Shown in pieces: positions 1 through 64,000 of a stretch of 64,000 bases of DNA. The notes beneath the pieces are model-generated. The model was not told the origin of the DNA. It saw nothing but the letters and a program-made list of their open reading frames with translations, and ran no database searches. Both the position numbers and the translations under genes were made by a program. Source of the stretch: Zanthoxylum bungeanum. Its lineage: Eukaryota; Streptophyta; Magnoliopsida; Sapindales; Rutaceae. Location: the NCBI GenBank assembly GCA_019454045.1, contig SKCR01037672.1, positions 1 through 64,000 of the forward strand, in the 5' to 3' direction. Positions within the stretch are counted from its first letter, which is position 1, and the number at the start of each line of letters is the position of its first letter.

Positions 1-1021
1 TCAAATAAATTTCAAACAAATCGGCCTATCATCATTTTAGAAACTTTTGGGACAACTGTCATAAGGTGAACCCGTCCCAGTTTAAAATGGCACAACGAGT
101 TCACGTCTTACGGCAAATAGCCCAACTAAATCCAATGATAATATTCCGAAGACAAGCACTCAAGGTGGCCCATCAATCACTTAGAAGCTTTTGGCCCAAT
201 AGTCATGAAATACGTTCTTGTCCCAGTTTAAATGGCCCAACAAGCCCATATCTCATGACAAATGGTCCAAATGGATCCAAACGGTGATGTTCCCAAACAT
301 AAGCATAGAGGGAGATAATGCAAACATAACAAATAATTTTTTTCATAATGGCCCATCAACATTTCAGAAGCCTTGGGCCTAATAGTCATACAGTACGACT
401 TGCCCCAGTTTAAATGGCCCAGCAAGCCCGTATTTCTGACAATAGTCCAACTGCATCCAAATGAGGATGGTCCACAAGCACATACTCAAGGAAATAATGC
501 TACTTTAACCATACAACTAGTCTATGGGTGGATTTGCAAGAGTATGGACAAAGGCTCTCACTGGCGAAGGATAGCCCACAACTAGGTCTCCCCACTCAGG
601 GTTCAAGCGACCAAGTGAGTGTATCCCTTTTTATACACTAAGGTACGTGCCAATAAGCTATGGTGTGTGACGGACTGTCAAATGGATTTCCCGTTGTAGA
701 TCCCTCAGAGGGAAGGTGGAGCGAGGCTCACTTAAATACCCAAGCCTCTTAGGCTCTTATCGCTTGTTGTCAGGAATAAACAACGAGTCCTCCAATTAGT
801 CCATCACAAGGCTACAAGTAGATGGCCATATAGGTGCCCTCACAGCTTTTCCTTCTGAAAGGTAGTGAATGAAGGAAGACACCAAACCATTACCTAGCCT
901 CAAAGTGCCATTGATTAAACCCTCACTTATCCACTATAGACATGGCCAATTAAAACATAATCCCACTCATTACAAGACAATATTTCGGGGCCAATTCTCC
1001 AACCCCATGGAGTCGCCAGAC
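1..1021 (-). mobile_element. Ogre/Tat-type leader region, outer tandem copy
   Basis: This stretch is almost the same as 6840-7868, the leader that follows the 5' LTR of the minus-strand Ogre-like element. It therefore represents the start of another internal region that continues beyond the left edge. It holds three imperfect copies, about 145-180 bp apart, of a module built around 'cccagtttaaatggccca' (starting near 22, 167 and 349). A decayed primer binding site lies at 1002-1018, next to the LTR boundary. No reading frame here is convincing. Its presence left of LTR 1 means that LTR 1 serves as 3' LTR of one unit and 5' LTR of the next. Confidence 0.8.
22..520 (-). repeat. Imperfect tandem repeat in Ogre leader
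   Basis: Three diverged units share the order 'ggcccatcaa', 'agaagcttttgggcc', 'atagtcat', 'cccagtttaaatggccca', 'ggtccaaatg'. The unit length is roughly 145-182 bp. The same array recurs at about 6862-7340. Only the repetition is supported; no function is visible. Confidence 0.7.
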
Positions 1022-1472
1022 TGTAGGACACAGAAACTGAGCGACGCCGTTCCTAGGCTCGCGGCCTAGTTGGGAAGGATTACATAACATGGAGTCGCCA
1101 CCCGGTGTGAACCGGGACAAAGATTTAAGGCCGCACTCACCCCTCGCAAGGGAAGACCTCAAACCGTTGGGTTCGGAATGGTCCCTTACTTATGTCACTT
1201 GTAATGAAAGGATTCATGTAATAATTTAACTAAGCTTAAGTAACACTTATTTCCAATAGTATCATGCTTCTAAATTCTCATGTGTGAAATAAAACTCATG
1301 TACGCATTTCACATATATCTTATTACATTTAAATTTGCATGCTAAACATATATCAAGATAGCAACTAGCATACAACTTTACTTGCATATCACATTCAGAA
1401 AAAAAACACAAGCGCACATATTAACCATACAAGCACACATGGTAAGCATACAAGCACACATATGGCACTTTT

Positions 1473-1590
1473 CAAGTGGTACGTGGAATTGTAGCCCAAG
1501 TACAGACCGCACTACCGTCCATTCAGAATCGGCTACGGAATTTACGTCTGGGTTTCCATCCGATATACCGCAAGAAATAATACTCAAATG
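1473..1590. repeat. LTR-internal duplicated module, copy A
   Basis: A segment of about 118 bp (ggtacgtgga.. to ..catccgatat) is repeated at about 2523-2640 in the same LTR with roughly 85-90% similarity by eye. Both copies recur in LTR 2 and in the solo LTR at 36924-40088 (inverted, near 38345-38450 and 39530-39625). Confidence 0.75.
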
Positions 1591-1708
1591 TTATCATGAC
1601 ACAAGCATAGGAATTGTAATACATCAACATATTTGCATTTATACATGTGGAGATAGCTACTAGGAAAACTATGCATGAAATCTAATGAAAGGACTCAGTT
1701 CAGTGTAT

Positions 1709-1945
1709 TCGCGTTCGTGTAGCGTTCGTAAACGCGTTCGAACGGAAATGAAACAGAATGCTCACGTTCGAGTAGCGTTCGTAAACGCGTTCGAACGGAA
1801 ATGAAACAGAATGCTCACGTTCGAGTAGCGTTCGTAAACGCGTTCGAACGGAAATGAGACCTGATGCATGATAAGGCAAATTTAATGCGCGTTCGAGTTG
1901 CGTTCGGGAACGCGTTCGAACGGACACGGACCTGATGCATGAAAT
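1709..1945. repeat. 53-bp tandem repeat rich in CGTTCGAACG palindromes
   Basis: Three good copies and one diverged copy of a 53-bp unit contain 'agcgttcgtaaacgcgttc' followed by 'gaacggaaatg'. The unit includes the palindromes ACGCGT and CGTTCGAACG. The array is preserved in LTR 2 (about 8550-8785) and, with more copies, in the inverted solo LTR (39050-39330). Related gcgttcg / cgttcgaacg motifs cluster again at the opposite end of each LTR (3786-3870). Confidence 0.88.
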
Positions 1946-1969
1946 AGGATGCAATAACAGAAAATAAAG

Positions 1970-2440
1970 GGGCGCGGTGAAGCACTGCCGTAAAGGTGAC
2001 CTTTTGGGGCTCTTGATCTCTCAAAGAGAGGACCTTTAGACCAACATGCTAAGCCCATGCGCATCACGTCACACATACAAGACTAGAACCAATCACATCA
2101 ACCAAGTATGCCCGATTGAACACATCTCACATCCAATCTGAACACACGTCAACCGGCGCGGCAAAGCATTGTGGAAAAGGGGGCTTTTAGCCCCTCTCCA
2201 TAGGGGATCTCACATCACACTTACTAAGCCCATGCGCTCGATTGACTTATACATACGAAAATAAGATAATAATATCAAACTAAGTATGCTCGATTGAACG
2301 TATCTTGCGTCCAACCGAACATACATCAACCGGCGCGGCGAAGTAGTGTCACGAAGGTGGCCTTTTCGGCTCTTTGTCTCACAAATAGAGGACCTTTGGA
2401 CTAACTCACTAAGCCCATGCGCTTGGTTGAATCATACAAA
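1970..2440. repeat. About 180-bp tandem repeat in the LTR
   Basis: Three diverged units each run from 'ggcgcgg.gaag' through a 'ggcctttt' block and an 'aagcccatgcgc' block to an 'agtatgc.cgattgaac' block. The unit starts are about 180 bp apart (near 1970, 2154 and 2332). The same triplet is present at about 8812-9280 and, inverted, at 38520-39000. Confidence 0.8.
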
Positions 2441-4002
2441 GATAAACAATATATTGAATTCAAGAGAAAACTAAATAATAAAAAGCAACACAACGAAAGA
2501 GAGATGGTGCCGTTTACTCAAGCGGTACGTGGAGTTGTGGCCCGAGTACAGATCATATTACCGTCCATTCGGAATCGGCTATGAAATTTATGTCCGGGTT
2601 TCCATCCGATATAACCGCGAGAGTTGACACATCTCTCATTCATCCAATGCCCACAACATATTACATCTCATAATTCATGCATATTTATATACTCAAAAAT
2701 CACAACACACATTTTAACATTACAATCATACAAGAATACTTAATAAATAATGCGGAAAAGAAAAACAAGTGTGAAAGATACCCTCAGGTCTAACCTTTTA
2801 AGCCGTCTCTCGGACTCACGTTCCACGAAGATCGAAAGGGGGGTAAAGCTCCGCAACTTTTTTGGTCCCTGGTTCAACGTCCTAGCTCACTGCTTCGCTG
2901 CTTTGCTTATCGTTCGAACTCCGTTCTGCTCCTATTCGGCTCCTGTTTTGCTGCTCACTGCACGGGCTACCTGTTTCAATGTTTTCAAAGAACTATCCAA
3001 GTTGTGTGGGTTCTTAGTGCAATTAAAAGTGATTATTTTAAGGTTATCTATGTAGTTTTCTAAGTTACTGTTTTTTTAAGGATTTTGGGCTACTGTTTTA
3101 AGGTAATCTAGGAGGTTGTTTGGGCGTGTTTTAGAATTCGGCTATGGGTGAGTTTGGGTTCGGCTATGGAGGGTGGTCTTGTGGTGGTTTCTTTGTTTTC
3201 TTTTTGTTTGTGTATGAAGTGTTTTCTCTTGGATGTGTTTTGGGTGTGTAGAGAGAGTTTAGAGAAATTTCGAGAGAGCTTGGGTGTGAATTGTGTTGTG
3301 TGAAGGAGACGATGGCCTTGGTTAGGGGTTGTTTATATAGAAAATGGCTAGGGTTGACAAGGGAAGGGATCTTGTTTCCAAATTAGGAGAGGTGAGAAAG
3401 GCATACACAAGATTGAGGGGGGACAAGATATTTTAATTTAGGAAGTTGCAATATTTAATTTGTGTTGGTTTAGGAATATAAATATTTTATATTGGTAAAT
3501 ATCTTATTAGATTAGGAAGTCAAATATATGATTGGCTTTAATTGGTTAAGATTGATTTTAATTTGGTATGATTATATTTTGATTTAGTATGTGATTTGTT
3601 TAATTTAGGCATATCTTCTCTTTAGTTTTTGGTAATATTTTATTTAATTGGTAATGGTTTAAATGTTTTATTTTAATGTTTAATATTTAAATTAATATTT
3701 ATTTATTTAATTTGGGATGTGTTTTATGGGCTTTGGGGAGCTAAATGGGCTGGGCGTGAGGCTAGCAGCAAAACCAGAATTACCGACACCGTTCGAACGC
3801 TCCCTCGAACGCTACACGAACGCCCGTAATCTGTTTTCCGTTCGAACGAAGTAACGAACGCAGCACCAACGAAGACAGTGAGCTTGTTTGTTCTGAATTT
3901 CCCCTTTCCGATATCCGTTTCCCGCGCTTCCGTGACTCAAAAGGTAGTGCCTCCAAATGAGGCTCATCATCGGGTTTCACATGCGAAAATGCAATGCCTA
4001 CA

Positions 4003-4017
4003 GTCGCCCCCACTTTG
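4003..4017 (-). promoter_or_regulatory. Polypurine tract of the Ogre-like element
   Basis: Read on the minus strand, caaagtgggggcgac sits immediately before the TGTAGGC start of the LTR. This is the normal place and composition of the plus-strand primer for reverse transcription. It shows that 1022-4002 is the 3' LTR of the unit on its right. Confidence 0.8.
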
Positions 4018-4184
4018 ATGGGACTTGTGTAATGTGCAACAGTGACAATCCTATCAAAGTTTTTGCAATGCATTTTCACTTACCTGGCTCGCCAGCTGCC
4101 ACTTGACTTACCATGTGTTGAGTTGCGTTGATTTGGTGGTGAGGTGCTGCGACCCCTGGTTCATTCCCGAACCGTGCTCTATTT

Positions 4185-4596
4185 TTAGAACGCCATCTTC
4201 GGCATCTTTCGTGTATGTGCTCCATTTTGGAGCGCCATTTCCGGCATTTGTTGTGTGTGTTCCATTTTGGAACGCCATTTTCGGCATCTGCTGTGAGTGC
4301 TCCATTTTGGAGTGCCATTTCCGGCGTCTGTTGTGAGTGCTCCATTTTGGAGTGCATTTCCATTTCCGGCGTCTGTTGTAAGTGCTCCATTTTGGAGTGC
4401 CATTTCCGGCGTCTGTTGTAAGTGCTCCATTTTGGAGTGCCATTTCCGGCGTCTGTTGTAAGTGCTCCATTTTGGAGTGCCATTTCCGGCGTCTGTTGTA
4501 AGTGCTCCATTTTGGAGTGCCATTTCCGGCGTCTGTTGTAAGTGCTCCATTTTGGAGTGCCATTTCCGGCGTCTGTTGTAAGTGCTCCATTTCCTG
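4185..4596. repeat. 40-bp tandem array, about ten copies
   Basis: A 40-bp unit combining 'agtgctccattttggagtgc' and 'catttccggcgtctgttgta' is repeated about ten times. The copies from 4380 to 4590 are nearly exact and those from 4185 to 4380 have drifted. Because 40 is not a multiple of three and the unit has no minus-strand stop in any frame, all three minus-strand frames stay open (214, 160 and 121 codons). These frames are a by-product of the repeat and need not be genes. The array lies in the pol-less 3' part of the Ogre-like element. Confidence 0.93.
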
Positions 4597-4764
4597 AACT
4601 GTGCTGTACGAGATTGTGGCTCATTTTTGAACCGTTACTTGATGAGATGGTCTTTGCTGTTATAAACCTGTGAACACGAAACAAACATTGCATGTATGTG
4701 GTATGTATGCATGTATGCATGTATATGTATTATATTCCGATGGGTTAGGCCTTCCTTGGTCCAT

Positions 4765-5150
4765 TTCTGAACAGTGCTTCAATTTCGGAGTGCCATTTTT
4801 GGCAAGTGATGAGATGATGGTCCATTTCGAACCGTGCTCCATTTTCGGAGTGCCATTTTCGGCGAGATGAGATGATGGTCCATTTCGAACCGTTGCTGAT
4901 AATGATGTGGGCCCCGCCCCAAGAGTACTATACCCGGTAGAACTAATACTGAACCAATGTGGGCCTCGCCCCTCAGAATGCCATACCCGGCAGAGCTGAT
5001 GCTGACATGGGCTTCGCCCCCAGACCGAGACTGATATGGGCCTCGCCCCCAGACTGATACTGATACTGAACTGATGTGGGCCTCGCCCCCAAGCTGATAC
5101 TGATGCGGGCCTCGGCCCTGGGACTCATCCCCAAACTGATACTGATTCAT
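4765..5150. repeat. Decayed GC-rich tandem repeats
   Basis: Two irregular arrays lie side by side. The first is built on 'gatggtccatttcgaaccg' and 'tgctccattttcggagtgcc' (4765-4895). The second is built on 'gatgtgggcctcgcccc' followed by 'agactgatactgat' (4905-5150). Both continue the low-complexity 3' untranslated region of the Ogre-like element. I see no coding potential there that is not repeat-driven. Confidence 0.75.
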
Positions 5151-5428
5151 TTCTGAGACTGACTGTACTGTTGTTGTTCCCGAAGATTCCCCGTGTTCTA
5201 AACATCACTGGATTTCATAGTGCCAATGTTGAATGTTTTTCTCAAATATACTCACATTGTAGAAGAGATTCAGCAAAATAATGTCTTTATTATTATTTAA
5301 AGAAAATGATTCGAACATGTAGACCAAGTCAATGTCTATATTAAAATGCATGATCAAATATACTAGGAGGGATGATTTCATCATTCGCAACATTGCCTTC
5401 TTTCTTGGCCTATGGTTCTCCACCGTTG
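5151..5428. other. Unassigned AT-rich stretch after gag
   Basis: Between the gag end and the GC-rich repeats I see no recognisable domain or motif. This is where pol would be expected in a complete Ogre element, so it marks the deletion junction. Confidence 0.5.
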
Positions 5429-6715
5429 TCATCCCATACTCCTATGGATGAAGCTGAGTGGTTGAGAGTTTGAAGGACAAGGGTTTCGGGTAGGCCGGAG
5501 TTGATCATGTAGTTGGGTAGGGATTTCTGTATGCGTTGGTTGTTCTCTTTCTGGGTCAGGTATTTTGTGAGCATCAATGAGGTTTTGGATTTCATGCCTA
5601 AGGCGGGTGCAGCTGTCAGTTTCGTGGCCTCTCCTTTGATGGAAGTGACAATACAAGCTTAGGTTAAGGTTGGGTGGGATAGGATCTGGAAGTGGTTTAG
5701 GCTCTAAGGGTTTTAGGAGTCCTTGTCCCTTCAACTTCTCAAGTACCTTAGATAACGGCTTCCCCAGGTTAGAGAAATGCCGGTTCTTGACGGTAGCGAC
5801 CTCGGCAGTAGCGGTTTGGTCTCAGAATACCCCCCAAAAGTCCGCCTATTCTGGCCATAGGACTTTCTGTTTTCAGCCTCCTCTTCCTCAATATCCATGA
5901 CAGTTTCCCTCAACTGTCGAAAATCGGAAATCATCGAAGTCATCCTCCTCAGCTTACTATAAATAGAGGGCTTGGTGCCCTTGATGATCATTTTGATTTG
6001 GTCCTTCTCAGAGGGCCGAGTCTGCATTTTCAGAAGCTGGCTTCTCCAGCGTCTCTACATACTCCTTGAAGCTTTCTTCCGGCTTCTGCTTAGTGTTCTC
6101 CAAATCACGGAGTGATAAGTCAATCTCCAAGTCTGTAACATACTGCTTCAGAAAAGCGTCAGCTAGTTCCTTCCAATCTTCCTTAACCTTCTTTTCAAGG
6201 CTATGATACCAAACCACAGGTGCCCCCTCGAGTGACATCCCAAACATCTTTTGGACTTGGCGCTGTGATAGGCCCACTGAACTCATAACAGACACATACT
6301 GACGGAGATGCACCCTCGGATCTCCATTCCCATTGAACTTAGCCAAATCCGGCATCTTAAACTGCGCTGGCAACTGCTCCTCGAACTTCATTGTCTCATA
6401 GTCTAGCAAATCTTCATTCTTACCCCTCATTTTACGGGTAACTGTTTCAACCTGATCCCGAAGCTTCTGTATCTCGGCCTGAGACCCAATCACTCTGTCT
6501 GTTGCATACTCTGCCATATCATCATCAAAAGCGGGGATATCATCCCCCAATCTGTTCGGAGATTCCTCTTGCCTCACATCCCCAGAATTAACCCCGGCAC
6601 GAGACCCAGCTATACCAGCCATAGCAGTAGTCAAAGCCTGCAACTGTTCAGTGATCTTGGCGAGACCATTCTCTAACTGATCCATACGGGACACCTCATT
6701 ATCGGATTCACTCAT
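5429..6715 (-). pseudogene. gag: Ogre/Tat-type gag, frameshifted
   Basis: The minus strand encodes a retrotransposon capsid protein. The start is the Met at 6715 (MSESDNEVSRMDQLENGL). An N-terminal coiled region is followed by a Retrotrans_gag-like core (LAKFNGNGDPRVHLRQYV near residue 125, then APVVWYHSLE) and the typical EESFKEYVETL. The frame breaks near 6010 and continues at 6027-5731 (MIIKGTKPSIYSKL..). It breaks again near 5730 and ends with the zinc-knuckle-like YCHFHQRRGHETDSCTRLRH (5734-5429), which is the Tat/Ogre CX2HX4HX4C type. No protease, RT, RNase H or integrase follows. The single-base breaks may be decay or assembly error. Confidence 0.88.
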
Positions 6716-7868
6716 ACTTGTTCTTTTAGTGAGTCTGGTTCCTTCTCTAACCCAAACGGTATCTATGGTGTCTTTTAAGACACAAGGATGTTAACAGGGT
6801 AATGTATGCATGATATGCATAAGAAAATATAACATTAAATCAAATAAAATTATCAAACAAATCGGCCTATCATCATTTTAGAAACTTTTGGGACAACTGT
6901 CATAAGGGTGAACCCGTCCCAGTTTAAATGGCACAACGAGTTCACGTCTTACGGCAAAGAGCCCAACTAAATCCAAATGATAATATTCCGAACAAGCACT
7001 CAAGGTGGCCCATCAATCACTTAGAAGCTTTTGGCCCAATAGTCATGAAATACGTTCTTGTCCCAGTTTAAATGGCCCAACAAGCCCATATCCCATGACA
7101 AATGGTCCAAATGGATCCAAACGGTGATGTTCCCAAACATAAGCATAGAAGGGAGATAATGCAAACATAACATAATAATTTTTTTATAATGGCCCATCAA
7201 CATTTCAGAAGCTTGGGCCTAATAGTCATACAGTACGAACTTGCCCCAGTTTAAATGGCCCAGCAAGCCCGCATTTCTGACAATAGTCCAACTGCATCCA
7301 AATGAGGATGGTCCACAAGCACATACTCAAGGAAATAATTGCTACTTTAACCATACAAACCAGTCTATGGGTGGATTTGCAAGAGTATGGACAAAGGCTC
7401 TCACTGGCGAAGGATAGCCCACAACTAGGTCTCCCCACTCAAGGGTTCAAGCGACCAAGTGAGTATCCCTTTTTATACACTAAGGTACGTGCCAATAAGC
7501 TATGGTGTGTGACGGACTGTCAAATGGATTTCCCGTTGTAGATCCCCAGAGGGAAGGTGGAGCGAGGCTCACTTAAATACCCAAGCCTCTTAGGCTCTTA
7601 TCGCTTGTTGTCAGGAATAAACAACGAGTCCTCCAAATTAGTCCATCACAAAGGCTACAAGTAGATGGCCATATAGGTGCCCTCACAGCTTTTCCTTCTA
7701 GAAAGGTAGTGAATGAAGGAAGACACCAAACCATTACCTAGCCTCAAAGTGCCCTTGATTAAACCCTCACTTATCCACTATAGACATGGCCAATTAAAAC
7801 ATAAATCCACTCATTACAAGACAATATTTCGGGGCCAATTCTCTACATCCCCAGTGGAGTCGCCAGAC
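6716..7868 (-). mobile_element. Ogre/Tat-type leader, inner copy, with primer binding site
   Basis: This is the untranslated region between the 5' LTR (7869-10848) and gag. It is near-identical to 1-1021 over positions 6840-7868. It carries the same three imperfect 'cccagtttaaatggccca' modules, and the primer binding site is intact here. A related 240-bp segment appears in the same 5'-3' sense relative to its own strand inside G2 (31021-31263). Confidence 0.85.
7848..7865 (-). promoter_or_regulatory. Primer binding site, tRNA-Arg type
   Basis: On the minus strand, TGGCGACTCCACTGGGGA lies three bases after the LTR end. From memory, it matches the 3' end of plant tRNA-Arg(ACG), including the CCA, with one mismatch. 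That is the primer class reported for Ogre elements. The outer tandem copy has a damaged version at 1002-1018. Confidence 0.8.
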
Positions 7869-10848
7869 TGGGGACACAGAAACTGAGCGACGCCGTTCCT
7901 AGGCTCGCGGCCTAGTTGGGAAGGATTACATAACATGGAGTCGCCACCCGGTGTGAACCGGGACAAAGATTTAAGGCCGCACTCACCCCTCGCAAGGGAA
8001 GACCTCAAACCGTTGGGTTCGGAATGGTCCCTTACTTATGTCACTTGTAATGAAAGGATTCATGTAATAATTTAACTAAGCTTAAGTAACACTTATTTCC
8101 AATAGTATCATGCTTCTAAATTCTCATGTGTGAAATAAAACTCATGTACGCATTTCACATATATCTTACATTTAAATTTGCATGCTAAACATATATCAAG
8201 ATAGCAACTAGCATACAACTTTACTTGCATATCACATTCAGAAAAAAAACACAGCGCACATATTAACCATACAAGCACACATGGTAAGCATACAAGCACA
8301 CATATGGGCACTTTTCAAGTGGTACGTGGAATTGTAGCCCAAGTACAGACCGCACTACCGTCCATTCGAATCGGCTACGGAATTTACGTCTGGGTTTCCA
8401 TCCGATATACCGCAAGAAATAATACTCAAATGTTATCATGACACAAGCATAGAATTGTAATACATCAACAATTTTGCATTTATACATGTGGAGATAGCTA
8501 CTAGGAAAACTATGCATGAAATCTAATGAAAAGGACTCAGTTCAGTGTATTCGCGTTCGTGTAGCGTTCGTAAACGCGTTCGAACGGAATGAAACAGAAT
8601 GCTCACGTTCGAGTAGCGTTCGTAAACGCGTTCGAACGGAAATGAAACAGAATGCTCACGTTCGAGTAGCGTTCGTAAACGCGTTCGAACGGAAATGAGA
8701 CCTGATGCATGATAAGGCAAAATTTATGCGCGTTCGAGTTGCGTTCGGGAACGCGTTCGAACGGACACGGACCTGATGCATGAAATAAGATGCAATAAAC
8801 AGAAAATAAAGGGGCGCGGCGAAGCACTGCCGTAAAGGTGACCTTTTGGGGCTCTTGATCTCTCAAAGAGAGGACCTTTAGACCAACATGCTAAGCCCAT
8901 GCGCATCACGTCACACATACAAGACTAGAACCAATCATATCAACCAAGTATGCCCGATTGAACACATCTCACATCCAATCTGAACACACGTCAACCGGCG
9001 CGGCAAAGCATTGTGGAAAAGGGGGCTTTTAGCCCCTCCCCATAGGGGATCTCACATCACACTTACTAAGCCCATGCGCTCGATTGACTTATACATACGA
9101 AAATAAAGATAATAATATCAAACTAAGTATGCTCGATTGAACGTATCTTGCGTCCAACCGAACATACATCAACCGGCGCGGCGAAGTAGTGTCACGAAGG
9201 TGGCCTTTTCGGCTCTTTGTCTCACAAATGGAGGACCTTTGGACTAACTCACTAAGCCCATGCGCTTGGTTGAATCATACAAAGATAAACAATATATTGA
9301 ATTCAAGAGAAAACTAAATAAACAAAAAGCAACACAACGAAAGAGAGATGGTGCCGTTTACTCAAGCGGTACGTGGAGTTGTGGCCCGAGTACAGATCAT
9401 ATTACCGTCCATTCGGAATCGGCTATGAAATTTATGTCCGGGTTTCCATCCGATATACCGCGAGAGTTGACACATCTCTCATTCATCCAATGCCCACAAC
9501 ATATTACATCTCATAATTCATGCATATTTATATACTCAAAAATCACAACACACATTTTAACATTACAATCATACAAGAAATACTTAATAAATAATGCGGA
9601 AAAGAAAAACAAGTGTGAAAGATACCCTCAGGTCTAACCTTTTAAGCCGTCTCTCGGACTCACGTTCCACGAAGATCGAAAGGGGGGTAAAGCTCCGCAA
9701 CTTTTCTGGTCCCTGGTTCAACGTCCTAGCTCACTGCTTCGCTGCTTTGCTTATCGTTCGAACTCCGTTCTGCTCCTATTCGGCTCCTGTTTTGCTGCTC
9801 ACTGCACGGGCTACCTGTTTCAATGTTTTCAAAGAACTATTCCAAGTTGTGTGGGTTCTTAGTGCAATTAAAAGTGATTATTTTTAAGGTTATCTATGTA
9901 GTTTTCTAAGTTACTGTTTTTTTAAGGATTTTGGGCTACTGTTTTAAGGTAATCTAGGAGGTTGTTTTGGCGTGTTTTAGAATTCGGCTATGGGTGAGTT
10001 TGGGTTCGGCTATGGAGGTGGTCTTGTGGTGGTTTCTTTGTTTTCTTTTTGTGTGTGTATGAAGTGTTTTCTCTTGGATGTGTTTTGGGTGTGTAGAGAG
10101 AGTTTAGAGAAATTTCGAGAGAGCTTGGGTGTGAATTGTGTTGTGTGAAGGAGACGATGGCCTTGGTTAGGGGTTGTTTATATAGAAAATGGCTAGGGTT
10201 GACAAGGGAAGGGATCTTGTTTCCAAATTAGGAGAGGTGAGAAAGGCATACACAAGATTGAGGGGGGACAAGATATTTTAATTTAGGAAGTTGCAATATT
10301 TAATTTGTGTGGTTTAGGAATACAAATATTTTATATTGGTAAATATCTTATTAGATTAGGAAGTCAAATATGATTGGCTTTAATTGGTTAAGATTGATTT
10401 TAATTTGGTATGATTATATTTTGATTTAGTATGTGATTTGTTTAATTTAGGCATGATCTTCTCTTTAGTTTTGGTAAATATTTTATTTAATTGGTAAATG
10501 GTTTAAATGTTTTTATTTTAATGTTTAATATTTAAATTAATATTTATTTATTTAATTTGGGATGTGTTTTATGGGCTTTGGGGAGCTAAATGGGCTGGGC
10601 GTGAGGCTAGCAGCAAAACCAGAATTACCGACACCGTTCGAACGCTCCCTCGAACGCTACACGAACGCCCGTAATCTGTTTTCCGTTCGAACGAAGTAAC
10701 GAACGCAGCACCAACGAAGACAGTGAGCTTGTTTGTTCTGAATTTCCCCTTTCCGATATCCGTTTCCCGCGGCTTCCGTGACTCAAAAGGTAGTGCCTCC
10801 AAATGAGGCTCATCATCGGGTTTCACATGCGAAAATGCAATGCCTACA
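7869..10848 (-). mobile_element. Ogre/Tat-type LTR 2 (5' LTR)
   Basis: The LTR is 2980 bp and near-identical to LTR 1. The differences are mostly single-base insertions and deletions plus a few substitutions. It contains the same internal repeat modules and a minus-strand TATA-like box (ctatataaac, about 10177-10186). The right edge, TGCCTACA at 10848, adjoins the gag-protease region of G1, which suggests that the Ogre-like array inserted into G1. The matching target duplication would lie left of the window. Confidence 0.93.
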
Positions 10849-10859
10849 CCAAGAAACAT

Positions 10860-12180
10860 GGGGAATGAGCAATGTCATGCCATCATGTTAAAAAGCGGTA
10901 CTGAAATCAACAAAGATGTTGAAGCCAAAACAACTGTTGAGGAAGTTCCAAAAGAAACAAAGCAACAGATAGAGGAAAAGAAACAATGGAAAAAGAACAG
11001 ATCACTCCACCTCCACCTTTTCCTCAACGTCTTCAGAAGAACAAATTGGACAAGAAGTTTTCTCGGTTCCTGGAGATCTTCAAAAAGTTGCATATCAACA
11101 TTCCATTTGCAGAAGCGTTGGAACAAATGCCCACCTATGCCAAATTCATGAAAGATATTCTTTCACGAAAACAGAGATTGGGAGATTACGAGACAGTAGC
11201 ATTAACAGAAGAATGCAGTGCCATCATTCAGAGGAACTTCCCCGAAGTTGAAAGATCCTGGCAGTTTCACTGTTCATTGCGTCATAGGAGAACATAACTT
11301 TGGTAAGGCTTTGTGTGATTTAGGTGCGAGTGTTAACTTGATGCGTTTCTCTATTTTCAAGAAATTACAGATTGGAGAAACAATGCCAACTTCAGTCTCT
11401 CTACAACTTGCTGATAGAACGCTCGTATTTCCAAGAGGCGTAGTTGAGGATGTGCTGGTCAAGGTTGACAAATTCATTTTCCCAGCAGATTTTATTGTCC
11501 TTGATATGGAGAAAGACGCAGACGTGCCAATCATCCTCGGGAGACCATTCTTGGCTACAGGTCGAACCATTAATGATGTACAAAAAGGAGAACTAACCAT
11601 GAGGGTACATGACCAAGAAGTAACATTTAATGTTTGCAAGGCCATGAATTTCCCAGATGATGAAAAGAATGAGGAATGTTTCAAACTCGATGTGATATAC
11701 AATACCATTCAGAACTCCAATGCAATGCAAAGTTCTACTGACAAACTTAAAACATGTCAATTGCCTGTGGAGCCTAAAGATAAAGCGTCATTTGTACTGA
11801 AAGAGCCAATTCTTGTACTACAAGCAACAGAAGAGAAAAAGTTCCACCAGCTCAACGAATTGGAGGAATTTCACAATCAGCCTTTTGATGATGCCAAATT
11901 GTACAAAGAAAAGGGCAAGAAAAGACATGATGAGAAGTTAGTGCGCATACAACTGGAACCAGGGCAGAAGGTACTGTTAAACAAATCAAGGGTGAAATTC
12001 TTCCCATGGAAGCCAAAATCACGGTGGTCAGGTCCATTTGTAATCACCAAAGTTTTACCAAATAGAGCCGTTGAGATACATGATCCTGACGCTAACAAAA
12101 CTTTCAAGGTTAAAAACAAGCGTGTCAAGCACTACTGGGAAGAATCATTTGAGCGACAAAAAGAAAGTGTTACACTTTGA
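10860..12180 (+). pseudogene. G1 gag end, protease and integrase C-terminus fused
   Basis: The coding starts in one frame (..INKDVEAKTTVEEVPKE), shifts near 11000 to PPPPFPQRLQKNKLDKKFSR and shifts again near 11235. From 11236 to 12180 it is one open frame. It begins with a retropepsin (ALCDLGASVNLM, active site DLG instead of the usual D[ST]G, then IILGRPFLATG). With no stop it then passes to LNELEEFHNQPFDDAKLYKE and KSRWSGPFVITKVLPN, which are the end of the integrase core and its GPY/F C-terminal domain. RT, both RNase H regions and the integrase catalytic core are missing, so an in-frame internal deletion joined the two ends. Other Athila-like members here also lack RT. Confidence 0.88.
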
Positions 12181-12308
12181 GATCCAGCTTAACGTTCGAG
12201 AAGCCAAGTCTGGCTGACGACTTTAAACTTAGCGCTCGCAGGGAGGCAACCCATGCAATTTGTGTATATATTGTGATCTGGTGTGTTTTATTTTTTTTGT
12301 GTTTAGTT

Positions 12309-12830
12309 TTTGCAGGTAAAGTCATTTCACGATCGAAGAAGCTCTCGCAAATCTTCACAAGCAATTTCCTTCTCTCCCTAAAAAATCTCTGATGAAAGTT
12401 TACAAAGCTCGTTTGGAACGGATGAGACTAATGATGATTAAAGGTATTCCTACTGACATTCGTTGGATTATTGAAGCACGGGTTCGATTGGCAGGTGAGT
12501 CTTCTGACTCTTTTATTTCACATCTATTTGGTTTAGGAAGAAACACCTATGTTAAAAATAGAAGAGCTAAAAGAATGGGTGTTTGCTATGACATGTAATA
12601 CTCGTTGTCGTTCTTTAGGAATGATGTCAGATATCCGCGAAGACAAAATTAAATTCATTAGGGATGAATTGAGTAAGGAGTCTTTAGATGATATATCTTC
12701 GACTATTGAGACGCATCCTAGTGGATATGTACACATAGCCATTCGCAAATTACATACACAATTTCAAAAAGAAAGACAACAGTTAAGTCTTGGGAATCTG
12801 ACTCAAAAAACCATGTTTGCCAATTTATAA
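12309..12830 (+). pseudogene. G1 second ORF after integrase, function unknown
   Basis: A 'tttttgcag' acceptor-like site (12308-12316) precedes two overlapping frames. One spans 12392-12598 (MKVYKARLERMRLMMIKGIP..). The other spans 12549-12830 (IEELKEWVFAMTCNTRCRSL.. to ..THPSGYVHIAIRKLHTQF). They would join through a single frameshift near 12535. The position matches the extra or env-like ORF of Athila elements. I do not recognise the protein; it has no obvious signal peptide or membrane segment. A piece around 'ttgagacgcatccta' (12704-12770) has a counterpart at 29874-29932 in G2, so the region belongs to the element family and is not a unique capture. Confidence 0.5.
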
Positions 12831-12835
12831 GAAAA

Positions 12836-14433
12836 TTGGATGGGAAATTAATAATGGATTTGGTGGAGTAATTAGTGGAGAAATTAATAATGGATTTGGT
12901 GGAGAATTTGATGGATGATTTGATAGAGGCAAAATTTTGCCTATAAATATCAAGCCATTTCATTTGTAAAATCCATATTTTCTTCTTTGAAATTCCTAAT
13001 GAATAAATAAGAAGATTGTATCTTGTTTGTTTATTTACAACTTTCAGTAATTAATTTCCGCTTTCGCAATTTCTTTTCTTACTTTTCAGTTTTTACTTTT
13101 CGCAATTTACTTTTACGCACAAACCTTTTCTTTCTTTATTTTTGCAGTTTTTATTTTTCAAGCAATGAGGAGGTAAATCCCCCTTGCTGGGGTAAAAGGT
13201 AAAGCTTTTATTATTGCTATCTAGATTAATCTCCCTTAAATATAAAATATAAACTATTTAAAACCTGACTTAATGAGAATACCGCTATATTGGCCGGTTG
13301 GAAATTAATTATAAATTGGTTTTAACCTGACTAAGTATGGATACCGCCTGGTTGGTAATTAATTATTAATTTGACTTAATCAGGATACCGCCTATATGGC
13401 TGGTTGGTAATTATCACGCCAAAGTTAATATATTATATTAAGGGAGATATCTAAAATAGTAGTAATAAAAGTTGATCCTCTAACCCCAGCATTTTCTTTT
13501 ATTGTACTTTTACTTTATTTAATTTCAGTAATTTACTTTTCAGCAATTTACTTTCAGTAATTTACTTTTTTTTTTTTTTTTACTTTTTACTTTTTACTTT
13601 TTACTTTTTTTTACTTTTCAGCAATTTACTTTTCAGTATTTAATTTTCAGAATTTACTTTATGTCTTTTATTTTATTTAAATTTTTACTACTCGTAAATA
13701 TGTGTCGTAACTAAGCCAGTTATCTGGGGTTGTGATGAAATCCAATATCACTGGTTTATAATGGGTTAAATTATAGTTTGGGTAATATAAAGGTTTATTT
13801 ATTGAGTTTTAATCTTAATGCTTTTTATTAACTGGCCATTAATAAAATTGAACTGGTAAACTTAAAATGAACTAGACATAGAGATTTTAAGTTTAAGACC
13901 TTAGACTCAATAGCCCACGATCTTCCTTGAGGATAGATAACCCTTTAATAGATTTCCTTACAGGATAGGAATATACCTGTCGGGCGGGGGTAGCCATAAT
14001 TGGAACTTAATCTTAATGAATCCAGATAATTTGGTTGACATAGACATATGGTTCAATTGGGTTATACTGGATATTTGTAGTTGACCATCGGAATAGGCTT
14101 TTACATAATTTAGTGTTCCAGGTTAATAAATCAATATTTTATCCAACTATAAGATAACCACTTCATCTTTAAAATGATATTGGAAGAAATCACAACCCTA
14201 GATAGTTTTTAATATTGAATTTTCTTAAAACCTATTTTCGACAATTTTATTTACTTGCTTTTAAATTTAGAATCGTCACCAGTTCAAATCAATCAATCAA
14301 CCTGTTAGATACTAGTAATCATTTGACCTCTTATAATTAATAGTTTAGATATTAAGTCCTCGTGGGATCGATATTTTTATACTACTTGAATGATACGTGC
14401 GCTTGCGTTATACGTGTGTGTTTACTCCGGTCA
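12836..14433 (+). mobile_element. G1 3' LTR, left end truncated or unclear
   Basis: A TATA box (gcctataaatatc, about 12939-12951) is followed by an R/U5-like region holding four 'ggataccgcc..ggttgg' modules (13270-13420). The conserved end is 'cctcgtgggatcgatatttt..cggtca' at 14433. These features align with both G2 LTRs (26445-28292, 32436-34282). The U3 start and the polypurine tract seen in G2 are not present, so the left boundary is approximate and a deletion is likely. Confidence 0.8.
13560..13640. repeat. Poly-T and (tactttt)n low-complexity tract
   Basis: A run of about 17 T is followed by repeated 'tactttt' units inside the G1 LTR. It is likely polymerase slippage. Confidence 0.8.
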
Positions 14434-15254
14434 ACCGTTCTAATAAGTCTCTATATGTCAACTGACCTAATTGAGAGAGGTAAATTGAGCTTTGATAGTA
14501 TCATCTGTCTCGTATGTCGACCCGAGGAACGAAAATAGGTTCACAGGTCGACCTGTATCAGAGTCATGTGACGTATGTCGTAGGTGAGAAGATAAGCTTC
14601 TAGAAGACTAATAACGACTATGGAAAAACAACGATTCTCATTGGAAGTAGCTCATGTCAGCTGCCATAGACCGGTGAAGTGGTAGGGAGGTGGCAGAGTA
14701 GAGCCGCCATAGGCCGATGTAATAACAATGAAATGGTTTGATCTGATTTGCCAATTTAAGGATAGTTGATGAGAGTTGTGACGAAATTAATGGCAATGAG
14801 ACATGGGATGACGTCAAATGCGGTGAAATAGTGAATTTGGGAGCCTATATAAATGTGTTGAAGTCTCAGATTGAAGGGTTAGTATTTTTATATCTCACAA
14901 CTTATAAAAAGCTAAAAACTAAAGAACTAGTGATAGAGAGAGAAAGCTAGCCAATCACCCATTGAGAGAATTGTACCGGCTTATGTAAGAACCGATGTGT
15001 TTTGTTATTTTGAGTTCATTTTTCCATTGTAGCTCGGGTCGGTCTTGACCCCGAGCAGTAATAAAATACCCTATATTTCTCCCATGGACATAGGTAGGAG
15101 TCACTATCTGCCGAACCACGTAAACTCTGTGATTTATCTGTCTACTTGCTAAGTTTTCTTTGGATCCCAACTAACCAAATAAATTCACTATTGATGGAGG
15201 TTTATTTGAGGGATGAATTTCATATTTTGCCTTTTGAACGAAAAACAATCGTCA
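14434..15254 (+). mobile_element. G4 5' LTR (left limit uncertain)
   Basis: A TATA box (gcctatataaatg, 14849-14861) and a polyadenylation-like 'aataaaatacc' (15059-15069) are followed by 'gaaccacgtaaactctgtga'. The end at 15254 (..cgtca) lies just before a primer-binding-like sequence. The matching 3' LTR is 48935-49219. The 3' LTR's start (TGTTGATGGTGG) is not seen on the left, so the left LTR is truncated or diverged. Confidence 0.65.
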
Positions 15255-15257
15255 ATA

Positions 15258-15280
15258 ATTAACGTTGTCTGTGGTGACCA
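15258..15280 (+). promoter_or_regulatory. G4 primer-binding-like site
   Basis: The sequence 'attaacgttgtctgtggtga' looks like a decayed form of the common plant gypsy site of type attggcgccgtctgtgggga. It sits directly after the LTR end and 35 bases before the first gag Met. Confidence 0.5.
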
Positions 15281-15310
15281 GTATAAAAAGCAACACAACA
15301 CACTAAAATA

Positions 15311-16370
15311 ATGGCAGAAAATGGGAATAATAGAGCTCTGAAGGCCTCAACGTCGGAGTGGATCGAAAAGATAAAAAAAGAACTTGCGATTAGAAAGGGA
15401 AAATATCTGAAAAGAAAGGGAAACAACTCAGGCCTTCATGAAAACCGTGATGGAGAAAATCGAGAATTTGGAAAGGAAAACATGAGAATAGGGACAAACG
15501 GAGCCCAATAGATGGAGAAAAGAGATTGCTAGTGGGAAGAGAGTAGCAGAAGTTGATAGAGATCGAGAAATCGGGAGAAAGAACTCCCACAAAGTGAGGT
15601 CGGTAATTGTGGCTAGTGTTGCGCCAATAGAGGGGCCTCAGGAGAGATGTGATAACAAGAAGCCCTAGAATCGTCCAGTAACAGTCATTACTTTGGGAAA
15701 AGTGATATAGAGCGTTATTAGGAACACGAGCATGGAGCTCCAAGTGGCATGAGATATCATGCTCGGAGGAACAAGCATGAGGAAGCCTTTAGCCAATGGC
15801 AGGAGGACACTGAGAGCCAATTGAGAGACTGGTTCTAGAAGTAAATGAAGAAATGAGAGATGAGCACGCGAGGAGGGGCTCGAGATAATCAAGATATGGA
15901 GACAACATCTCATTTCAACAATGAGGTAATTGAGGTGGATTCCCAATGAGGTTCTTCATACCCGTGATGGACATCTACAATGGTAACACATACCCTAAGT
16001 CCCATATTGAAAAATTTATTTTACTCATAGAGATTCAATGCATGGTTAATGAGGCGGTCTGAAAGGTATTCTCACTAACATTGGGAGGACCGGCCAGGTT
16101 ATGGTTCATGAATTTGACTCCTGGTAATATCAGTAGGTTTTTACAGCTAAGAAAGTCTTTCATGTGCCATTTGAAAAAGGCATGCGCACCAAGGAAGATG
16201 GTCATGTCAGTAATGACTATGAAGTAGTACGATAACGAGCCGCTAAAATCTTCATCGACAGATACCATAAATTGGTATTAGAGATCGGGGCGTATGAGTC
16301 CCCAGAAATATTGGAGAACTTTAAAGGGGCCTTAAGAGTTTGGAGATTACCGGGTTGTTTTCTAACTGGT
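15311..16370 (+). pseudogene. gag: G4 gag, heavily decayed
   Basis: An N-terminal open segment (MAENGNNRALKASTSEWIEK, 15311-15511) is followed, after many stops and shifts, by recognisable capsid pieces. These include MDIYNGNTYPKSHIEKFILL (about 15970-16030), FSLTLGGPARLWFMNL, RKSFMCHLKKACAPRKM and IFIDRYHKLVLEIGAYESPE (about 16250-16310). The same segment is repeated in G4b (51145-51240). It is a Retrotrans_gag-type protein of a Tat-like element and cannot be functional as read. Confidence 0.78.
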
Positions 16371-16419
16371 GGAGTTGAGTCGGGATAAGGCCAGCATCGG
16401 CAAAAGGAGATGGGTTGAT

Positions 16420-17335
16420 GAGGTCTCTATAATGACCTCATATTGAGATGTATGTTTTACCCTCTCTCTGAACTCATGATGAATCTTTGGATGGTCACCC
16501 CAACAAGCTATCAGGGGTACAAGGGTGTTAGTACGGTGAAGCTTTGAATTCTAAGTAGAGGAAAGAAGGAAAAGAGTACGAGTTGTTACCTATAACTCCG
16601 AAGACGGTCGGTACAGTATTCTCCTCATCGGAGATGATCTGGTTTTTACCCCATGCCCTCTCGACCCAGAACCACATGTCCTTGAAGTTCTTGTCGGTGG
16701 CTGAGAGGTGAGTAATTAAATACTTGCCACCAGCATAGGTGGACAAGTAATACCAACCCTTGTATTTCTTAGAGTTGATATTCAATCGGTAAAGCCTCTT
16801 CAGGTTTTCAACCTATGGCTCGCCCAGCTCGGCTCCAGATGACATAAAGTCTGACAAGCACCATCTACCCGTTTAGGTTAAATTAGCATGGGGCCAGGTT
16901 CTTTGCTGCCAAAATCTTGGTAAAATACCCTTGGAAAGGCAGACACAGACCCATATCAAAGAAATTCGTGTAAAAGGAAACTTGATCGCCACTTGGTCGG
17001 CTTGACTAATCTCATTCATCAGGAATGTCCAAACTGATTTGCTCAGGAATGTTGAATCTCTCTATGAGCTGGTTCAGTTCAGCATGGGTGATGGTAGAGG
17101 CTATGTCCATGTCCAGGTTGTTGAAGTCCAATGAGGGAAGTGTCGGCTCAGGTCGGGCTATTTTTTATATAAGATTGGTTTTCTACTTTTGAGGGGGTCA
17201 GTGTTGTGTCATAATCATTGTCTCCCACTGATTCTGAGCTTCCCACATCGACTGGCTCAGTTGGACGTGGGGCAGGTAAGTCAGGAGGCAAAACGTCAAG
17301 GGGAGTTACAGAGGAGGAGTTAGATTCTGACATTC
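16420..17335 (-). pseudogene. Antisense extra ORF of G4, plant 'putative gypsy type transposon' family
   Basis: On the strand opposite to gag, the Met at 17333 starts an acidic, Ser/Pro-rich N-terminus (MSESNSSSVTPLDVLPPDLP). With a few stops and frameshifts it continues into FNIPEQISLDIPDE, SGDQVSFYTNFFDMGLCLPF, GYFTKILAAKNLAP, LYVIWSRAGRAIG, GWYYLSTYAGGKYLITHLSA and MWFWVERAWGK. This order matches, from memory, the plant family Pfam PF04195 (putative gypsy type transposon), whose members are associated with Tat-lineage retroelements and often lie antisense. Its role is unknown. A splice acceptor (tttatttctag) ends two bases before the ATG. The frame is broken in at least four places. Confidence 0.75.
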
Positions 17336-17950
17336 CTAGAAATAAATGATTTGAACAGTATGGTCTGTAAAGTTAACCTAATCCTTGTTTATAATTTGTA
17401 TGGGCCTATTCGAATTATTAATTGGGCTTATGTTTACCTAGGGTTTACTATGTCATCCCTACCAAGTGCTAACCCTATAAAGCTATAAAAACCATAACAA
17501 TGGTAAAATAGTGAATTTGCAAGCAAGAACATAGCCAAACACTGAAAACCAACCTGATATATTCATGCCAATCTAAACCCACCACATACTCCAGAAACAC
17601 ATATGAATGATATAAACCCACAAATAAGGCATTCCACACGAACGCAAACACCCATAAACCCAGAAATACAAACCCATAATTGCAATAAACCCACAAAAAA
17701 TCAGAAAACATGCTACAAGTTCATCATATTTTTCGTACATCAGTTGTAAATATAAAGTATGCTCAGTGTAAAGGAAATAAAAATAGCGTTGATGAGTACT
17801 TACTTGTGTATTGGAGATAGAGATTGAGTGATAAAGGTTGATTGAAAGAGCTCGAAGTTGTAGAAGATGCTTGAGGCCATTGAGAGCGTTTAGAGAAGAT
17901 GAAGCTTGTAAAAGCTGAAAGATTAACAGAAGTGGCCTTTAAATAGGCTA
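17336..17950 (-). promoter_or_regulatory. Antisense promoter and leader intron of the extra ORF
   Basis: Read on the minus strand, a TATA-like 'cctatttaaaggcc' (17934-17947) is followed about 130-140 bases later by a donor (acacaa|gtaagtac, 17798-17809). About 465 bases further on there is an acceptor (tttatttctag|ga) directly before the ATG at 17333. This arrangement suggests that the antisense ORF had its own promoter and a 5'-UTR intron. The TATA-like region recurs at about 62080-62095 in the second G4 copy. Confidence 0.45.
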
Positions 17951-18340
17951 CACGGGCAGATATTGGTCGTGGATTTGGAATGAGAGGAGCAAATTAATGA
18001 CATGTGTTGCATTGATCGCAGCCATAGAATTCAAATTAAGGGCTCAGATGAGAGCCACAAGCTCTGTTCATCTCAGCCACCCGAGTTTTGGCGAGCAAGT
18101 CACAGATATGTGACACTTGGCACATTGGGAAGACGAAACACAAAAGGATTTTGTGGATGTGATGGGCATTTAAGATAGACCATTATGCCATCACATATTC
18201 CTGTAGACCATTATGCCATCACATATTCCTATGGACGTTTCAAAAATCTTATAAGTGCCTTTTCAAATTACGATGAAAGAAAGGCAATCGTCACAAAAGG
18301 GCATCTTTGGTAGTATGTAGAACAACTCGTCCCAATGAGG
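17951..18340 (+). mobile_element. G4 3' internal region, left half
   Basis: The sequence is noncoding and continues, after the G3 insertion, at 48794. It aligns with 62110-62450. It includes a short local duplication of 'gaccattatgccatcacata' (18178-18231). I see no gene. Confidence 0.7.
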
Positions 18341-18345
18341 ATGAC

Positions 18346-20315
18346 TGATAAGTGCGGTTTTTATCTACTTATTTCTATATTCTTAGCTTATAATTTTGTT
18401 TGGGTCCATGTCATTTAATGTATTTTTAGTGTCCTTTATGTTTTATTTGTAGGGAACATTGCAACATGGATCTTGGGGAAATTTGACTTGTTTTGGGACC
18501 TTACGAATGAATCGAAAGCACGCGAGAAAGCTAAAAACGCAAAAATAATCAATCCTGAAAAATTTCCTGGAGTCTCGACGCCACTCATAGGCGTTGTGAC
18601 GCCCCTTCAGCATCTAACATAGTAAAATTCAGAGAGAACAACGTCGCAATGCCATTTTTCGACGTCGCAACGCTGCGGCAGACACCTAGAAACATCATAA
18701 ATCAGGGTTTTACACGTATAAGGACTCTATGACTTCCCTATAAATACATAAGCTCGTCCAAAATCCTAAAAATGAGGCTAATATACACCTCAAGACTGAA
18801 AACGCATATTTTTAGAGAATCCAAGGAGGAAGATTGAAGAGCGACAAGAGGAGACGAAGACGGTGACTTCCGAAGACGAAGGAATTCAATTCGGGTTTAA
18901 TCTTCTAGTTTCTATCTTTAAAATCTAATGGTTTCCATTATGTTCATGACATTACTTTCATTGTTTTTATCTTTAGTCATGAACTAACTTCATAATTCTA
19001 GAGGATGATATAGCCAATGATTGAACCTATATATTATTTGCCAAATTGAGTTTTATGACATTTTGAATCAGTTTATTTATATTCTCTTACGTTTAATGTT
19101 TCTTGTTGTTGGCCACAAATTAAGATGATTGATAAGTGCACGAAAGTGTAAAGTTAAAGAGAAAAATAAGATATCAATTGTATTAAGCAAATAAGTTCAT
19201 CCAATAATAAATAACAAGAATAAAATAGTTGAATACAAGAGTTCATCCTTAGATTTTCCTTAGGAGATTAGTTCTCCATGTAGAAGAAAGAAACAACGTT
19301 GATATATCGGAGAGACATAATCATTGGCTTCAAGTTCTTCATTTTTGTCTCTTAATTTTATGTTTATGGCTCTTGTTTCTGAGTTTTTTTCCTCTCTTTT
19401 TCTCCTCCTCCTAGGGTTTGGACGAAGTTGGGTTTATATAGAAAAGCCTCAAAGTCATTGTGCGCATCAAACATATCTAAAATAAGGGTTTTGAGGCGTC
19501 CAGGGAGCCGCGGTGCAGGTCTTTGGGCACCGCGGCACTCAATCCTTTGGAAACTCTATGGGAGCAGCATCCTGGGGCGCGTCGTCATTTTTGCTCTTTC
19601 CTCGTACTTCTGATGCTTCCGTTAGGTCCCAAAACATGGTTAATTGATCTAATCTTTTTGTTCCATTACTTTCTAATAACAAAGCAGAAAATAAACTCTA
19701 ATTAAGATTAAATACAAGATAATTAAGTCGAGTTAGCAGTGTTCAAAGTACACTTTCATGCACTTATCAATTATGAATGTTTAGAATCTATCGATCGGGA
19801 GATAGGGATTTTGAATAAGATCTAGAGGATATAACCGATGAGTTTTATAGAGTTCGGGAGAATCTATAATTCCTTTGAAGTCGTTAACACAGAATCACAA
19901 AACATAATAAATTGTTAATTACTAGATTTTTATAAGGATATCGAAGTCGGTAATTAATAATATTTTCACTATTGCTCGGGAGAGGGAGTGAAATACTTTA
20001 GGATTCTTGGCTTATACACTACTAAACTGAATAATAGTTGATTGGCATAACAAATACATATGGGACAGCTAGGTAAAATGAGACTCTAGAATCTCTATTA
20101 TCCTTGTTTCTCCTCATTAAACATTTTAATATTTTGTTTATTTATCTTTTAGTCTTAATTTAGATTAATTTAAGTTGCTTTCTAAATAAAGTTAGGATTA
20201 TTAATTATAGTACTTAATGTGAGTTGAACACAATCCCTGTGGGTTCGGCACTCTACTTATCATTTAATAAAACTTGACACCGTATATTTACGGTACGATA
20301 TAAAATATCACAATA
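18346..20315 (+). mobile_element. G3 5' LTR
   Basis: The LTR starts TGATAAGTGCGG and has a TATA box at ccctataaatac (about 18740-18751). Its end is 'gatataaaatatcacaata', where the 3' LTR has ..caaca, so the terminal CA has mutated. It is interrupted by a 640-bp solo LTR (19130-19769). The pre-insertion sequence 'aagatgatgaatg' is still visible in the 3' LTR (46396-46408). Open frames inside it are not conserved between the two LTRs. Confidence 0.9.
19130..19769 (-). mobile_element. 640-bp solo-LTR-like insertion in the G3 LTR
   Basis: The ends are TGATAAGTGCACGAAAGTGTA and the inverted match ..tacactttcatgcacttatca, 21 bp with one mismatch. It is flanked by ATGAT (19125-19129) and ATTAT (19770-19774), a target duplication with one change, and the empty site is visible in the G3 3' LTR. 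On the minus strand it has a TATA-like 'tatataaaccc' (about 19430-19440), and a stretch resembles the G3 LTR ('gttttgggacct'). It is therefore probably a related solo LTR rather than a MITE. Confidence 0.75.
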
Positions 20316-20340
20316 AGCTTTTGGCATTGTGTCGGGGATT
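20316..20340 (+). promoter_or_regulatory. G3 primer binding site, decayed
   Basis: The sequence 'cttttggcattgtgtcgggg' stands where the intact G2 site reads tggcgccgttgccgggga. This suggests the same tRNA-Asp type primer, with several mutations. Confidence 0.65.
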
Positions 20341-20639
20341 GTTAATTTAATTCACATTAATATTATTACTAAGTAACCTTATCTTTAATTAGATTTTTAT
20401 TTTTATTCTTAATTTATTTTAATTTTTAATTTATTTATTTTTATTTAATTTTTTTGTTTGCCTTTTTGTGCCTCAGTGAATGCGAAGATCCACAAGTCTC
20501 GACTCGCTAATGTTTGATCCTAAAATAGAAAGAACATCGAGAAGACTAAGGAAAGAAAAGACACTTGAAAAAGAAACATGGCGGCTGAAAACTGAGAGAA
20601 TAATCTACGCCAGGTGGCAATCTGAGATCATTTCAAGCC

Positions 20640-21720
20640 TGTCATAGACGATAACTATTCTGGGATTGTGCACCCACCAATCAATGCTAATAACTTTGAG
20701 CTTAAACCTTCATTGATCAACATGGTGTACAAGAATCAGTTTGGGGGTTTAGTTGTAGAGGATCCCAATGTGCATTTAAGGATGTTCTTGGAGATGGCGG
20801 ATACCATAAAGATGAATGGCGTGACTAAAGATATCATCAGGCTACGCTTGTTTCCATTCTCTTTAAGAGACAAGGCGAGAGGTTGGCTGTAATATATTCC
20901 GATGAGGAGTATCTTGACATGGTAAGATATGATATAAAATTTCTGGTGAGGTTCTTTCCACCAGCTAAATCAACCCAACTGAGAACAGAAATTAGCATAT
21001 TTAAGCAGTTGGAGGCCAATAACCTGTATGAGGCATGAGAGCGCTTTAAAGATCTACTCAGGATATGCCCACAACATAATTTCAAAGACTGGGTTCAGAT
21101 TCAGTTATTCAACAATGTGTTGAATGGTATTAATAGAACCATGGTCGATGCAGCTACTAGAGGAATCTCATTCAAGAAATCATCTGAAGATGCCTATGCT
21201 CTACTGGAGGAGATGGAAATTAACAATTTCCAATGGCCAATTGAACGCACTACTGTGCCTAAGGTGGCTAGTATATATGAGGTGGATCATATTGTTACAC
21301 TTACAGCTCAAGTGTCATCCCTCACGACTCATCTAGCAGCATTGACCACTCAACAAGGCCAACCATCTATTGAAGCTGCTGCTGCTAATAGAATGATCTT
21401 ACCAGACATAGGATATGAGCAAGTCCAATATGTGAACAATCAGAACTTCAAAACTATAGAGGCAATCATATGCCTAACTATTACAATCTGAACTTGTCAT
21501 ATGCCAATACAAAGAATTTCTTGCAACCTCATACTGGCTTCAACAATCAAAGATCAGAGCACAAACCTTCCGTAGAAGATCTCATGAGCACATTATTGCG
21601 AAAACTTCAGAGAGGTTTGAGAAGAACGAGTCGAGGCTGAACAACATTGAAAGACATATGGGCAATATAGGGGCAACGATGAAGTCCTTATAAGTGCAGA
21701 TTGCTTCTTCCATGACTAAT
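20640..21720 (+). pseudogene. gag: G3 gag, decayed
   Basis: The capsid region is PPINANNFELKPSLINMVYK, FGGLVVEDPNVHLRMFLEMA, then LFPFSLRDKARGWL (20668-20892), a standard Retrotrans_gag signature of Athila-like elements. After a frame break it continues with STQLRTEISIFKQLEANNLY and IQLFNNVLNGINRTMVDAAT, ending in the Gln/Ala-rich linker near 21490. Several stops prevent translation. Length and order fit a full gag except for the zinc-finger part, which I could not place. Confidence 0.85.
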
Positions 21721-21788
21721 CAATAGAAAATGGTATTCCTAATAATACTGAAGTCAACCCCAAATAGCAGTGTCAAGCCATAACCCTC

Positions 21789-22760
21789 ATGAGCGAGAAA
21801 GAGATTAAAGACACCTCTCAGGACCAAGACAGTCAAGGTAAAAAAGTGACATTTCATGAGGAAACAGTAACTGAGAACAGTGCAGTGCGCCTCCATATAG
21901 CCATCACCCATCCCGAAGACACCTTTTCCATACCCTCAACGTTTTCAAAAGAAGAAATTGGATGCTCAGTTTGTAAAATTTCTAAATATCTTCAAAAAGA
22001 TCCATATAAATATCCCATTCACAGATGCTTTGGAAAAAAATTCCAAATTATGTGAAGTTTATGAAGAAGATGATGTCTAAGAAGATGAAGCTGACTAATT
22101 TTGAAACAGTAGCACTCACAGAGGAGTGTAGTGCCATTATATAGAAGAAGCTTCCTCCAAAGTTGAAGGATCCTGGTAGCTTTACTATTCCATGCACTAT
22201 TGGGAATCGATATTTTGGTAAGGCGCTATGCGATTTGGGTGAAAGTATCAATCTCATGCCCTTATCCATCTACACGCAGTTGGCATAGGTGAGGCAAAGC
22301 CAACCACAGTCACATTGCAGCTAACAAATATATCTCTCACCTACCCGAGAGGAATAGTAGAGGATGTGTTGGTAAATGTGGATAAATTTTACTTTCCTGT
22401 TGATTTCCTTGTCCTCGATATGGAAGAGGATCATGACGTTCCAATCATCATGGGAAGACCTTTCTTGGAAACAGGCAGAGCGATCATTGATGTGCAGAAA
22501 GATGAACTGAAAATAAGAGTTCAATATGAAGAAGTCACCTTTAGTGTTTTTAGAGCAATGCCAAGCCCTCAATGTGATGAAGAATGTCACGGGGTAAATA
22601 TCGTAGAGAAGGGAGATGCAAACACACAGGGTGAACCAGTATTTCAGCAACCTATGAGCATAGTGTAGCCGTTCATAAAAGATGATTCTACACATCCAAT
22701 CATGAAACCGATCCCAAAACACCATAAAAAGAGGAAAAGAAGAGTCAATGCTCACTTAAA
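21789..22760 (+). pseudogene. G3 gag-pol linker and aspartic protease
   Basis: The linker (MSEKEIKDTSQDQDSQGKKV, 21789-22055) is followed by [20 protein letters not shown] (22216-22280), the retropepsin active-site region with DLG in place of D[ST]G. Then, after a shift near 22285, the chain runs IVEDVLVNVDKFYFPVDFLV and VPIIMGRPFLETGRAIIDVQ (22315-22668). It resembles the G1 protease closely. The frame then stops and no RT follows. Confidence 0.86.
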
Positions 22761-22962
22761 GATGATCTCGGGAAGCTCAAAAAGTGGTCAAATCAATTTT
22801 TCCACATATGCAGTCCAAAATTCCAACCATCAATAGACCTTAGAGGACCATCGCCAAGCTATCTTTTTCATGTCATAACAACCAGTGGATACCAAAAAAG
22901 AAAGCACATGATACTACCCGGTCCGCTACATTGAAGCCACCATGACTACTTGGGTGGTTGTG

Positions 22963-23007
22963 TCTGGCTGAAGACGTTAAACTTAGCGCTAACGGGGAGG
23001 CAACCCT
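22963..23007 (+). other. Conserved post-integrase block of G3
   Basis: The sequence 'gtgtctggctgaagacgtta' leads into 'aacttagcgctaacggggag' and 'gcaaccct'. It is shared with G1 (12216-12253) and G2 (29656-29703). In Athila-like elements it follows the end of pol. C1 is inserted immediately after it, duplicating ACCCT. Confidence 0.8.
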
Positions 23008-25052
23008 TGTTGGGTTTCTATAAAGTCCCAAGATCGATTTCAAGCAAGAAACATGTGTGAAATACAAAGAAGCATGTCAGAATCATACTTACATTGATCG
23101 GTTATGCGATGCGTTGACACAAAAAATCTTCAAAATTTTGGCTCCTTGAACTCTCGGCTTTCTCCAAATTTTGAGCTCAAAATATCGGCCATGGTAGTTC
23201 ACCAAGCTCCAAGCTTCGTGTTGTAATTCCATGCTCACAAGTTGGTTTCCCTATCACCTTAGGATGACCCATTCATGTGCTAGCATTGGAAAATTTGCCA
23301 CAAATCTTCCATTTTGTTCCTTATGGTTCTCGACAATGGCGAACCAAAAAAGAGAAAAATAGCCCCTTGGGCGTGAGTGGAGAGAGAGATGAAGAAGAAG
23401 TGTGTTAGTTGTTTTTGTGTAAATGTTTTCTAAAAACATATACCAAAATTGCTTACAAAATTTTGGTCAAAGCTTTTCCAAAAAGCTTAACAATTTGGAG
23501 GCAAAAAATGCATTAAATGCATTCAACAACCACCATCAAATATTCACATCAATCAATGATGACAAGCATCACTTCACTCAAAGTGATGTGACTTCCATAA
23601 CTTGATTGACTAGCGATTTGACGCTTGATGTGACTTATGGGCCGCACTCAAATTCGAAATGCGAGTGGGCCCGCAAACACTCCCGGGCTCGGGTTCGCTA
23701 ATTCTAAATTAACAAATTTTCCGTTGCGGCGTAATTAAATCTAATTTAATTAAATAATTGTGCCTAGCAAAATTACTATTCACGTCGCTAATGAATTAAT
23801 TCTAAATTAACTCGTTCGCCCGAATTAAAATCTAATTTTAATTCCGCGTCGAAATCCAATTTCGTATAATATATTGAATATATTATTTTATCGATTAATT
23901 CCAAATTAATCTACTCTCTCTTTTAATTAATATTTTATCCCAGATAAAATATCTCCGTAATTAATCCAGATTAATTTTCTCTCTCATATACTTAATCCCA
24001 GATTAATAAAGTGTGAGTCATACGTCATCGGTGAATCTTCGGGAAGCGACCAATGAGATCCCCAGATATGTTGGCAGTAAATCCGATCGTCGGACTATCC
24101 GAACACGTAAGTACATAGTACTACGTTTTTAGCGATTTACAAGACATGGTTGGCTTCTAGCAAAGCACCGTGCCTACCCAATTCTCCAGAAATATTCTTA
24201 CTTGAATATGTGATCTATATCAGGCGTAGTATACGTAGTATTGCGTATTTCGATCCAGCATCAGATGTCACGTGCAAGGCCTGGGGCTGGAAGTGTGTCT
24301 GCCCCGTACGAAGCACATAACAGATCTCTGGTAACTAGTCTCTATAATCGGATAAACATGACATAGTCATAATATCCCGATAGCTGCAGCATATAAGAGC
24401 ACCAGTTCCCTATCCTACGTGATCATCATCTCCATTATGACTGGAGTGATACTTCTGTCTCGACATCACACCCAATACACTACGATTCTCAATATACCCG
24501 GAAGAGGCGTACACAGAACCTGTTAAAGCCCTAGACGACCAAAACCAAAGTATATTGATTGTCGCAAGTATTAGCGGTGCAAGTCTCAGGTTAAGACCAA
24601 ATACACCTACCCTGATTCGGACTTCCATAGACACATAGTCATACTACCAATGGAATTCTGAGGGGTCTATCCAGAGCGAAGCTGTTTCCATACCATCGGT
24701 AAACACAACCTCCTATTACACTTGCATGAGTATCCTATACCCAAATATATGAGAACTATGCCGTTATGCTCCCACAACGCGCACAAGTGTAATACTAATC
24801 TATTCCACATTATCAATGTCCAATCTCGATAATACTACGACTAGGGATATTTAATGATTAAACCTTCGTGGATTGATACTGTCTCATATCATCTAAATCC
24901 GGAACTAATCATATGGACATTCTATCATTTATATATCTTGGTAATCTAATTACAAATGACAGAAGAGTAATTTCCTTTGTCACATAGTTAATTTGTACAA
25001 CAACACCATGATATGTACAAATAGTGATGCTATGGGTCATAATTGTCCAACA
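23008..25052 (-). mobile_element. C1 3' LTR
   Basis: The LTR is 2045 bp with TGTTGGG..CCAACA ends. It belongs to the same family as the solo LTRs 40299-42319 and 53043-54991 and the truncated 43939-44174. The four copies share the order 'cccgggctcgggttcgctaa', 'gtcatacgtcatcggtgaat' and 'gggtcataattgtccaaca'. The small open frames inside are not preserved among copies. Confidence 0.92.
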
Positions 25053-25064
25053 ATCTCCCACTTG
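25053..25064 (-). promoter_or_regulatory. C1 polypurine tract
   Basis: Read on the minus strand, 'ccaagtgggagat' directly precedes the TGTTGG start of the LTR, which is the classic copia arrangement. Confidence 0.85.
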
Positions 25065-26439
25065 GCCTATAGCCAATCACTCAAGTGTCCTACACCCAAA
25101 CTATGTACGGTTCGCTCAAACTTCTGCTGAGAAAATGCTTTCGTCAGCGGATTTGCATGATTATCATTTGATGCGATTTATTCGATCATAACATCGCCAC
25201 GATGTATGATCCGAACGACTCAGATGAATATCGAAGTATTTATTTGGATCGTTGATGAGACCATTAATTCTTTAGCCTGTGCTGTAGCCTAGCTCAGCTG
25301 CTAACAGAACTACTCCTAATCTGATTAGGATTATTATCGACCCAAATGGCTTCTATGTTGCCTCAGTTGCAGCAATATTTCGCTATCGTTGTTTATTCGG
25401 TAACAGTATCTTGCTTGGAAGATTTCCAGTTCACTGTTCCGTTATTCAAACTTTATAGTATCCTTTATTACGACTTATAGTCATTTTTATCGGTTAGGAA
25501 ACTTGCAGCAATGAACCCAGTGACTTCAAGTTCTCATTCTCCATAGCTTAAGAAAGCATCCTTAGTTCCTCTAAGACTAAATGATGTTCTTAACATCAAT
25601 CTGGTGACTATCATATGGATTGGCCTGATCGTGACTCCATATGCTCAAAACATATGAGACACCAGGTCGCGTACATATATTTCAATGTACGAGTTCTCGG
25701 AGAGTATTAACAACTTTAAATATATCCAGTAGATCTTTATTCCTAGAATAAAAGTTGTTTCTCCCAAGAATTCTACGGAGAATTTTTATGAAAGCCAAGC
25801 TTTCACCGATTGTATTATGGGAATATCATTTCCAAGAAATGACATGTCATCATTACTTAGGACAGTCATTGTCAGTGCGCTCCCACTAACCTCATTTTAT
25901 ACACAAGAATCATTTTCATTTTAAATTAAATCATACACCATTATGATTGCATCAAAACGACAATTCCAAGAACGATATGCTTGCTTCAATCCATAAATGG
26001 ATCGAATAACTTGCAAACCTTGTTTGCTTGTTTTGGTACAACAAAACCGTCAGGATGTAGTAAACATCCTCCAAAAGGTTTCCGTTAAGGAAAGCGGTTT
26101 TGGCATTCAGCTGCCATATTTCATAAATGAAACATGCAGCATTAGCAAGCATTATCCAAATGGATTTAACCATGGCAACTGTTAAAAGGTTCCGTCGTAA
26201 TCGACACAATGTTGTTAATGATACCTTTTCGCTACAAGCCTAGCTTAGTACGTTGGTATGTTGCCATCCATGTATGTCTTCCTTGAAGACTTATATAGTA
26301 CCAATAGGCACAATGCCTTCTGGTACAACAATCAGTGTCCAAACTTAGTTGGTGTACATGGAATCCATTTCGAACATTATGGAATTTTTCATAATATGGA
26401 GTCGATACCTTGTATCACTTCCTCATACATAGTCAGTTG
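25065..26439 (-). pseudogene. C1 reverse transcriptase and RNase H, decayed
   Basis: On the minus strand, the RT segment TVAMVKSIWIMLANAACFIY and then EIWQLNAKTAFLNGNLLEDV (26209-25952) carries the copia RVT_2 signature KTAFLNG. Further on there is a remnant of the GNDIPIIQSVKAWLS type (about 25860-25800). Near 25160-25130 comes NDNHANPLTKAF, typical of the RNase H end of copia polyproteins. Many stops and shifts are present. G2 is inserted at 26445 and separates this from the upstream RT and integrase. Confidence 0.82.
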
Positions 26440-26444
26440 GTATT

Positions 26445-28292
26445 TGATGAGTGATAAATGTATCACTATTTCTCACTCATTTAACTTGATATTTTGTATA
26501 GTTTCTTGACTTTTGTGATATTTTAATGTGTTTTGTGTTATTTTGCAGCTAAATAAAGATTCAGGACATTTTGGAGGTGATTTGGAGCAAAACTGTGAAA
26601 TTTGGTGATGAAATTGGCAAAAAGGGTATTTGTGGTTTTTGGCATCCCGACCCGGTATTTTGGTAATTTTGGACATCCCGACACCGAAATAAAGTTTCAA
26701 GATATTCTGGAGGTGATTTGGAGCAAAATTGTGAAATTTGGCGAAAAGGGTATTTTGGTAATTTTGGGCATCCCGACACCGAGGGTATTTTAGTAATTTA
26801 ACCACCATGCCACGTGTCAAAGATTCAACGAGCCGTCATTTTTAGCACACCATGCCACGTGTCGAAAATTCAGCGATTCAAAAAAAAATAATAATAAAAA
26901 AATAAAAATCAGAAAAAAATAATAAAAAATCAAAAATCAAAAAATAATAATAAAAATTAGATTTTTTTGCCTATAAATAGATTTCGAATTTTTAGTTTCA
27001 AATGTACCAAATCCTCTGTAAATCCTTATAAATAAATTGAGAGTTCTTCATATTTCTTCTTTTATTCAGTTTTATTTCGCTTTGTAGTAGTAATTCTAAC
27101 CATCCATGAGGGGGGTAACGTCTCTATGCTGAGGTAATAAGGTAATTCTTTTACTTTTGCTATTTAGATTAATCTCCCTTAAAATATGATATATAAACTA
27201 TTTAAAATCTGAATTAATAAAAAGATACCGCCATTCTAGGTCGGTTGGTTATTCAATTTAAACTGGTTAAACCTGACTTAATGAGGATACCGCCATTCTA
27301 GGTCGGTTGGTGGTTTAAATTTTATTCTGTTCCGCCTTATGGCTGGTATATTTGAATTTGACTTAATCAGGATACCGCCATTCTGGACGGTTGGTTTAAA
27401 ATATCACAAGTTAATATATTATTATTTATGGGAGATATCTAAATAGTATATAGTAGAAGTTATTTCATTTTACCTTAGCATTTCATTTATTTATTTTAAT
27501 TACTTTCTGCAATTTCATTTTCTGTCTTTTAAGTTTATATCAGTTTTAATTATGTATAGTAACTAAATAAATATCTAGGGTTGTGATAAAATCTAATATA
27601 ACCGGTTTTAAAAGGGTTAGATTATAGTTTGGGTAATTAAAGAGTTATTTGTTGAGTCATAATCTTAATGCTTTATTAATTGGCCATTAATAAAATTGAT
27701 TAGGTAAACTTAAAATGAACTAGACATAGGGATTTTAAGTTTAAGACCTTAGTCTAACAACCCACGATCTTCCTTAAGGATAGATAAACCTTTAATAGAT
27801 TTCCTTACAGGATAAACATATATATACCGTGGGCGGGGGTAGTCATAATTGGAACTTAACCTTAATGAATCTAGGTAATTTAATTGACATAGACATATGG
27901 TTCAATTGGATTATACTAGGTATTTGTAAATGATCATTCGAAAGAGGCTTTTACATAATTTAGTGTTCCAGATTAATAATTCAATAATTTATCCAACTAT
28001 GATTTAACTACTTTCTTTTAATTGATATTAGAAAGATTAACAACCCTAGATCTTTGAGTCTTTTTATTTTCCTTAGTATTTTCTTTTGTCTTTTTATATT
28101 TATTTATTTAGTAACTCTACAAATCAAATCATTTCAAGCAATCAATTCACTTCTCCTTAATTAGATATTTGTAAATAAATAGTATCAACAATTAATAACA
28201 ACAGTAGGAATTAAGTCCTCGTGGGATCGATATTTTTATACTACTTGAACGATACGTGCGCTTGCGTTATACGTGTGTGTTTACGCCGGTCA
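26445..28292 (+). mobile_element. G2 5' LTR
   Basis: The LTR is 1848 bp. It has a TATA box (gcctataaatag, about 26971-26982), three to four 'gataccgcc..ggttgg' modules (27220-27395) and a terminal 'cctcgtgggatcgatattt' block. An internal tandem of about 95 bp (ggtgatttggagcaaaa.tg and ttttgg..atcccgaca) lies in U3 at 26570-26790. Confidence 0.96.
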
Positions 28293-28298
28293 AGTTTT

Positions 28299-28316
28299 TG
28301 GCGCCGTTGCCGGGGA
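28299..28316 (+). promoter_or_regulatory. G2 primer binding site, tRNA-Asp type
   Basis: TGGCGCCGTTGCCGGGGA, six bases after the LTR, is a full 18-base complement of the plant tRNA-Asp(GTC) 3' end including CCA, as I recall that sequence. This is the primer class of Athila-like elements. Confidence 0.88.
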
Positions 28317-28429
28317 CTTATTTTTCTTGAGTTATTAATTTTGAAGCTATCTAATTTACTTGTATCTAATTTTCTTTACTTTTATCTGTAATTTTTATTT
28401 CTTCCTTTTGTTTTCAGGTGATTGAAAAA

Positions 28430-28939
28430 ATGGAACATTTTGAAAAATTACAAGCTTTACTAGAAGAAGATACACCCAAAATCCAGGAGCAACAGTCTAG
28501 TTTTCTGAGGCCTGTTGTCCAACACAACAATTATCACTGGAATTCAGAATCAAGCAATTCTACATTTGCTCATCAGAATGAAATGGGGAGATGTGTAATA
28601 TGTGATGGTAACCACCCGAGCGATCAATGTATTTACTTTCAGAGTGGCAGAATTTTTGGAATCAACTAAGGTACGAAGAATCATCATTTTCCATCTTATC
28701 CACCATCTTCCTCGATTCTTATCATGAGAACCAGATCCATCAGAGGAAGATCAATTAATCACATGTTCAAAGAACAAGCAGTTCGATTTGATGCACAAAT
28801 TCAGAGTAACGCAGGATCCATACAGAGAATGACAGATCAGATCAGACAATTAATAGAAAACCAGAGCTACATACCTCAAGAACCATTTCAGAGACAAGAT
28901 GAAGCCTCAGAGTACCAAACATTCACGATGACACTTTAG
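28430..28939 (+). pseudogene. gag: G2 shortened gag with a zinc knuckle
   Basis: The Met at 28430 begins MEHFEKLQALLEEDTPKIQE and reaches CVICDGNHPSDQC (CX2CX4HX4C, about residues 60-72) before a stop at 28669. A second frame (28724-28939) continues with FKEQAVRFDAQIQSNAGSIQ and MTDQIRQLIENQSY, the segment that normally follows the knuckle in Athila-like gag. The capsid core is missing. A polypyrimidine tract ending ttttgttttcag stands just upstream of the Met and could be a splice acceptor. Confidence 0.75.
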
Positions 28940-29280
28940 CAAAAGAGGAGGCTGAGGAGAATCAAGAACCAGAGGTATCAGTTCAGGAACCCGAACCGAC
29001 AAAGTCTCGATTTGATTTCTATTTTTCAGATTCTGACGAGGATGAAACTGAGCTGTTTGTGCCAACTGCATCAAAAATTGAGGATGAAATTTGTATTCTC
29101 AAAATGAAGATCTTGGAGATTCCATTGCACAAATTTTTGATGAAGATCTACCTGAGCCAATCATTTCAACCAGATCAGAGGATGAAGACCTAAAAACTAA
29201 CATTTCCTCAGGTTGTGAAAATTTTGAAACATGTATTTCACAGATGACAGATGAAGAGCTGAATGCAGAAATTTTCTAAA
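28940..29280 (+). pseudogene. Acidic linker region of G2
   Basis: The sequence is rich in Glu and Asp (EPEPTKSRFDFYFSDSDEDE and then DLGDSIAQIFDEDLPEPIIS, EELNAEIF) in two alternating frames. It resembles the low-complexity acidic part between gag and protease. No catalytic motif is visible. Confidence 0.45.
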
Positions 29281-29287
29281 CTCATCT

Positions 29288-29641
29288 GTGAAGAAAGGTG
29301 AGCAAGAAACAGAGCAAATTGAGGAGCAAATGTCTGACTTTATTAAAGATCCAGAGCATTCAGGAAAAACATCGCTGTTTTGGGGAGTACAATATACAGA
29401 TATCAACCAGAAGCTTGACAGAATGGAACTTCCATTCCAAGTCAAGCACCATACAAGACCTCCTGATTTTCTTTCTTTCTTTTCAGGAACCACTGGAGCA
29501 ACAAAGATTAAAAAGGTGGCACAAGCACTGAATGAGACAAAACTCTTTTTGCCACTTTACCGTTGGAAGAGACCCTTCAAAAGCAACGCTCTCGGGATTG
29601 TCTTTGATCGGACATCCAAAACGACGCTGAAACCTCCTTAA
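29288..29641 (+). CDS. G2 117-codon ORF, uncharacterised
   Basis: The frame opens with an acidic segment (EQETEQIEEQMSDFIKDPEH) and continues with DINQKLDRMELPFQVKHHTR and LFLPLYRWKRPFKSNALGIV. It stops just before the conserved post-integrase block. I do not recognise a domain. It occupies the place of pol and may be a chimera of linker and a short C-terminal pol remnant. The initiating codon is uncertain. Confidence 0.4.
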   Translation: MKKGEQETEQIEEQMSDFIKDPEHSGKTSLFWGVQYTDINQKLDRMELPFQVKHHTRPPDFLSFFSGTTGATKIKKVAQALNETKLFLPLYRWKRPFKSNALGIVFDRTSKTTLKPP

Positions 29642-29655
29642 CAGATAGATTTTAG

Positions 29656-29705
29656 TCACGTCTGGCTGAAGACGAAAAATTTAGCGCTAGCAGGGAGGCA
29701 ACCCA
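29656..29705 (+). other. Conserved post-integrase block of G2
   Basis: The sequence 'cacgtctggctgaagacg' is followed by 'ttagcgctagcagggaggca' and 'acccatgcaatttg'. It matches the equivalent blocks in G1 and G3. An acceptor-like 'gttattttgtag' follows at 29762-29773, as in G1, where it precedes the second ORF. Confidence 0.78.
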
Positions 29706-29773
29706 TGCAATTTGTTGTAATTTATTTTCATATTTTGTGTGAACTTTTTAAATTTTGTGTGTTATTTTGTAGG

Positions 29774-30155
29774 GAAAAGCACAAATGGAGCATTTTAAGA
29801 CAGAAGGAATGGTGTTTGACAATCACAAAAAGGAGAGCTAATTCATTTGTGATGGCTGAGTAAAGAATGATTTCTTGAGACGCATCCTAATGAATTTATA
29901 CTAAGCAAGTGGCGTATTGCGTACACAATTCTGTTGCCTTAATTATTGCTTTGATTTGCTTTTCTATTGAAATTATCTTTATTTTCATAGACAGGATCCA
30001 GACTTTTTGACCTTTCACTATTCTTTTGTGTTTTAGCTAACAAGCTTCCTTTGGAAGATACTAGTGCTATTATTACTCACCTTTTCAGGTACTATAAATT
30101 CAGCCGTCATTGCACTTTTGAAGGCATCCATAGTTGAGAAAGAAATACATAAAAA
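29774..30155 (+). pseudogene. Remnant of the second ORF, leading into LOG
   Basis: The piece 'ttgagacgcatcctaatgaa' to 'cgtacacaattc' (29874-29932) lines up with the G1 second ORF at 12704-12770. The rest has no open frame. It shows that LOG lies downstream of the native extra ORF rather than replacing pol. No poly-A or target duplication marks the LOG edges. Confidence 0.5.
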
Positions 30156-30782
30156 ATGGAAGCCACTTCAAGAAGACGAGTTGAGAACATCTGTGTATTT
30201 TGCGGTAGTACTATTGGTACTAAACCACAATACATAGAAGCAGCACAGGAATTGGGTCGAGTCTTAGCAGCAAGGAATATGCACTTAATATATGGCGGAG
30301 GCAATCTTGGACTAATGGGGATCGTTTCAAAAGCCGTACAAGAAGGAGGCAGTCATGTTTTGGGAATCATCCAAAAACCTTGGCAGAGGCGAATCTTATT
30401 GGATCATCAAACGGAGAGGAACTGATCGTGCCAGGTATGTCTGAACGACTGGTTGAAATGATTAACCGTTCTGATGCTTTTATTGCTTTGCCAGGTGGCT
30501 TGGGCACATTGGAGGAAATTTTTATAGTACTATCTTGGGCGAACCTGAACATACACCAGAAACCGCTTGGATTGCTTAACGTTGATGGATTTTATGATTT
30601 TCTTTGTGTTTTCTTGATGATGCTCGGAGAAATGGGTTCGTGTCAAAACCTATGAAAGAACTCCTCTTACTGCCAGACTGCACCGATCTAATGACCAACT
30701 CGTAGCCTTTGAACCACAAGTTGACCCTATCATTTCAAAGATAAATGGTCCGATGATGATCGTGGTAAGAAGAGTCGAATAA
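30156..30782 (+). pseudogene. LOG-type cytokinin riboside 5'-monophosphate phosphoribohydrolase, captured and intronless
   Basis: LOG enzymes release active cytokinin bases from their riboside monophosphates in the cytosol. The frame starts at ATG 30156 (MEATSRRRVENICVFCGSTI). It contains YGGGNLGLMGIVSKAV (about residues 48-63), SDAFIALPGGLGTLEEIF with the family's PGGxGTxxE motif (about 108-125), ANLNIHQKPLGLLNVDGFYD, and a C-terminus DQLVAFEPQVDPIISKIN. The stop is at 30780-30782. With three breaks bridged this gives about 209 residues, the usual family length. The breaks, near 30371, 30616 and 30668, each look like loss of one base in a short C, G or T run, so they may be assembly errors. 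The usual MHxRKxxM motif reads MSERLVEM: Arg kept, Lys changed. It resembles a divergent LOG-like branch. Plant LOG genes have several introns; none is seen here, so this is a processed copy. Confidence 0.93.
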
Positions 30783-31020
30783 TCTGGATCTTAACCTTTA
30801 ATTTCCTGTAGAATTTCAGCCAACCAGGTACGATTTTCTAAACTCTTCTTCTACTTTTTAAGACATTGGGGACAATGTCTCATTTAGGTTTGGGGGTGAG
30901 GAATAGTTAATAGTACTTGTTTGTATTATGTTTTTAGTTTTAGTCCAAAATTTTTCGCGAAAAAAATACAAAAAAATTAAAAAATTAATAAAAACAAAGG
31001 GCATATTTAAAGCTAGGTAA
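30783..31020 (+). other. G2 sequence after LOG with an internal polypurine-like tract
   Basis: The sequence 'acattggggacaatgtctca' followed by 'tttaggtttgggggtg' (30863-30898) is an internal copy of the motif that also occurs in G3 ('acattgaggacaatgc..aagtttgggggtg', 44391-44421), more than 1 kb before each real 3' LTR. The remainder is AT-rich and noncoding. Confidence 0.6.
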
Positions 31021-31263
31021 TGGTTTGGTGTCTTCCTTCACTCACTACCTTTTTATAAGGAAAAGCTGTGGAGGCACCTAGATAATCATTCACTTGTAGC
31101 GTGTTGTGACAGACTAGTTTGGTAGGACTCGTTGTTTATTCCTGACAACAAGCGATAAGAGCCTAGGGGCTAGGGTACTTAAGTGAGCCTCGCTCCACCT
31201 TCCCTCTGGGGAATCTACAACGGGAAGTCCATTCGACAGTTAGTCACACACCATAAACTGAGC
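31021..31263 (-). repeat. Segment shared with the Ogre-like leader
   Basis: The region from 'ggtttggtgtcttccttca' through 'ctcgttgtttattcctgaca' to 'gggaagtccattcgacagt' is the reverse complement of 635-890 and 7490-7740, with about 85-90% similarity by eye. Two unrelated gypsy families thus share 240 bp of noncoding sequence. Confidence 0.85.
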
Positions 31264-31633
31264 CTTTTGAAAAAAAAAAAAAAAAATTGTAAATTATAAT
31301 ATATGACCAGTAAAAATGTTTTGTTGTTATGTTGACTAAAAAGATGAAATTGGTAAGAAATAGCTGTGTAAGGAATTTCCACTCCTGAGACGTATTTCAA
31401 ACCTAATTCAAAACAAGTTAATTTTGTTTATTCACTTTTGAATTATTTAATCTGTAAATTCTCCATTAAACTGACTAAAATGGATCTTCATATACTTAGT
31501 TGGCAGATATTATCAACATACATGATAACATACAGACATAAGCTAAAATTGAAAAGTTGTAAATCCAGTACTCTAGTTCATTTGGAGGAAACATCTAAGA
31601 AAATAGTGATGGAATAAAAAAAAAAAAAAATAC

Positions 31634-31870
31634 ATCTGAGATCCGAGTTATTAAGTCTGTAAGGGTATTTTAAAACCTAGTGCCCTAAAACCAACTGGTT
31701 TGGGAGTCATTGGCCCAAAACTCGTTACATGGATCAAAAAATGATGAAAATTTTATATATATGTATATATATCTGAAGTCTGAGTAATTAAGTCCTTAGG
31801 GGTGTCTTAACACCTGATGCCCTAAAGCCAACTGGTTTGGGAGTCACCGACCTAAATCGCTACATAGATG
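31634..31870 (+). repeat. Direct duplication of about 125 bp
   Basis: Two copies of 'atctgag.tc.gagt.attaagtc' to 'ccaactggtttgggagtca' lie head to tail (about 31632-31730 and 31770-31870). The similarity is about 80% by eye. They are noncoding and lie in the G2 3' untranslated region. Confidence 0.7.
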
Positions 31871-32261
31871 GAAGATTGTATATAAATAAAAAATAGAAAA
31901 ATGAAAAATCAAAGAAAAAATCAGAAAAATCAGAAAAATTATTCCATTACTACAAAAGATGTGAAATCTGATAAAACTTTAGGACAAAAATATTACTCTC
32001 TTATCAACTGCACTTATGACCGTTGTGGGCAAAAATGAGTTGTTTAATATTTTGTTGGCTGTGTATATGAAGAATGGTAAAATAATCGGAGAATTTACTT
32101 ATTTAGTAATTTAGAATGAAACAAAACAACTACTAAACTTGGAGTAGAAGTTTCATCTAATGAGTCACTGACTTCTTTATTCTCTTTTCTCTTGTCTTTT
32201 TGCTTTTGTATGCATTAGTTTCACTTCCTTTTTACTTTTATAAAATGTTTGTGGGTATCAT

Positions 32262-32370
32262 TGCTGTAAACCTTCACGAGACTATAACTCGTCCACTAGG
32301 GACACCTAGGGTTTAAAGGCTTGTTGCATATGCTAAATGCAATCGTGATCCCTACGAAAGTGGCTTAGTT
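32262..32370 (+). other. Conserved noncoding block upstream of the polypurine tract
   Basis: The sequence 'cacgagactataactcgtcc' leads through 'actaggg.cacct' and 'gggtttaaaggcttgttgca' to 'gaaagtggcttagtta'. It is nearly identical in G3 (45457-45555), although the surrounding sequences of the two elements differ. The position is about 70-170 bases before the 3' LTR in both. Confidence 0.75.
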
Positions 32371-32435
32371 AAATTTTATTATGTTATTTTATTTTGTATT
32401 GCTCGAGGACTAGCAAAATGTTAGGTTTGGGGGTG

Positions 32436-34282
32436 TGATGAGTGATAAATGTATCACTATTTCCCACTCATTTAACTTGATATTTTGTATAGTTTCTTGA
32501 GTTTTGTGAATATTTTAATGTGTTTTGTGTTATTTTGCAGCTAAATAAAGATTCAGGACATTTTGGAGGTGATTTGGAGCAAAACTGTGAAATTTGGTGA
32601 AAATTGGCAAAAAGGGTATTTTGGTAATTTTGGGCATCCCGACACGGTATTTTGGTAATTTTGGACATCCCGACACCGAAATAAAGTTTCAAGATATTCT
32701 GGAGGTGATTTGGAGCAAAATTGTGAAATTTGGCGAAAAGGGTATTTTGGTAATTTTGGGCATCCCGACACCGAGGGTATTTTAGTAATTTAACCACCAT
32801 GCCACGTGTCAAGATTCAACGAGCCGTCATTTTTAGCACACCATGCCACGTGTCGAAAATTCAGCGATCCAAAAAAAAAATAATAATAAAAAAAAAAAAT
32901 CAGAAAATAATAAAAAATCAAAATCAAAAAATAATAATAAAAATTAGATTTTTTGCCTATAATAGATTTCGAATTTTTAGTTTCAAATGTACCAAATCCT
33001 CTGTAAATCCTTATAAATAATTGAGAGTTCTTCATATTTTCTTCTTTTATTCAGTTTTATTTCGCTTTGTAGTAGTAATTCTACCATCCATGAGGGGGTA
33101 ACGTCTCTATGCTGAGGTAATAAGGTAATTCTTTTACTTTTGCTATTTAGATTAATCTCCCTTAAAATATGATATATAAACTATTTAAAATCTGAATTAA
33201 TAAAAAGATACCGCCATTCTAGGTCGGTTGGTTATTCAATTTAAACTGGTTAAACCTGACTTAATGAGGATACCGCCATTCTGGTCGGTTGGTTTAAATT
33301 TATATTTCTGTTCCGCCTTATGGCTGGTATATTTGAATTTGACTTAATCAGGATACCGCCATTCTGGACGGTTGGTTTAAAATATCACAAGTTAATATAT
33401 ATTATTTTATGGGAGATATCTAAATAGTATATAGTAGAAGTTATTTCCTTTTACCTTAGCATTTCATTTATTTATTTTAATTACTTTCTTCTGCAATTTC
33501 ATTTTCTGTCTTTTAAGTTTATATCAGTTTTAATTATGTATAGTAACTAAATTAAATATCTAGGGTTGTGATAAAATCTAATATAACCGGTTTTAAAAGG
33601 GTTAGATTATAGTTTGGGTAATTAAAGAGTTATTTGTTGAGTCATAATCTTAATGCTTTTTATTAATTGGCCATTAATAAAATTGATTAGGTAAACTTAA
33701 AATGAACTAGACATAGGGATTTTAAGTTTAAGACCTTAGTCTCAACAACCCACGATCTTCCTTAAGGATAGATAACCCTTTAATAGATTTCCTTACAAGA
33801 TAAACATATACCTGTCAGGCGGGGGTAGTCATAATTGGAACTTAACCTTAATGAATCTAGGTAATTTAATTGACATAGACATATGGTTCAATTGGATTAT
33901 ACTAGGTATTTGTAAATGATCATTCGAAAGAGGCTTTTACATAATTTAGTGTTCCAGATTAATAATTCAATAATTATCCCACTATGATTTAACTACTTCA
34001 TCTTTTAATTGATATTAGAAAGATTAACAACCCTAGATCTTTGAGTCTTTTTATTTTCCTTAGTATTTTCTTTTGTCTTTTTATTTATTTATTTATTTAG
34101 TAACTCTACAAATCAAATCATTTCAAGCAATCAATTCACTTCTCCTTTAATTAGATATTTGTAAATAAATAGTATCATCAATTAATAACAACAATAGGAA
34201 TTAAGTCCTCGTGGGATCGATATTTTTATACTACTTGAACGATACGTGCGCTTGCGTTATACGTGTGTGTTTACGCCGGTCA
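32436..34282 (+). mobile_element. G2 3' LTR
   Basis: The LTR is 1847 bp and matches the 5' LTR with scattered substitutions and small indels. One change alters the TATA box to gcctataatag. It is preceded by the polypurine tract 'ttaggtttgggggtg' (32421-32435). Confidence 0.96.
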
Positions 34283-34287
34283 GTATT

Positions 34288-35700
34288 CCTCAATAAGATT
34301 GACATCTTTATGAGGTGAGATCAGAAACCCATACGCTAGGTTGTTTTCTGACTCTCTCCGACTTGCGTGGTTTTTGTGTATTCGAAGATTATTGGTATAG
34401 TTTCATCATTGATGAACTATCTGTGTTCCATTAAGGAATCGGTGCCTGGAATAGTATTACTCCGGTTTTCATCGAGTTTTACTTTCCTCCCACTTACCAC
34501 TGCATATAAGTATTCCTCTTAGGAAAACCGCATGGCGAGCAACAATTACATTGTTCTCTTGTGAGTTGTATAAGTACTATATTTTGGTTTCCCTAGGATA
34601 ACCTACAATTGGCACTTATCCGATTTGGGTTCTAGTTTGGTATCATCCAAACATATGCCCAGCATTCCCAAATCTTCAGGAATGAGAAAACCCAGTTTCT
34701 TTCCTGTTCATATCTAATATGAAGTCTGTCTAACAGATTTTTATGGAACCTTATTCAAAATAAGTTTTGCACTGTATAAAACGTATCCTTTTAAGGAAAT
34801 GGTAGCTCAGAGCGACTCATGATTAACCTTATCATGTCCAACAAAATTTGGTTTCTCCGTTCGGACACACCGTCAATTGACGTGTTCCGGGAGGAGTCCT
34901 CATTGAAAGAATATTATACTCTTTCAAGTATACGAGAAACTTATTGCTTAATTATTTTCATCATGGTCTAACCGTGATGTTTAATACTTTAGCCGATCTG
35001 TTTGTCTACTTCGTGTCGAAACTCTTTGAATTATGAAAAGTTTCCGATCTGTGTTTCTCAAGAAACACATAACCATAACGCGATGCCACATCCGTGTAGG
35101 TCACAAAATATTCATATCCACCTCTAGCCTAGCTAGATATGGGCCCACTTACGTCACTATGAACGATGGCTAACAGATCGGTGGCATTTACACTTTTACC
35201 AAGTAAAAAGTATTATAGGCACTTTGCCTATTAACTAGATTCGTAGACATTATTTGAATAGAATCAAATATGTCCTAGTACCCACTCTTCGAAAATGTGG
35301 ATATACGAATCTTGTTAATTGTGTCCCAGACAACAATGCCACATATAAGTCTCAACTGATTAAATCAGTTTGAGCTATTTGTTTGTCATGTTATATGTTT
35401 GAGATTCATTTATATTCAAAATATAAATATTGTTATTCACATCTAATGTTTTTATCTCAATATCATCTTTATAAAATGAAACACTATAGTGTTCTAGAAT
35501 ATAAAGGTATATCTGTAACGGATTATACTCTGATATAGAGATAATGTTTCTAGTCAAACTAGTTACATTTAACAGTTTCCTAATTTAAATACACACCCGA
35601 AGGGTAGTACCTAAACTTAGGTTTCTACGGTCAAAACAGCGACTCTCGTCCCATTTCCGATTCGTAGATCAATCTCATCTGAAGTCAGCATCCTGCTTGT
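34288..35700 (-). pseudogene. C1 integrase and start of reverse transcriptase, decayed
   Basis: Read on the minus strand, the HHCC region is TYMWHCCLGHN (about 35351-35319). The integrase core HSDVSGPISS and then RGGYEYFVTYTDVASRYGYV (about 35170-35070) is unmistakable for Ty1/copia. Further left the RT N-terminal part is too decayed to place residues (near 34330, a remnant like ENNLAYGFLISPHKD). Stops and shifts are frequent. The order gag-IN-RT confirms copia. Confidence 0.8.
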
Positions 35701-36923
35701 CAGCAGATTCGACACATCAGTACATATTTATGTAACACTTTTAGTATGTAAATCCTATTTTTAATACTAGTAGTGAACATATTTATGACAAACATTCTTG
35801 AAGTCAGAGCCTTGCCCCTCTTCACTTCCTTCATGTCTGCCTTGTCCATACGGCAGTCACGCTTCAGTGACCCCGTTTGCCACAGTTTAGGCAGGCATCT
35901 TGGGATATGTCCTTTGTCTTCCCAGAAGATTATAATGATTTTGCCTTTGCCTTTTTTCCACACCCCAGAAGCCTTTGGCCAAGCCTTGGCCTTCTAGAAT
36001 GTCGAAATAAGATGCGCCTTGCGCTTTTTGCCTTATTGCAAAATTTGGCTTTGTCTCCTTGAGTATAGTCATTAACTCTCCAAGAGTTTACCATTGCAAT
36101 TTGTACTTCTAAGATCTAAGAATAGATCTATGAAGATCCTTCAATTTCAATATCATACTATAAGGATCTAATCATTAGTTTTGACTAAGAAATTAAGGTG
36201 TCTTTGCGGCAAGCATAACGGATTAAGCACTAAAGTTATCATCACATGAATATTCCAAATATCATGTTCTACTATTTGTTCAACTCCGGGCTTAGGCTCG
36301 AGACGTCACTATATCAAATAAAGTAACTTCTCGGTCTCCAGGACTATCCTGGGATTTTATTCCCATTTGAAAATTAAAGCCGTTTAAAAAACATTTTCAC
36401 CCAGGATTATGTTTTAAAACACTAATATTTCATTTATCTTGATTCTAATAGTCCAACTATTTAATCAACGATTTTAGGTACAATTTATTATAATGATTAC
36501 TATAGGCTAACTATATAATCAACTATAATTTAATAGGTTAAATTTAATTATATTGATTACTATAATCCAATTATAAAATCAACTATTAATTGAAATAGTT
36601 TGAGTACAGTCCAACTGTTTAATTTAAAACAACAATTAAATATTAGTCCAACTAATATATTAATTTATATGACGAAAAATTGTAATGAGCGCGTATGGCA
36701 AGTAACTAAATGAATATTGCAAATTTAATACTTGCCTCCCACTATTTTTCGGTGAGCCTCTAACCCTCTGTGGAGTACTCGGGAAACCTTGTTTCCTAGT
36801 GGGCTAGGATCCCGTTAAATAACACACAATCTTGACTTTGGCCAACAAATTGTATGATAATTAACTATGTAGATCTCTAAAATCAATTGGATCCCATCCA
36901 ATTCCTAGATCCAGTAGGTGGAC
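35700..36923 (-). pseudogene. gag: C1 gag with zinc knuckle, decayed
   Basis: The minus strand carries a Lys-rich stretch (FWGVEKRQRQNHYNLLG) and a knuckle remnant (CLPKLWQTGSLKRDC, about 35912-35866, from a CX2CX4HX4C type). FAIRQKAQGASYFDILEGQG precedes it. The upstream gag is interrupted at 36924 by an Ogre solo LTR and continues at 40094-40298 and after 42325. The region 36400-36680 is an AT-rich array of 'tccaactatttaatcaac'-like repeats. Confidence 0.7.
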
Positions 36924-39900
36924 TGTAGGCATTGTATTTTTGCATGTGAAACCCGATGATGAGTCTCATTTGGAGGCACTACCTTTTGAGTCACGGAAGC
37001 CGTGGGAAACGGATATCGGAAGGGGAAATTCAGAATAAACAAGCTCACTGTCTTCGTTAGTGCTGCGTTCGTTACTTCGTTCGAACGTCAAACAGATTGC
37101 GGGCGTTCGTGTCGCGTTCGAGGAAGCGTTCGAATGGTGTCGGTAATTCTGGTTTTGCTGCTAGCCTCACACCCCAGCCCATTTAGCTCCCCAAAGCCCA
37201 TAAAACACATCCCAAATTAAATAAATAAATATTAATTTAAATTAAACATTAAATAAAATATTTAAACCATTTACCAATTAAATAAAACATTTACCAAACT
37301 TAAACTAAAATTAAAAAGAAGATATGCCTAATTAAAATCAATCTTAACCAATTAAAACCAATCAAATATTTGACTTCCTAATCTAATAAGACATCTACCA
37401 ATTAAAATAGTTGACTCTCCTAATTTAAAATATTTTATCCCCCTCAATCTTGTGTATACCATCCTTAGGACTCCTAATTTGGAAACTAGATCTCTTCCTT
37501 GTGAGACAAGGGCAAACCCTAGCTCTCTTCTATATAAGCAACCCCTAACCAAAGCCATCCTCTCCTTGACACATATATTCACGCCCAACACTCTCTCTAA
37601 TACACGCCCAAGACACTTCACATATACACAAAAAAGAGAACAAGAGCCCTAACCATCTCCTCCATAGCCGAGACAACAAGAGCCTCAATCCTCCACCATA
37701 ACCGAATCCACTACAAGCAACAATCCTCCACCATGACCGAATCCACTACAAGCAATAACCCTCTTTAGCCAAATCAAAACACTCCCCTCCTTCACCGAGA
37801 ACACATCCCCCCATACAGCCCTTACAACCACTAAAACACCCCCTAACAAACACTCAAAAACAGCCCCTGAATCACCTTAAAACAGCAGCCCAAATCCTCT
37901 TAAAACAGTCCTTAAAAACCTTAAAAACAGTAACATAAAAACTGCATAGATAATCTTAAAAATAATCACACACAACTGCACTAAGAACCCACGCAAACTT
38001 GGAACAGTTCATTGAAAACGTTAAAACAGGTGTCCCGAGCAGTGAGCAGCAAGACAGAGGCCGAACAGGAGCAGAACGGAGTTCGAACCGCAAGCAAAAC
38101 AGCAAAGCAGTGAGCTAGGACGCTGAACCAGTGAACCAGAAAAGTTGCGGAGCTTTACCCCTTCCGATCTTCGTGAAACGCGAGTCCGAGAGACGGCTTA
38201 AAAGGTTAGACCTGAGGGTACTTTTCACACCCATCTCTACGTGATTTTTGTTATTTATTTTGATTATATTTTACTTATTCGTTGAATCTTGTTTATGTAT
38301 GATGTGTGTTGTGGGTATTGGATGAATGAGAAATATGTTAACTCTCGCGGTATATCGGATGGAAACCCGGACATAAATTTCATAGCTGATTCCGAATGGA
38401 CGGTAATATGATCTGTACTCGGGACACAACTCCACGTACCGCTTGAGTAAACGGCACTATCTTTTGCCTTGTGTTGCTTTGGTTTGTTTATTTTTCGTCA
38501 CTTGAATTCTGTATGTTGTTTATTTATGCATGATTCAATCGAGCACATGAGCTTAGTGAGTTAGTCCAAAGGTCCTCTATTTGAGAGACGAAGAGCCGAA
38601 AAGGCCACCTTTGTGACACTACTTCGCCGCGCCGGTTGATGTGTGTTCGGTTGGATGCAAGATACGTTCAATCGGGCATACTTAGTTTGATATTATTGTC
38701 TTTATCTTTTTATGCATGGTTCAATCAAGAGCATGGGCTTAGTAAGTGGAATGAAAGATCCCTTATGGGGAGGGGTTAAAACCCTTTACCACGATGCTTT
38801 GCCGAGCCGGTTGATGTGTGTCCGGATTGGATGTAAGATGTGTTCAATCGGGCATACTTGGTTTCGATATGATTGGCTCTATTTTTGTATGTACGATGCG
38901 ATCGAGCGCATGGGCTTAGTATGTTGGTCTAAAGGTCCTCTCTTTGAGAGATCAAAAGCCCCAAAAGGCCACCTTTACGACAGTACTTCGCCGCGCCCCC
39001 CTTATTTTGTTGTTTACGTATTGCGTCCCATTTCATGCATCAGGTCTGTTACCGTTCAAACGCGTTTACGAACGCAACTCGAACGCGCATACATTTTGCC
39101 TTATCATGCATCAGGTCTCATTTCTGTTCGAACGCGTTAACAAACGCCACACGAACGTGAGCATTCTGTTTTATTTCCGTTCAAACGCGTTAACAAACGC
39201 CATACGAACGTGAGCATTCTGTTTCATTTCCGTTCGAACGCGTTAACAAACGCCACACGTACGTGAGCATTCTGTTTCATTTCTGTTCGAACGTGTTTAC
39301 GAACGCTACACGAACGCGAACACACTGAACTGAGATATATTCATCACATGCCATGTATAATTGTTTCTTAGGTGATTTTTTATGGAACCACACATAGTCA
39401 TTCTTATCTTTGTGCACATAATAATGAAAAGCATGTTTATTCCATTAGTTGCGTCGTTTGCCTTAGTCTTGATTTAACGCGTTACGATTTATATACCTAT
39501 GCCATGATGACTTTGGAGTATTATTTCTTGTGATATATCAGATGGAAACCCAGACATAAATTCCGTAGCCGATTCCGAATGGACGGTAATGCGGTCTGTA
39601 CTTGGGATACAATTCCACGTATCACTTGGAAAAGTGCTCACATGTATGCTTGTGCGGTTATTATGTATGCTTGTGTTTTTCATGAATATGATATGCTGAA
39701 TGAAGTTGTATGTTCATTGTTACTTTGAGGTATTTTCAGGCATGTGTTCTTAGATATGAGATATATATGAAATGTATGTATAAGTGTTATTTTGTACCCG
39801 TGAATATAGAAGCATGATATTCTTAGGAATAAGTGTTACTTAAGCCTGATTAAATTATTATGTAAATCCTTTCATTACAAGTGACATAAGTAAGGGACCA

Positions 39901-40088
39901 TTCCGAACCCAACGGTTTGAGGTCTTCCCTTGCGAGGGGTGAGTGCTGCCTTAAATCTCATTTTCCCGGTTTACACCGGGTGGCGACTCCATTATTCTCC
40001 GGTTTAGTCCCCCGTGGCTACTCCGTACTCCCAACCGGGCCGCGAGACCGGGACAGCATGCGTCGCCCCAGATTCCTGTGTTCCCACA
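36924..40088 (+). mobile_element. Ogre/Tat-type solo LTR in C1
   Basis: The LTR is 3165 bp with TGTAGGCATTG..TTCCCACA ends and a perfect TGGAC duplication (36919-36923 and 40089-40093). It is inverted relative to the LTRs at 1022-4002 and 7869-10848. It carries a TATA-like ctatataagc (37529-37538) and more copies of the 53-bp repeat (39050-39330). It is more diverged from the two left LTRs than they are from each other. No internal sequence remains, so it arose by recombination between two LTRs. Confidence 0.95.
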
Positions 40089-40298
40089 TGGACATCCAAG
40101 TCCGAAACATATATCTTATATATGCCAATATATCCAATATATTGCCTAACCTTTTTCCTCTGAATCAACTAAGCTTTGGCTTTGGCACAACAAACTTAGT
40201 GATCCCAGTTAAGCGGAACCCATTGACCTTGGAAAGCTTCGTAATCGATGTCGATGGACAAGAAGTGATCTTGACTTTGGCCAACAAATCACAACTTG

Positions 40299-42319
40299 TG
40301 TGGAAAATACTAAGCATCCCAAGATCATTTCAAGCATTGAAAATAAGTGCGAATACAACGAGGAGTTGCGGAATACTCACATCTATCGGTTGAGCGACGC
40401 GCGAGCAACACAAATTTATTTTCTGCCTTCTGGACCTCATGGCAGTGGCTGTTTCAGCAGTCCTTATTTCGGCCATTGTTGGTCATCTTCCAAGCTCCAA
40501 GCTTCGTCAAACGATTCCCGGCTCATGGGTGGACTTCCCTATCACCTTCGCATGATCCCGAAGTGTGCTAGCACTCTTGATTTTGCAACAAAATCACACT
40601 TAGCTTCCCTTCATTTTCGGTTCTGCCCAGCAAAACAGAAGAACAAAAACTGCCCAAAATGGGCGTGAGATGATAGAAGAAATGGTTGCTCCAAAACGTG
40701 AGCAAAGAGAGGAAAGAGAGAGATGAAATGTGTAATTGATTTTTTCAAAACATATACACACTTTTGGATTTCAAAAAGTCAAACAATTTAAAGCCAGAAA
40801 TGCCAACCACTACATCAATCAATCAATCAATCAATTGTCACATCACTCAAAGTGACATGATTTTACGCTTGATGTGACTAGCGATTTGATGCTTGATTTG
40901 ACTTGCGTGCCGCACTCGAATTCGAAATGTGAATGCGCTCGCAAACAATCCCGGGCTCGGGTTCGCTAATTCCAAATTAACAAATTTTCCGTTGCGACGC
41001 AATTAAATGATTATGCCTAGCGAAATCACTATTCACATCGCTAACGAATTAATTCTAAATTAACTCGTTCGCCCGAATTAAAATCTAATGTTAATTCCGC
41101 GTCGAAATCCAATTTCGTTTAATATATCGAATATATTAATTTGCCGATTAATTCCAAATTAATCGTTATCTCTCTTTAATTGATATTTTATCCCAGATAA
41201 AATATCTCTGCAATTAATCCCAGATTAATTTTCTCTCTCATCTTATTAATCCCATATTAATTAAAGTGCGAGTCATACGTCATCGGTGAATCTTCGGGAA
41301 GCGACCCATGAGATCCCCAGATATGTTGGCAGTAAATTCGGTCGTCAGACTATCCGAACACGTAAGTACCTCGTACTACGTTTATACCGATTTACAAGAC
41401 AAGGTTGGCTTCTAGCAAAGTGCCATGCCTACCCAATTCTCCAGAAATATCCTTATATGAATAAAGGATCTATATTAGACATAATATACGTAGTATTGCG
41501 TATTTCGATCCAGTATCGGACGATCACATGCAAGGCTTGGGGCTGGTACAGTGTCTGCCCCGTACGAAGCATATATCAGATTACGAGCAACTAGTCTCTT
41601 TATTATCGGATAATCATGACCAAGTCATATTATCCCGACGGTTGTAACCTTTTTAGAGAACCAGTTCTGTATCCCTACGCGATCATCATCTCCATATGAC
41701 TGGAGTTACACTTCCGTCTTGACATCACACCCAACACACTACGATTCTCGATATACCCAGAAGAGGCGTACACAGAAACCGGTTAAAGCCCTGGACGACC
41801 AAAACCAAAGTATATTGATTGTCGCAAGTATTAGCGGTGCAAGTCTCAGGTTAAGACCAAATACACCTACCCTGATTTCGGACTTCCATAGACACATAGT
41901 CATACTACCAATGGAATTACGAGGGGGTCTATCCAGAGCGAAGCTGTTTCTCGTACTATCGGTAAAACATAACCTCCTATTACACTTGCATGAGTATCAT
42001 ATACCCAAATATATGAGAACTATGACGTTGTGCCCTCACAACGCGCACAAGTGTAATACTAGTCTTTTACGTATTTATCGATGTCCAATCTCGATAATAC
42101 TCTGACTAGGGATATTTAATGATTTATCCTTCGTGGACTGATACTGTCTCATATCATTCTCAATCCAGGAACAAATCATAAAGACTTTTTATCATTTATA
42201 TATCTAGGTGATCTAATCACAAATGATAAGAGTGCAATCTCATTTGTCACATAGTTAATTTGTACAACAACACCATGATCTGTACAAATAGTGACGATAT
42301 GGGTCATAATTGTCCAACA
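40299..42319 (-). mobile_element. Copia solo LTR in the C1 gag/leader
   Basis: The LTR is 2021 bp, runs from TGTGGAAAATAC to GTCCAACA, and is flanked by a perfect ACTTG duplication (40294-40298 and 42320-42324). It is colinear with the C1 LTR but has a diverged left end. Joining the flanks restores 'aaatcacaacttggacaaga'. Confidence 0.9.
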
Positions 42320-42324
42320 ACTTG

Positions 42325-43938
42325 GACAAGACACTGATATGGAACAAAGCCTTCATGATTAAAACACATCCGCGACGGACAAAGGTCTTGACTTTGGCCA
42401 ACAAACCAGTGCCAGTCTTGGATCTTGAGTAAGAATCACTCAATGGAAGGAAAAACGCTTAATATGTGTTGAGGGTTTTTCGCGTTTGTTAAGGTCTCAT
42501 CATCATACACCCTTAAACATGCATTCTAAACACATAATAAGGCACGTAAGTAAATAAATATAATAATGATATGCAGATGGATACTTAAACACATTGTTCC
42601 TAGAACAAATCTCTCCATTTCCTCTCTCCCGCTAGCACAAGTATTACTTTTACCCGATTACATAACACTTCTAAAGAAACCTCATTTACATTGAGGGGAA
42701 TAGGTGAGAAGAGAAATACACAGAGTCAAGAGGTAATAGGCTGGACACGCAGGTCTAATTTAATAAATTCTAAATTTATTACAACAATTTCCAAAATTGC
42801 CCTCACCCATCTAATATCCATCAGATATACATTATTCATATATCGCATCCATGTATTCACACAAAGCATGTTATCAATCAATCTAATCCAATTAATTAAT
42901 CTGAATTTTAATGACCATCCAATGTTCAAACAACGATTTGATTTTGCGCGAGTCAAACTCGTTTTGCGAATAAGTACTCAAAGTACGAATTCACGAATTA
43001 GATTAAACTACAACATTAAATCCAATTTAATTTATATTTAATACGAATTCTTTATTTAATTCTAAATTAAATATTTACACTTTTTAATGTGCCTTTACGA
43101 CTTAGATTCTAAATCTAATCGTTACGGGTCTCAAAGCCCGATTAACATCCAATGTTAATTTAATTAAAGTCCAATGAGCTTTTAATTAATTTCTAAGGCA
43201 TGGATTTTTGGTCAATATGGGTCAAACCCAAATACCAAAGCCCATTTAAGGAATCACCCTTATAAGCCAAGAAACCAATTTAGGCCCATTAGGCCCAATT
43301 AAAATTAAAGGTCTATTAAGTCATAATTGGACTATATGGATATGGTTTTGGGCCCAATTGGATCCAACCAATTAGCCTAAACCAAACTTGGCCCAACCAA
43401 GCCCATTAAGCCCAATTACAACTTTACAAGCCCAATTCCAAATTTGGCTCAATTAATTAAATTACCAAAATTCCAAATTTCATAATTTAATTAACCTAAA
43501 GTGTATGCCATAATTAATTACTCAAATTAATATTTCCAAAACACTAATTTACTCAATTAATTATGCTTATCATCATCAAAACATGTCCAACACATTTGAA
43601 TCAAAAAATCACATCATTTTACATGCTTCAAGTCACGACAATTTGGGGTTTTTCATGTCCGATTCAGTTTCAATCCAATTAAATCCACAATCAACATTCC
43701 CCAAATGATTTCAACTCATCCAATGATCAAAATAAAAAAATACTATGACATTAGGGTAGTCTAACCATTCGGCCAAGCCAAGCAATTTAGGGAAAATTTA
43801 TCCAATTCGATTTTTATCAAATTGACAATGCATAACACCATGTTATCATAATTTAAGCATACTCAAACATGCTCAAATCAATTTTGCCCAAATTTTACCC
43901 TAATCAAGTTTCATGCTCAAAATGGCTCAAGATACCAT
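42325..43938 (-). mobile_element. C1 leader region, mostly unassigned
   Basis: This lies between the gag part and the primer binding site of C1. Features seen are a third copy of 'cttgactttggccaacaaa' (42387-42405) and AT-rich DNA. There is also a segment full of 'ggcccaatt/aagccca' words (43230-43450). The primer binding site, minus strand tggtatcttgagcc (43924-43937), is of the initiator tRNA-Met type. At 1.6 kb the region is long for a copia leader, so another solo LTR may be hidden here, but I could not define its ends. Confidence 0.5.
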
Positions 43939-44174
43939 TGTTGGGTTTCTAGTAAGTCCCAAGGATCAATTCAAGCAATGAAACATGTGTGAATACAACA
44001 ATGAAATATGGCGGAATCATACTTACATTGATCGATTATGCGATGCGTTGAACACAAAAAATCTTCAAGCTTTTAGCTCATTGAACTCTCGGCTTTCTCC
44101 AAATTTTGAGCTCCAAATATCGGCCATGGTAGTTCACCAAGCTCCAAGCTTCGTGTTGTGATTCCATGCTCACA
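43939..44174 (-). mobile_element. C1 5' LTR, truncated to 236 bp
   Basis: It starts TGTTGGGTTTCTAGTAAGTC, parallel to 23008 onward, but stops at 'ccatgctcaca' and is followed at once by the ACCCT duplication. A deletion between short repeats (ca/aca) inside the LTR would leave the last bases and the duplication intact. Confidence 0.85.
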
Positions 44175-45631
44175 ACCCTTGCATTAGTAATTGTTTATTT
44201 ATTTATTTTATTTTATTTATTTTATTTTATTATGTTATTTGTTTATTTATTAGTTTGCATGTTATTCATGCAGGTATTAGCACAACCCACACAACCCGCG
44301 TAACCAAATTCTGACCAGCATGAGCCTAATCAACTCCATGCACGGTAGTGTTGTTCCTTATTTTTGTTTCGTTATGTTTATCTTACATTGAGGACAATGC
44401 AAGTCTTAAGTTTGGGGGTGTGTGCATGTAGTGATAGTTCCTGCTATAGTTCTTGCTATTTGAAAAAAAAATTTGTTTTTTTTTTGTTTTTAGTCATTGA
44501 TAGTAAAACGTAAGTCTAATGATAAATTTTGTCTGCTTTAGATGAAATCTTAGAAATGATAAATTCCCAATTGATTTTTATCTGATGCCTTGAGTGGGTG
44601 ATCAAGGTTAGACTCGTAAGCACTTAACAATAAGTTTTTAACAGTAAGAACCTAGGTAGTTGGCGAATTGACTAGTTGAAAAAAATTGCTTGCTGATGAA
44701 TGACCGTAACTTAGATGTCTATCTCAATTTGCTAATTGCTAGTGTTATGATGTATGGTAAGGTTAAAAACAAAAGAAAAGAAAGAAAAAAATAAATTTTG
44801 TAAGAGAAAGAAAGAAAAAAAGAAAGTTAAACCACATATAACCGATAAGCGTGGAACTACCCATGAGTGAGTGTTAGGACCACCATGAGGAGAAATGCTA
44901 TCTTAAAGTGTTGAAAAAAAAGAAAAAAAGAAAAAAAGAAAAAAAATCTTACTATACTGAGCAATATAAGGCAAATACAGAGTACTTTTGAGATATCTAG
45001 GTTGGTTTGACCCATCAGATCTCAATTTTTGAGATGAAATCATTGAGTTGGCATACTTAGAAGTCGAGCTGTGAAAGAACTTTCACACACACATATTGTG
45101 AGTCTGGCTTAGATTATTTATTCAAGAACTTGGATTTGAGTTGCATTGAGTACTTTGAAGGTTATCTGATTTCATTTATAGACATTATTTGAGGACAAGT
45201 TTTTACGTAACTATCGAGACTATTTTATTTTATTTTATTAACTTTCACTCACACATATTGTGAGTCTGGCTTAAATGATTTATTCAAGAACTTGGATTTG
45301 AGTTGCATTGAGTACTTTGAAGGTTCTCTGATTTCATTGATAGGCATTATTTGAGGACAAGATTTTGCATAACCATCAAGACTATTTTATTTTATTTTAT
45401 TATTTTTGCATGATTGCATGTGTATGAATGACATTTGTAGGTTTCGTGGCTGTAAGCCCTCACGAGACTATAACTCGTCCACTAGGGCCACCTATGGGTT
45501 TAAAGGCTTGTTGCATACGCTAAATGCAATCTGATCCCAACGAAAGTGGCTTAGTTAATTTTGTTAAATTTTTGTTAATTTTTATTTAGTCTTTTGCTCG
45601 GGACTAATAAAATCTTAAGTTGGGGGGTGTT
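44175..45631 (+). mobile_element. G3 3' internal region
   Basis: The region is noncoding. It begins 'acccttgcattag', the direct continuation of the G3 post-integrase block. It holds (tttta)n runs (44193-44240), the internal motif 'acattgaggacaatgc..aagtttgggggtg' (44391-44421), purine-rich slippage tracts (44760-44820, 44915-44950) and a 162-bp tandem duplication. It ends with the conserved block 45457-45555 and the polypurine tract 'aagttggggggtgt'. Confidence 0.8.
45081..45405 (+). repeat. Tandem duplication of about 162 bp
   Basis: Two copies run from 'ttcacacacacatattgtga' to 'actattttattttatttt' (about 45078-45238 and 45243-45405), differing at few positions. They lie in the G3 3' untranslated region. 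Confidence 0.88.
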
Positions 45632-48600
45632 TGATAAGTGCGGTTTATACCCACTTATTCCTACATTCTTAACTTACTATTTTGTTAGGGTCCATGTCAT
45701 TTAATGTATTTTTTAGTTTCTTTTATGTTTTATTTATAGGAACCATTGTAACATGGATATTGGGGCAATTTGACTTATTTAGGGACCTAATGGACGAATC
45801 GGAAGCACGCAGGAAGGCTAAAAATGCAGAAATGATCAATCCTGAAAAAGTGCTTAGAGCCGCGAAGCCACGCATGGGCATCATAATGCCCATTCAGCAT
45901 CTCACATAGTAAAATCCAGAGAGAACAGCGTCGCAACGCCACTTTCCAGAGTCATGACGTTGCAGCAGACATACATAAACATCAGAAATCAGCATTAACA
46001 TGCATAAGGACACTAAAACTTCCCTATAAATACATAAGCTCGTCCAAAATCCTAAAAATGAGGCTAATAAACAACTCAAGACTAAAAACACATATTTTTA
46101 GAGAGATCCAAGAATGGAGATTGAAGAGCGACAAGAGGAGACGAAAGCGGTGACGTCCGAAGACGAATGGATTCAATTCAGGTATAATCTTCTAGTTTAA
46201 TGATTTCCATTATGTTCATGACATTACTTTCATTGTTTTTATCTTTAGTCATGAACTAACTCTATAATTCTAAAGGATGATGTAGCCAATGCTTGAACCT
46301 ATATATTATTTGCCAAATTGAGTTTTATGAAGTTTTGAATCAGTTCATATATATTCTCTTACGTTTAATGCTTCATCTTGTTGGCCACAAATTAAGATGA
46401 TGAATGTTTAGAGTCTATCGTTCAGGAGAAAGGGATTTTGAATAGGATCTAGAGGATATAACCTACGAGTTTTATAGAGTTCGAGAGAATCTATAATTCC
46501 TTTTAGTCATTAACATAGAATCACAGAAAATAATGAATTGTTAATCACTAGATTTTTATAGGGATATCGAAGTCAGTAATTAATAATCATTTCACTATTG
46601 CTCGGGAGAGGGAGTGGAATACTTTAGGATTCTTGACTTATACACTTCTAAACTGAAAAATAGTTGATTGACATAACAAATACATAAGGGATAGCTAGGT
46701 GAAATCAGACTCTAGAATCTCTCTTATCCTGGTTTCTCCTCATTAAACATTTTAATATTTTATTTATTTATCTTTTAGTCTTAATTTAGATTACTTTAAA
46801 TTACTTTCTAAATAAAGTTAGGATTATTAATTATAGTACTTAGTGTAAGTTGAACACAATCCTTGTGGGTTGGACACTCTAATTATCATTTACTAAAATT
46901 TGACACTTGATCGGTGAAATCACACATGTAACGTAAGCGCACGTATCGCTCAAGTAGTATAAAATGTATCGATCCCACAAAGACTTAATACCGAAGCTAT
47001 TAATTTATGAAGCCAAATATTTACGAGTATCTAATAGATTGGTTGTTTGATTGGATGATGATTTTAAACTAAAACAAGTAAATAAAACTGTGCGAATGTA
47101 GATGAAAGGAAAATTCAATATTATTAAACTATCCAGGGTTGTGAATTCTTCCAATATTTTTTAAATATGAAGTGGTTATCTCATGTTTGTGCAATATTTT
47201 GGTTAATTAACCTGGAACATGAAATTATGCAAAAGCCTCATCTGATGGTCAAATGCAAATACCCAGTGTAACCCAATTAATTATATTCCTATGTTAACCA
47301 AGTTATCTGAATTCATTAAGATTAAGTTCCAATTATAGATATCCCTGCCCGATAGATATATTCCTATCTTGTAAGGAGATCTATTAAGGTTTATCTATCA
47401 TTAAGGAAGATCGTGAGCTATTGAGTCTAAGGCTAAACAAAATCCCTTTTCCAAGTTTATTTTAAGTTTCCAAATCAATCTTATTAATGGCCAGTTAACA
47501 ATAAGCATTAAGCTTAATGCTCAATAAATAAACCTTTATATTACCTAAAACGTAAAATAACCCCTTATAAACCGGTGATATTGGAATTCATCACAACACC
47601 ATATACGATATTTAGTTATAACACATATCTAGGTCTAGTAAAAGTTTAAATAAAGTAAATGACATAAAGTAAAGTTTTAAAATTTAAAAAGTAAATAAAG
47701 CAATAAAGAAAATGTTGGGGGTTAGAGTATCCACTTTTATTACTTCTATTTTAGATATCTCATTTATTATAAAATATAAACTTTGCATGACATTACCAAC
47801 TGACTATATAGGCGGTATCCTGATTAAGTCAGATTTATGATTAATTCCAACCGACCATAAAGGCGGTATCCAATTTAGTCAGGTTAAAATCAATTTAATT
47901 AAGTCCAACCGACCATAAAGGCGATATCCCATTAAGTCAGGTTTTAAATAGTTTATATTTTATAATTAAGGGAGATTAATCTAAATATTAATAATAAAAG
48001 CTTAACCTTTAACCCCAGCAAAGGGGAGTTACCTCCTCATACTGAAAAATAAAGATTGAAATGTAAAGAAAAGAAATAACTGTTGCGTAAAATAAACAAG
48101 TTAAATACAGAAAGATGTAAATAAATAAACAAAATACAATCTTCTTAGTATTCTTAAGGAAATCCCAAGAAGAATGTATGAATTGAAATTCTAATTTCGA
48201 CCTCAATTTATAGGTAAATCCCGGTGCCACGTATCGCGACGCGTCTAACCTTGCGCATCGCGACGTGCCGTTGATTCTTTCCACATGTCCGCGGCTTTGT
48301 GAGATGCTGACACGTGAACACATTTTCCGTCGGCAGCTCAATTATTGGCTCGGCGTCACGTCACCATACTGACGTCAGCAGAGATATGGATTGTCGACAA
48401 CATGGGATGATGACACGTGTCTGGCGCATGTTAGCAAAATTATAGTGATGTTGACACGTGGCAGACGCATATTATCAAGTGCCTATGATAGAAAACTTCT
48501 CTGATTTTGACATGTGTCCGGCGCACGTTAGTTGTCGCGACACAGAAGTGTTGCGCGTCGCGACTCAGAAATGACAATTTTACCATTTTGCTCCATTTTT

Positions 48601-48793
48601 CATTGTTTTGGCTCTGATTTGATTCCAGTGAGTCCTGAAACTTTATTTATCTACAAAATACATAAAACACATCAAAATATTCACAAAACTCAAGAAACTA
48701 TACAAAATATTAAGTAAAAAGGGCAGAAAATAATAATATATTTACCGCTTATCAACACCGTATACTTGCGGTACGATATAAAATATCGCAACA
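45632..48793 (+). mobile_element. G3 3' LTR, interrupted
   Basis: It starts TGATAAGTGCGG, has a TATA box at ccctataaatac (about 46023-46034) and is split at 46907/48755 by a solo LTR. It ends ..caaca at 48793, just before ATGAC. It preserves the empty site of the 19130-19769 insertion. Confidence 0.92.
46908..48754 (-). mobile_element. Solo LTR of the G1/G2 family
   Basis: The LTR is 1847 bp and reversed. Its minus-strand start is TGATAAGCGG and its minus-strand end is 'cacgtgtg..' like sequence at TGATCGGTGAAATCAC (46908). The duplication is ACACT/ACACC (46903-46907, 48755-48759); the undisturbed target 'ttgacaccgtata' is seen in the G3 5' LTR near 20276. It has the inverted 'ggcggtatcc' modules (47812-47940) and a minus-strand TATA at 48207-48216. 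Confidence 0.9.
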
Positions 48794-48934
48794 ATGACTA
48801 TGGGAAAATTTGAAGTGATATAGCATTCTCCAAAAGGCCAAAAACTCGAGGATACTAGATCGGTCTACACCACCATCTTTTATAAAATTTTCGGTCTCAA
48901 ATCACCAACTCAGTGATATCAACCTTGGGACATT

Positions 48935-49219
48935 TGTTGATGGTGGTTTTCACTTTGAGAAATATTCAAATACCGAGGAGGGGTGGAATGTGTATTATAC
49001 TTAGCCAAAAATAGATGATAAAATGCCAATGGCCCAGAATAACATAAGGTGTTTGAGGAGAAGTTACTTTCCATTGAGCCACGTAAACTTTGTGATTTAT
49101 CTATCTACTTGCTCAGCTTACTTTGGTTCCCAAATAACCTAACAAATTCACTATTGAGAGATGTTTATTCGAGGGGTGAATTTCCTAGTTTTCTCCTTAA
49201 ATAAAAAAGCAGATGTTCA
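48935..49219 (+). mobile_element. G4 3' LTR, internally deleted
   Basis: It starts TGTTGATGGTGG, as does the second copy at 62587, and shares 'gagccacgtaaactttgtga' with the G4 5' LTR before ending ..gttca. At 285 bp it is much shorter than the 5' LTR, so the middle, including the TATA region, has been deleted. Confidence 0.65.
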
Positions 49220-51138
49220 TAATTACAATTAAATATCTATTAAGAGTTTGAATATATGAAAAGATACGATAGTTCAAGTTTAGAAATTCATACAATATAT
49301 GTGTGTGTGTGTGTGTGTGTCTCTGCGTATGTGTGTCTCTGTGTGTGTGTGGTGCTTGGAGAATAATTATATAGTAGTACTGGACACTGGGTTATTATAA
49401 ACTATTATTAAAGTAATTATTCATAGTCGTTGGTTTTGGAATGCGGTCGAATTCATATAACCTAGAATTTTAGCACATGTCGTATATTGGAATTAAAGTT
49501 CCAATGGTTTAACCTAATGTACCACGAGCAAAGAAAGCTTGTATAGATATGTGGGTATTCGTTGGAGCGAATACTGAATGACTCACAGGTGATTCCTAAT
49601 AGTTGGAAGTACACACAACTGTCAATAGGAATCTCCTCGAGTGGAGTAGCATATATGATCCTGTGACTATAGGATAACATTGATTTTGTCTGTGATCCTC
49701 CAGACTTTAAAGCCATATATGCCAAAGACCTTTCATGGTCTGAACGTTAGATGTTCATTGTGTATAGACCAATATAATTGTTAATCAAGTGCATATAAAG
49801 ATAGGATCTGTCGACCCGTATGTGCACCTTAAGGGGTTTAGGTATCCATATGAGTAAGTCACGATTCTTAACATTTTGGCTAAAGTAGATCACCTAAGGT
49901 GGATCGCATATATCATAAATAGTGTTCTGATTAGTTGTAAAGAATCGTGGACATGTCGAAAATATGATATGTGGGCCTCGAAAATTTGACGGTGTAATCT
50001 ATGTTTCCTAAGCACAACTCGGATATCCTACTACGTAGGGATTGTTAAACATAGTGATGATCTCGACTTGTATAGTTCAGAAAAGTCATTCGTGTTCTTT
50101 ACGAATTCGGAGGTGGCCGAATTGCGTACATATAAGCTAGATTTATATGACGAATGTGTCTGAACTTAGGTCCCATAATATGAAGTGTACTCATTGAGCA
50201 CTTGAGTAGCCGATAATTTTTTATATTAAATAATATTTGATATTATAATTATCAATTAAAATAATTAAGTATTATTGGGTAACATTAATTATTTACTTTG
50301 ACCCATTGGATTAATCCAAAATCACACAATGGCTTTGTTGTAATTTCATAAATATCTCTACCATTGGAGGATATTTTGGTAATATTAAATATATATATTA
50401 GTATGTGTATTTGGCTTGATTTATTTAGATTAAATCAAAGTAGTAGACATTTAACTAATCCATTAATTAAACTTTTTCCTAATTTAATTGGATTAAATCA
50501 AAGTGGTAGACAAAGGTGATTAGTCACACCTAATTATATATATTTGGACAAATTGGATTAAACCCTCCTAAAAGTTGATTAGAACTTGTATTAAATAAAA
50601 ATTGCATAAGTTTTGGTATAAAAGGAAGGCTTGAGCAAGTTTTTAATTAAGCAGAAGCTTAAGAAAGTTAAGCTTGTGAATGCTAAAACAAACAAGAATT
50701 AGAAATATTAGTGTAAGTAAAAGAGGTATTTAGAGAAGCTTTGAAATTTCTCTAAAACATTTAAAATAAGAAGAAATCAAGATTGGATCTTGGAATAAAG
50801 CTTACTAGCATTGGAATTAAGATTGGACCTTGGAGTCAAGCTTGCTAACTTTGGAAGTTCTCTATAACATTTCAACAAGGCGAAGAAGATTGGATCTTGG
50901 AATCAAGCTTACTGGGTGAGTTTGATCTTCTCTAAAGCTATGTTTTCATTAGTGAGTTATTATTAGTGAAACATATAGTGATGTATTATGTATTAGATAT
51001 ATAATAACATAGATTGACGTTGAAATTTGGCTAATGAATTGTGTATGAAAGTTTTGGAAGCATAAACACAATATGCTTCTGATTAGGTCAAAATATTTAT
51101 GTTAGACATAAACATAAGATTAGAGTTTGGAACTCTAG
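49220..51138. other. AT-rich stretch with microsatellite and LTR-like promoter
   Basis: A (gt)n microsatellite lies at 49303-49352. From about 49440 the sequence has the texture of a copia-like LTR. It contains a TATA box (ggtataaaaggaagg, 50611-50625) followed by 'aagaaagttaagcttgtgaa' and 'gattgga.cttgga..caagc' repeats (50780-50910). I found no matching partner LTR and no coding domain, so the class is unproven. Confidence 0.4.
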
Positions 51139-53042
51139 ATAATAGCTTGGAGCTGAAGAGTTTCATTGATAGATACCACAACTTGGTATTAGAGGTCGGG
51201 GCATACGAGTCTCCAGAGGCATTAGAGAGCTTTAAATGAGCTTTGAAGGTTGGGAGGTTATGGTCCCACCTAAGGTTCTAGGAAATACGTAACTATATCA
51301 CGGCCCTGAAGCAGACAATAGAGTTTTTGTTATTGGAAGAAGAATATAAGATAACCCAAAGGGTAGCTGTCCGAGTGAAGAAAGAGTCGAGACAAGAAAA
51401 TCGACGTGATATTGGCAATGATCGAAGAGTACAGGCCCACAAAGAGTGTTTAGGCCAATAACACAAGGTAACCCAACACCTGAGAGCAGGCCCCCGATCA
51501 AGGTCATGCATATTACTGGGGGCATCGCTTATGCCACCCTCAACAGACCTTTGGCGTAGATAGCTCGGGAGATACATGATAAGGGCCTTAGCTCAACCCT
51601 AGAGATTCCTAGTAGGGAGAAAGGATAATCATGCCTATTTTGCAATCATAATATAAGGGGACATGCCACTGAGAGATGCAAGGATTTTTAGGAGCATGTT
51701 GAAGATCTAGTAAGGAGTGGCTACCTCAATGAGTGCATTGATCATGAAGCCATGAGAATCAGGCAACGAATGGAGCAAATGCCTATATTTTTACAATAGC
51801 CGAGTGAAGAACGTTAACCGAGGATTCAAACCGAACAAGAAAGAATTAATGATGGATTAATGCCCCCGAGGTAATGACTATGGAGAGGGTCCCAAGTATA
51901 TAGAAAACAAGGCCGGTGTCGATAATATTAACCGAGGAGGACGCTCATGGTGTGAGTTACCTACACGATGATACATTTATAATCAATGCCAACATTGGCG
52001 GATTGAAGGTGGACAAAATACTGATGGACCCTGGGAGTGTTATAGATATCATATCTAAGGAAACCTTGAATAGCTTGGGCGTGGAGTTCACCACTTTACT
52101 TCATGATGCAACCCCGCTGCATGGGTTTAGTGGTGCAACGGTTGTAATATTGGGTCAGGTATAGCTTACAATGACCATTGGAATAACCCTCATACTATGA
52201 TAATAATGATGCATTTTACCGTAGTAAATTGTTTGAGCAGCTATCCAGTGATTTTGGGAGGGCCCTTTATGTTGAAGTCGAAGGAAATAATATCGAGCTA
52301 CTATTTGAAGCTGAAATTTCCGACCAGAGGGGTCAGGGTAGTGTGTGGGAGCCAAAAGATGGCCATGAGATGTTTTGCAACTGTATCAAAATAAACATTA
52401 TATATTGAAGACTTCGTAGGGCAGAAGAGGAAAGAAATAGAAGATGGTACGGTAGAGGTAGAGTCAGCTAAACCCCGACCCGATGACCCCCCTCGGTATG
52501 GAGGAGCAAGAGAGAAGTTGGTGCCAGCAGAGCCTTTTGCCTCAGGGAAGACAATCAAGGTCGAGGGCGGGTTGGAACCAAATCTGAAGAATAAGCTGAT
52601 GGACTTCTTAAAAAAAATATCACACATTTTCACGTGATGAGGCCTAAGATATATCAGGTTCATAATCCAATGAAGCAGAAGAGTAGGACTTTCAACCAGG
52701 AACGGTATGAGGTTATCCATGCAAAAGTGGACAAGTTTATGAATTCTAGTTTTATCAGGGAAGTTAAGTACTCGGAGTGGGTATCAAATGTGGTCTTGGT
52801 GAAGAATGACAATGGCAAATGGAGGATGTGTGCAGACTTCTCCAACTTGAATAAGACCTGCCCAAAGAATAGTTTTCCACTCATGAAGGTAGACCAACTG
52901 ATGGATTCGCCAACTTGCCACATGTTGCTGATTTTTATAGATGACTTCTCAGGATACAACCAGATCAAAATTCATCCTGATGATGAAAAGAAGACAACAT
53001 TTGTTATAAATTATGGGCTATATTATTTTAAGATGATGCCTT
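51139..53042 (+). pseudogene. G4b: gag end, protease and RT start of a Tat-like element
   Basis: It begins inside gag (SLELKSFIDRYHNLVLEVGA, as in G4), then a knuckle remnant (CNHNIRGHATERCKDF, about 51640-51690). The protease is IGGLKVDKILMDPGSVIDII (51985-52045), where the active site reads DPGS. The RT start is open from 52634: VLVKNDNGKWRMCADFSNLN, KTCPKNSFPLMKVDQLMDSP, LIFIDDFSGYNQIKIHPDDE. RT is cut by a copia solo LTR and resumes at 54992. The YxDD motif is missing because the piece ends at 55083. Confidence 0.85.
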
Positions 53043-54991
53043 TGTTGGTTTCTAAAGTTGTCCCAAGATCAATTTAAGCAATGAAAAACATGTGAATACA
53101 ATAAAGAAGTATGTCGGAATCATACTTACAATGAACGGATTATGGAAGTGTTGATAACAAAAATTTTCTCATTGTAGAAGCCCTCCAAGATTTCGGCCAA
53201 GGTCCCAATATGTTGAAGATGAACAAGCTCCAAGCTTTGAGAGGATTACAAGCTCTTAGATTGATTTCCCTATCACCTTTAAATGATTCTTGTGTGTGCT
53301 AGCACTCTTGAATATTTTCAACAAACCTTCTAAAGTTCTTTGGAGAGTCACGGCAATGAAGAAATTTTTGGAAGAAAAAAATGCCCAATGCCGTGAGCTA
53401 AAGAGAGAGGAAGGAGATGAAGTTTTGTGAAATGTTTACTTGTGTGTTTTGATTTCAAAAAACAAAACATATACCAAATCCTAATATTTGGTAAAAGTCT
53501 TTCAAACCATCAAATTGAGTGTAGGAAAAGCAACCATCATTCCATCACCTAAAACCATCACCAAAAGGTAAAAGGTTGACAAGTGATGTGACATGATGTG
53601 ACTTGTGGGCCATACTTGATTCAAAATGCGAGTGGGCCCGCAAACACTCCCGGGCTCGGGTTCGCTAATTCCGAATTAACGAACTTTTCCGTTGCGACGT
53701 AATTAAATCAAATTTAATTAAATAATTATGCCAAACAAAATTACTATTCACGTCGCTAGTGAATTAATTCTAAATTAACTCGTTTGCCCGAATTAAAATC
53801 TAATTTTAATTCCGCGTCGAAATCTAATTTCGTTTAATATATCGAATATATTATTTTATCGATTAATTCCAAATTAATCGTTCTCTCTCTTCAAATAGTA
53901 TTTTATCCTAGATAAAATCTCTCCGTAATTAATCTCAGATTAATTATGCTTGAATCATACGTCATCGGTGAATCTTCGAGAAGTGACCCAAGAGATCTCT
54001 GGATATGTTGGCAGTAAATTCGGTCATCCGACTATCCGAACACGTACGTACCTCGTACTACATTTTTACCGATTTACGAGACATGGTTGGCTTCTAGCAA
54101 AGCACCGTGCCTACCCAATTCACCAGAAATATTCTTAATGAAATATATAATCTATATCTGGCATAGTATACGTAGTATTGCGTATTACGATCCAGTATCA
54201 GATGTCACATGCAAGGCCTGGGGCTGGAATAGTGTCTGCCCTGTACGAAGCATATATCGGATTACAAGCAACTAGTCTCTTTAAATCGGATAATCATGAC
54301 CTTGTCATATTATCCCGATGGTTGCAACCATTTAGAGTACCAGTTCTGTATCCCTGCGTGATCATCATCTCCATATGACTGAAATGATACTTCCTTCTTG
54401 ACATCACACCCAATATACTACAATTCTCAATAAACCCAGAAGAGGTGTACACAGAATCTGTTAAAGTCTCGGACGACCAAAACCAAAGCGTATTGACTGT
54501 CGCAAGTACTAGCGATGTAAGTCTCAGGTTAAGACCAAATACACCTACCCTGATGCGGATTCCCATAGACACATAGTTATACTACAAATGGGATTCCTCG
54601 GGGTCTATCCAGAGCGAAGCTGTTTCCGTACCATCGGTAAACACAACCTCCTATCACACTTGAATAAGTATCCAATACTTAAATATATTAGAACTATGCC
54701 GTTACGCTTCCATAACACGCACAAGTGCAATACTAGTCTATTCTGCATTATCGATGTACAGTCTCGATAATACTACGACTATGGATATTTAATGATTAAA
54801 CCTTTATGGATTGATACCGTCTCATATCTTATAATCCGGAACTAATCATAGGGACTTTTATCATTTATATATATTTAAGTAATCAAATTACAAAATGATA
54901 AAATGCAATTTCTATTGCTACATAATTAATTTGTACAAAAACCACAATATCTTTTACAAATAGTGACGCTATGGGTCATAATTGTCTAACA
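53043..54991 (-). mobile_element. Copia solo LTR inside the G4b RT
   Basis: The LTR is 1949 bp with TGTTGGTTTC..TCTAACA ends and a perfect GCCTT duplication (53038-53042 and 54992-54996). The RT frame reads KMMP before it and FRLKNGGATYK after it, which together form the normal KMMPFGLKNA-type motif. It is of the same family as the C1 LTR. Confidence 0.95.
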
Positions 54992-55083
54992 GCCTTTCGG
55001 ATTGAAAAATGGTGGAGCAACGTATAAAATATTGGTGAACCGGGTCTTCAAGCCCCTCATCGGTAAGATAAATAAAGTCGATT
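54992..55083 (+). pseudogene. G4b RT continuation
   Basis: The segment reads AFRLKNGGATYKILVNRVFK, PLIGKINKV, directly continuing the RT after the solo LTR. It is then cut off by an LTR fragment at 55084. Confidence 0.85.
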
Positions 55084-55335
55084 GATGAGTGGTAAATGTA
55101 TCACCATTTCCCACTCATTTGACCTAATATTTTCTATAGAATCTTGAGTTTTGTGAATATTTTGATGTGTTTTGTGTTATTTTGTAGATAAATAAAGTTT
55201 CAGGATACTTTGGAGGTAACTCGAGGCTAAAACAGTGAAAAATGGACAAAAGGGCAAAATGGTCATTTTGCTTGTCGTGACACGCTCCACGTGTTGCGAT
55301 CGCTAACGTGCACCAGGAGCTGCTAAAATACGCCG
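55084..55335 (+). mobile_element. Fragment of a G1/G2-family LTR start
   Basis: It starts TGATGAGTGGTAAATGTATC, like the G2 LTRs, and then follows the variant found in the reversed solo LTR 46908-48754 ('acgtgcacc', 'aaaagggcaaaatgg'). It stops near 55335. About 40 bases of unassigned DNA separate it from the G5 primer site. Confidence 0.75.
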
Positions 55336-55404
55336 AGAGAGAAATCTCGATTATGGGCCGATGGAGAAATCCGGTATTTATAATTTGGCACCCATCGTGG
55401 GACG

Positions 55405-56820
55405 AACAAATACCAGACCACGTGGTTACACAGTTGGACATTCTACAAGAACAGTTGTGAGCATTGGAAGTGGAGAATAATGCCATGTAAAACACCATTA
55501 CAAACTTCCAAAATCAGTTGAAACAGATTGCCTCAACCTCTCAGCAGGGCGAAAACCAGGATCTCCCCAACGACCCCTCCATTCGAACTAACATCTAGGG
55601 GGCGTTCAACGATGTGGCTGGCGATGATCTACCACTAGTCAACCACCCTCAAATCCACCAGATAGGTCCCCATATCTCTCAAGCTGATCCATCACAATGA
55701 GCCGCCTCCGCCATGTGTAAAGAGATACATGAATTCAAAGATACAATTCTTTCCAGCCTAATTGGGGTGACACTACCAATGAAAAAATCCAGGCCGGGAA
55801 AATCTCGGACACTCATTTCCTAGAAACTATTACTTCTGTTGAACTCCCACGAAAGTTTAGTCCCTCAAACATGAAATTATATGACAGATCTACAGACCCA
55901 GAAGACTATGTTATCCATTACAAGTATAAGATGATGTCAACGGCTCTGGCTCCACCCTAGTGGGAAGCTAGAATGTGTAGAATGTTTGAAGAGACATTAT
56001 TAGGCCCAACCCTTGATTCATTAACCTTCCATAACGATCCGTTAGGTCATATCAAGAACTAGCAGACAAGTTCGTGGAGCACTTTGCAAGCTATTGTATA
56101 CCCGAAAAAACCACAAACGACCTCAACCCAATCCAACAACAAAAATGATATTCTCTACGAAGCTAAGTGGCTCGTTTCAACAAGGAAAGAATATCCATTC
56201 TAGATCTCCACAAGTCGACAGCTGTAGAAGCCTTCAGGAACAGTCTGCTCGCAGATAGTGGGACTCATAAAAAACTAATGAAATTCTGATCTTACACTAT
56301 GTATCAGGCTATTGCCCAAGCTCAAGTTGAGATTAGATAGGAGTGAGATAAGAGGAATGAGATGAGAGAAGGTTCCTCTAGCCATCACAATAAGAGAACC
56401 CCAAATCTTCTCAAGCGACCTAAAGAATTCATTGGCAACGCTCCACAATAAATAGAGAGAATGGCTCATCAAAGAAGGGAGCACCACTATTTTAACCGAG
56501 ATTTTGATCGTCGATCATTGCCTTACAAGGTCCATGACATGATGCCACCAAATAGACCAAGAATCCCAGACTACTACTTTACTGTTTCCTCATGCGAACT
56601 TGTCTTAGTCCTCATAAAGATGGGAAAGGAAGTGAAATGGCTCCCACGCTTTAGAGACAGATCTACAAGGAAGGACAAACGCAAATGGTGCGAGTTCCAT
56701 ATGGATTATGGCCATACGACAACCAATTGTGTTGCCTTGAGGTTAGAAGTTATGGAGCTACTGAATAAATGGTATATGAAAGACCTGCACACGGAGAAAG
56801 ACAATGCTACAATGGACTGA
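55405..56820 (+). pseudogene. gag: G5 gag, decayed, with CX2HX4HX4C knuckle
   Basis: Recognisable pieces are FLETITSVELPRKFSPSNMK, LYDRSTDPEDYVIHYKYKMM, and MCRMFEETLLGPTLDSL (about 55820-56030). Then, in an open frame from 56461 to 56820, come KRKWCEFHMDYGHTTTNCVA and LRLEVMELLNKWYMKDL. The knuckle form is the one used by Tat elements. Frameshifts and stops are numerous. Confidence 0.82.
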
Positions 56821-57079
56821 ATAGACAAAAGAAGTGGGCATGAAGACAACCCCTCACCACCTCCGGTTAATAATACAATGAATTTTATCTCATGTGGATC
56901 TAAAATCAGTGGTATTTCTTACTCAGCTGCCAAACGACATGCAAGAGAAGCTACATTCAGGACTCATCAGTCTACAATATAGATTGAATGAATGTTTACC
57001 AATCTAACCATTGATTTCACAGACGATAACAGCTCAAGTCGGATGACCCCCATCACAACGCCCTAATGATCTCATTACA

Positions 57080-58440
57080 GGTTGCTAAGTTCATGATCAA
57101 GTGAGTGTTGGTTGACACCAGATCCCCAGCCAACATCATATTTACCAGTGCCCTAATAGACATGGGCGCATAATTGGACAAAATCGATCGACGGTCGGTG
57201 CTGGTTGGTTTAGTGGGGAACAAAAGTTTACCTTGGGAGAAATATCACTTCCAATATACACTGGATGATTCCACAAGCTCACAGTATTTCTGGTCCTGGA
57301 CAGTCCCTTAGCCTATAACTCGATCGTCGGCTAATCGTAGATTCATGATATGAGGACAGTCTCATCCATATATCACCAAGTGCTGAAGTTCCCCACTAAA
57401 TGGGGGGTAAAAGAGATCAGATGAGACCAACTTACTTCAAGAAGTTGCTATCAAAAGACCTTTAAGGCCAAATCTAACTCAGCATAGCAACTACAGAAAG
57501 GATCCCGTAGGGCCGAGCCATATCCGCCCAATATCAAAGAACTTGACGAGGTCCAAATTCACCCCCAGCTTGCAGACCATAAAGCTCAAATTAGGACTTA
57601 CCTTGAACCCAAGCTGCATGCAGATTTAATAAACTTCCTCATGGAGTGACACGACTGCTTCACATGGTCGCATGAAGATATGACCGGGATAGATCCGGAG
57701 ATGATAACTCACAAACTCCATGTGGACCCAGACTACCCCCGATAAGACAGAAGAGGAGAAAATTCACTCCAGAGAGGAACCAGATCATCGACGAGGAGGT
57801 TCAGAAGCTTCTACAAAATAGAACCATTAAAGAAGTCAAGTATCCCAAAAGGCTTTCCAATGTTGTGGTTGTCTGAAATAAGAACGAGAAATGGCGAGTC
57901 TATATCGACTTCACAGATTTGAATAAGGCTTGCCCAAAAGACTCATATCTTTTGCCTCATATCAATTCAATGGTCGATGCTACAGTAAGGCACGAGTTAA
58001 TGAGCTTCATAGATGCCAACTCAGGCTACAATCAAATCCTCATGCACCCAAGCGACCAGGAAAATACGACCTTCGTTACCAACAGAGGAATCTATTGCTA
58101 CAAGGTGATGCCATTCAGACTCAAGAATACAGAAGTCGCATACCAACGCCTCATCAATAAGATTTTTTTCCCAATAGATTGGGAAAACCATGGAAGTGTA
58201 TATAGACGACATGTTGGTTAAGTCATTAAAAGCCGAGCAACATCTAGAGCACTTGGAAAAGACATTCGACATAATGAGGAAGTATGACATGAATTTGAAC
58301 CCCACTAAGTGTGTATTTGGTATCGCTTCAGGAAAATTCATAGGGTATATAGTTACTCGACGAGGGATCGAAGCCAACCACGATCAGATTAAATCCATGA
58401 TTGATATCCCTTCTCCCACAAGCCCAAAAGACGTCATGTG
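57080..58440 (+). pseudogene. G5 protease and reverse transcriptase
   Basis: Protease traces include VLVDTRSPANIIFTSAL (about 57107-57155, DTG changed to DTR). The RT is clearer: RKFTPERNQIIDEEVQKLLQ, DLNKACPKDSYLLPHINSMV (57919 on), MSFIDANSGYNQILMHPSDQ. A shift near 58180 is followed by MEVYIDDMLVKSLKAEQHLE with the catalytic YIDD, then GKFIGYIVTRRGIEANHDQI. One frameshift splits the RT between the two halves. Confidence 0.88.
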
Positions 58441-58559
58441 ACCTGCAGGGAGAGTGGCAGCTCTGAATAGGTTCATCTCAAAGTCTACAAATAATTTTTT
58501 TTGTTTTTTGTTGCCTTAAGAAAGTAAAAAACTTTGAAATGACCCCAGCATACTAAGGT

Positions 58560-59700
58560 GCTTTGAAAGAGCTGAAGCGGTACCTGACCACTCCACCACT
58601 CATTTCAAAGCCAATCGACAGTGAGAGGTCTACGTCTACTTGGGGGTGTCAGAATGAGCTGTCAGTGCAGACATGATCAGAGAGGAATAAGGGACACAAC
58701 TCTCGGTCTACTATATGAGTAAAGCCCAACGCGACGCGAAAACTATCTACACAAAAATTGAGAAGTTGGTATTTGCCTTGGTGACAGTGGGTCGGAAGCT
58801 ACGCCCCTACTTCCAAGGACATCCAATCACAGTCTACACTTCCTATCCCATGAGGAGCATACTCCATAGACCGAAACTCTCTAGGAGGCTGGTCAAATAG
58901 GTAGTGGAACTGGGGGAACATGAAAAAACTTATCAGCCACGAACCGCGATCAAGTTTCAAACACTAGCCGATTTCATGGCCGACTTTTGCGCCACTCTAT
59001 AGGTTCCAGCCAACTTGGAAGTCCAGTATGTCCAGCCAACAACAACTTGGAAACTTGTTGTCGAAGGGTCGAGCAACTTGTTGTTGACTTTTCCCATGAA
59101 GGCGACACGCTACAATAAGCTGTCAAGTGTGGTTTCAAAATCCCAAATAACGAAGCCGAATACGAAGCATTAATTACTGGATTGACATTGGCCAAAGACC
59201 TGAGAGTATACATGGCAAAAAAAGCCCAGGCCCAGCTCGGCCCGGGCCAAGCTTCAAAATGAGGGCCTGGCTCGGGCTCAACCAAAAAAGCCCATGCTCG
59301 GCCTGGCCCGGGCTTAAAATAAATAATTAAATATTTTTATTTATAATATATTTTTATTTATATAATAAATTTTTTATATTTATAAATTTCTTTTTTTGAG
59401 CTCGGGCCGGGCTTATCAAATCCCGACCTGATCCCGGCCCGTTGCCATCCATACTTCGGAGTAAAAAAGATAGATATTCAATCAGACTCCCAACTCATTG
59501 TCAACCAGCCCCAATGATCATATCAAGTAAGGGACTCGCAGATGGACGCCTACTTCTAAAAGTTAAAGATTTTCAAGCGACATTTGAGGAACTAACAATA
59601 TCACAAGTTCCCATGGCTGAAAACACTCATTCGATTGCCCTAGCCATTCTTGGCTCGATAATGCAATGGGTCAAACCTCAATCTATTTTAATCGTGTAAT
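58560..59700 (+). pseudogene. G5 RNase H regions, split by a MITE
   Basis: The first RNase H reads MSKAQRDAKTIYTKIEKLVF, GRKLRPYFQGHPITVYTSYP, and FQTLADFMADFCATL (58715-59000). A second RNase-H-like region follows, as is usual in Tat elements: NNEAEYEA-like FKIPNNEAEYEALITGLTLA (about 59130-59195). After the MITE it continues with KKIDIQSDSQLIVNQ, LLKVKDFQATFEELTISQVP and MAENTHSIALAILGS (59465-59665). The Asp/Glu positions of the second domain are partly readable. Confidence 0.78.
59207..59453. mobile_element. hAT-like MITE, about 247 bp
   Basis: The ends tatacatggcaa and ttgccatccata form 12-bp inverted repeats with two mismatches. The flanks cctgagag and cttcggag are a plausible 8-bp duplication with three changes. 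GC-rich arms ('cggcccgggcc', 'gctcgggccgggctt') enclose an AT-rich core, so the element can fold on itself. Removing it rejoins the G5 RNase H sequence. Confidence 0.7.
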
Positions 59701-59819
59701 TACAATAGCCAGCCATCTGGAATGAGGAAACCAAAGTCGTCATCACCTCGGCCAAAGCAGCCGACTCTTAGATCACATTAAAAAATATTTTGAGAAAGCA
59801 AATGAGCATGGGTTGACGA

Positions 59820-60040
59820 GCTACCAGGAGTGTTGTGGTCCTACCGAACAACAGCACGCTCAAAGACTAGAGAAACCTCATTCTCTCCACTATTTGAAGC
59901 TGAAGCAGTCATTCATACTGAAGGGAGCGTCACATCCTCACGTTACCAGTGGCTCAAAGGGGATTCCAATCAACAGCTCATGAACTACAGCCTCGACACC
60001 ATTTATGAGTTAAGAGAGCACGCCTCTATACGACATAGAA
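59820..60040 (+). pseudogene. G5 integrase remnant
   Basis: The segment VLWSYRTTARSKTRETSFSP, LFEAEAVIHTEG is the conserved end of the gypsy integrase core. The catalytic part upstream is missing: only about 120 bases separate it from RNase H, so this is a large deletion. Confidence 0.75.
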
Positions 60041-60059
60041 GACTCCTCCGAAACTTCAG

Positions 60060-61010
60060 CAGGTCTAGTCGACTGAAGATTATCATGGACCTTTATCTTG
60101 TCCAGTCGACGGGATCATTCCCTATGACTCTCACCGAGTCAAGATGAAGACCTAGACCTTTATCTGGTCCAGATGACATAGAAGACTCACATAGACTTTC
60201 TTCAAGTTCATTCGGTTGGAAATTATCCTAGAACTTCATCTAGTCCAGTCGACGGGAACATTGCCCATGACTATTGTCAAGTCCAGGTGAAAACCTGGAT
60301 GTTCATCTGGTCCAGACGACAAAGAAGACTCTTCTGGACCTTCTTCAGGCTCATTTGGCTGGAGATTATCCTAGACCTTCATTTGGTTCAGTCGATGAGA
60401 ACATTCCCCATAACTCTCGTTGAGTCAAGATGAAGACTTAGAGCTTTTTCCGGTCCAGATGACATAGAAGACTCATCTGGACCTTCTTCAGGTTCAGTCG
60501 ACTGAAGATTGTCCTAGATCTTCATTTGGTCCAGTCAACAAGAACATTCTCTATGAATCTTTTCGAGTGAAGATGAAGACTTGGACCTTCATTTGGTCCA
60601 CATGACACAGAAGACTCCCCTGGACTTTCTCCAGGTTCAGTCAGCTAGAGATTATCCTGGACCTTTATCTGGTCTAGTTAACGGGAACATTTCCCATGAC
60701 TCTCGTCAAGTCAAGATGAAGACTTGGACCTTCATCTAGTCTAGACAACATATAAGACTCCCTTGGACAAGCTTTATGACCGGTTGGTTGAAGATTATCA
60801 TATACCTTCATCTGATCCAGTCGACGGGGACACCTCAAGACTATTGTCATGTTAAGATGAAGAACTTGACTCTTATTTGGTCCAGACGACATGGAAACTT
60901 TTCATGGACTTGCTTCAGGTCCAGTCGACTGTAGATTATCCTGGACCCTCATATAGTCAAGGCAATATCAAAGACTCACTGACCTTCATCAGGTCTGGTC
61001 GACTGAGGGT
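60060..61010. repeat. 143-bp tandem repeat, six to seven copies
   Basis: The landmark 'cgacggga.cattcccatga' recurs near 60107, 60250, 60394, 60537, 60679 and 60822. Each unit runs from that landmark through 'agtcaagatgaagac', 'tggtccagatgacat' and 'agaagactc' to 'caggttcagtcgactgaaga'. The array lies in the G5 3' untranslated region. Frames through it are not maintained. Confidence 0.9.
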
Positions 61011-61158
61011 TATCTCAGATATTCATTGGTTCTCTTATGACAATTCGTTTGCTCCAAGCGACATCAACGTCCCAATTCAATCACATGTTCTAGTCAAATC
61101 TTATACGACATACTCATTGAATGCTCTCCAAGCCAAGTACTTTTTGACTTAGAGAGTA

Positions 61159-61790
61159 TGAGACAAACAGTATGGGCCAAATTTGGTCCATTTACCAAAT
61201 TGTCTTTTCATCTCAGACCCATATATTAGAAAAATCCCAATTGACAACAAGACATCTAATTCATCCTTAAACATCATACCCAATCTATAGGCCAAAGACC
61301 CAAATGTCTTTTCTTTTCAGGCCCATATATCAGACGAAACCCACAAGACAACCCATTGACTTTTCAACAAATCTCCTGCAAAAAAGTCTCTGTAATTAAT
61401 TATCCTCCACGTGATTAGTTTTCTTAGCACCAAAAGCTAGATTTCTAACATATTAATGGGACCCACAATCATAAATATGATACCGAATCCAACTAGAAAG
61501 CAACTCTTTAGCCTATAAAGATGTAGAACTCAGATTTACGTTCATTCAACTTTTAACACTCATACTAGAGCTTTCAAAGCAAATCATCTCTTAAACACTT
61601 GCCTACCGCCCTCAGGCAGTCTACGGAGGTCAAGGTAAATTTAAATCTTATTTTTCGCTTATTTACTGCCCATCTTCATCATTAACTTAAGCATCAAAGT
61701 GCCTACGGCAACCACCACATCTGTGGGTAGAAACTCTCAGCTCACCCTACCTTTGTTTGCAGGATCACTAGTGCCCTCATCATACAAATC
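61159..61790 (+). mobile_element. Probable G5 3' LTR
   Basis: A purine tract (agagagta) is followed by TGAGACAAACAGTATGGGCC. A TATA box (gcctataaagatg, 61511-61523) and a U5-like end with 'ctcaggcagtctacggaggt' follow. No partner is present on the left, so the boundaries are inferred from texture. The right edge blurs into G4c. Confidence 0.5.
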
Positions 61791-62931
61791 TTGATTGTGG
61801 ACCCAAGGCGAAATCCAGTGTCTACAACCATTAACTCACAAAAAACCCAGAAAAATGTCATACACATATTACCCAAGTCCATCACCATTATCACAAACAC
61901 CAACAAGAATGAAGAGAATAGAATGGTCTGTAAAGAACTCGCTTATTATGTTGAAGGTTGGTAGTAGAGGAAGATGCTCAAAGTTGTTGGGAATGGCTTG
62001 AAGTTGCAGAATGATGCTCGAAGATCTGGAGAGTTTACTTTGAGAAAATGAAGTGGTAAAGGGGAATAGTGAAGCAGAACGACCTTCAAATAGGCTGCTC
62101 ATGCTGATTTTGGCCGTTAGATTGAAGCAAGAGCAAGGGATTTATGACATGTGTGAAGGAGATCGCCACCGTTGAATTAAAATGGAAGGTTGAGATTATA
62201 TCCACAAGCTCGATTGATCACAGCTTTCCATGTTTTTGGTGCGTAGATTATGGATGTGTGACACCTGACACCTCAGAGAGATGAAGTATAAGGTGAATTT
62301 ATGGATGTGACGGGCATTTAAGGAAGTCCATTATGCCTTCACGTCTTCCTATAGAAGATTTTCAGAAACCCTATGGAGACTTTTTCAGTTGGTGATAAAA
62401 GAGAGGCAATCAACATAAGAAACATAAACTTTGGCAGTTTGTGCAGTAACTTGACCCGAGAAGTATTGCTTTAGGGAGCTTCAAGAAGCCTCAACCCGAG
62501 AACACTTACTCGGGTGTACCACCATCTTTTTTAAAGTTCTTGACATCAACTCGCTAACTCGTTGATACCGATAACTAGAGGAAAGATGTTGATGGTGGAT
62601 TTTCACTCTGAGGAAGTTCAAATATTAAGAAGAGGTAGAATATATTTGTACTTAGCCAAAAGAGAATGATGAGGGTCCAATGGCCTAGAGGGACTGAAGT
62701 CAGACAGAGGACCCGACCCCACTATGTGGAGGAGTTCTCCCGAGGCCAGAACCTGTTGATGATGAAGCAAATAGGGGCACTGACTCGACCTGAAGAGGAA
62801 ATGTCAGTTTTGACAGCATTTGAATGTTTGAGGAAGCCGACCCGAGGTGGCATATGATACCATCCCGATCTAGTTGAGGAAGTTGGAGGAGGTATCTACG
62901 AACATCATTCACCTCGGTATACTGACCCGAG
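61791..62931 (+). mobile_element. G4c: second copy of the G4 3' end
   Basis: It aligns with 17630-18340 and then, without interruption, with 48794-49070. It thus gives the empty-site version of the G3 insertion. It includes the antisense TATA-like 'cttcaaataggctgc' region (62083-62097) and the polypurine tract 'tagaggaaaga'. The LTR starts at TGTTGATGGTGG (62587). The LTR is cut at 62931 by the hAT element. Confidence 0.75.
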
Positions 62932-64000
62932 TAGGGGTGTGAATCGGTCAGTTCAGTCGGTTAATCCTTGATTTTTTAACCGTAACAGAAATTTTCGGTT
63001 AAATAAAAGTGTGACCGATTTAACCAATTTATGACACATAACCATTAACCAATTAACCGTTATATTTTGGTCGGTTATGGTTAATTCGGTTATTAACCAA
63101 TCCAATAAATATAAATTCATCAATTTTCAATAAAGTAATTTAACACAATTACACAAATATAAATTCATATCCATCAAAAAAACAGCAAATCATAAGATAA
63201 TTTAACACAAATATAATTCATCAAGCATTTTTGAGAAGACAATCCAGAAAGTCAGAAGACAACTCAAAATTACATTACAAAATCCATAAAAAATACAAAC
63301 ATATTAGATGTTCCACAACTAATAACTAAGCAATTTTCATTAATCATCTTCAAAGTCAGCAACTTAGGACCTCAGGCTCAGCAACTCAGCATCCACAAGG
63401 CAGCAACTCAGCAAGGTAATTCTGTCATTACTCATATTCAAAATCTGAAGTGACCTTGATTCCAAGTTTTACCATTTCTACATTATTTCAAGTACACAAC
63501 ATATTTTTAGTTTGTCATATAACAAAAAATAAAGACAATAAATTTAATAGTAACACTAAACAGTTAACATAATATTTATTTTTTCCATTTACCTTGCTCA
63601 AGCTTCACAACTTATTCTATTTGTTCCTCCTTTTCAATAATTTTCTTCATGGAATGTTGAAGCCAATCTTGAGAACACATTAAGGATTCTATAATTTTAG
63701 GAGTCAAAGAGCTCCTAAATTCATCCAGTACTCTCCCACATGTGCTAAAAGCTGACTCCGATGCAATAGTTGACATTGGTATTGCTAGCACATCACGTGC
63801 CATCTCTGAAAGTAAAGGAAACCTGGAAGAGTTAAGCTGCCACCATCGAAGAATTTCAAAATCATCACAATCGTCTTCACTTTCCTCTATCAAATACTTT
63901 TCCAAATCAGGTTTTGCATCACCACTATGAGATTCAGACCTAAACCTCTTATACTTGGATATCATAAGCTTTGATACAGGAACTGCAAGATCGTTGCCTT
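62932..64000 (-). mobile_element. hAT-family DNA transposon, right part outside window
   Basis: It starts with the terminal sequence taggggtgtgaatcgg, typical of plant hAT ends, followed by subterminal 'cggttaa/ttaaccg' repeats (62950-63110). The preceding 8 bases, gacccgag, are the expected target duplication. The transposase gene lies on the minus strand with its stop at 63612. The far end is beyond 64000. Confidence 0.85.
63612..64000 (-). CDS. hAT transposase C-terminus, partial
   Basis: This is the 3' end of a transposase of the zinc finger BED / RICESLEEPER type. The frame is open to the window edge and ends after KKIIEKEEQIE. It shows the hAT dimerisation domain: LEKYLIEESEDDCDDFEILR, then WWQLNSSRFPLLSEMARDVL, AIPMSTIASESAFSTCGRVL, SSLTPKIIESLMCSQDWLQ. 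The domain is intact, with no stop or shift in about 129 codons, in contrast to the decayed retroelements around it. The catalytic region and BED finger would lie to the right. The 63120-63600 stretch between stop and terminal repeat shows no further gene. Confidence 0.92.
   Translation of the reverse strand, partial: GNDLAVPVSKLMISKYKRFRSESHSGDAKPDLEKYLIEESEDDCDDFEILRWWQLNSSRFPLLSEMARDVLAIPMSTIASESAFSTCGRVLDEFRSSLTPKIIESLMCSQDWLQHSMKKIIEKEEQIE

Follow-up and report, generated by a model that had tools for sequence, protein, structure and literature searches.

Two Athila-like elements similar to LOGL4 were reportedly described by Steinbauerova et al. in 2011, with extra ORFs in the 3′ part. 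According to PMC9289625, which cites Steinbauerova et al. 2011, a YgdH/LOG domain is present in the LTR-element consensuses of two Citrus species and, when no filter is applied, in those of Populus trichocarpa. LOG-type domains in LTR elements are thus of a kind already known from Populus and Citrus. The same paper describes Ty3/gypsy elements of orchids that carry an AlkB-type m6A RNA demethylase domain, and excerpts of PMC7264820 present Bs1 of maize as an LTR element with transduced sequences of different host genes. A literature search, mostly outside subscription journals and including excerpts of PMC7264820, PMC6317226, PMC11728184 and PMC13317346, returned no report of selection on a LOG ORF, of copy numbers such as those given below, or of a non-autonomous carrier. 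It also returned no paper naming LOGL4 together with Athila.

The locus described here lies in a window of 64,000 nucleotides of Zanthoxylum bungeanum DNA (contig SKCR01037672.1), the whole stretch that was analysed. One LTR element of the window, G2, contains LOG homology in sense orientation between its LTRs.

Results

G2 is a two-LTR element with a frame-shifted LOG copy

G2 is a 7.84-kb LTR element at 26445-34282 with GTATT perfectly duplicated on both flanks. The left copy of the duplication (26440..26444) matches the right copy (34283..34287) and is flush with the TG..CA ends of the element. Self-alignment places the 5′ LTR at 26445..28292 and the 3′ LTR at 32436..34282, both on the plus strand. 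The LTR pair has 38 mismatches in 1828 aligned bases, 22 gap runs and a K of 0.021 by MAFFT, and the description of G2 in an earlier note, as bounded by near-identical LTRs and a perfect GTATT duplication, was borne out. BLASTN gives 15 mismatches and 32 gap openings for the pair. The pair is rich in indels relative to substitutions, and the assembly may therefore contain indel errors. A primer-binding-site-like sequence, TGGCGCCGTTGCCGGGGA, is read immediately 3′ of the 5′ LTR at 28299..28316 (plus strand), and we take it to match the 3′ end of a tRNA (Asp). The polypurine tract named in the earlier note is present at 32423..32435 (plus strand), immediately 5′ of the 3′ LTR. The gag remnant it had also named found no support: the three ORF pieces at 28430-29635 are below every Pfam cut-off.

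The LOG gene occupies 30156..30801 on the plus strand, a gene body defined by the open 217-codon LOG of a relative (L010) that is 98% alike. Pieces of the window copy searched separately match PF18306 (2.6e-10, 40.5 bits) and PF03641 (2.4e-24, 86.4 bits), and their top PDB match is Arabidopsis At2g37210 (2a33). The homology shifts from frame 0 to frame 2, then to frame 1 and back to frame 0, and frame 1 of 30156-30782 contains six stop codons, including the one at 30780-30782. Since the gene body of the open relative reaches 30801, the stop at 30782 results from a frameshift. A full-length LOG reading frame of normal length had been assigned to 30156-30782; the six in-frame stops and the spread of homology over three frames rule out an intact LOG in the window copy, which, as assembled, is frame-shifted and cannot encode a full LOG. 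Part of the frameshifts could be assembly indel errors. The absence of introns was confirmed, and the open sister copies contain LOG as one continuous 217-codon frame.

Two further repeats were seen elsewhere in the window. Positions 1-4002 and 6840-10848 form a 4-kb direct repeat of 98% identity around about 2.8 kb, and inside this pair lies a minus-strand ORF (6008-6715) that is gag-like by eye; the two repeats are probably the very long LTRs of a two-LTR element. The minus strand of 4076-4720 contains a repetitive ORF in which a QQTPEMALQNGAL-like unit recurs.

LOG is a fixed component of a large element lineage

One LOG 26-mer has 5,202 exact matches in the source assembly (3.96 Gb, 51,709 contigs) and a codon-degenerate VYGGGxxGxMG motif has 10,682, each against a reversed-pattern control of 0; both are assembly counts in which duplicate haplotypes or other LOG genes may be included. 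The window copy has Ile in the motif and hence lies outside the degenerate set. Both places fetched from that set (n = 2) contain zinc-finger-ORF sequence followed by LOG. Copies were sampled in two ways. The LOG-similar copies (L009-L028, each 8.9 kb) are the 20 best of 39 other LOG matches, chosen by LOG similarity. The list-order copies (L029-L048 and L050-L069) are the first 40 of the 5,202 26-mer places in contig order and have only the exact 26-mer in common.

Two LTRs with LOG at the same place were found in 20/20 LOG-similar copies (one LTR of L013 was matched in part), which answers the proposal to look for other G2 copies in the genome with LOG at one fixed place. LOG is a fixed component of the LOG-bearing element lineage in this genome. 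Perfect 5-bp duplications flush with TG..CA are present in 16 of 21 elements (the window element and these 20), and all 16 differ. The LTR K of the 21 elements ranges from 0.001 to 0.039 with a median of 0.0087, which would correspond to about 0.3 million years at a rice substitution rate of 1.3e-8 per site and year. An open 217-codon LOG occurs in 10 of the 20 LOG-similar copies, mostly young ones with near-identical proteins. Among the list-order copies LOG is open in 5/40 and not open in 35/40. A search of IMG/VR contigs, from which records close to the window's genome may be missing, returned no match.

LOG lies 3′ of gag-pol sequence in a related element

The 40 list-order copies fall into two classes, 22 with zinc-finger-ORF sequence just 5′ of LOG and 18 with G2-type sequence there; the count of 22 refers to sequence match rather than to openness of the ORF, and the class of L050-L069 was assigned from about 185-310 bases of upstream match. 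An open zinc-finger ORF was seen in L048 (57-602), with 182 aa from its ATG and profile matches above cut-off to Viral_NABP (4.8e-7) and Carla_C4 (8e-7). A leader module of 178 bases directly before LOG (29978..30155, plus strand) is common to both kinds of LOG-bearing element: aligned to the 14 zinc-finger-class copies among L029-L048, it is 79-84% alike. G2 sequence 5′ of this leader gives no alignment to those 14 copies.

The gag-pol context of LOG was read in one element, which lies on a single contig (L049 and then L048) and contains an LTR, gag, RT, RNase H, integrase, the open zinc-finger ORF and an open LOG. The domains of L049 are in Ty3/gypsy order (Retrotrans_gag 1.1e-21, RVT_1 1.2e-29, RT_RNaseH 2.8e-35, rve 1.1e-17), which gives the LOG-bearing lineage its Ty3/gypsy affiliation, and the protease is under the Pfam cut-off (RVP_2 0.027). 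The open stretches of L049 are spread across several frames and the stretch read stops before the 3′ LTR, so intactness is not implied. The L049 LTR is 78-79% alike to the G2 LTR. An Athila-like label would fit by analogy, from the primer-binding-site-like sequence and the 3′ extra ORFs, partly with reference to excerpts of PMC6317226. BLASTN found no gag-pol of L049 that matches the G2 interior, except for about 100 bases near 29654-29763. Because the L049 gag-pol is without a match in G2 and the leader is common to both classes, G2 looks like an apparently non-autonomous derivative without gag-pol that retained LOG.

The zinc-finger ORF, of viral type (carlavirus/nucleic-acid-binding), adjoins a hormone gene in these elements. 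Its relatives among the 120 matches listed include 58-67% matches in Populus, Xanthoceras, Acer, Orobanche and Rhamnella. A LOG (P0071) and a zinc-finger ORF (P0261) both lie on JGI contigs of 4511 bases; were these one and the same contig, as is possible, LOG and the zinc-finger ORF would be documented side by side in a second plant. Zinc-finger ORF sequence also occurs in the window at 12255-12847, within another deletion derivative at 10849-14434 that lacks about 2.6 kb of pol compared with L049. Window positions 10849-11714 and 11811-12315 match L049 5714-6583 and 9297-9801; after them come zinc-finger ORF sequence and then an LTR-like stretch, which resembles the G2 LTR at 81-82%. No LOG match was found between the zinc-finger ORF sequence and the LTR-like stretch of this derivative.

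The LOG reading frame has a record of past selection

Variants of the LOG reading frame were compared among the 40 list-order copies, with stop changes excluded from the nonsynonymous (N) and synonymous (S) counts and with the private class excluding variants that are single in a class yet present elsewhere in the set. Variants present in at least three copies number 65 N and 82 S (pN/pS 0.24) and fall on codon positions 44/21/88, compared with 185 N and 61 S (pN/pS 0.93) and codon positions 100/80/83 for private variants. The N/S difference between the two groups is significant (Fisher 9.3e-10), and a uniform spread over codon positions is rejected for the variants in at least three copies (p 1.4e-10) but is compatible with the private variants (p 0.27). 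The dN/dS-type comparison that the earlier note had suggested was thus run as pN/pS. Both classes behave alike: pN/pS for variants in at least three copies versus private variants is 0.22 versus 1.06 in the zinc-finger class and 0.20 versus 0.86 in the G2 type. In L029-L048 the variants in at least two copies give a pN/pS of 0.30 in the true frame and 0.58 and 1.90 in the shifted frames. Sequencing errors could raise the private class but cannot account for the pattern of the variants in at least three copies. This spectrum establishes, at the level of coding variation, purifying selection on the predicted LOG protein across the history of the family and about neutral decay in single copies.

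Stop-making variants number 17 among the private variants and six among those in at least three copies (two of them in at least five), so some of the latter reflect recurrent mutation or the multiplication of copies already broken. Variants confined to G2-type copies comprise 15 N and 12 S in at least two copies and 1 N and 4 S in at least three; those confined to the zinc-finger class comprise 21 N and 6 S, and 5 N and 1 S, respectively. The evidence for selection appears to concern the family history alone: class-confined variants are few and mixed, and those of the zinc-finger class point to none.

Selection on LOG is partly borne out by divergence along the element. LOG-similar copies diverge by 0.3-1.1% in LOG and by 1.8-8.6% in most other stretches, with one flank stretch at 0.7%. 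The contrast in these copies is partly a sampling effect. Among list-order copies, the 14 zinc-finger-class copies diverge by 6-9% in LOG, 6-14% in the 5′ flank and 17-25% in the 3′ flank, and six G2-type copies by 6-8% in LOG and 7-12% in the flanks.

The element LOG protein has the LOG motifs and a distinct tail

The open LOG of L010 scores 121.7 against PF03641 (cut-off 27) and 165.3 against TIGR00730 (cut-off 96.35). Against the NCBIfam equivalog CtkRMPhLog (cut-off 300) the element LOG reaches 116.9 bits, and the Arabidopsis LOG3-type protein P0121 itself reaches just 132.4. The element LOG is 46% identical to P0121. Identity to Arabidopsis LOG3 is 73-99%, in most cases 85-94%, for the 120 best LOG3 relatives listed, which come from flowering plants and one conifer. 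The nearest LOGs among the matches listed from a database of 5.8 billion proteins are 88% identical and lie on ENA contigs; identity to the element LOG is about 51-56% for proteins of Xanthoceras and of Populus, some of the latter bearing the name LOGL10 (217 aa). Three predicted proteins of Xanthoceras sorbifolium (P0009, P0017 and P0018, 336-381 aa) contain, as judged by eye, a tandem pair of LOG-like stretches.

A tree of 49 proteins was built with 30 of the 120 listed element-LOG relatives and 12 of the 120 listed LOG3 relatives, all hand-picked. Five element LOGs of this genome and the 30 relatives are split from 13 ordinary LOGs and the outgroup with support 87/87 (not starred); of these 35 element-side rows, only the five of this genome were seen inside element sequence. 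A C-terminal LxLxL end, mostly after a basic stretch, is found in 25 of the 35 element-side rows and in none of the 12 ordinary LOGs whose own C-terminus was included, the Arabidopsis LOG8 row being shortened. It is absent from the other 10 rows (P0002, P0008, P0010, P0012, P0016, P0031, P0033, P0042, P0057 and P0097). The LxLxL tail is presumably an EAR motif.

PGGxGTxxE is invariant in 6/6 aligned rows, including the open copy of this genome, and in 18/18 rows of a wider set. The Arg of RKxxM is invariant in the six rows and is not a conserved column among the 18 (P0008 has Gln by eye), and in the element LOG Leu replaces the Lys that stands beside this Arg in ordinary LOGs. The predicted model of an 88% homologue (P0001) matches 2a33 with an rmsd of 1.5, and residues 202-217 of the model have a pLDDT below 50, as for a disordered tail. 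The element LOG product is likely a cytokinin riboside 5′-monophosphate phosphoribohydrolase. P0008 and P0010 (both 67%) have longer N-termini that contain, by eye, the translation of the leader sequence that precedes LOG here, which suggests that their leader-LOG junction shares common descent with the one in this genome.

A splice-acceptor-like sequence precedes LOG

A 3′-splice-site-like sequence, TTACTCACCTTTTCAG, lies at 30073..30088 on the plus strand, about 70 bases before the LOG start, where it may be used in splicing. The TTACTCACC-TTTTCAG stretch in this position resembles a plant branch point and 3′ splice site. Of 60 other copies, 57 have the core motif [CT]TTT[CT]AG in the 180 bases upstream of LOG, and 56 are without an ATG in the last 100 bases before the LOG start. 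Spliced, LTR-driven RNA has been proposed for the env-like genes of Athila.

Discussion

In the explanation that we prefer, LOG is an accessory gene of an old Ty3/gypsy (Athila-like) lineage and G2 is one of its young two-LTR members, apparently non-autonomous; we regard this explanation as a whole as modestly probable. The earlier note had read the intronless LOG as capture of a spliced host transcript by a retrotransposon. An intronless LOG gene does lie inside an LTR element, an RNA-level origin is the likeliest first step by which LOG entered retrotransposons, and in this the note stands; a recent capture into G2 is not supported, with LOG present in 20/20 relatives. The capture looks old because LOG is at the same place in all of these copies, has thousands of matches, lies 3′ of gag-pol in another element and is 46% identical to the LOG3-type P0121; G2 looks to have inherited it. 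Recent acquisition of LOG by G2 itself, through the template switching from host RNA that the note had favoured, would suit an intronless gene in sense orientation between LTRs, and we consider it very improbable. It is contradicted by the fixed place and the thousands of assembly matches, by LOG beside gag-pol sequence in another element, by the 46% identity, and by a tree in which the element LOGs join those of Populus and Xanthoceras, without the 13 ordinary LOGs (87/87, not starred).

On this explanation, an ancient LOG cDNA would have been captured once by the lineage, and LTR-driven RNA would be spliced to the conserved acceptor about 70 bases before the ATG, allowing LOG to be translated. 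The enzyme would release active cytokinin in the expressing cell, and local cytokinin might promote cell division or meristem identity and so improve the germ-line chance of the element. A selective advantage to the element through local cytokinin would be the least certain step of the explanation. In its strong form, the retrotransposon lineage would keep a cytokinin-activating enzyme as a selfish gene that enlarges the dividing or meristematic pool where new copies enter the germ line, a proposal that we offer tentatively and think unlikely. Retention of LOG by a derivative without gag-pol would be expected if the benefit falls to the element in whose cell LOG acts.

LOG may now be a passenger, once useful in the lineage and carried without effect and decaying in present expansions. 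We rate this as possible and rather doubtful: 35 of 40 list-order copies are not open, class-confined variants are weakly or not constrained, some shared variants are stops and the window copy is frame-shifted, yet among the 20 LOG-similar copies, most of them young, 10 are open and their proteins are near-identical, variants in at least three copies have a pN/pS of 0.20-0.24 overall and per class, and an open LOG stands 3′ of gag-pol sequence in L049/L048. Less plausibly, the protein has been re-purposed, its fold kept and its basic LxLxL tail, as a nuclear signal and EAR-like co-repressor motif, giving it a nuclear role, for example in element or host transcription, instead of that of a cytokinin enzyme. 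The LxLxL end in 25/35 element-side rows against 0/12 ordinary LOGs would agree with such a role, as would the low predicted confidence of residues 202-217 of P0001 (pLDDT < 50), as expected of a linear motif. Ten of the 35 element-side rows are nevertheless without LxLxL and PGGxGTxxE is invariant, which would be needless in a pure scaffold, and we judge re-purposing improbable.

The extra ORFs of plant retrotransposons are mostly without a known role, and in the present elements the extra ORF can be recognised as a hormone enzyme. With thousands of copies and a clear record of past selection, it allows the idea that transposons manipulate host development to be tested concretely. Populus genes annotated automatically under names such as 'LOGL10' may belong to retrotransposons.

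Among ordinary LOGs, Arabidopsis LOG3 (At2g37210, PDB 2a33) resembles the element LOG in the fold of P0001 (rmsd 1.5) and in PGGxGTxxE and YGGGxxGLMG, and it differs in sequence (46% identity for P0121), in the C-terminal tail of the element protein and in the Lys of RKxxM, which is Leu in the element. Bs1 combines sequences of several host genes, according to excerpts of PMC7264820, whereas the lineage described here has one complete gene as a stable component of a large lineage. The orchid AlkB elements are like the present ones in having a host-like enzyme domain in many consensuses of one gypsy family (PMC9289625); they differ in that their domain acts in RNA demethylation and is called 'functional' in the title, whereas LOG acts on a hormone precursor, an activity that is predicted here. 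Also close are the gypsy elements of Citrus and Populus with a YgdH/LOGL4 domain, which share with G2 a LOG-type domain in a plant gypsy element and, by the reported 2011 description, extra ORFs in the 3′ part; Populus LOG proteins, known as proteins, fall on the element side of the tree like the LOGs of this genome (87/87, not starred). Unlike in those reports, as far as the literature searched goes, LOG here is also present in an apparently non-autonomous carrier, has thousands of matches and has had the selection on its ORF measured.
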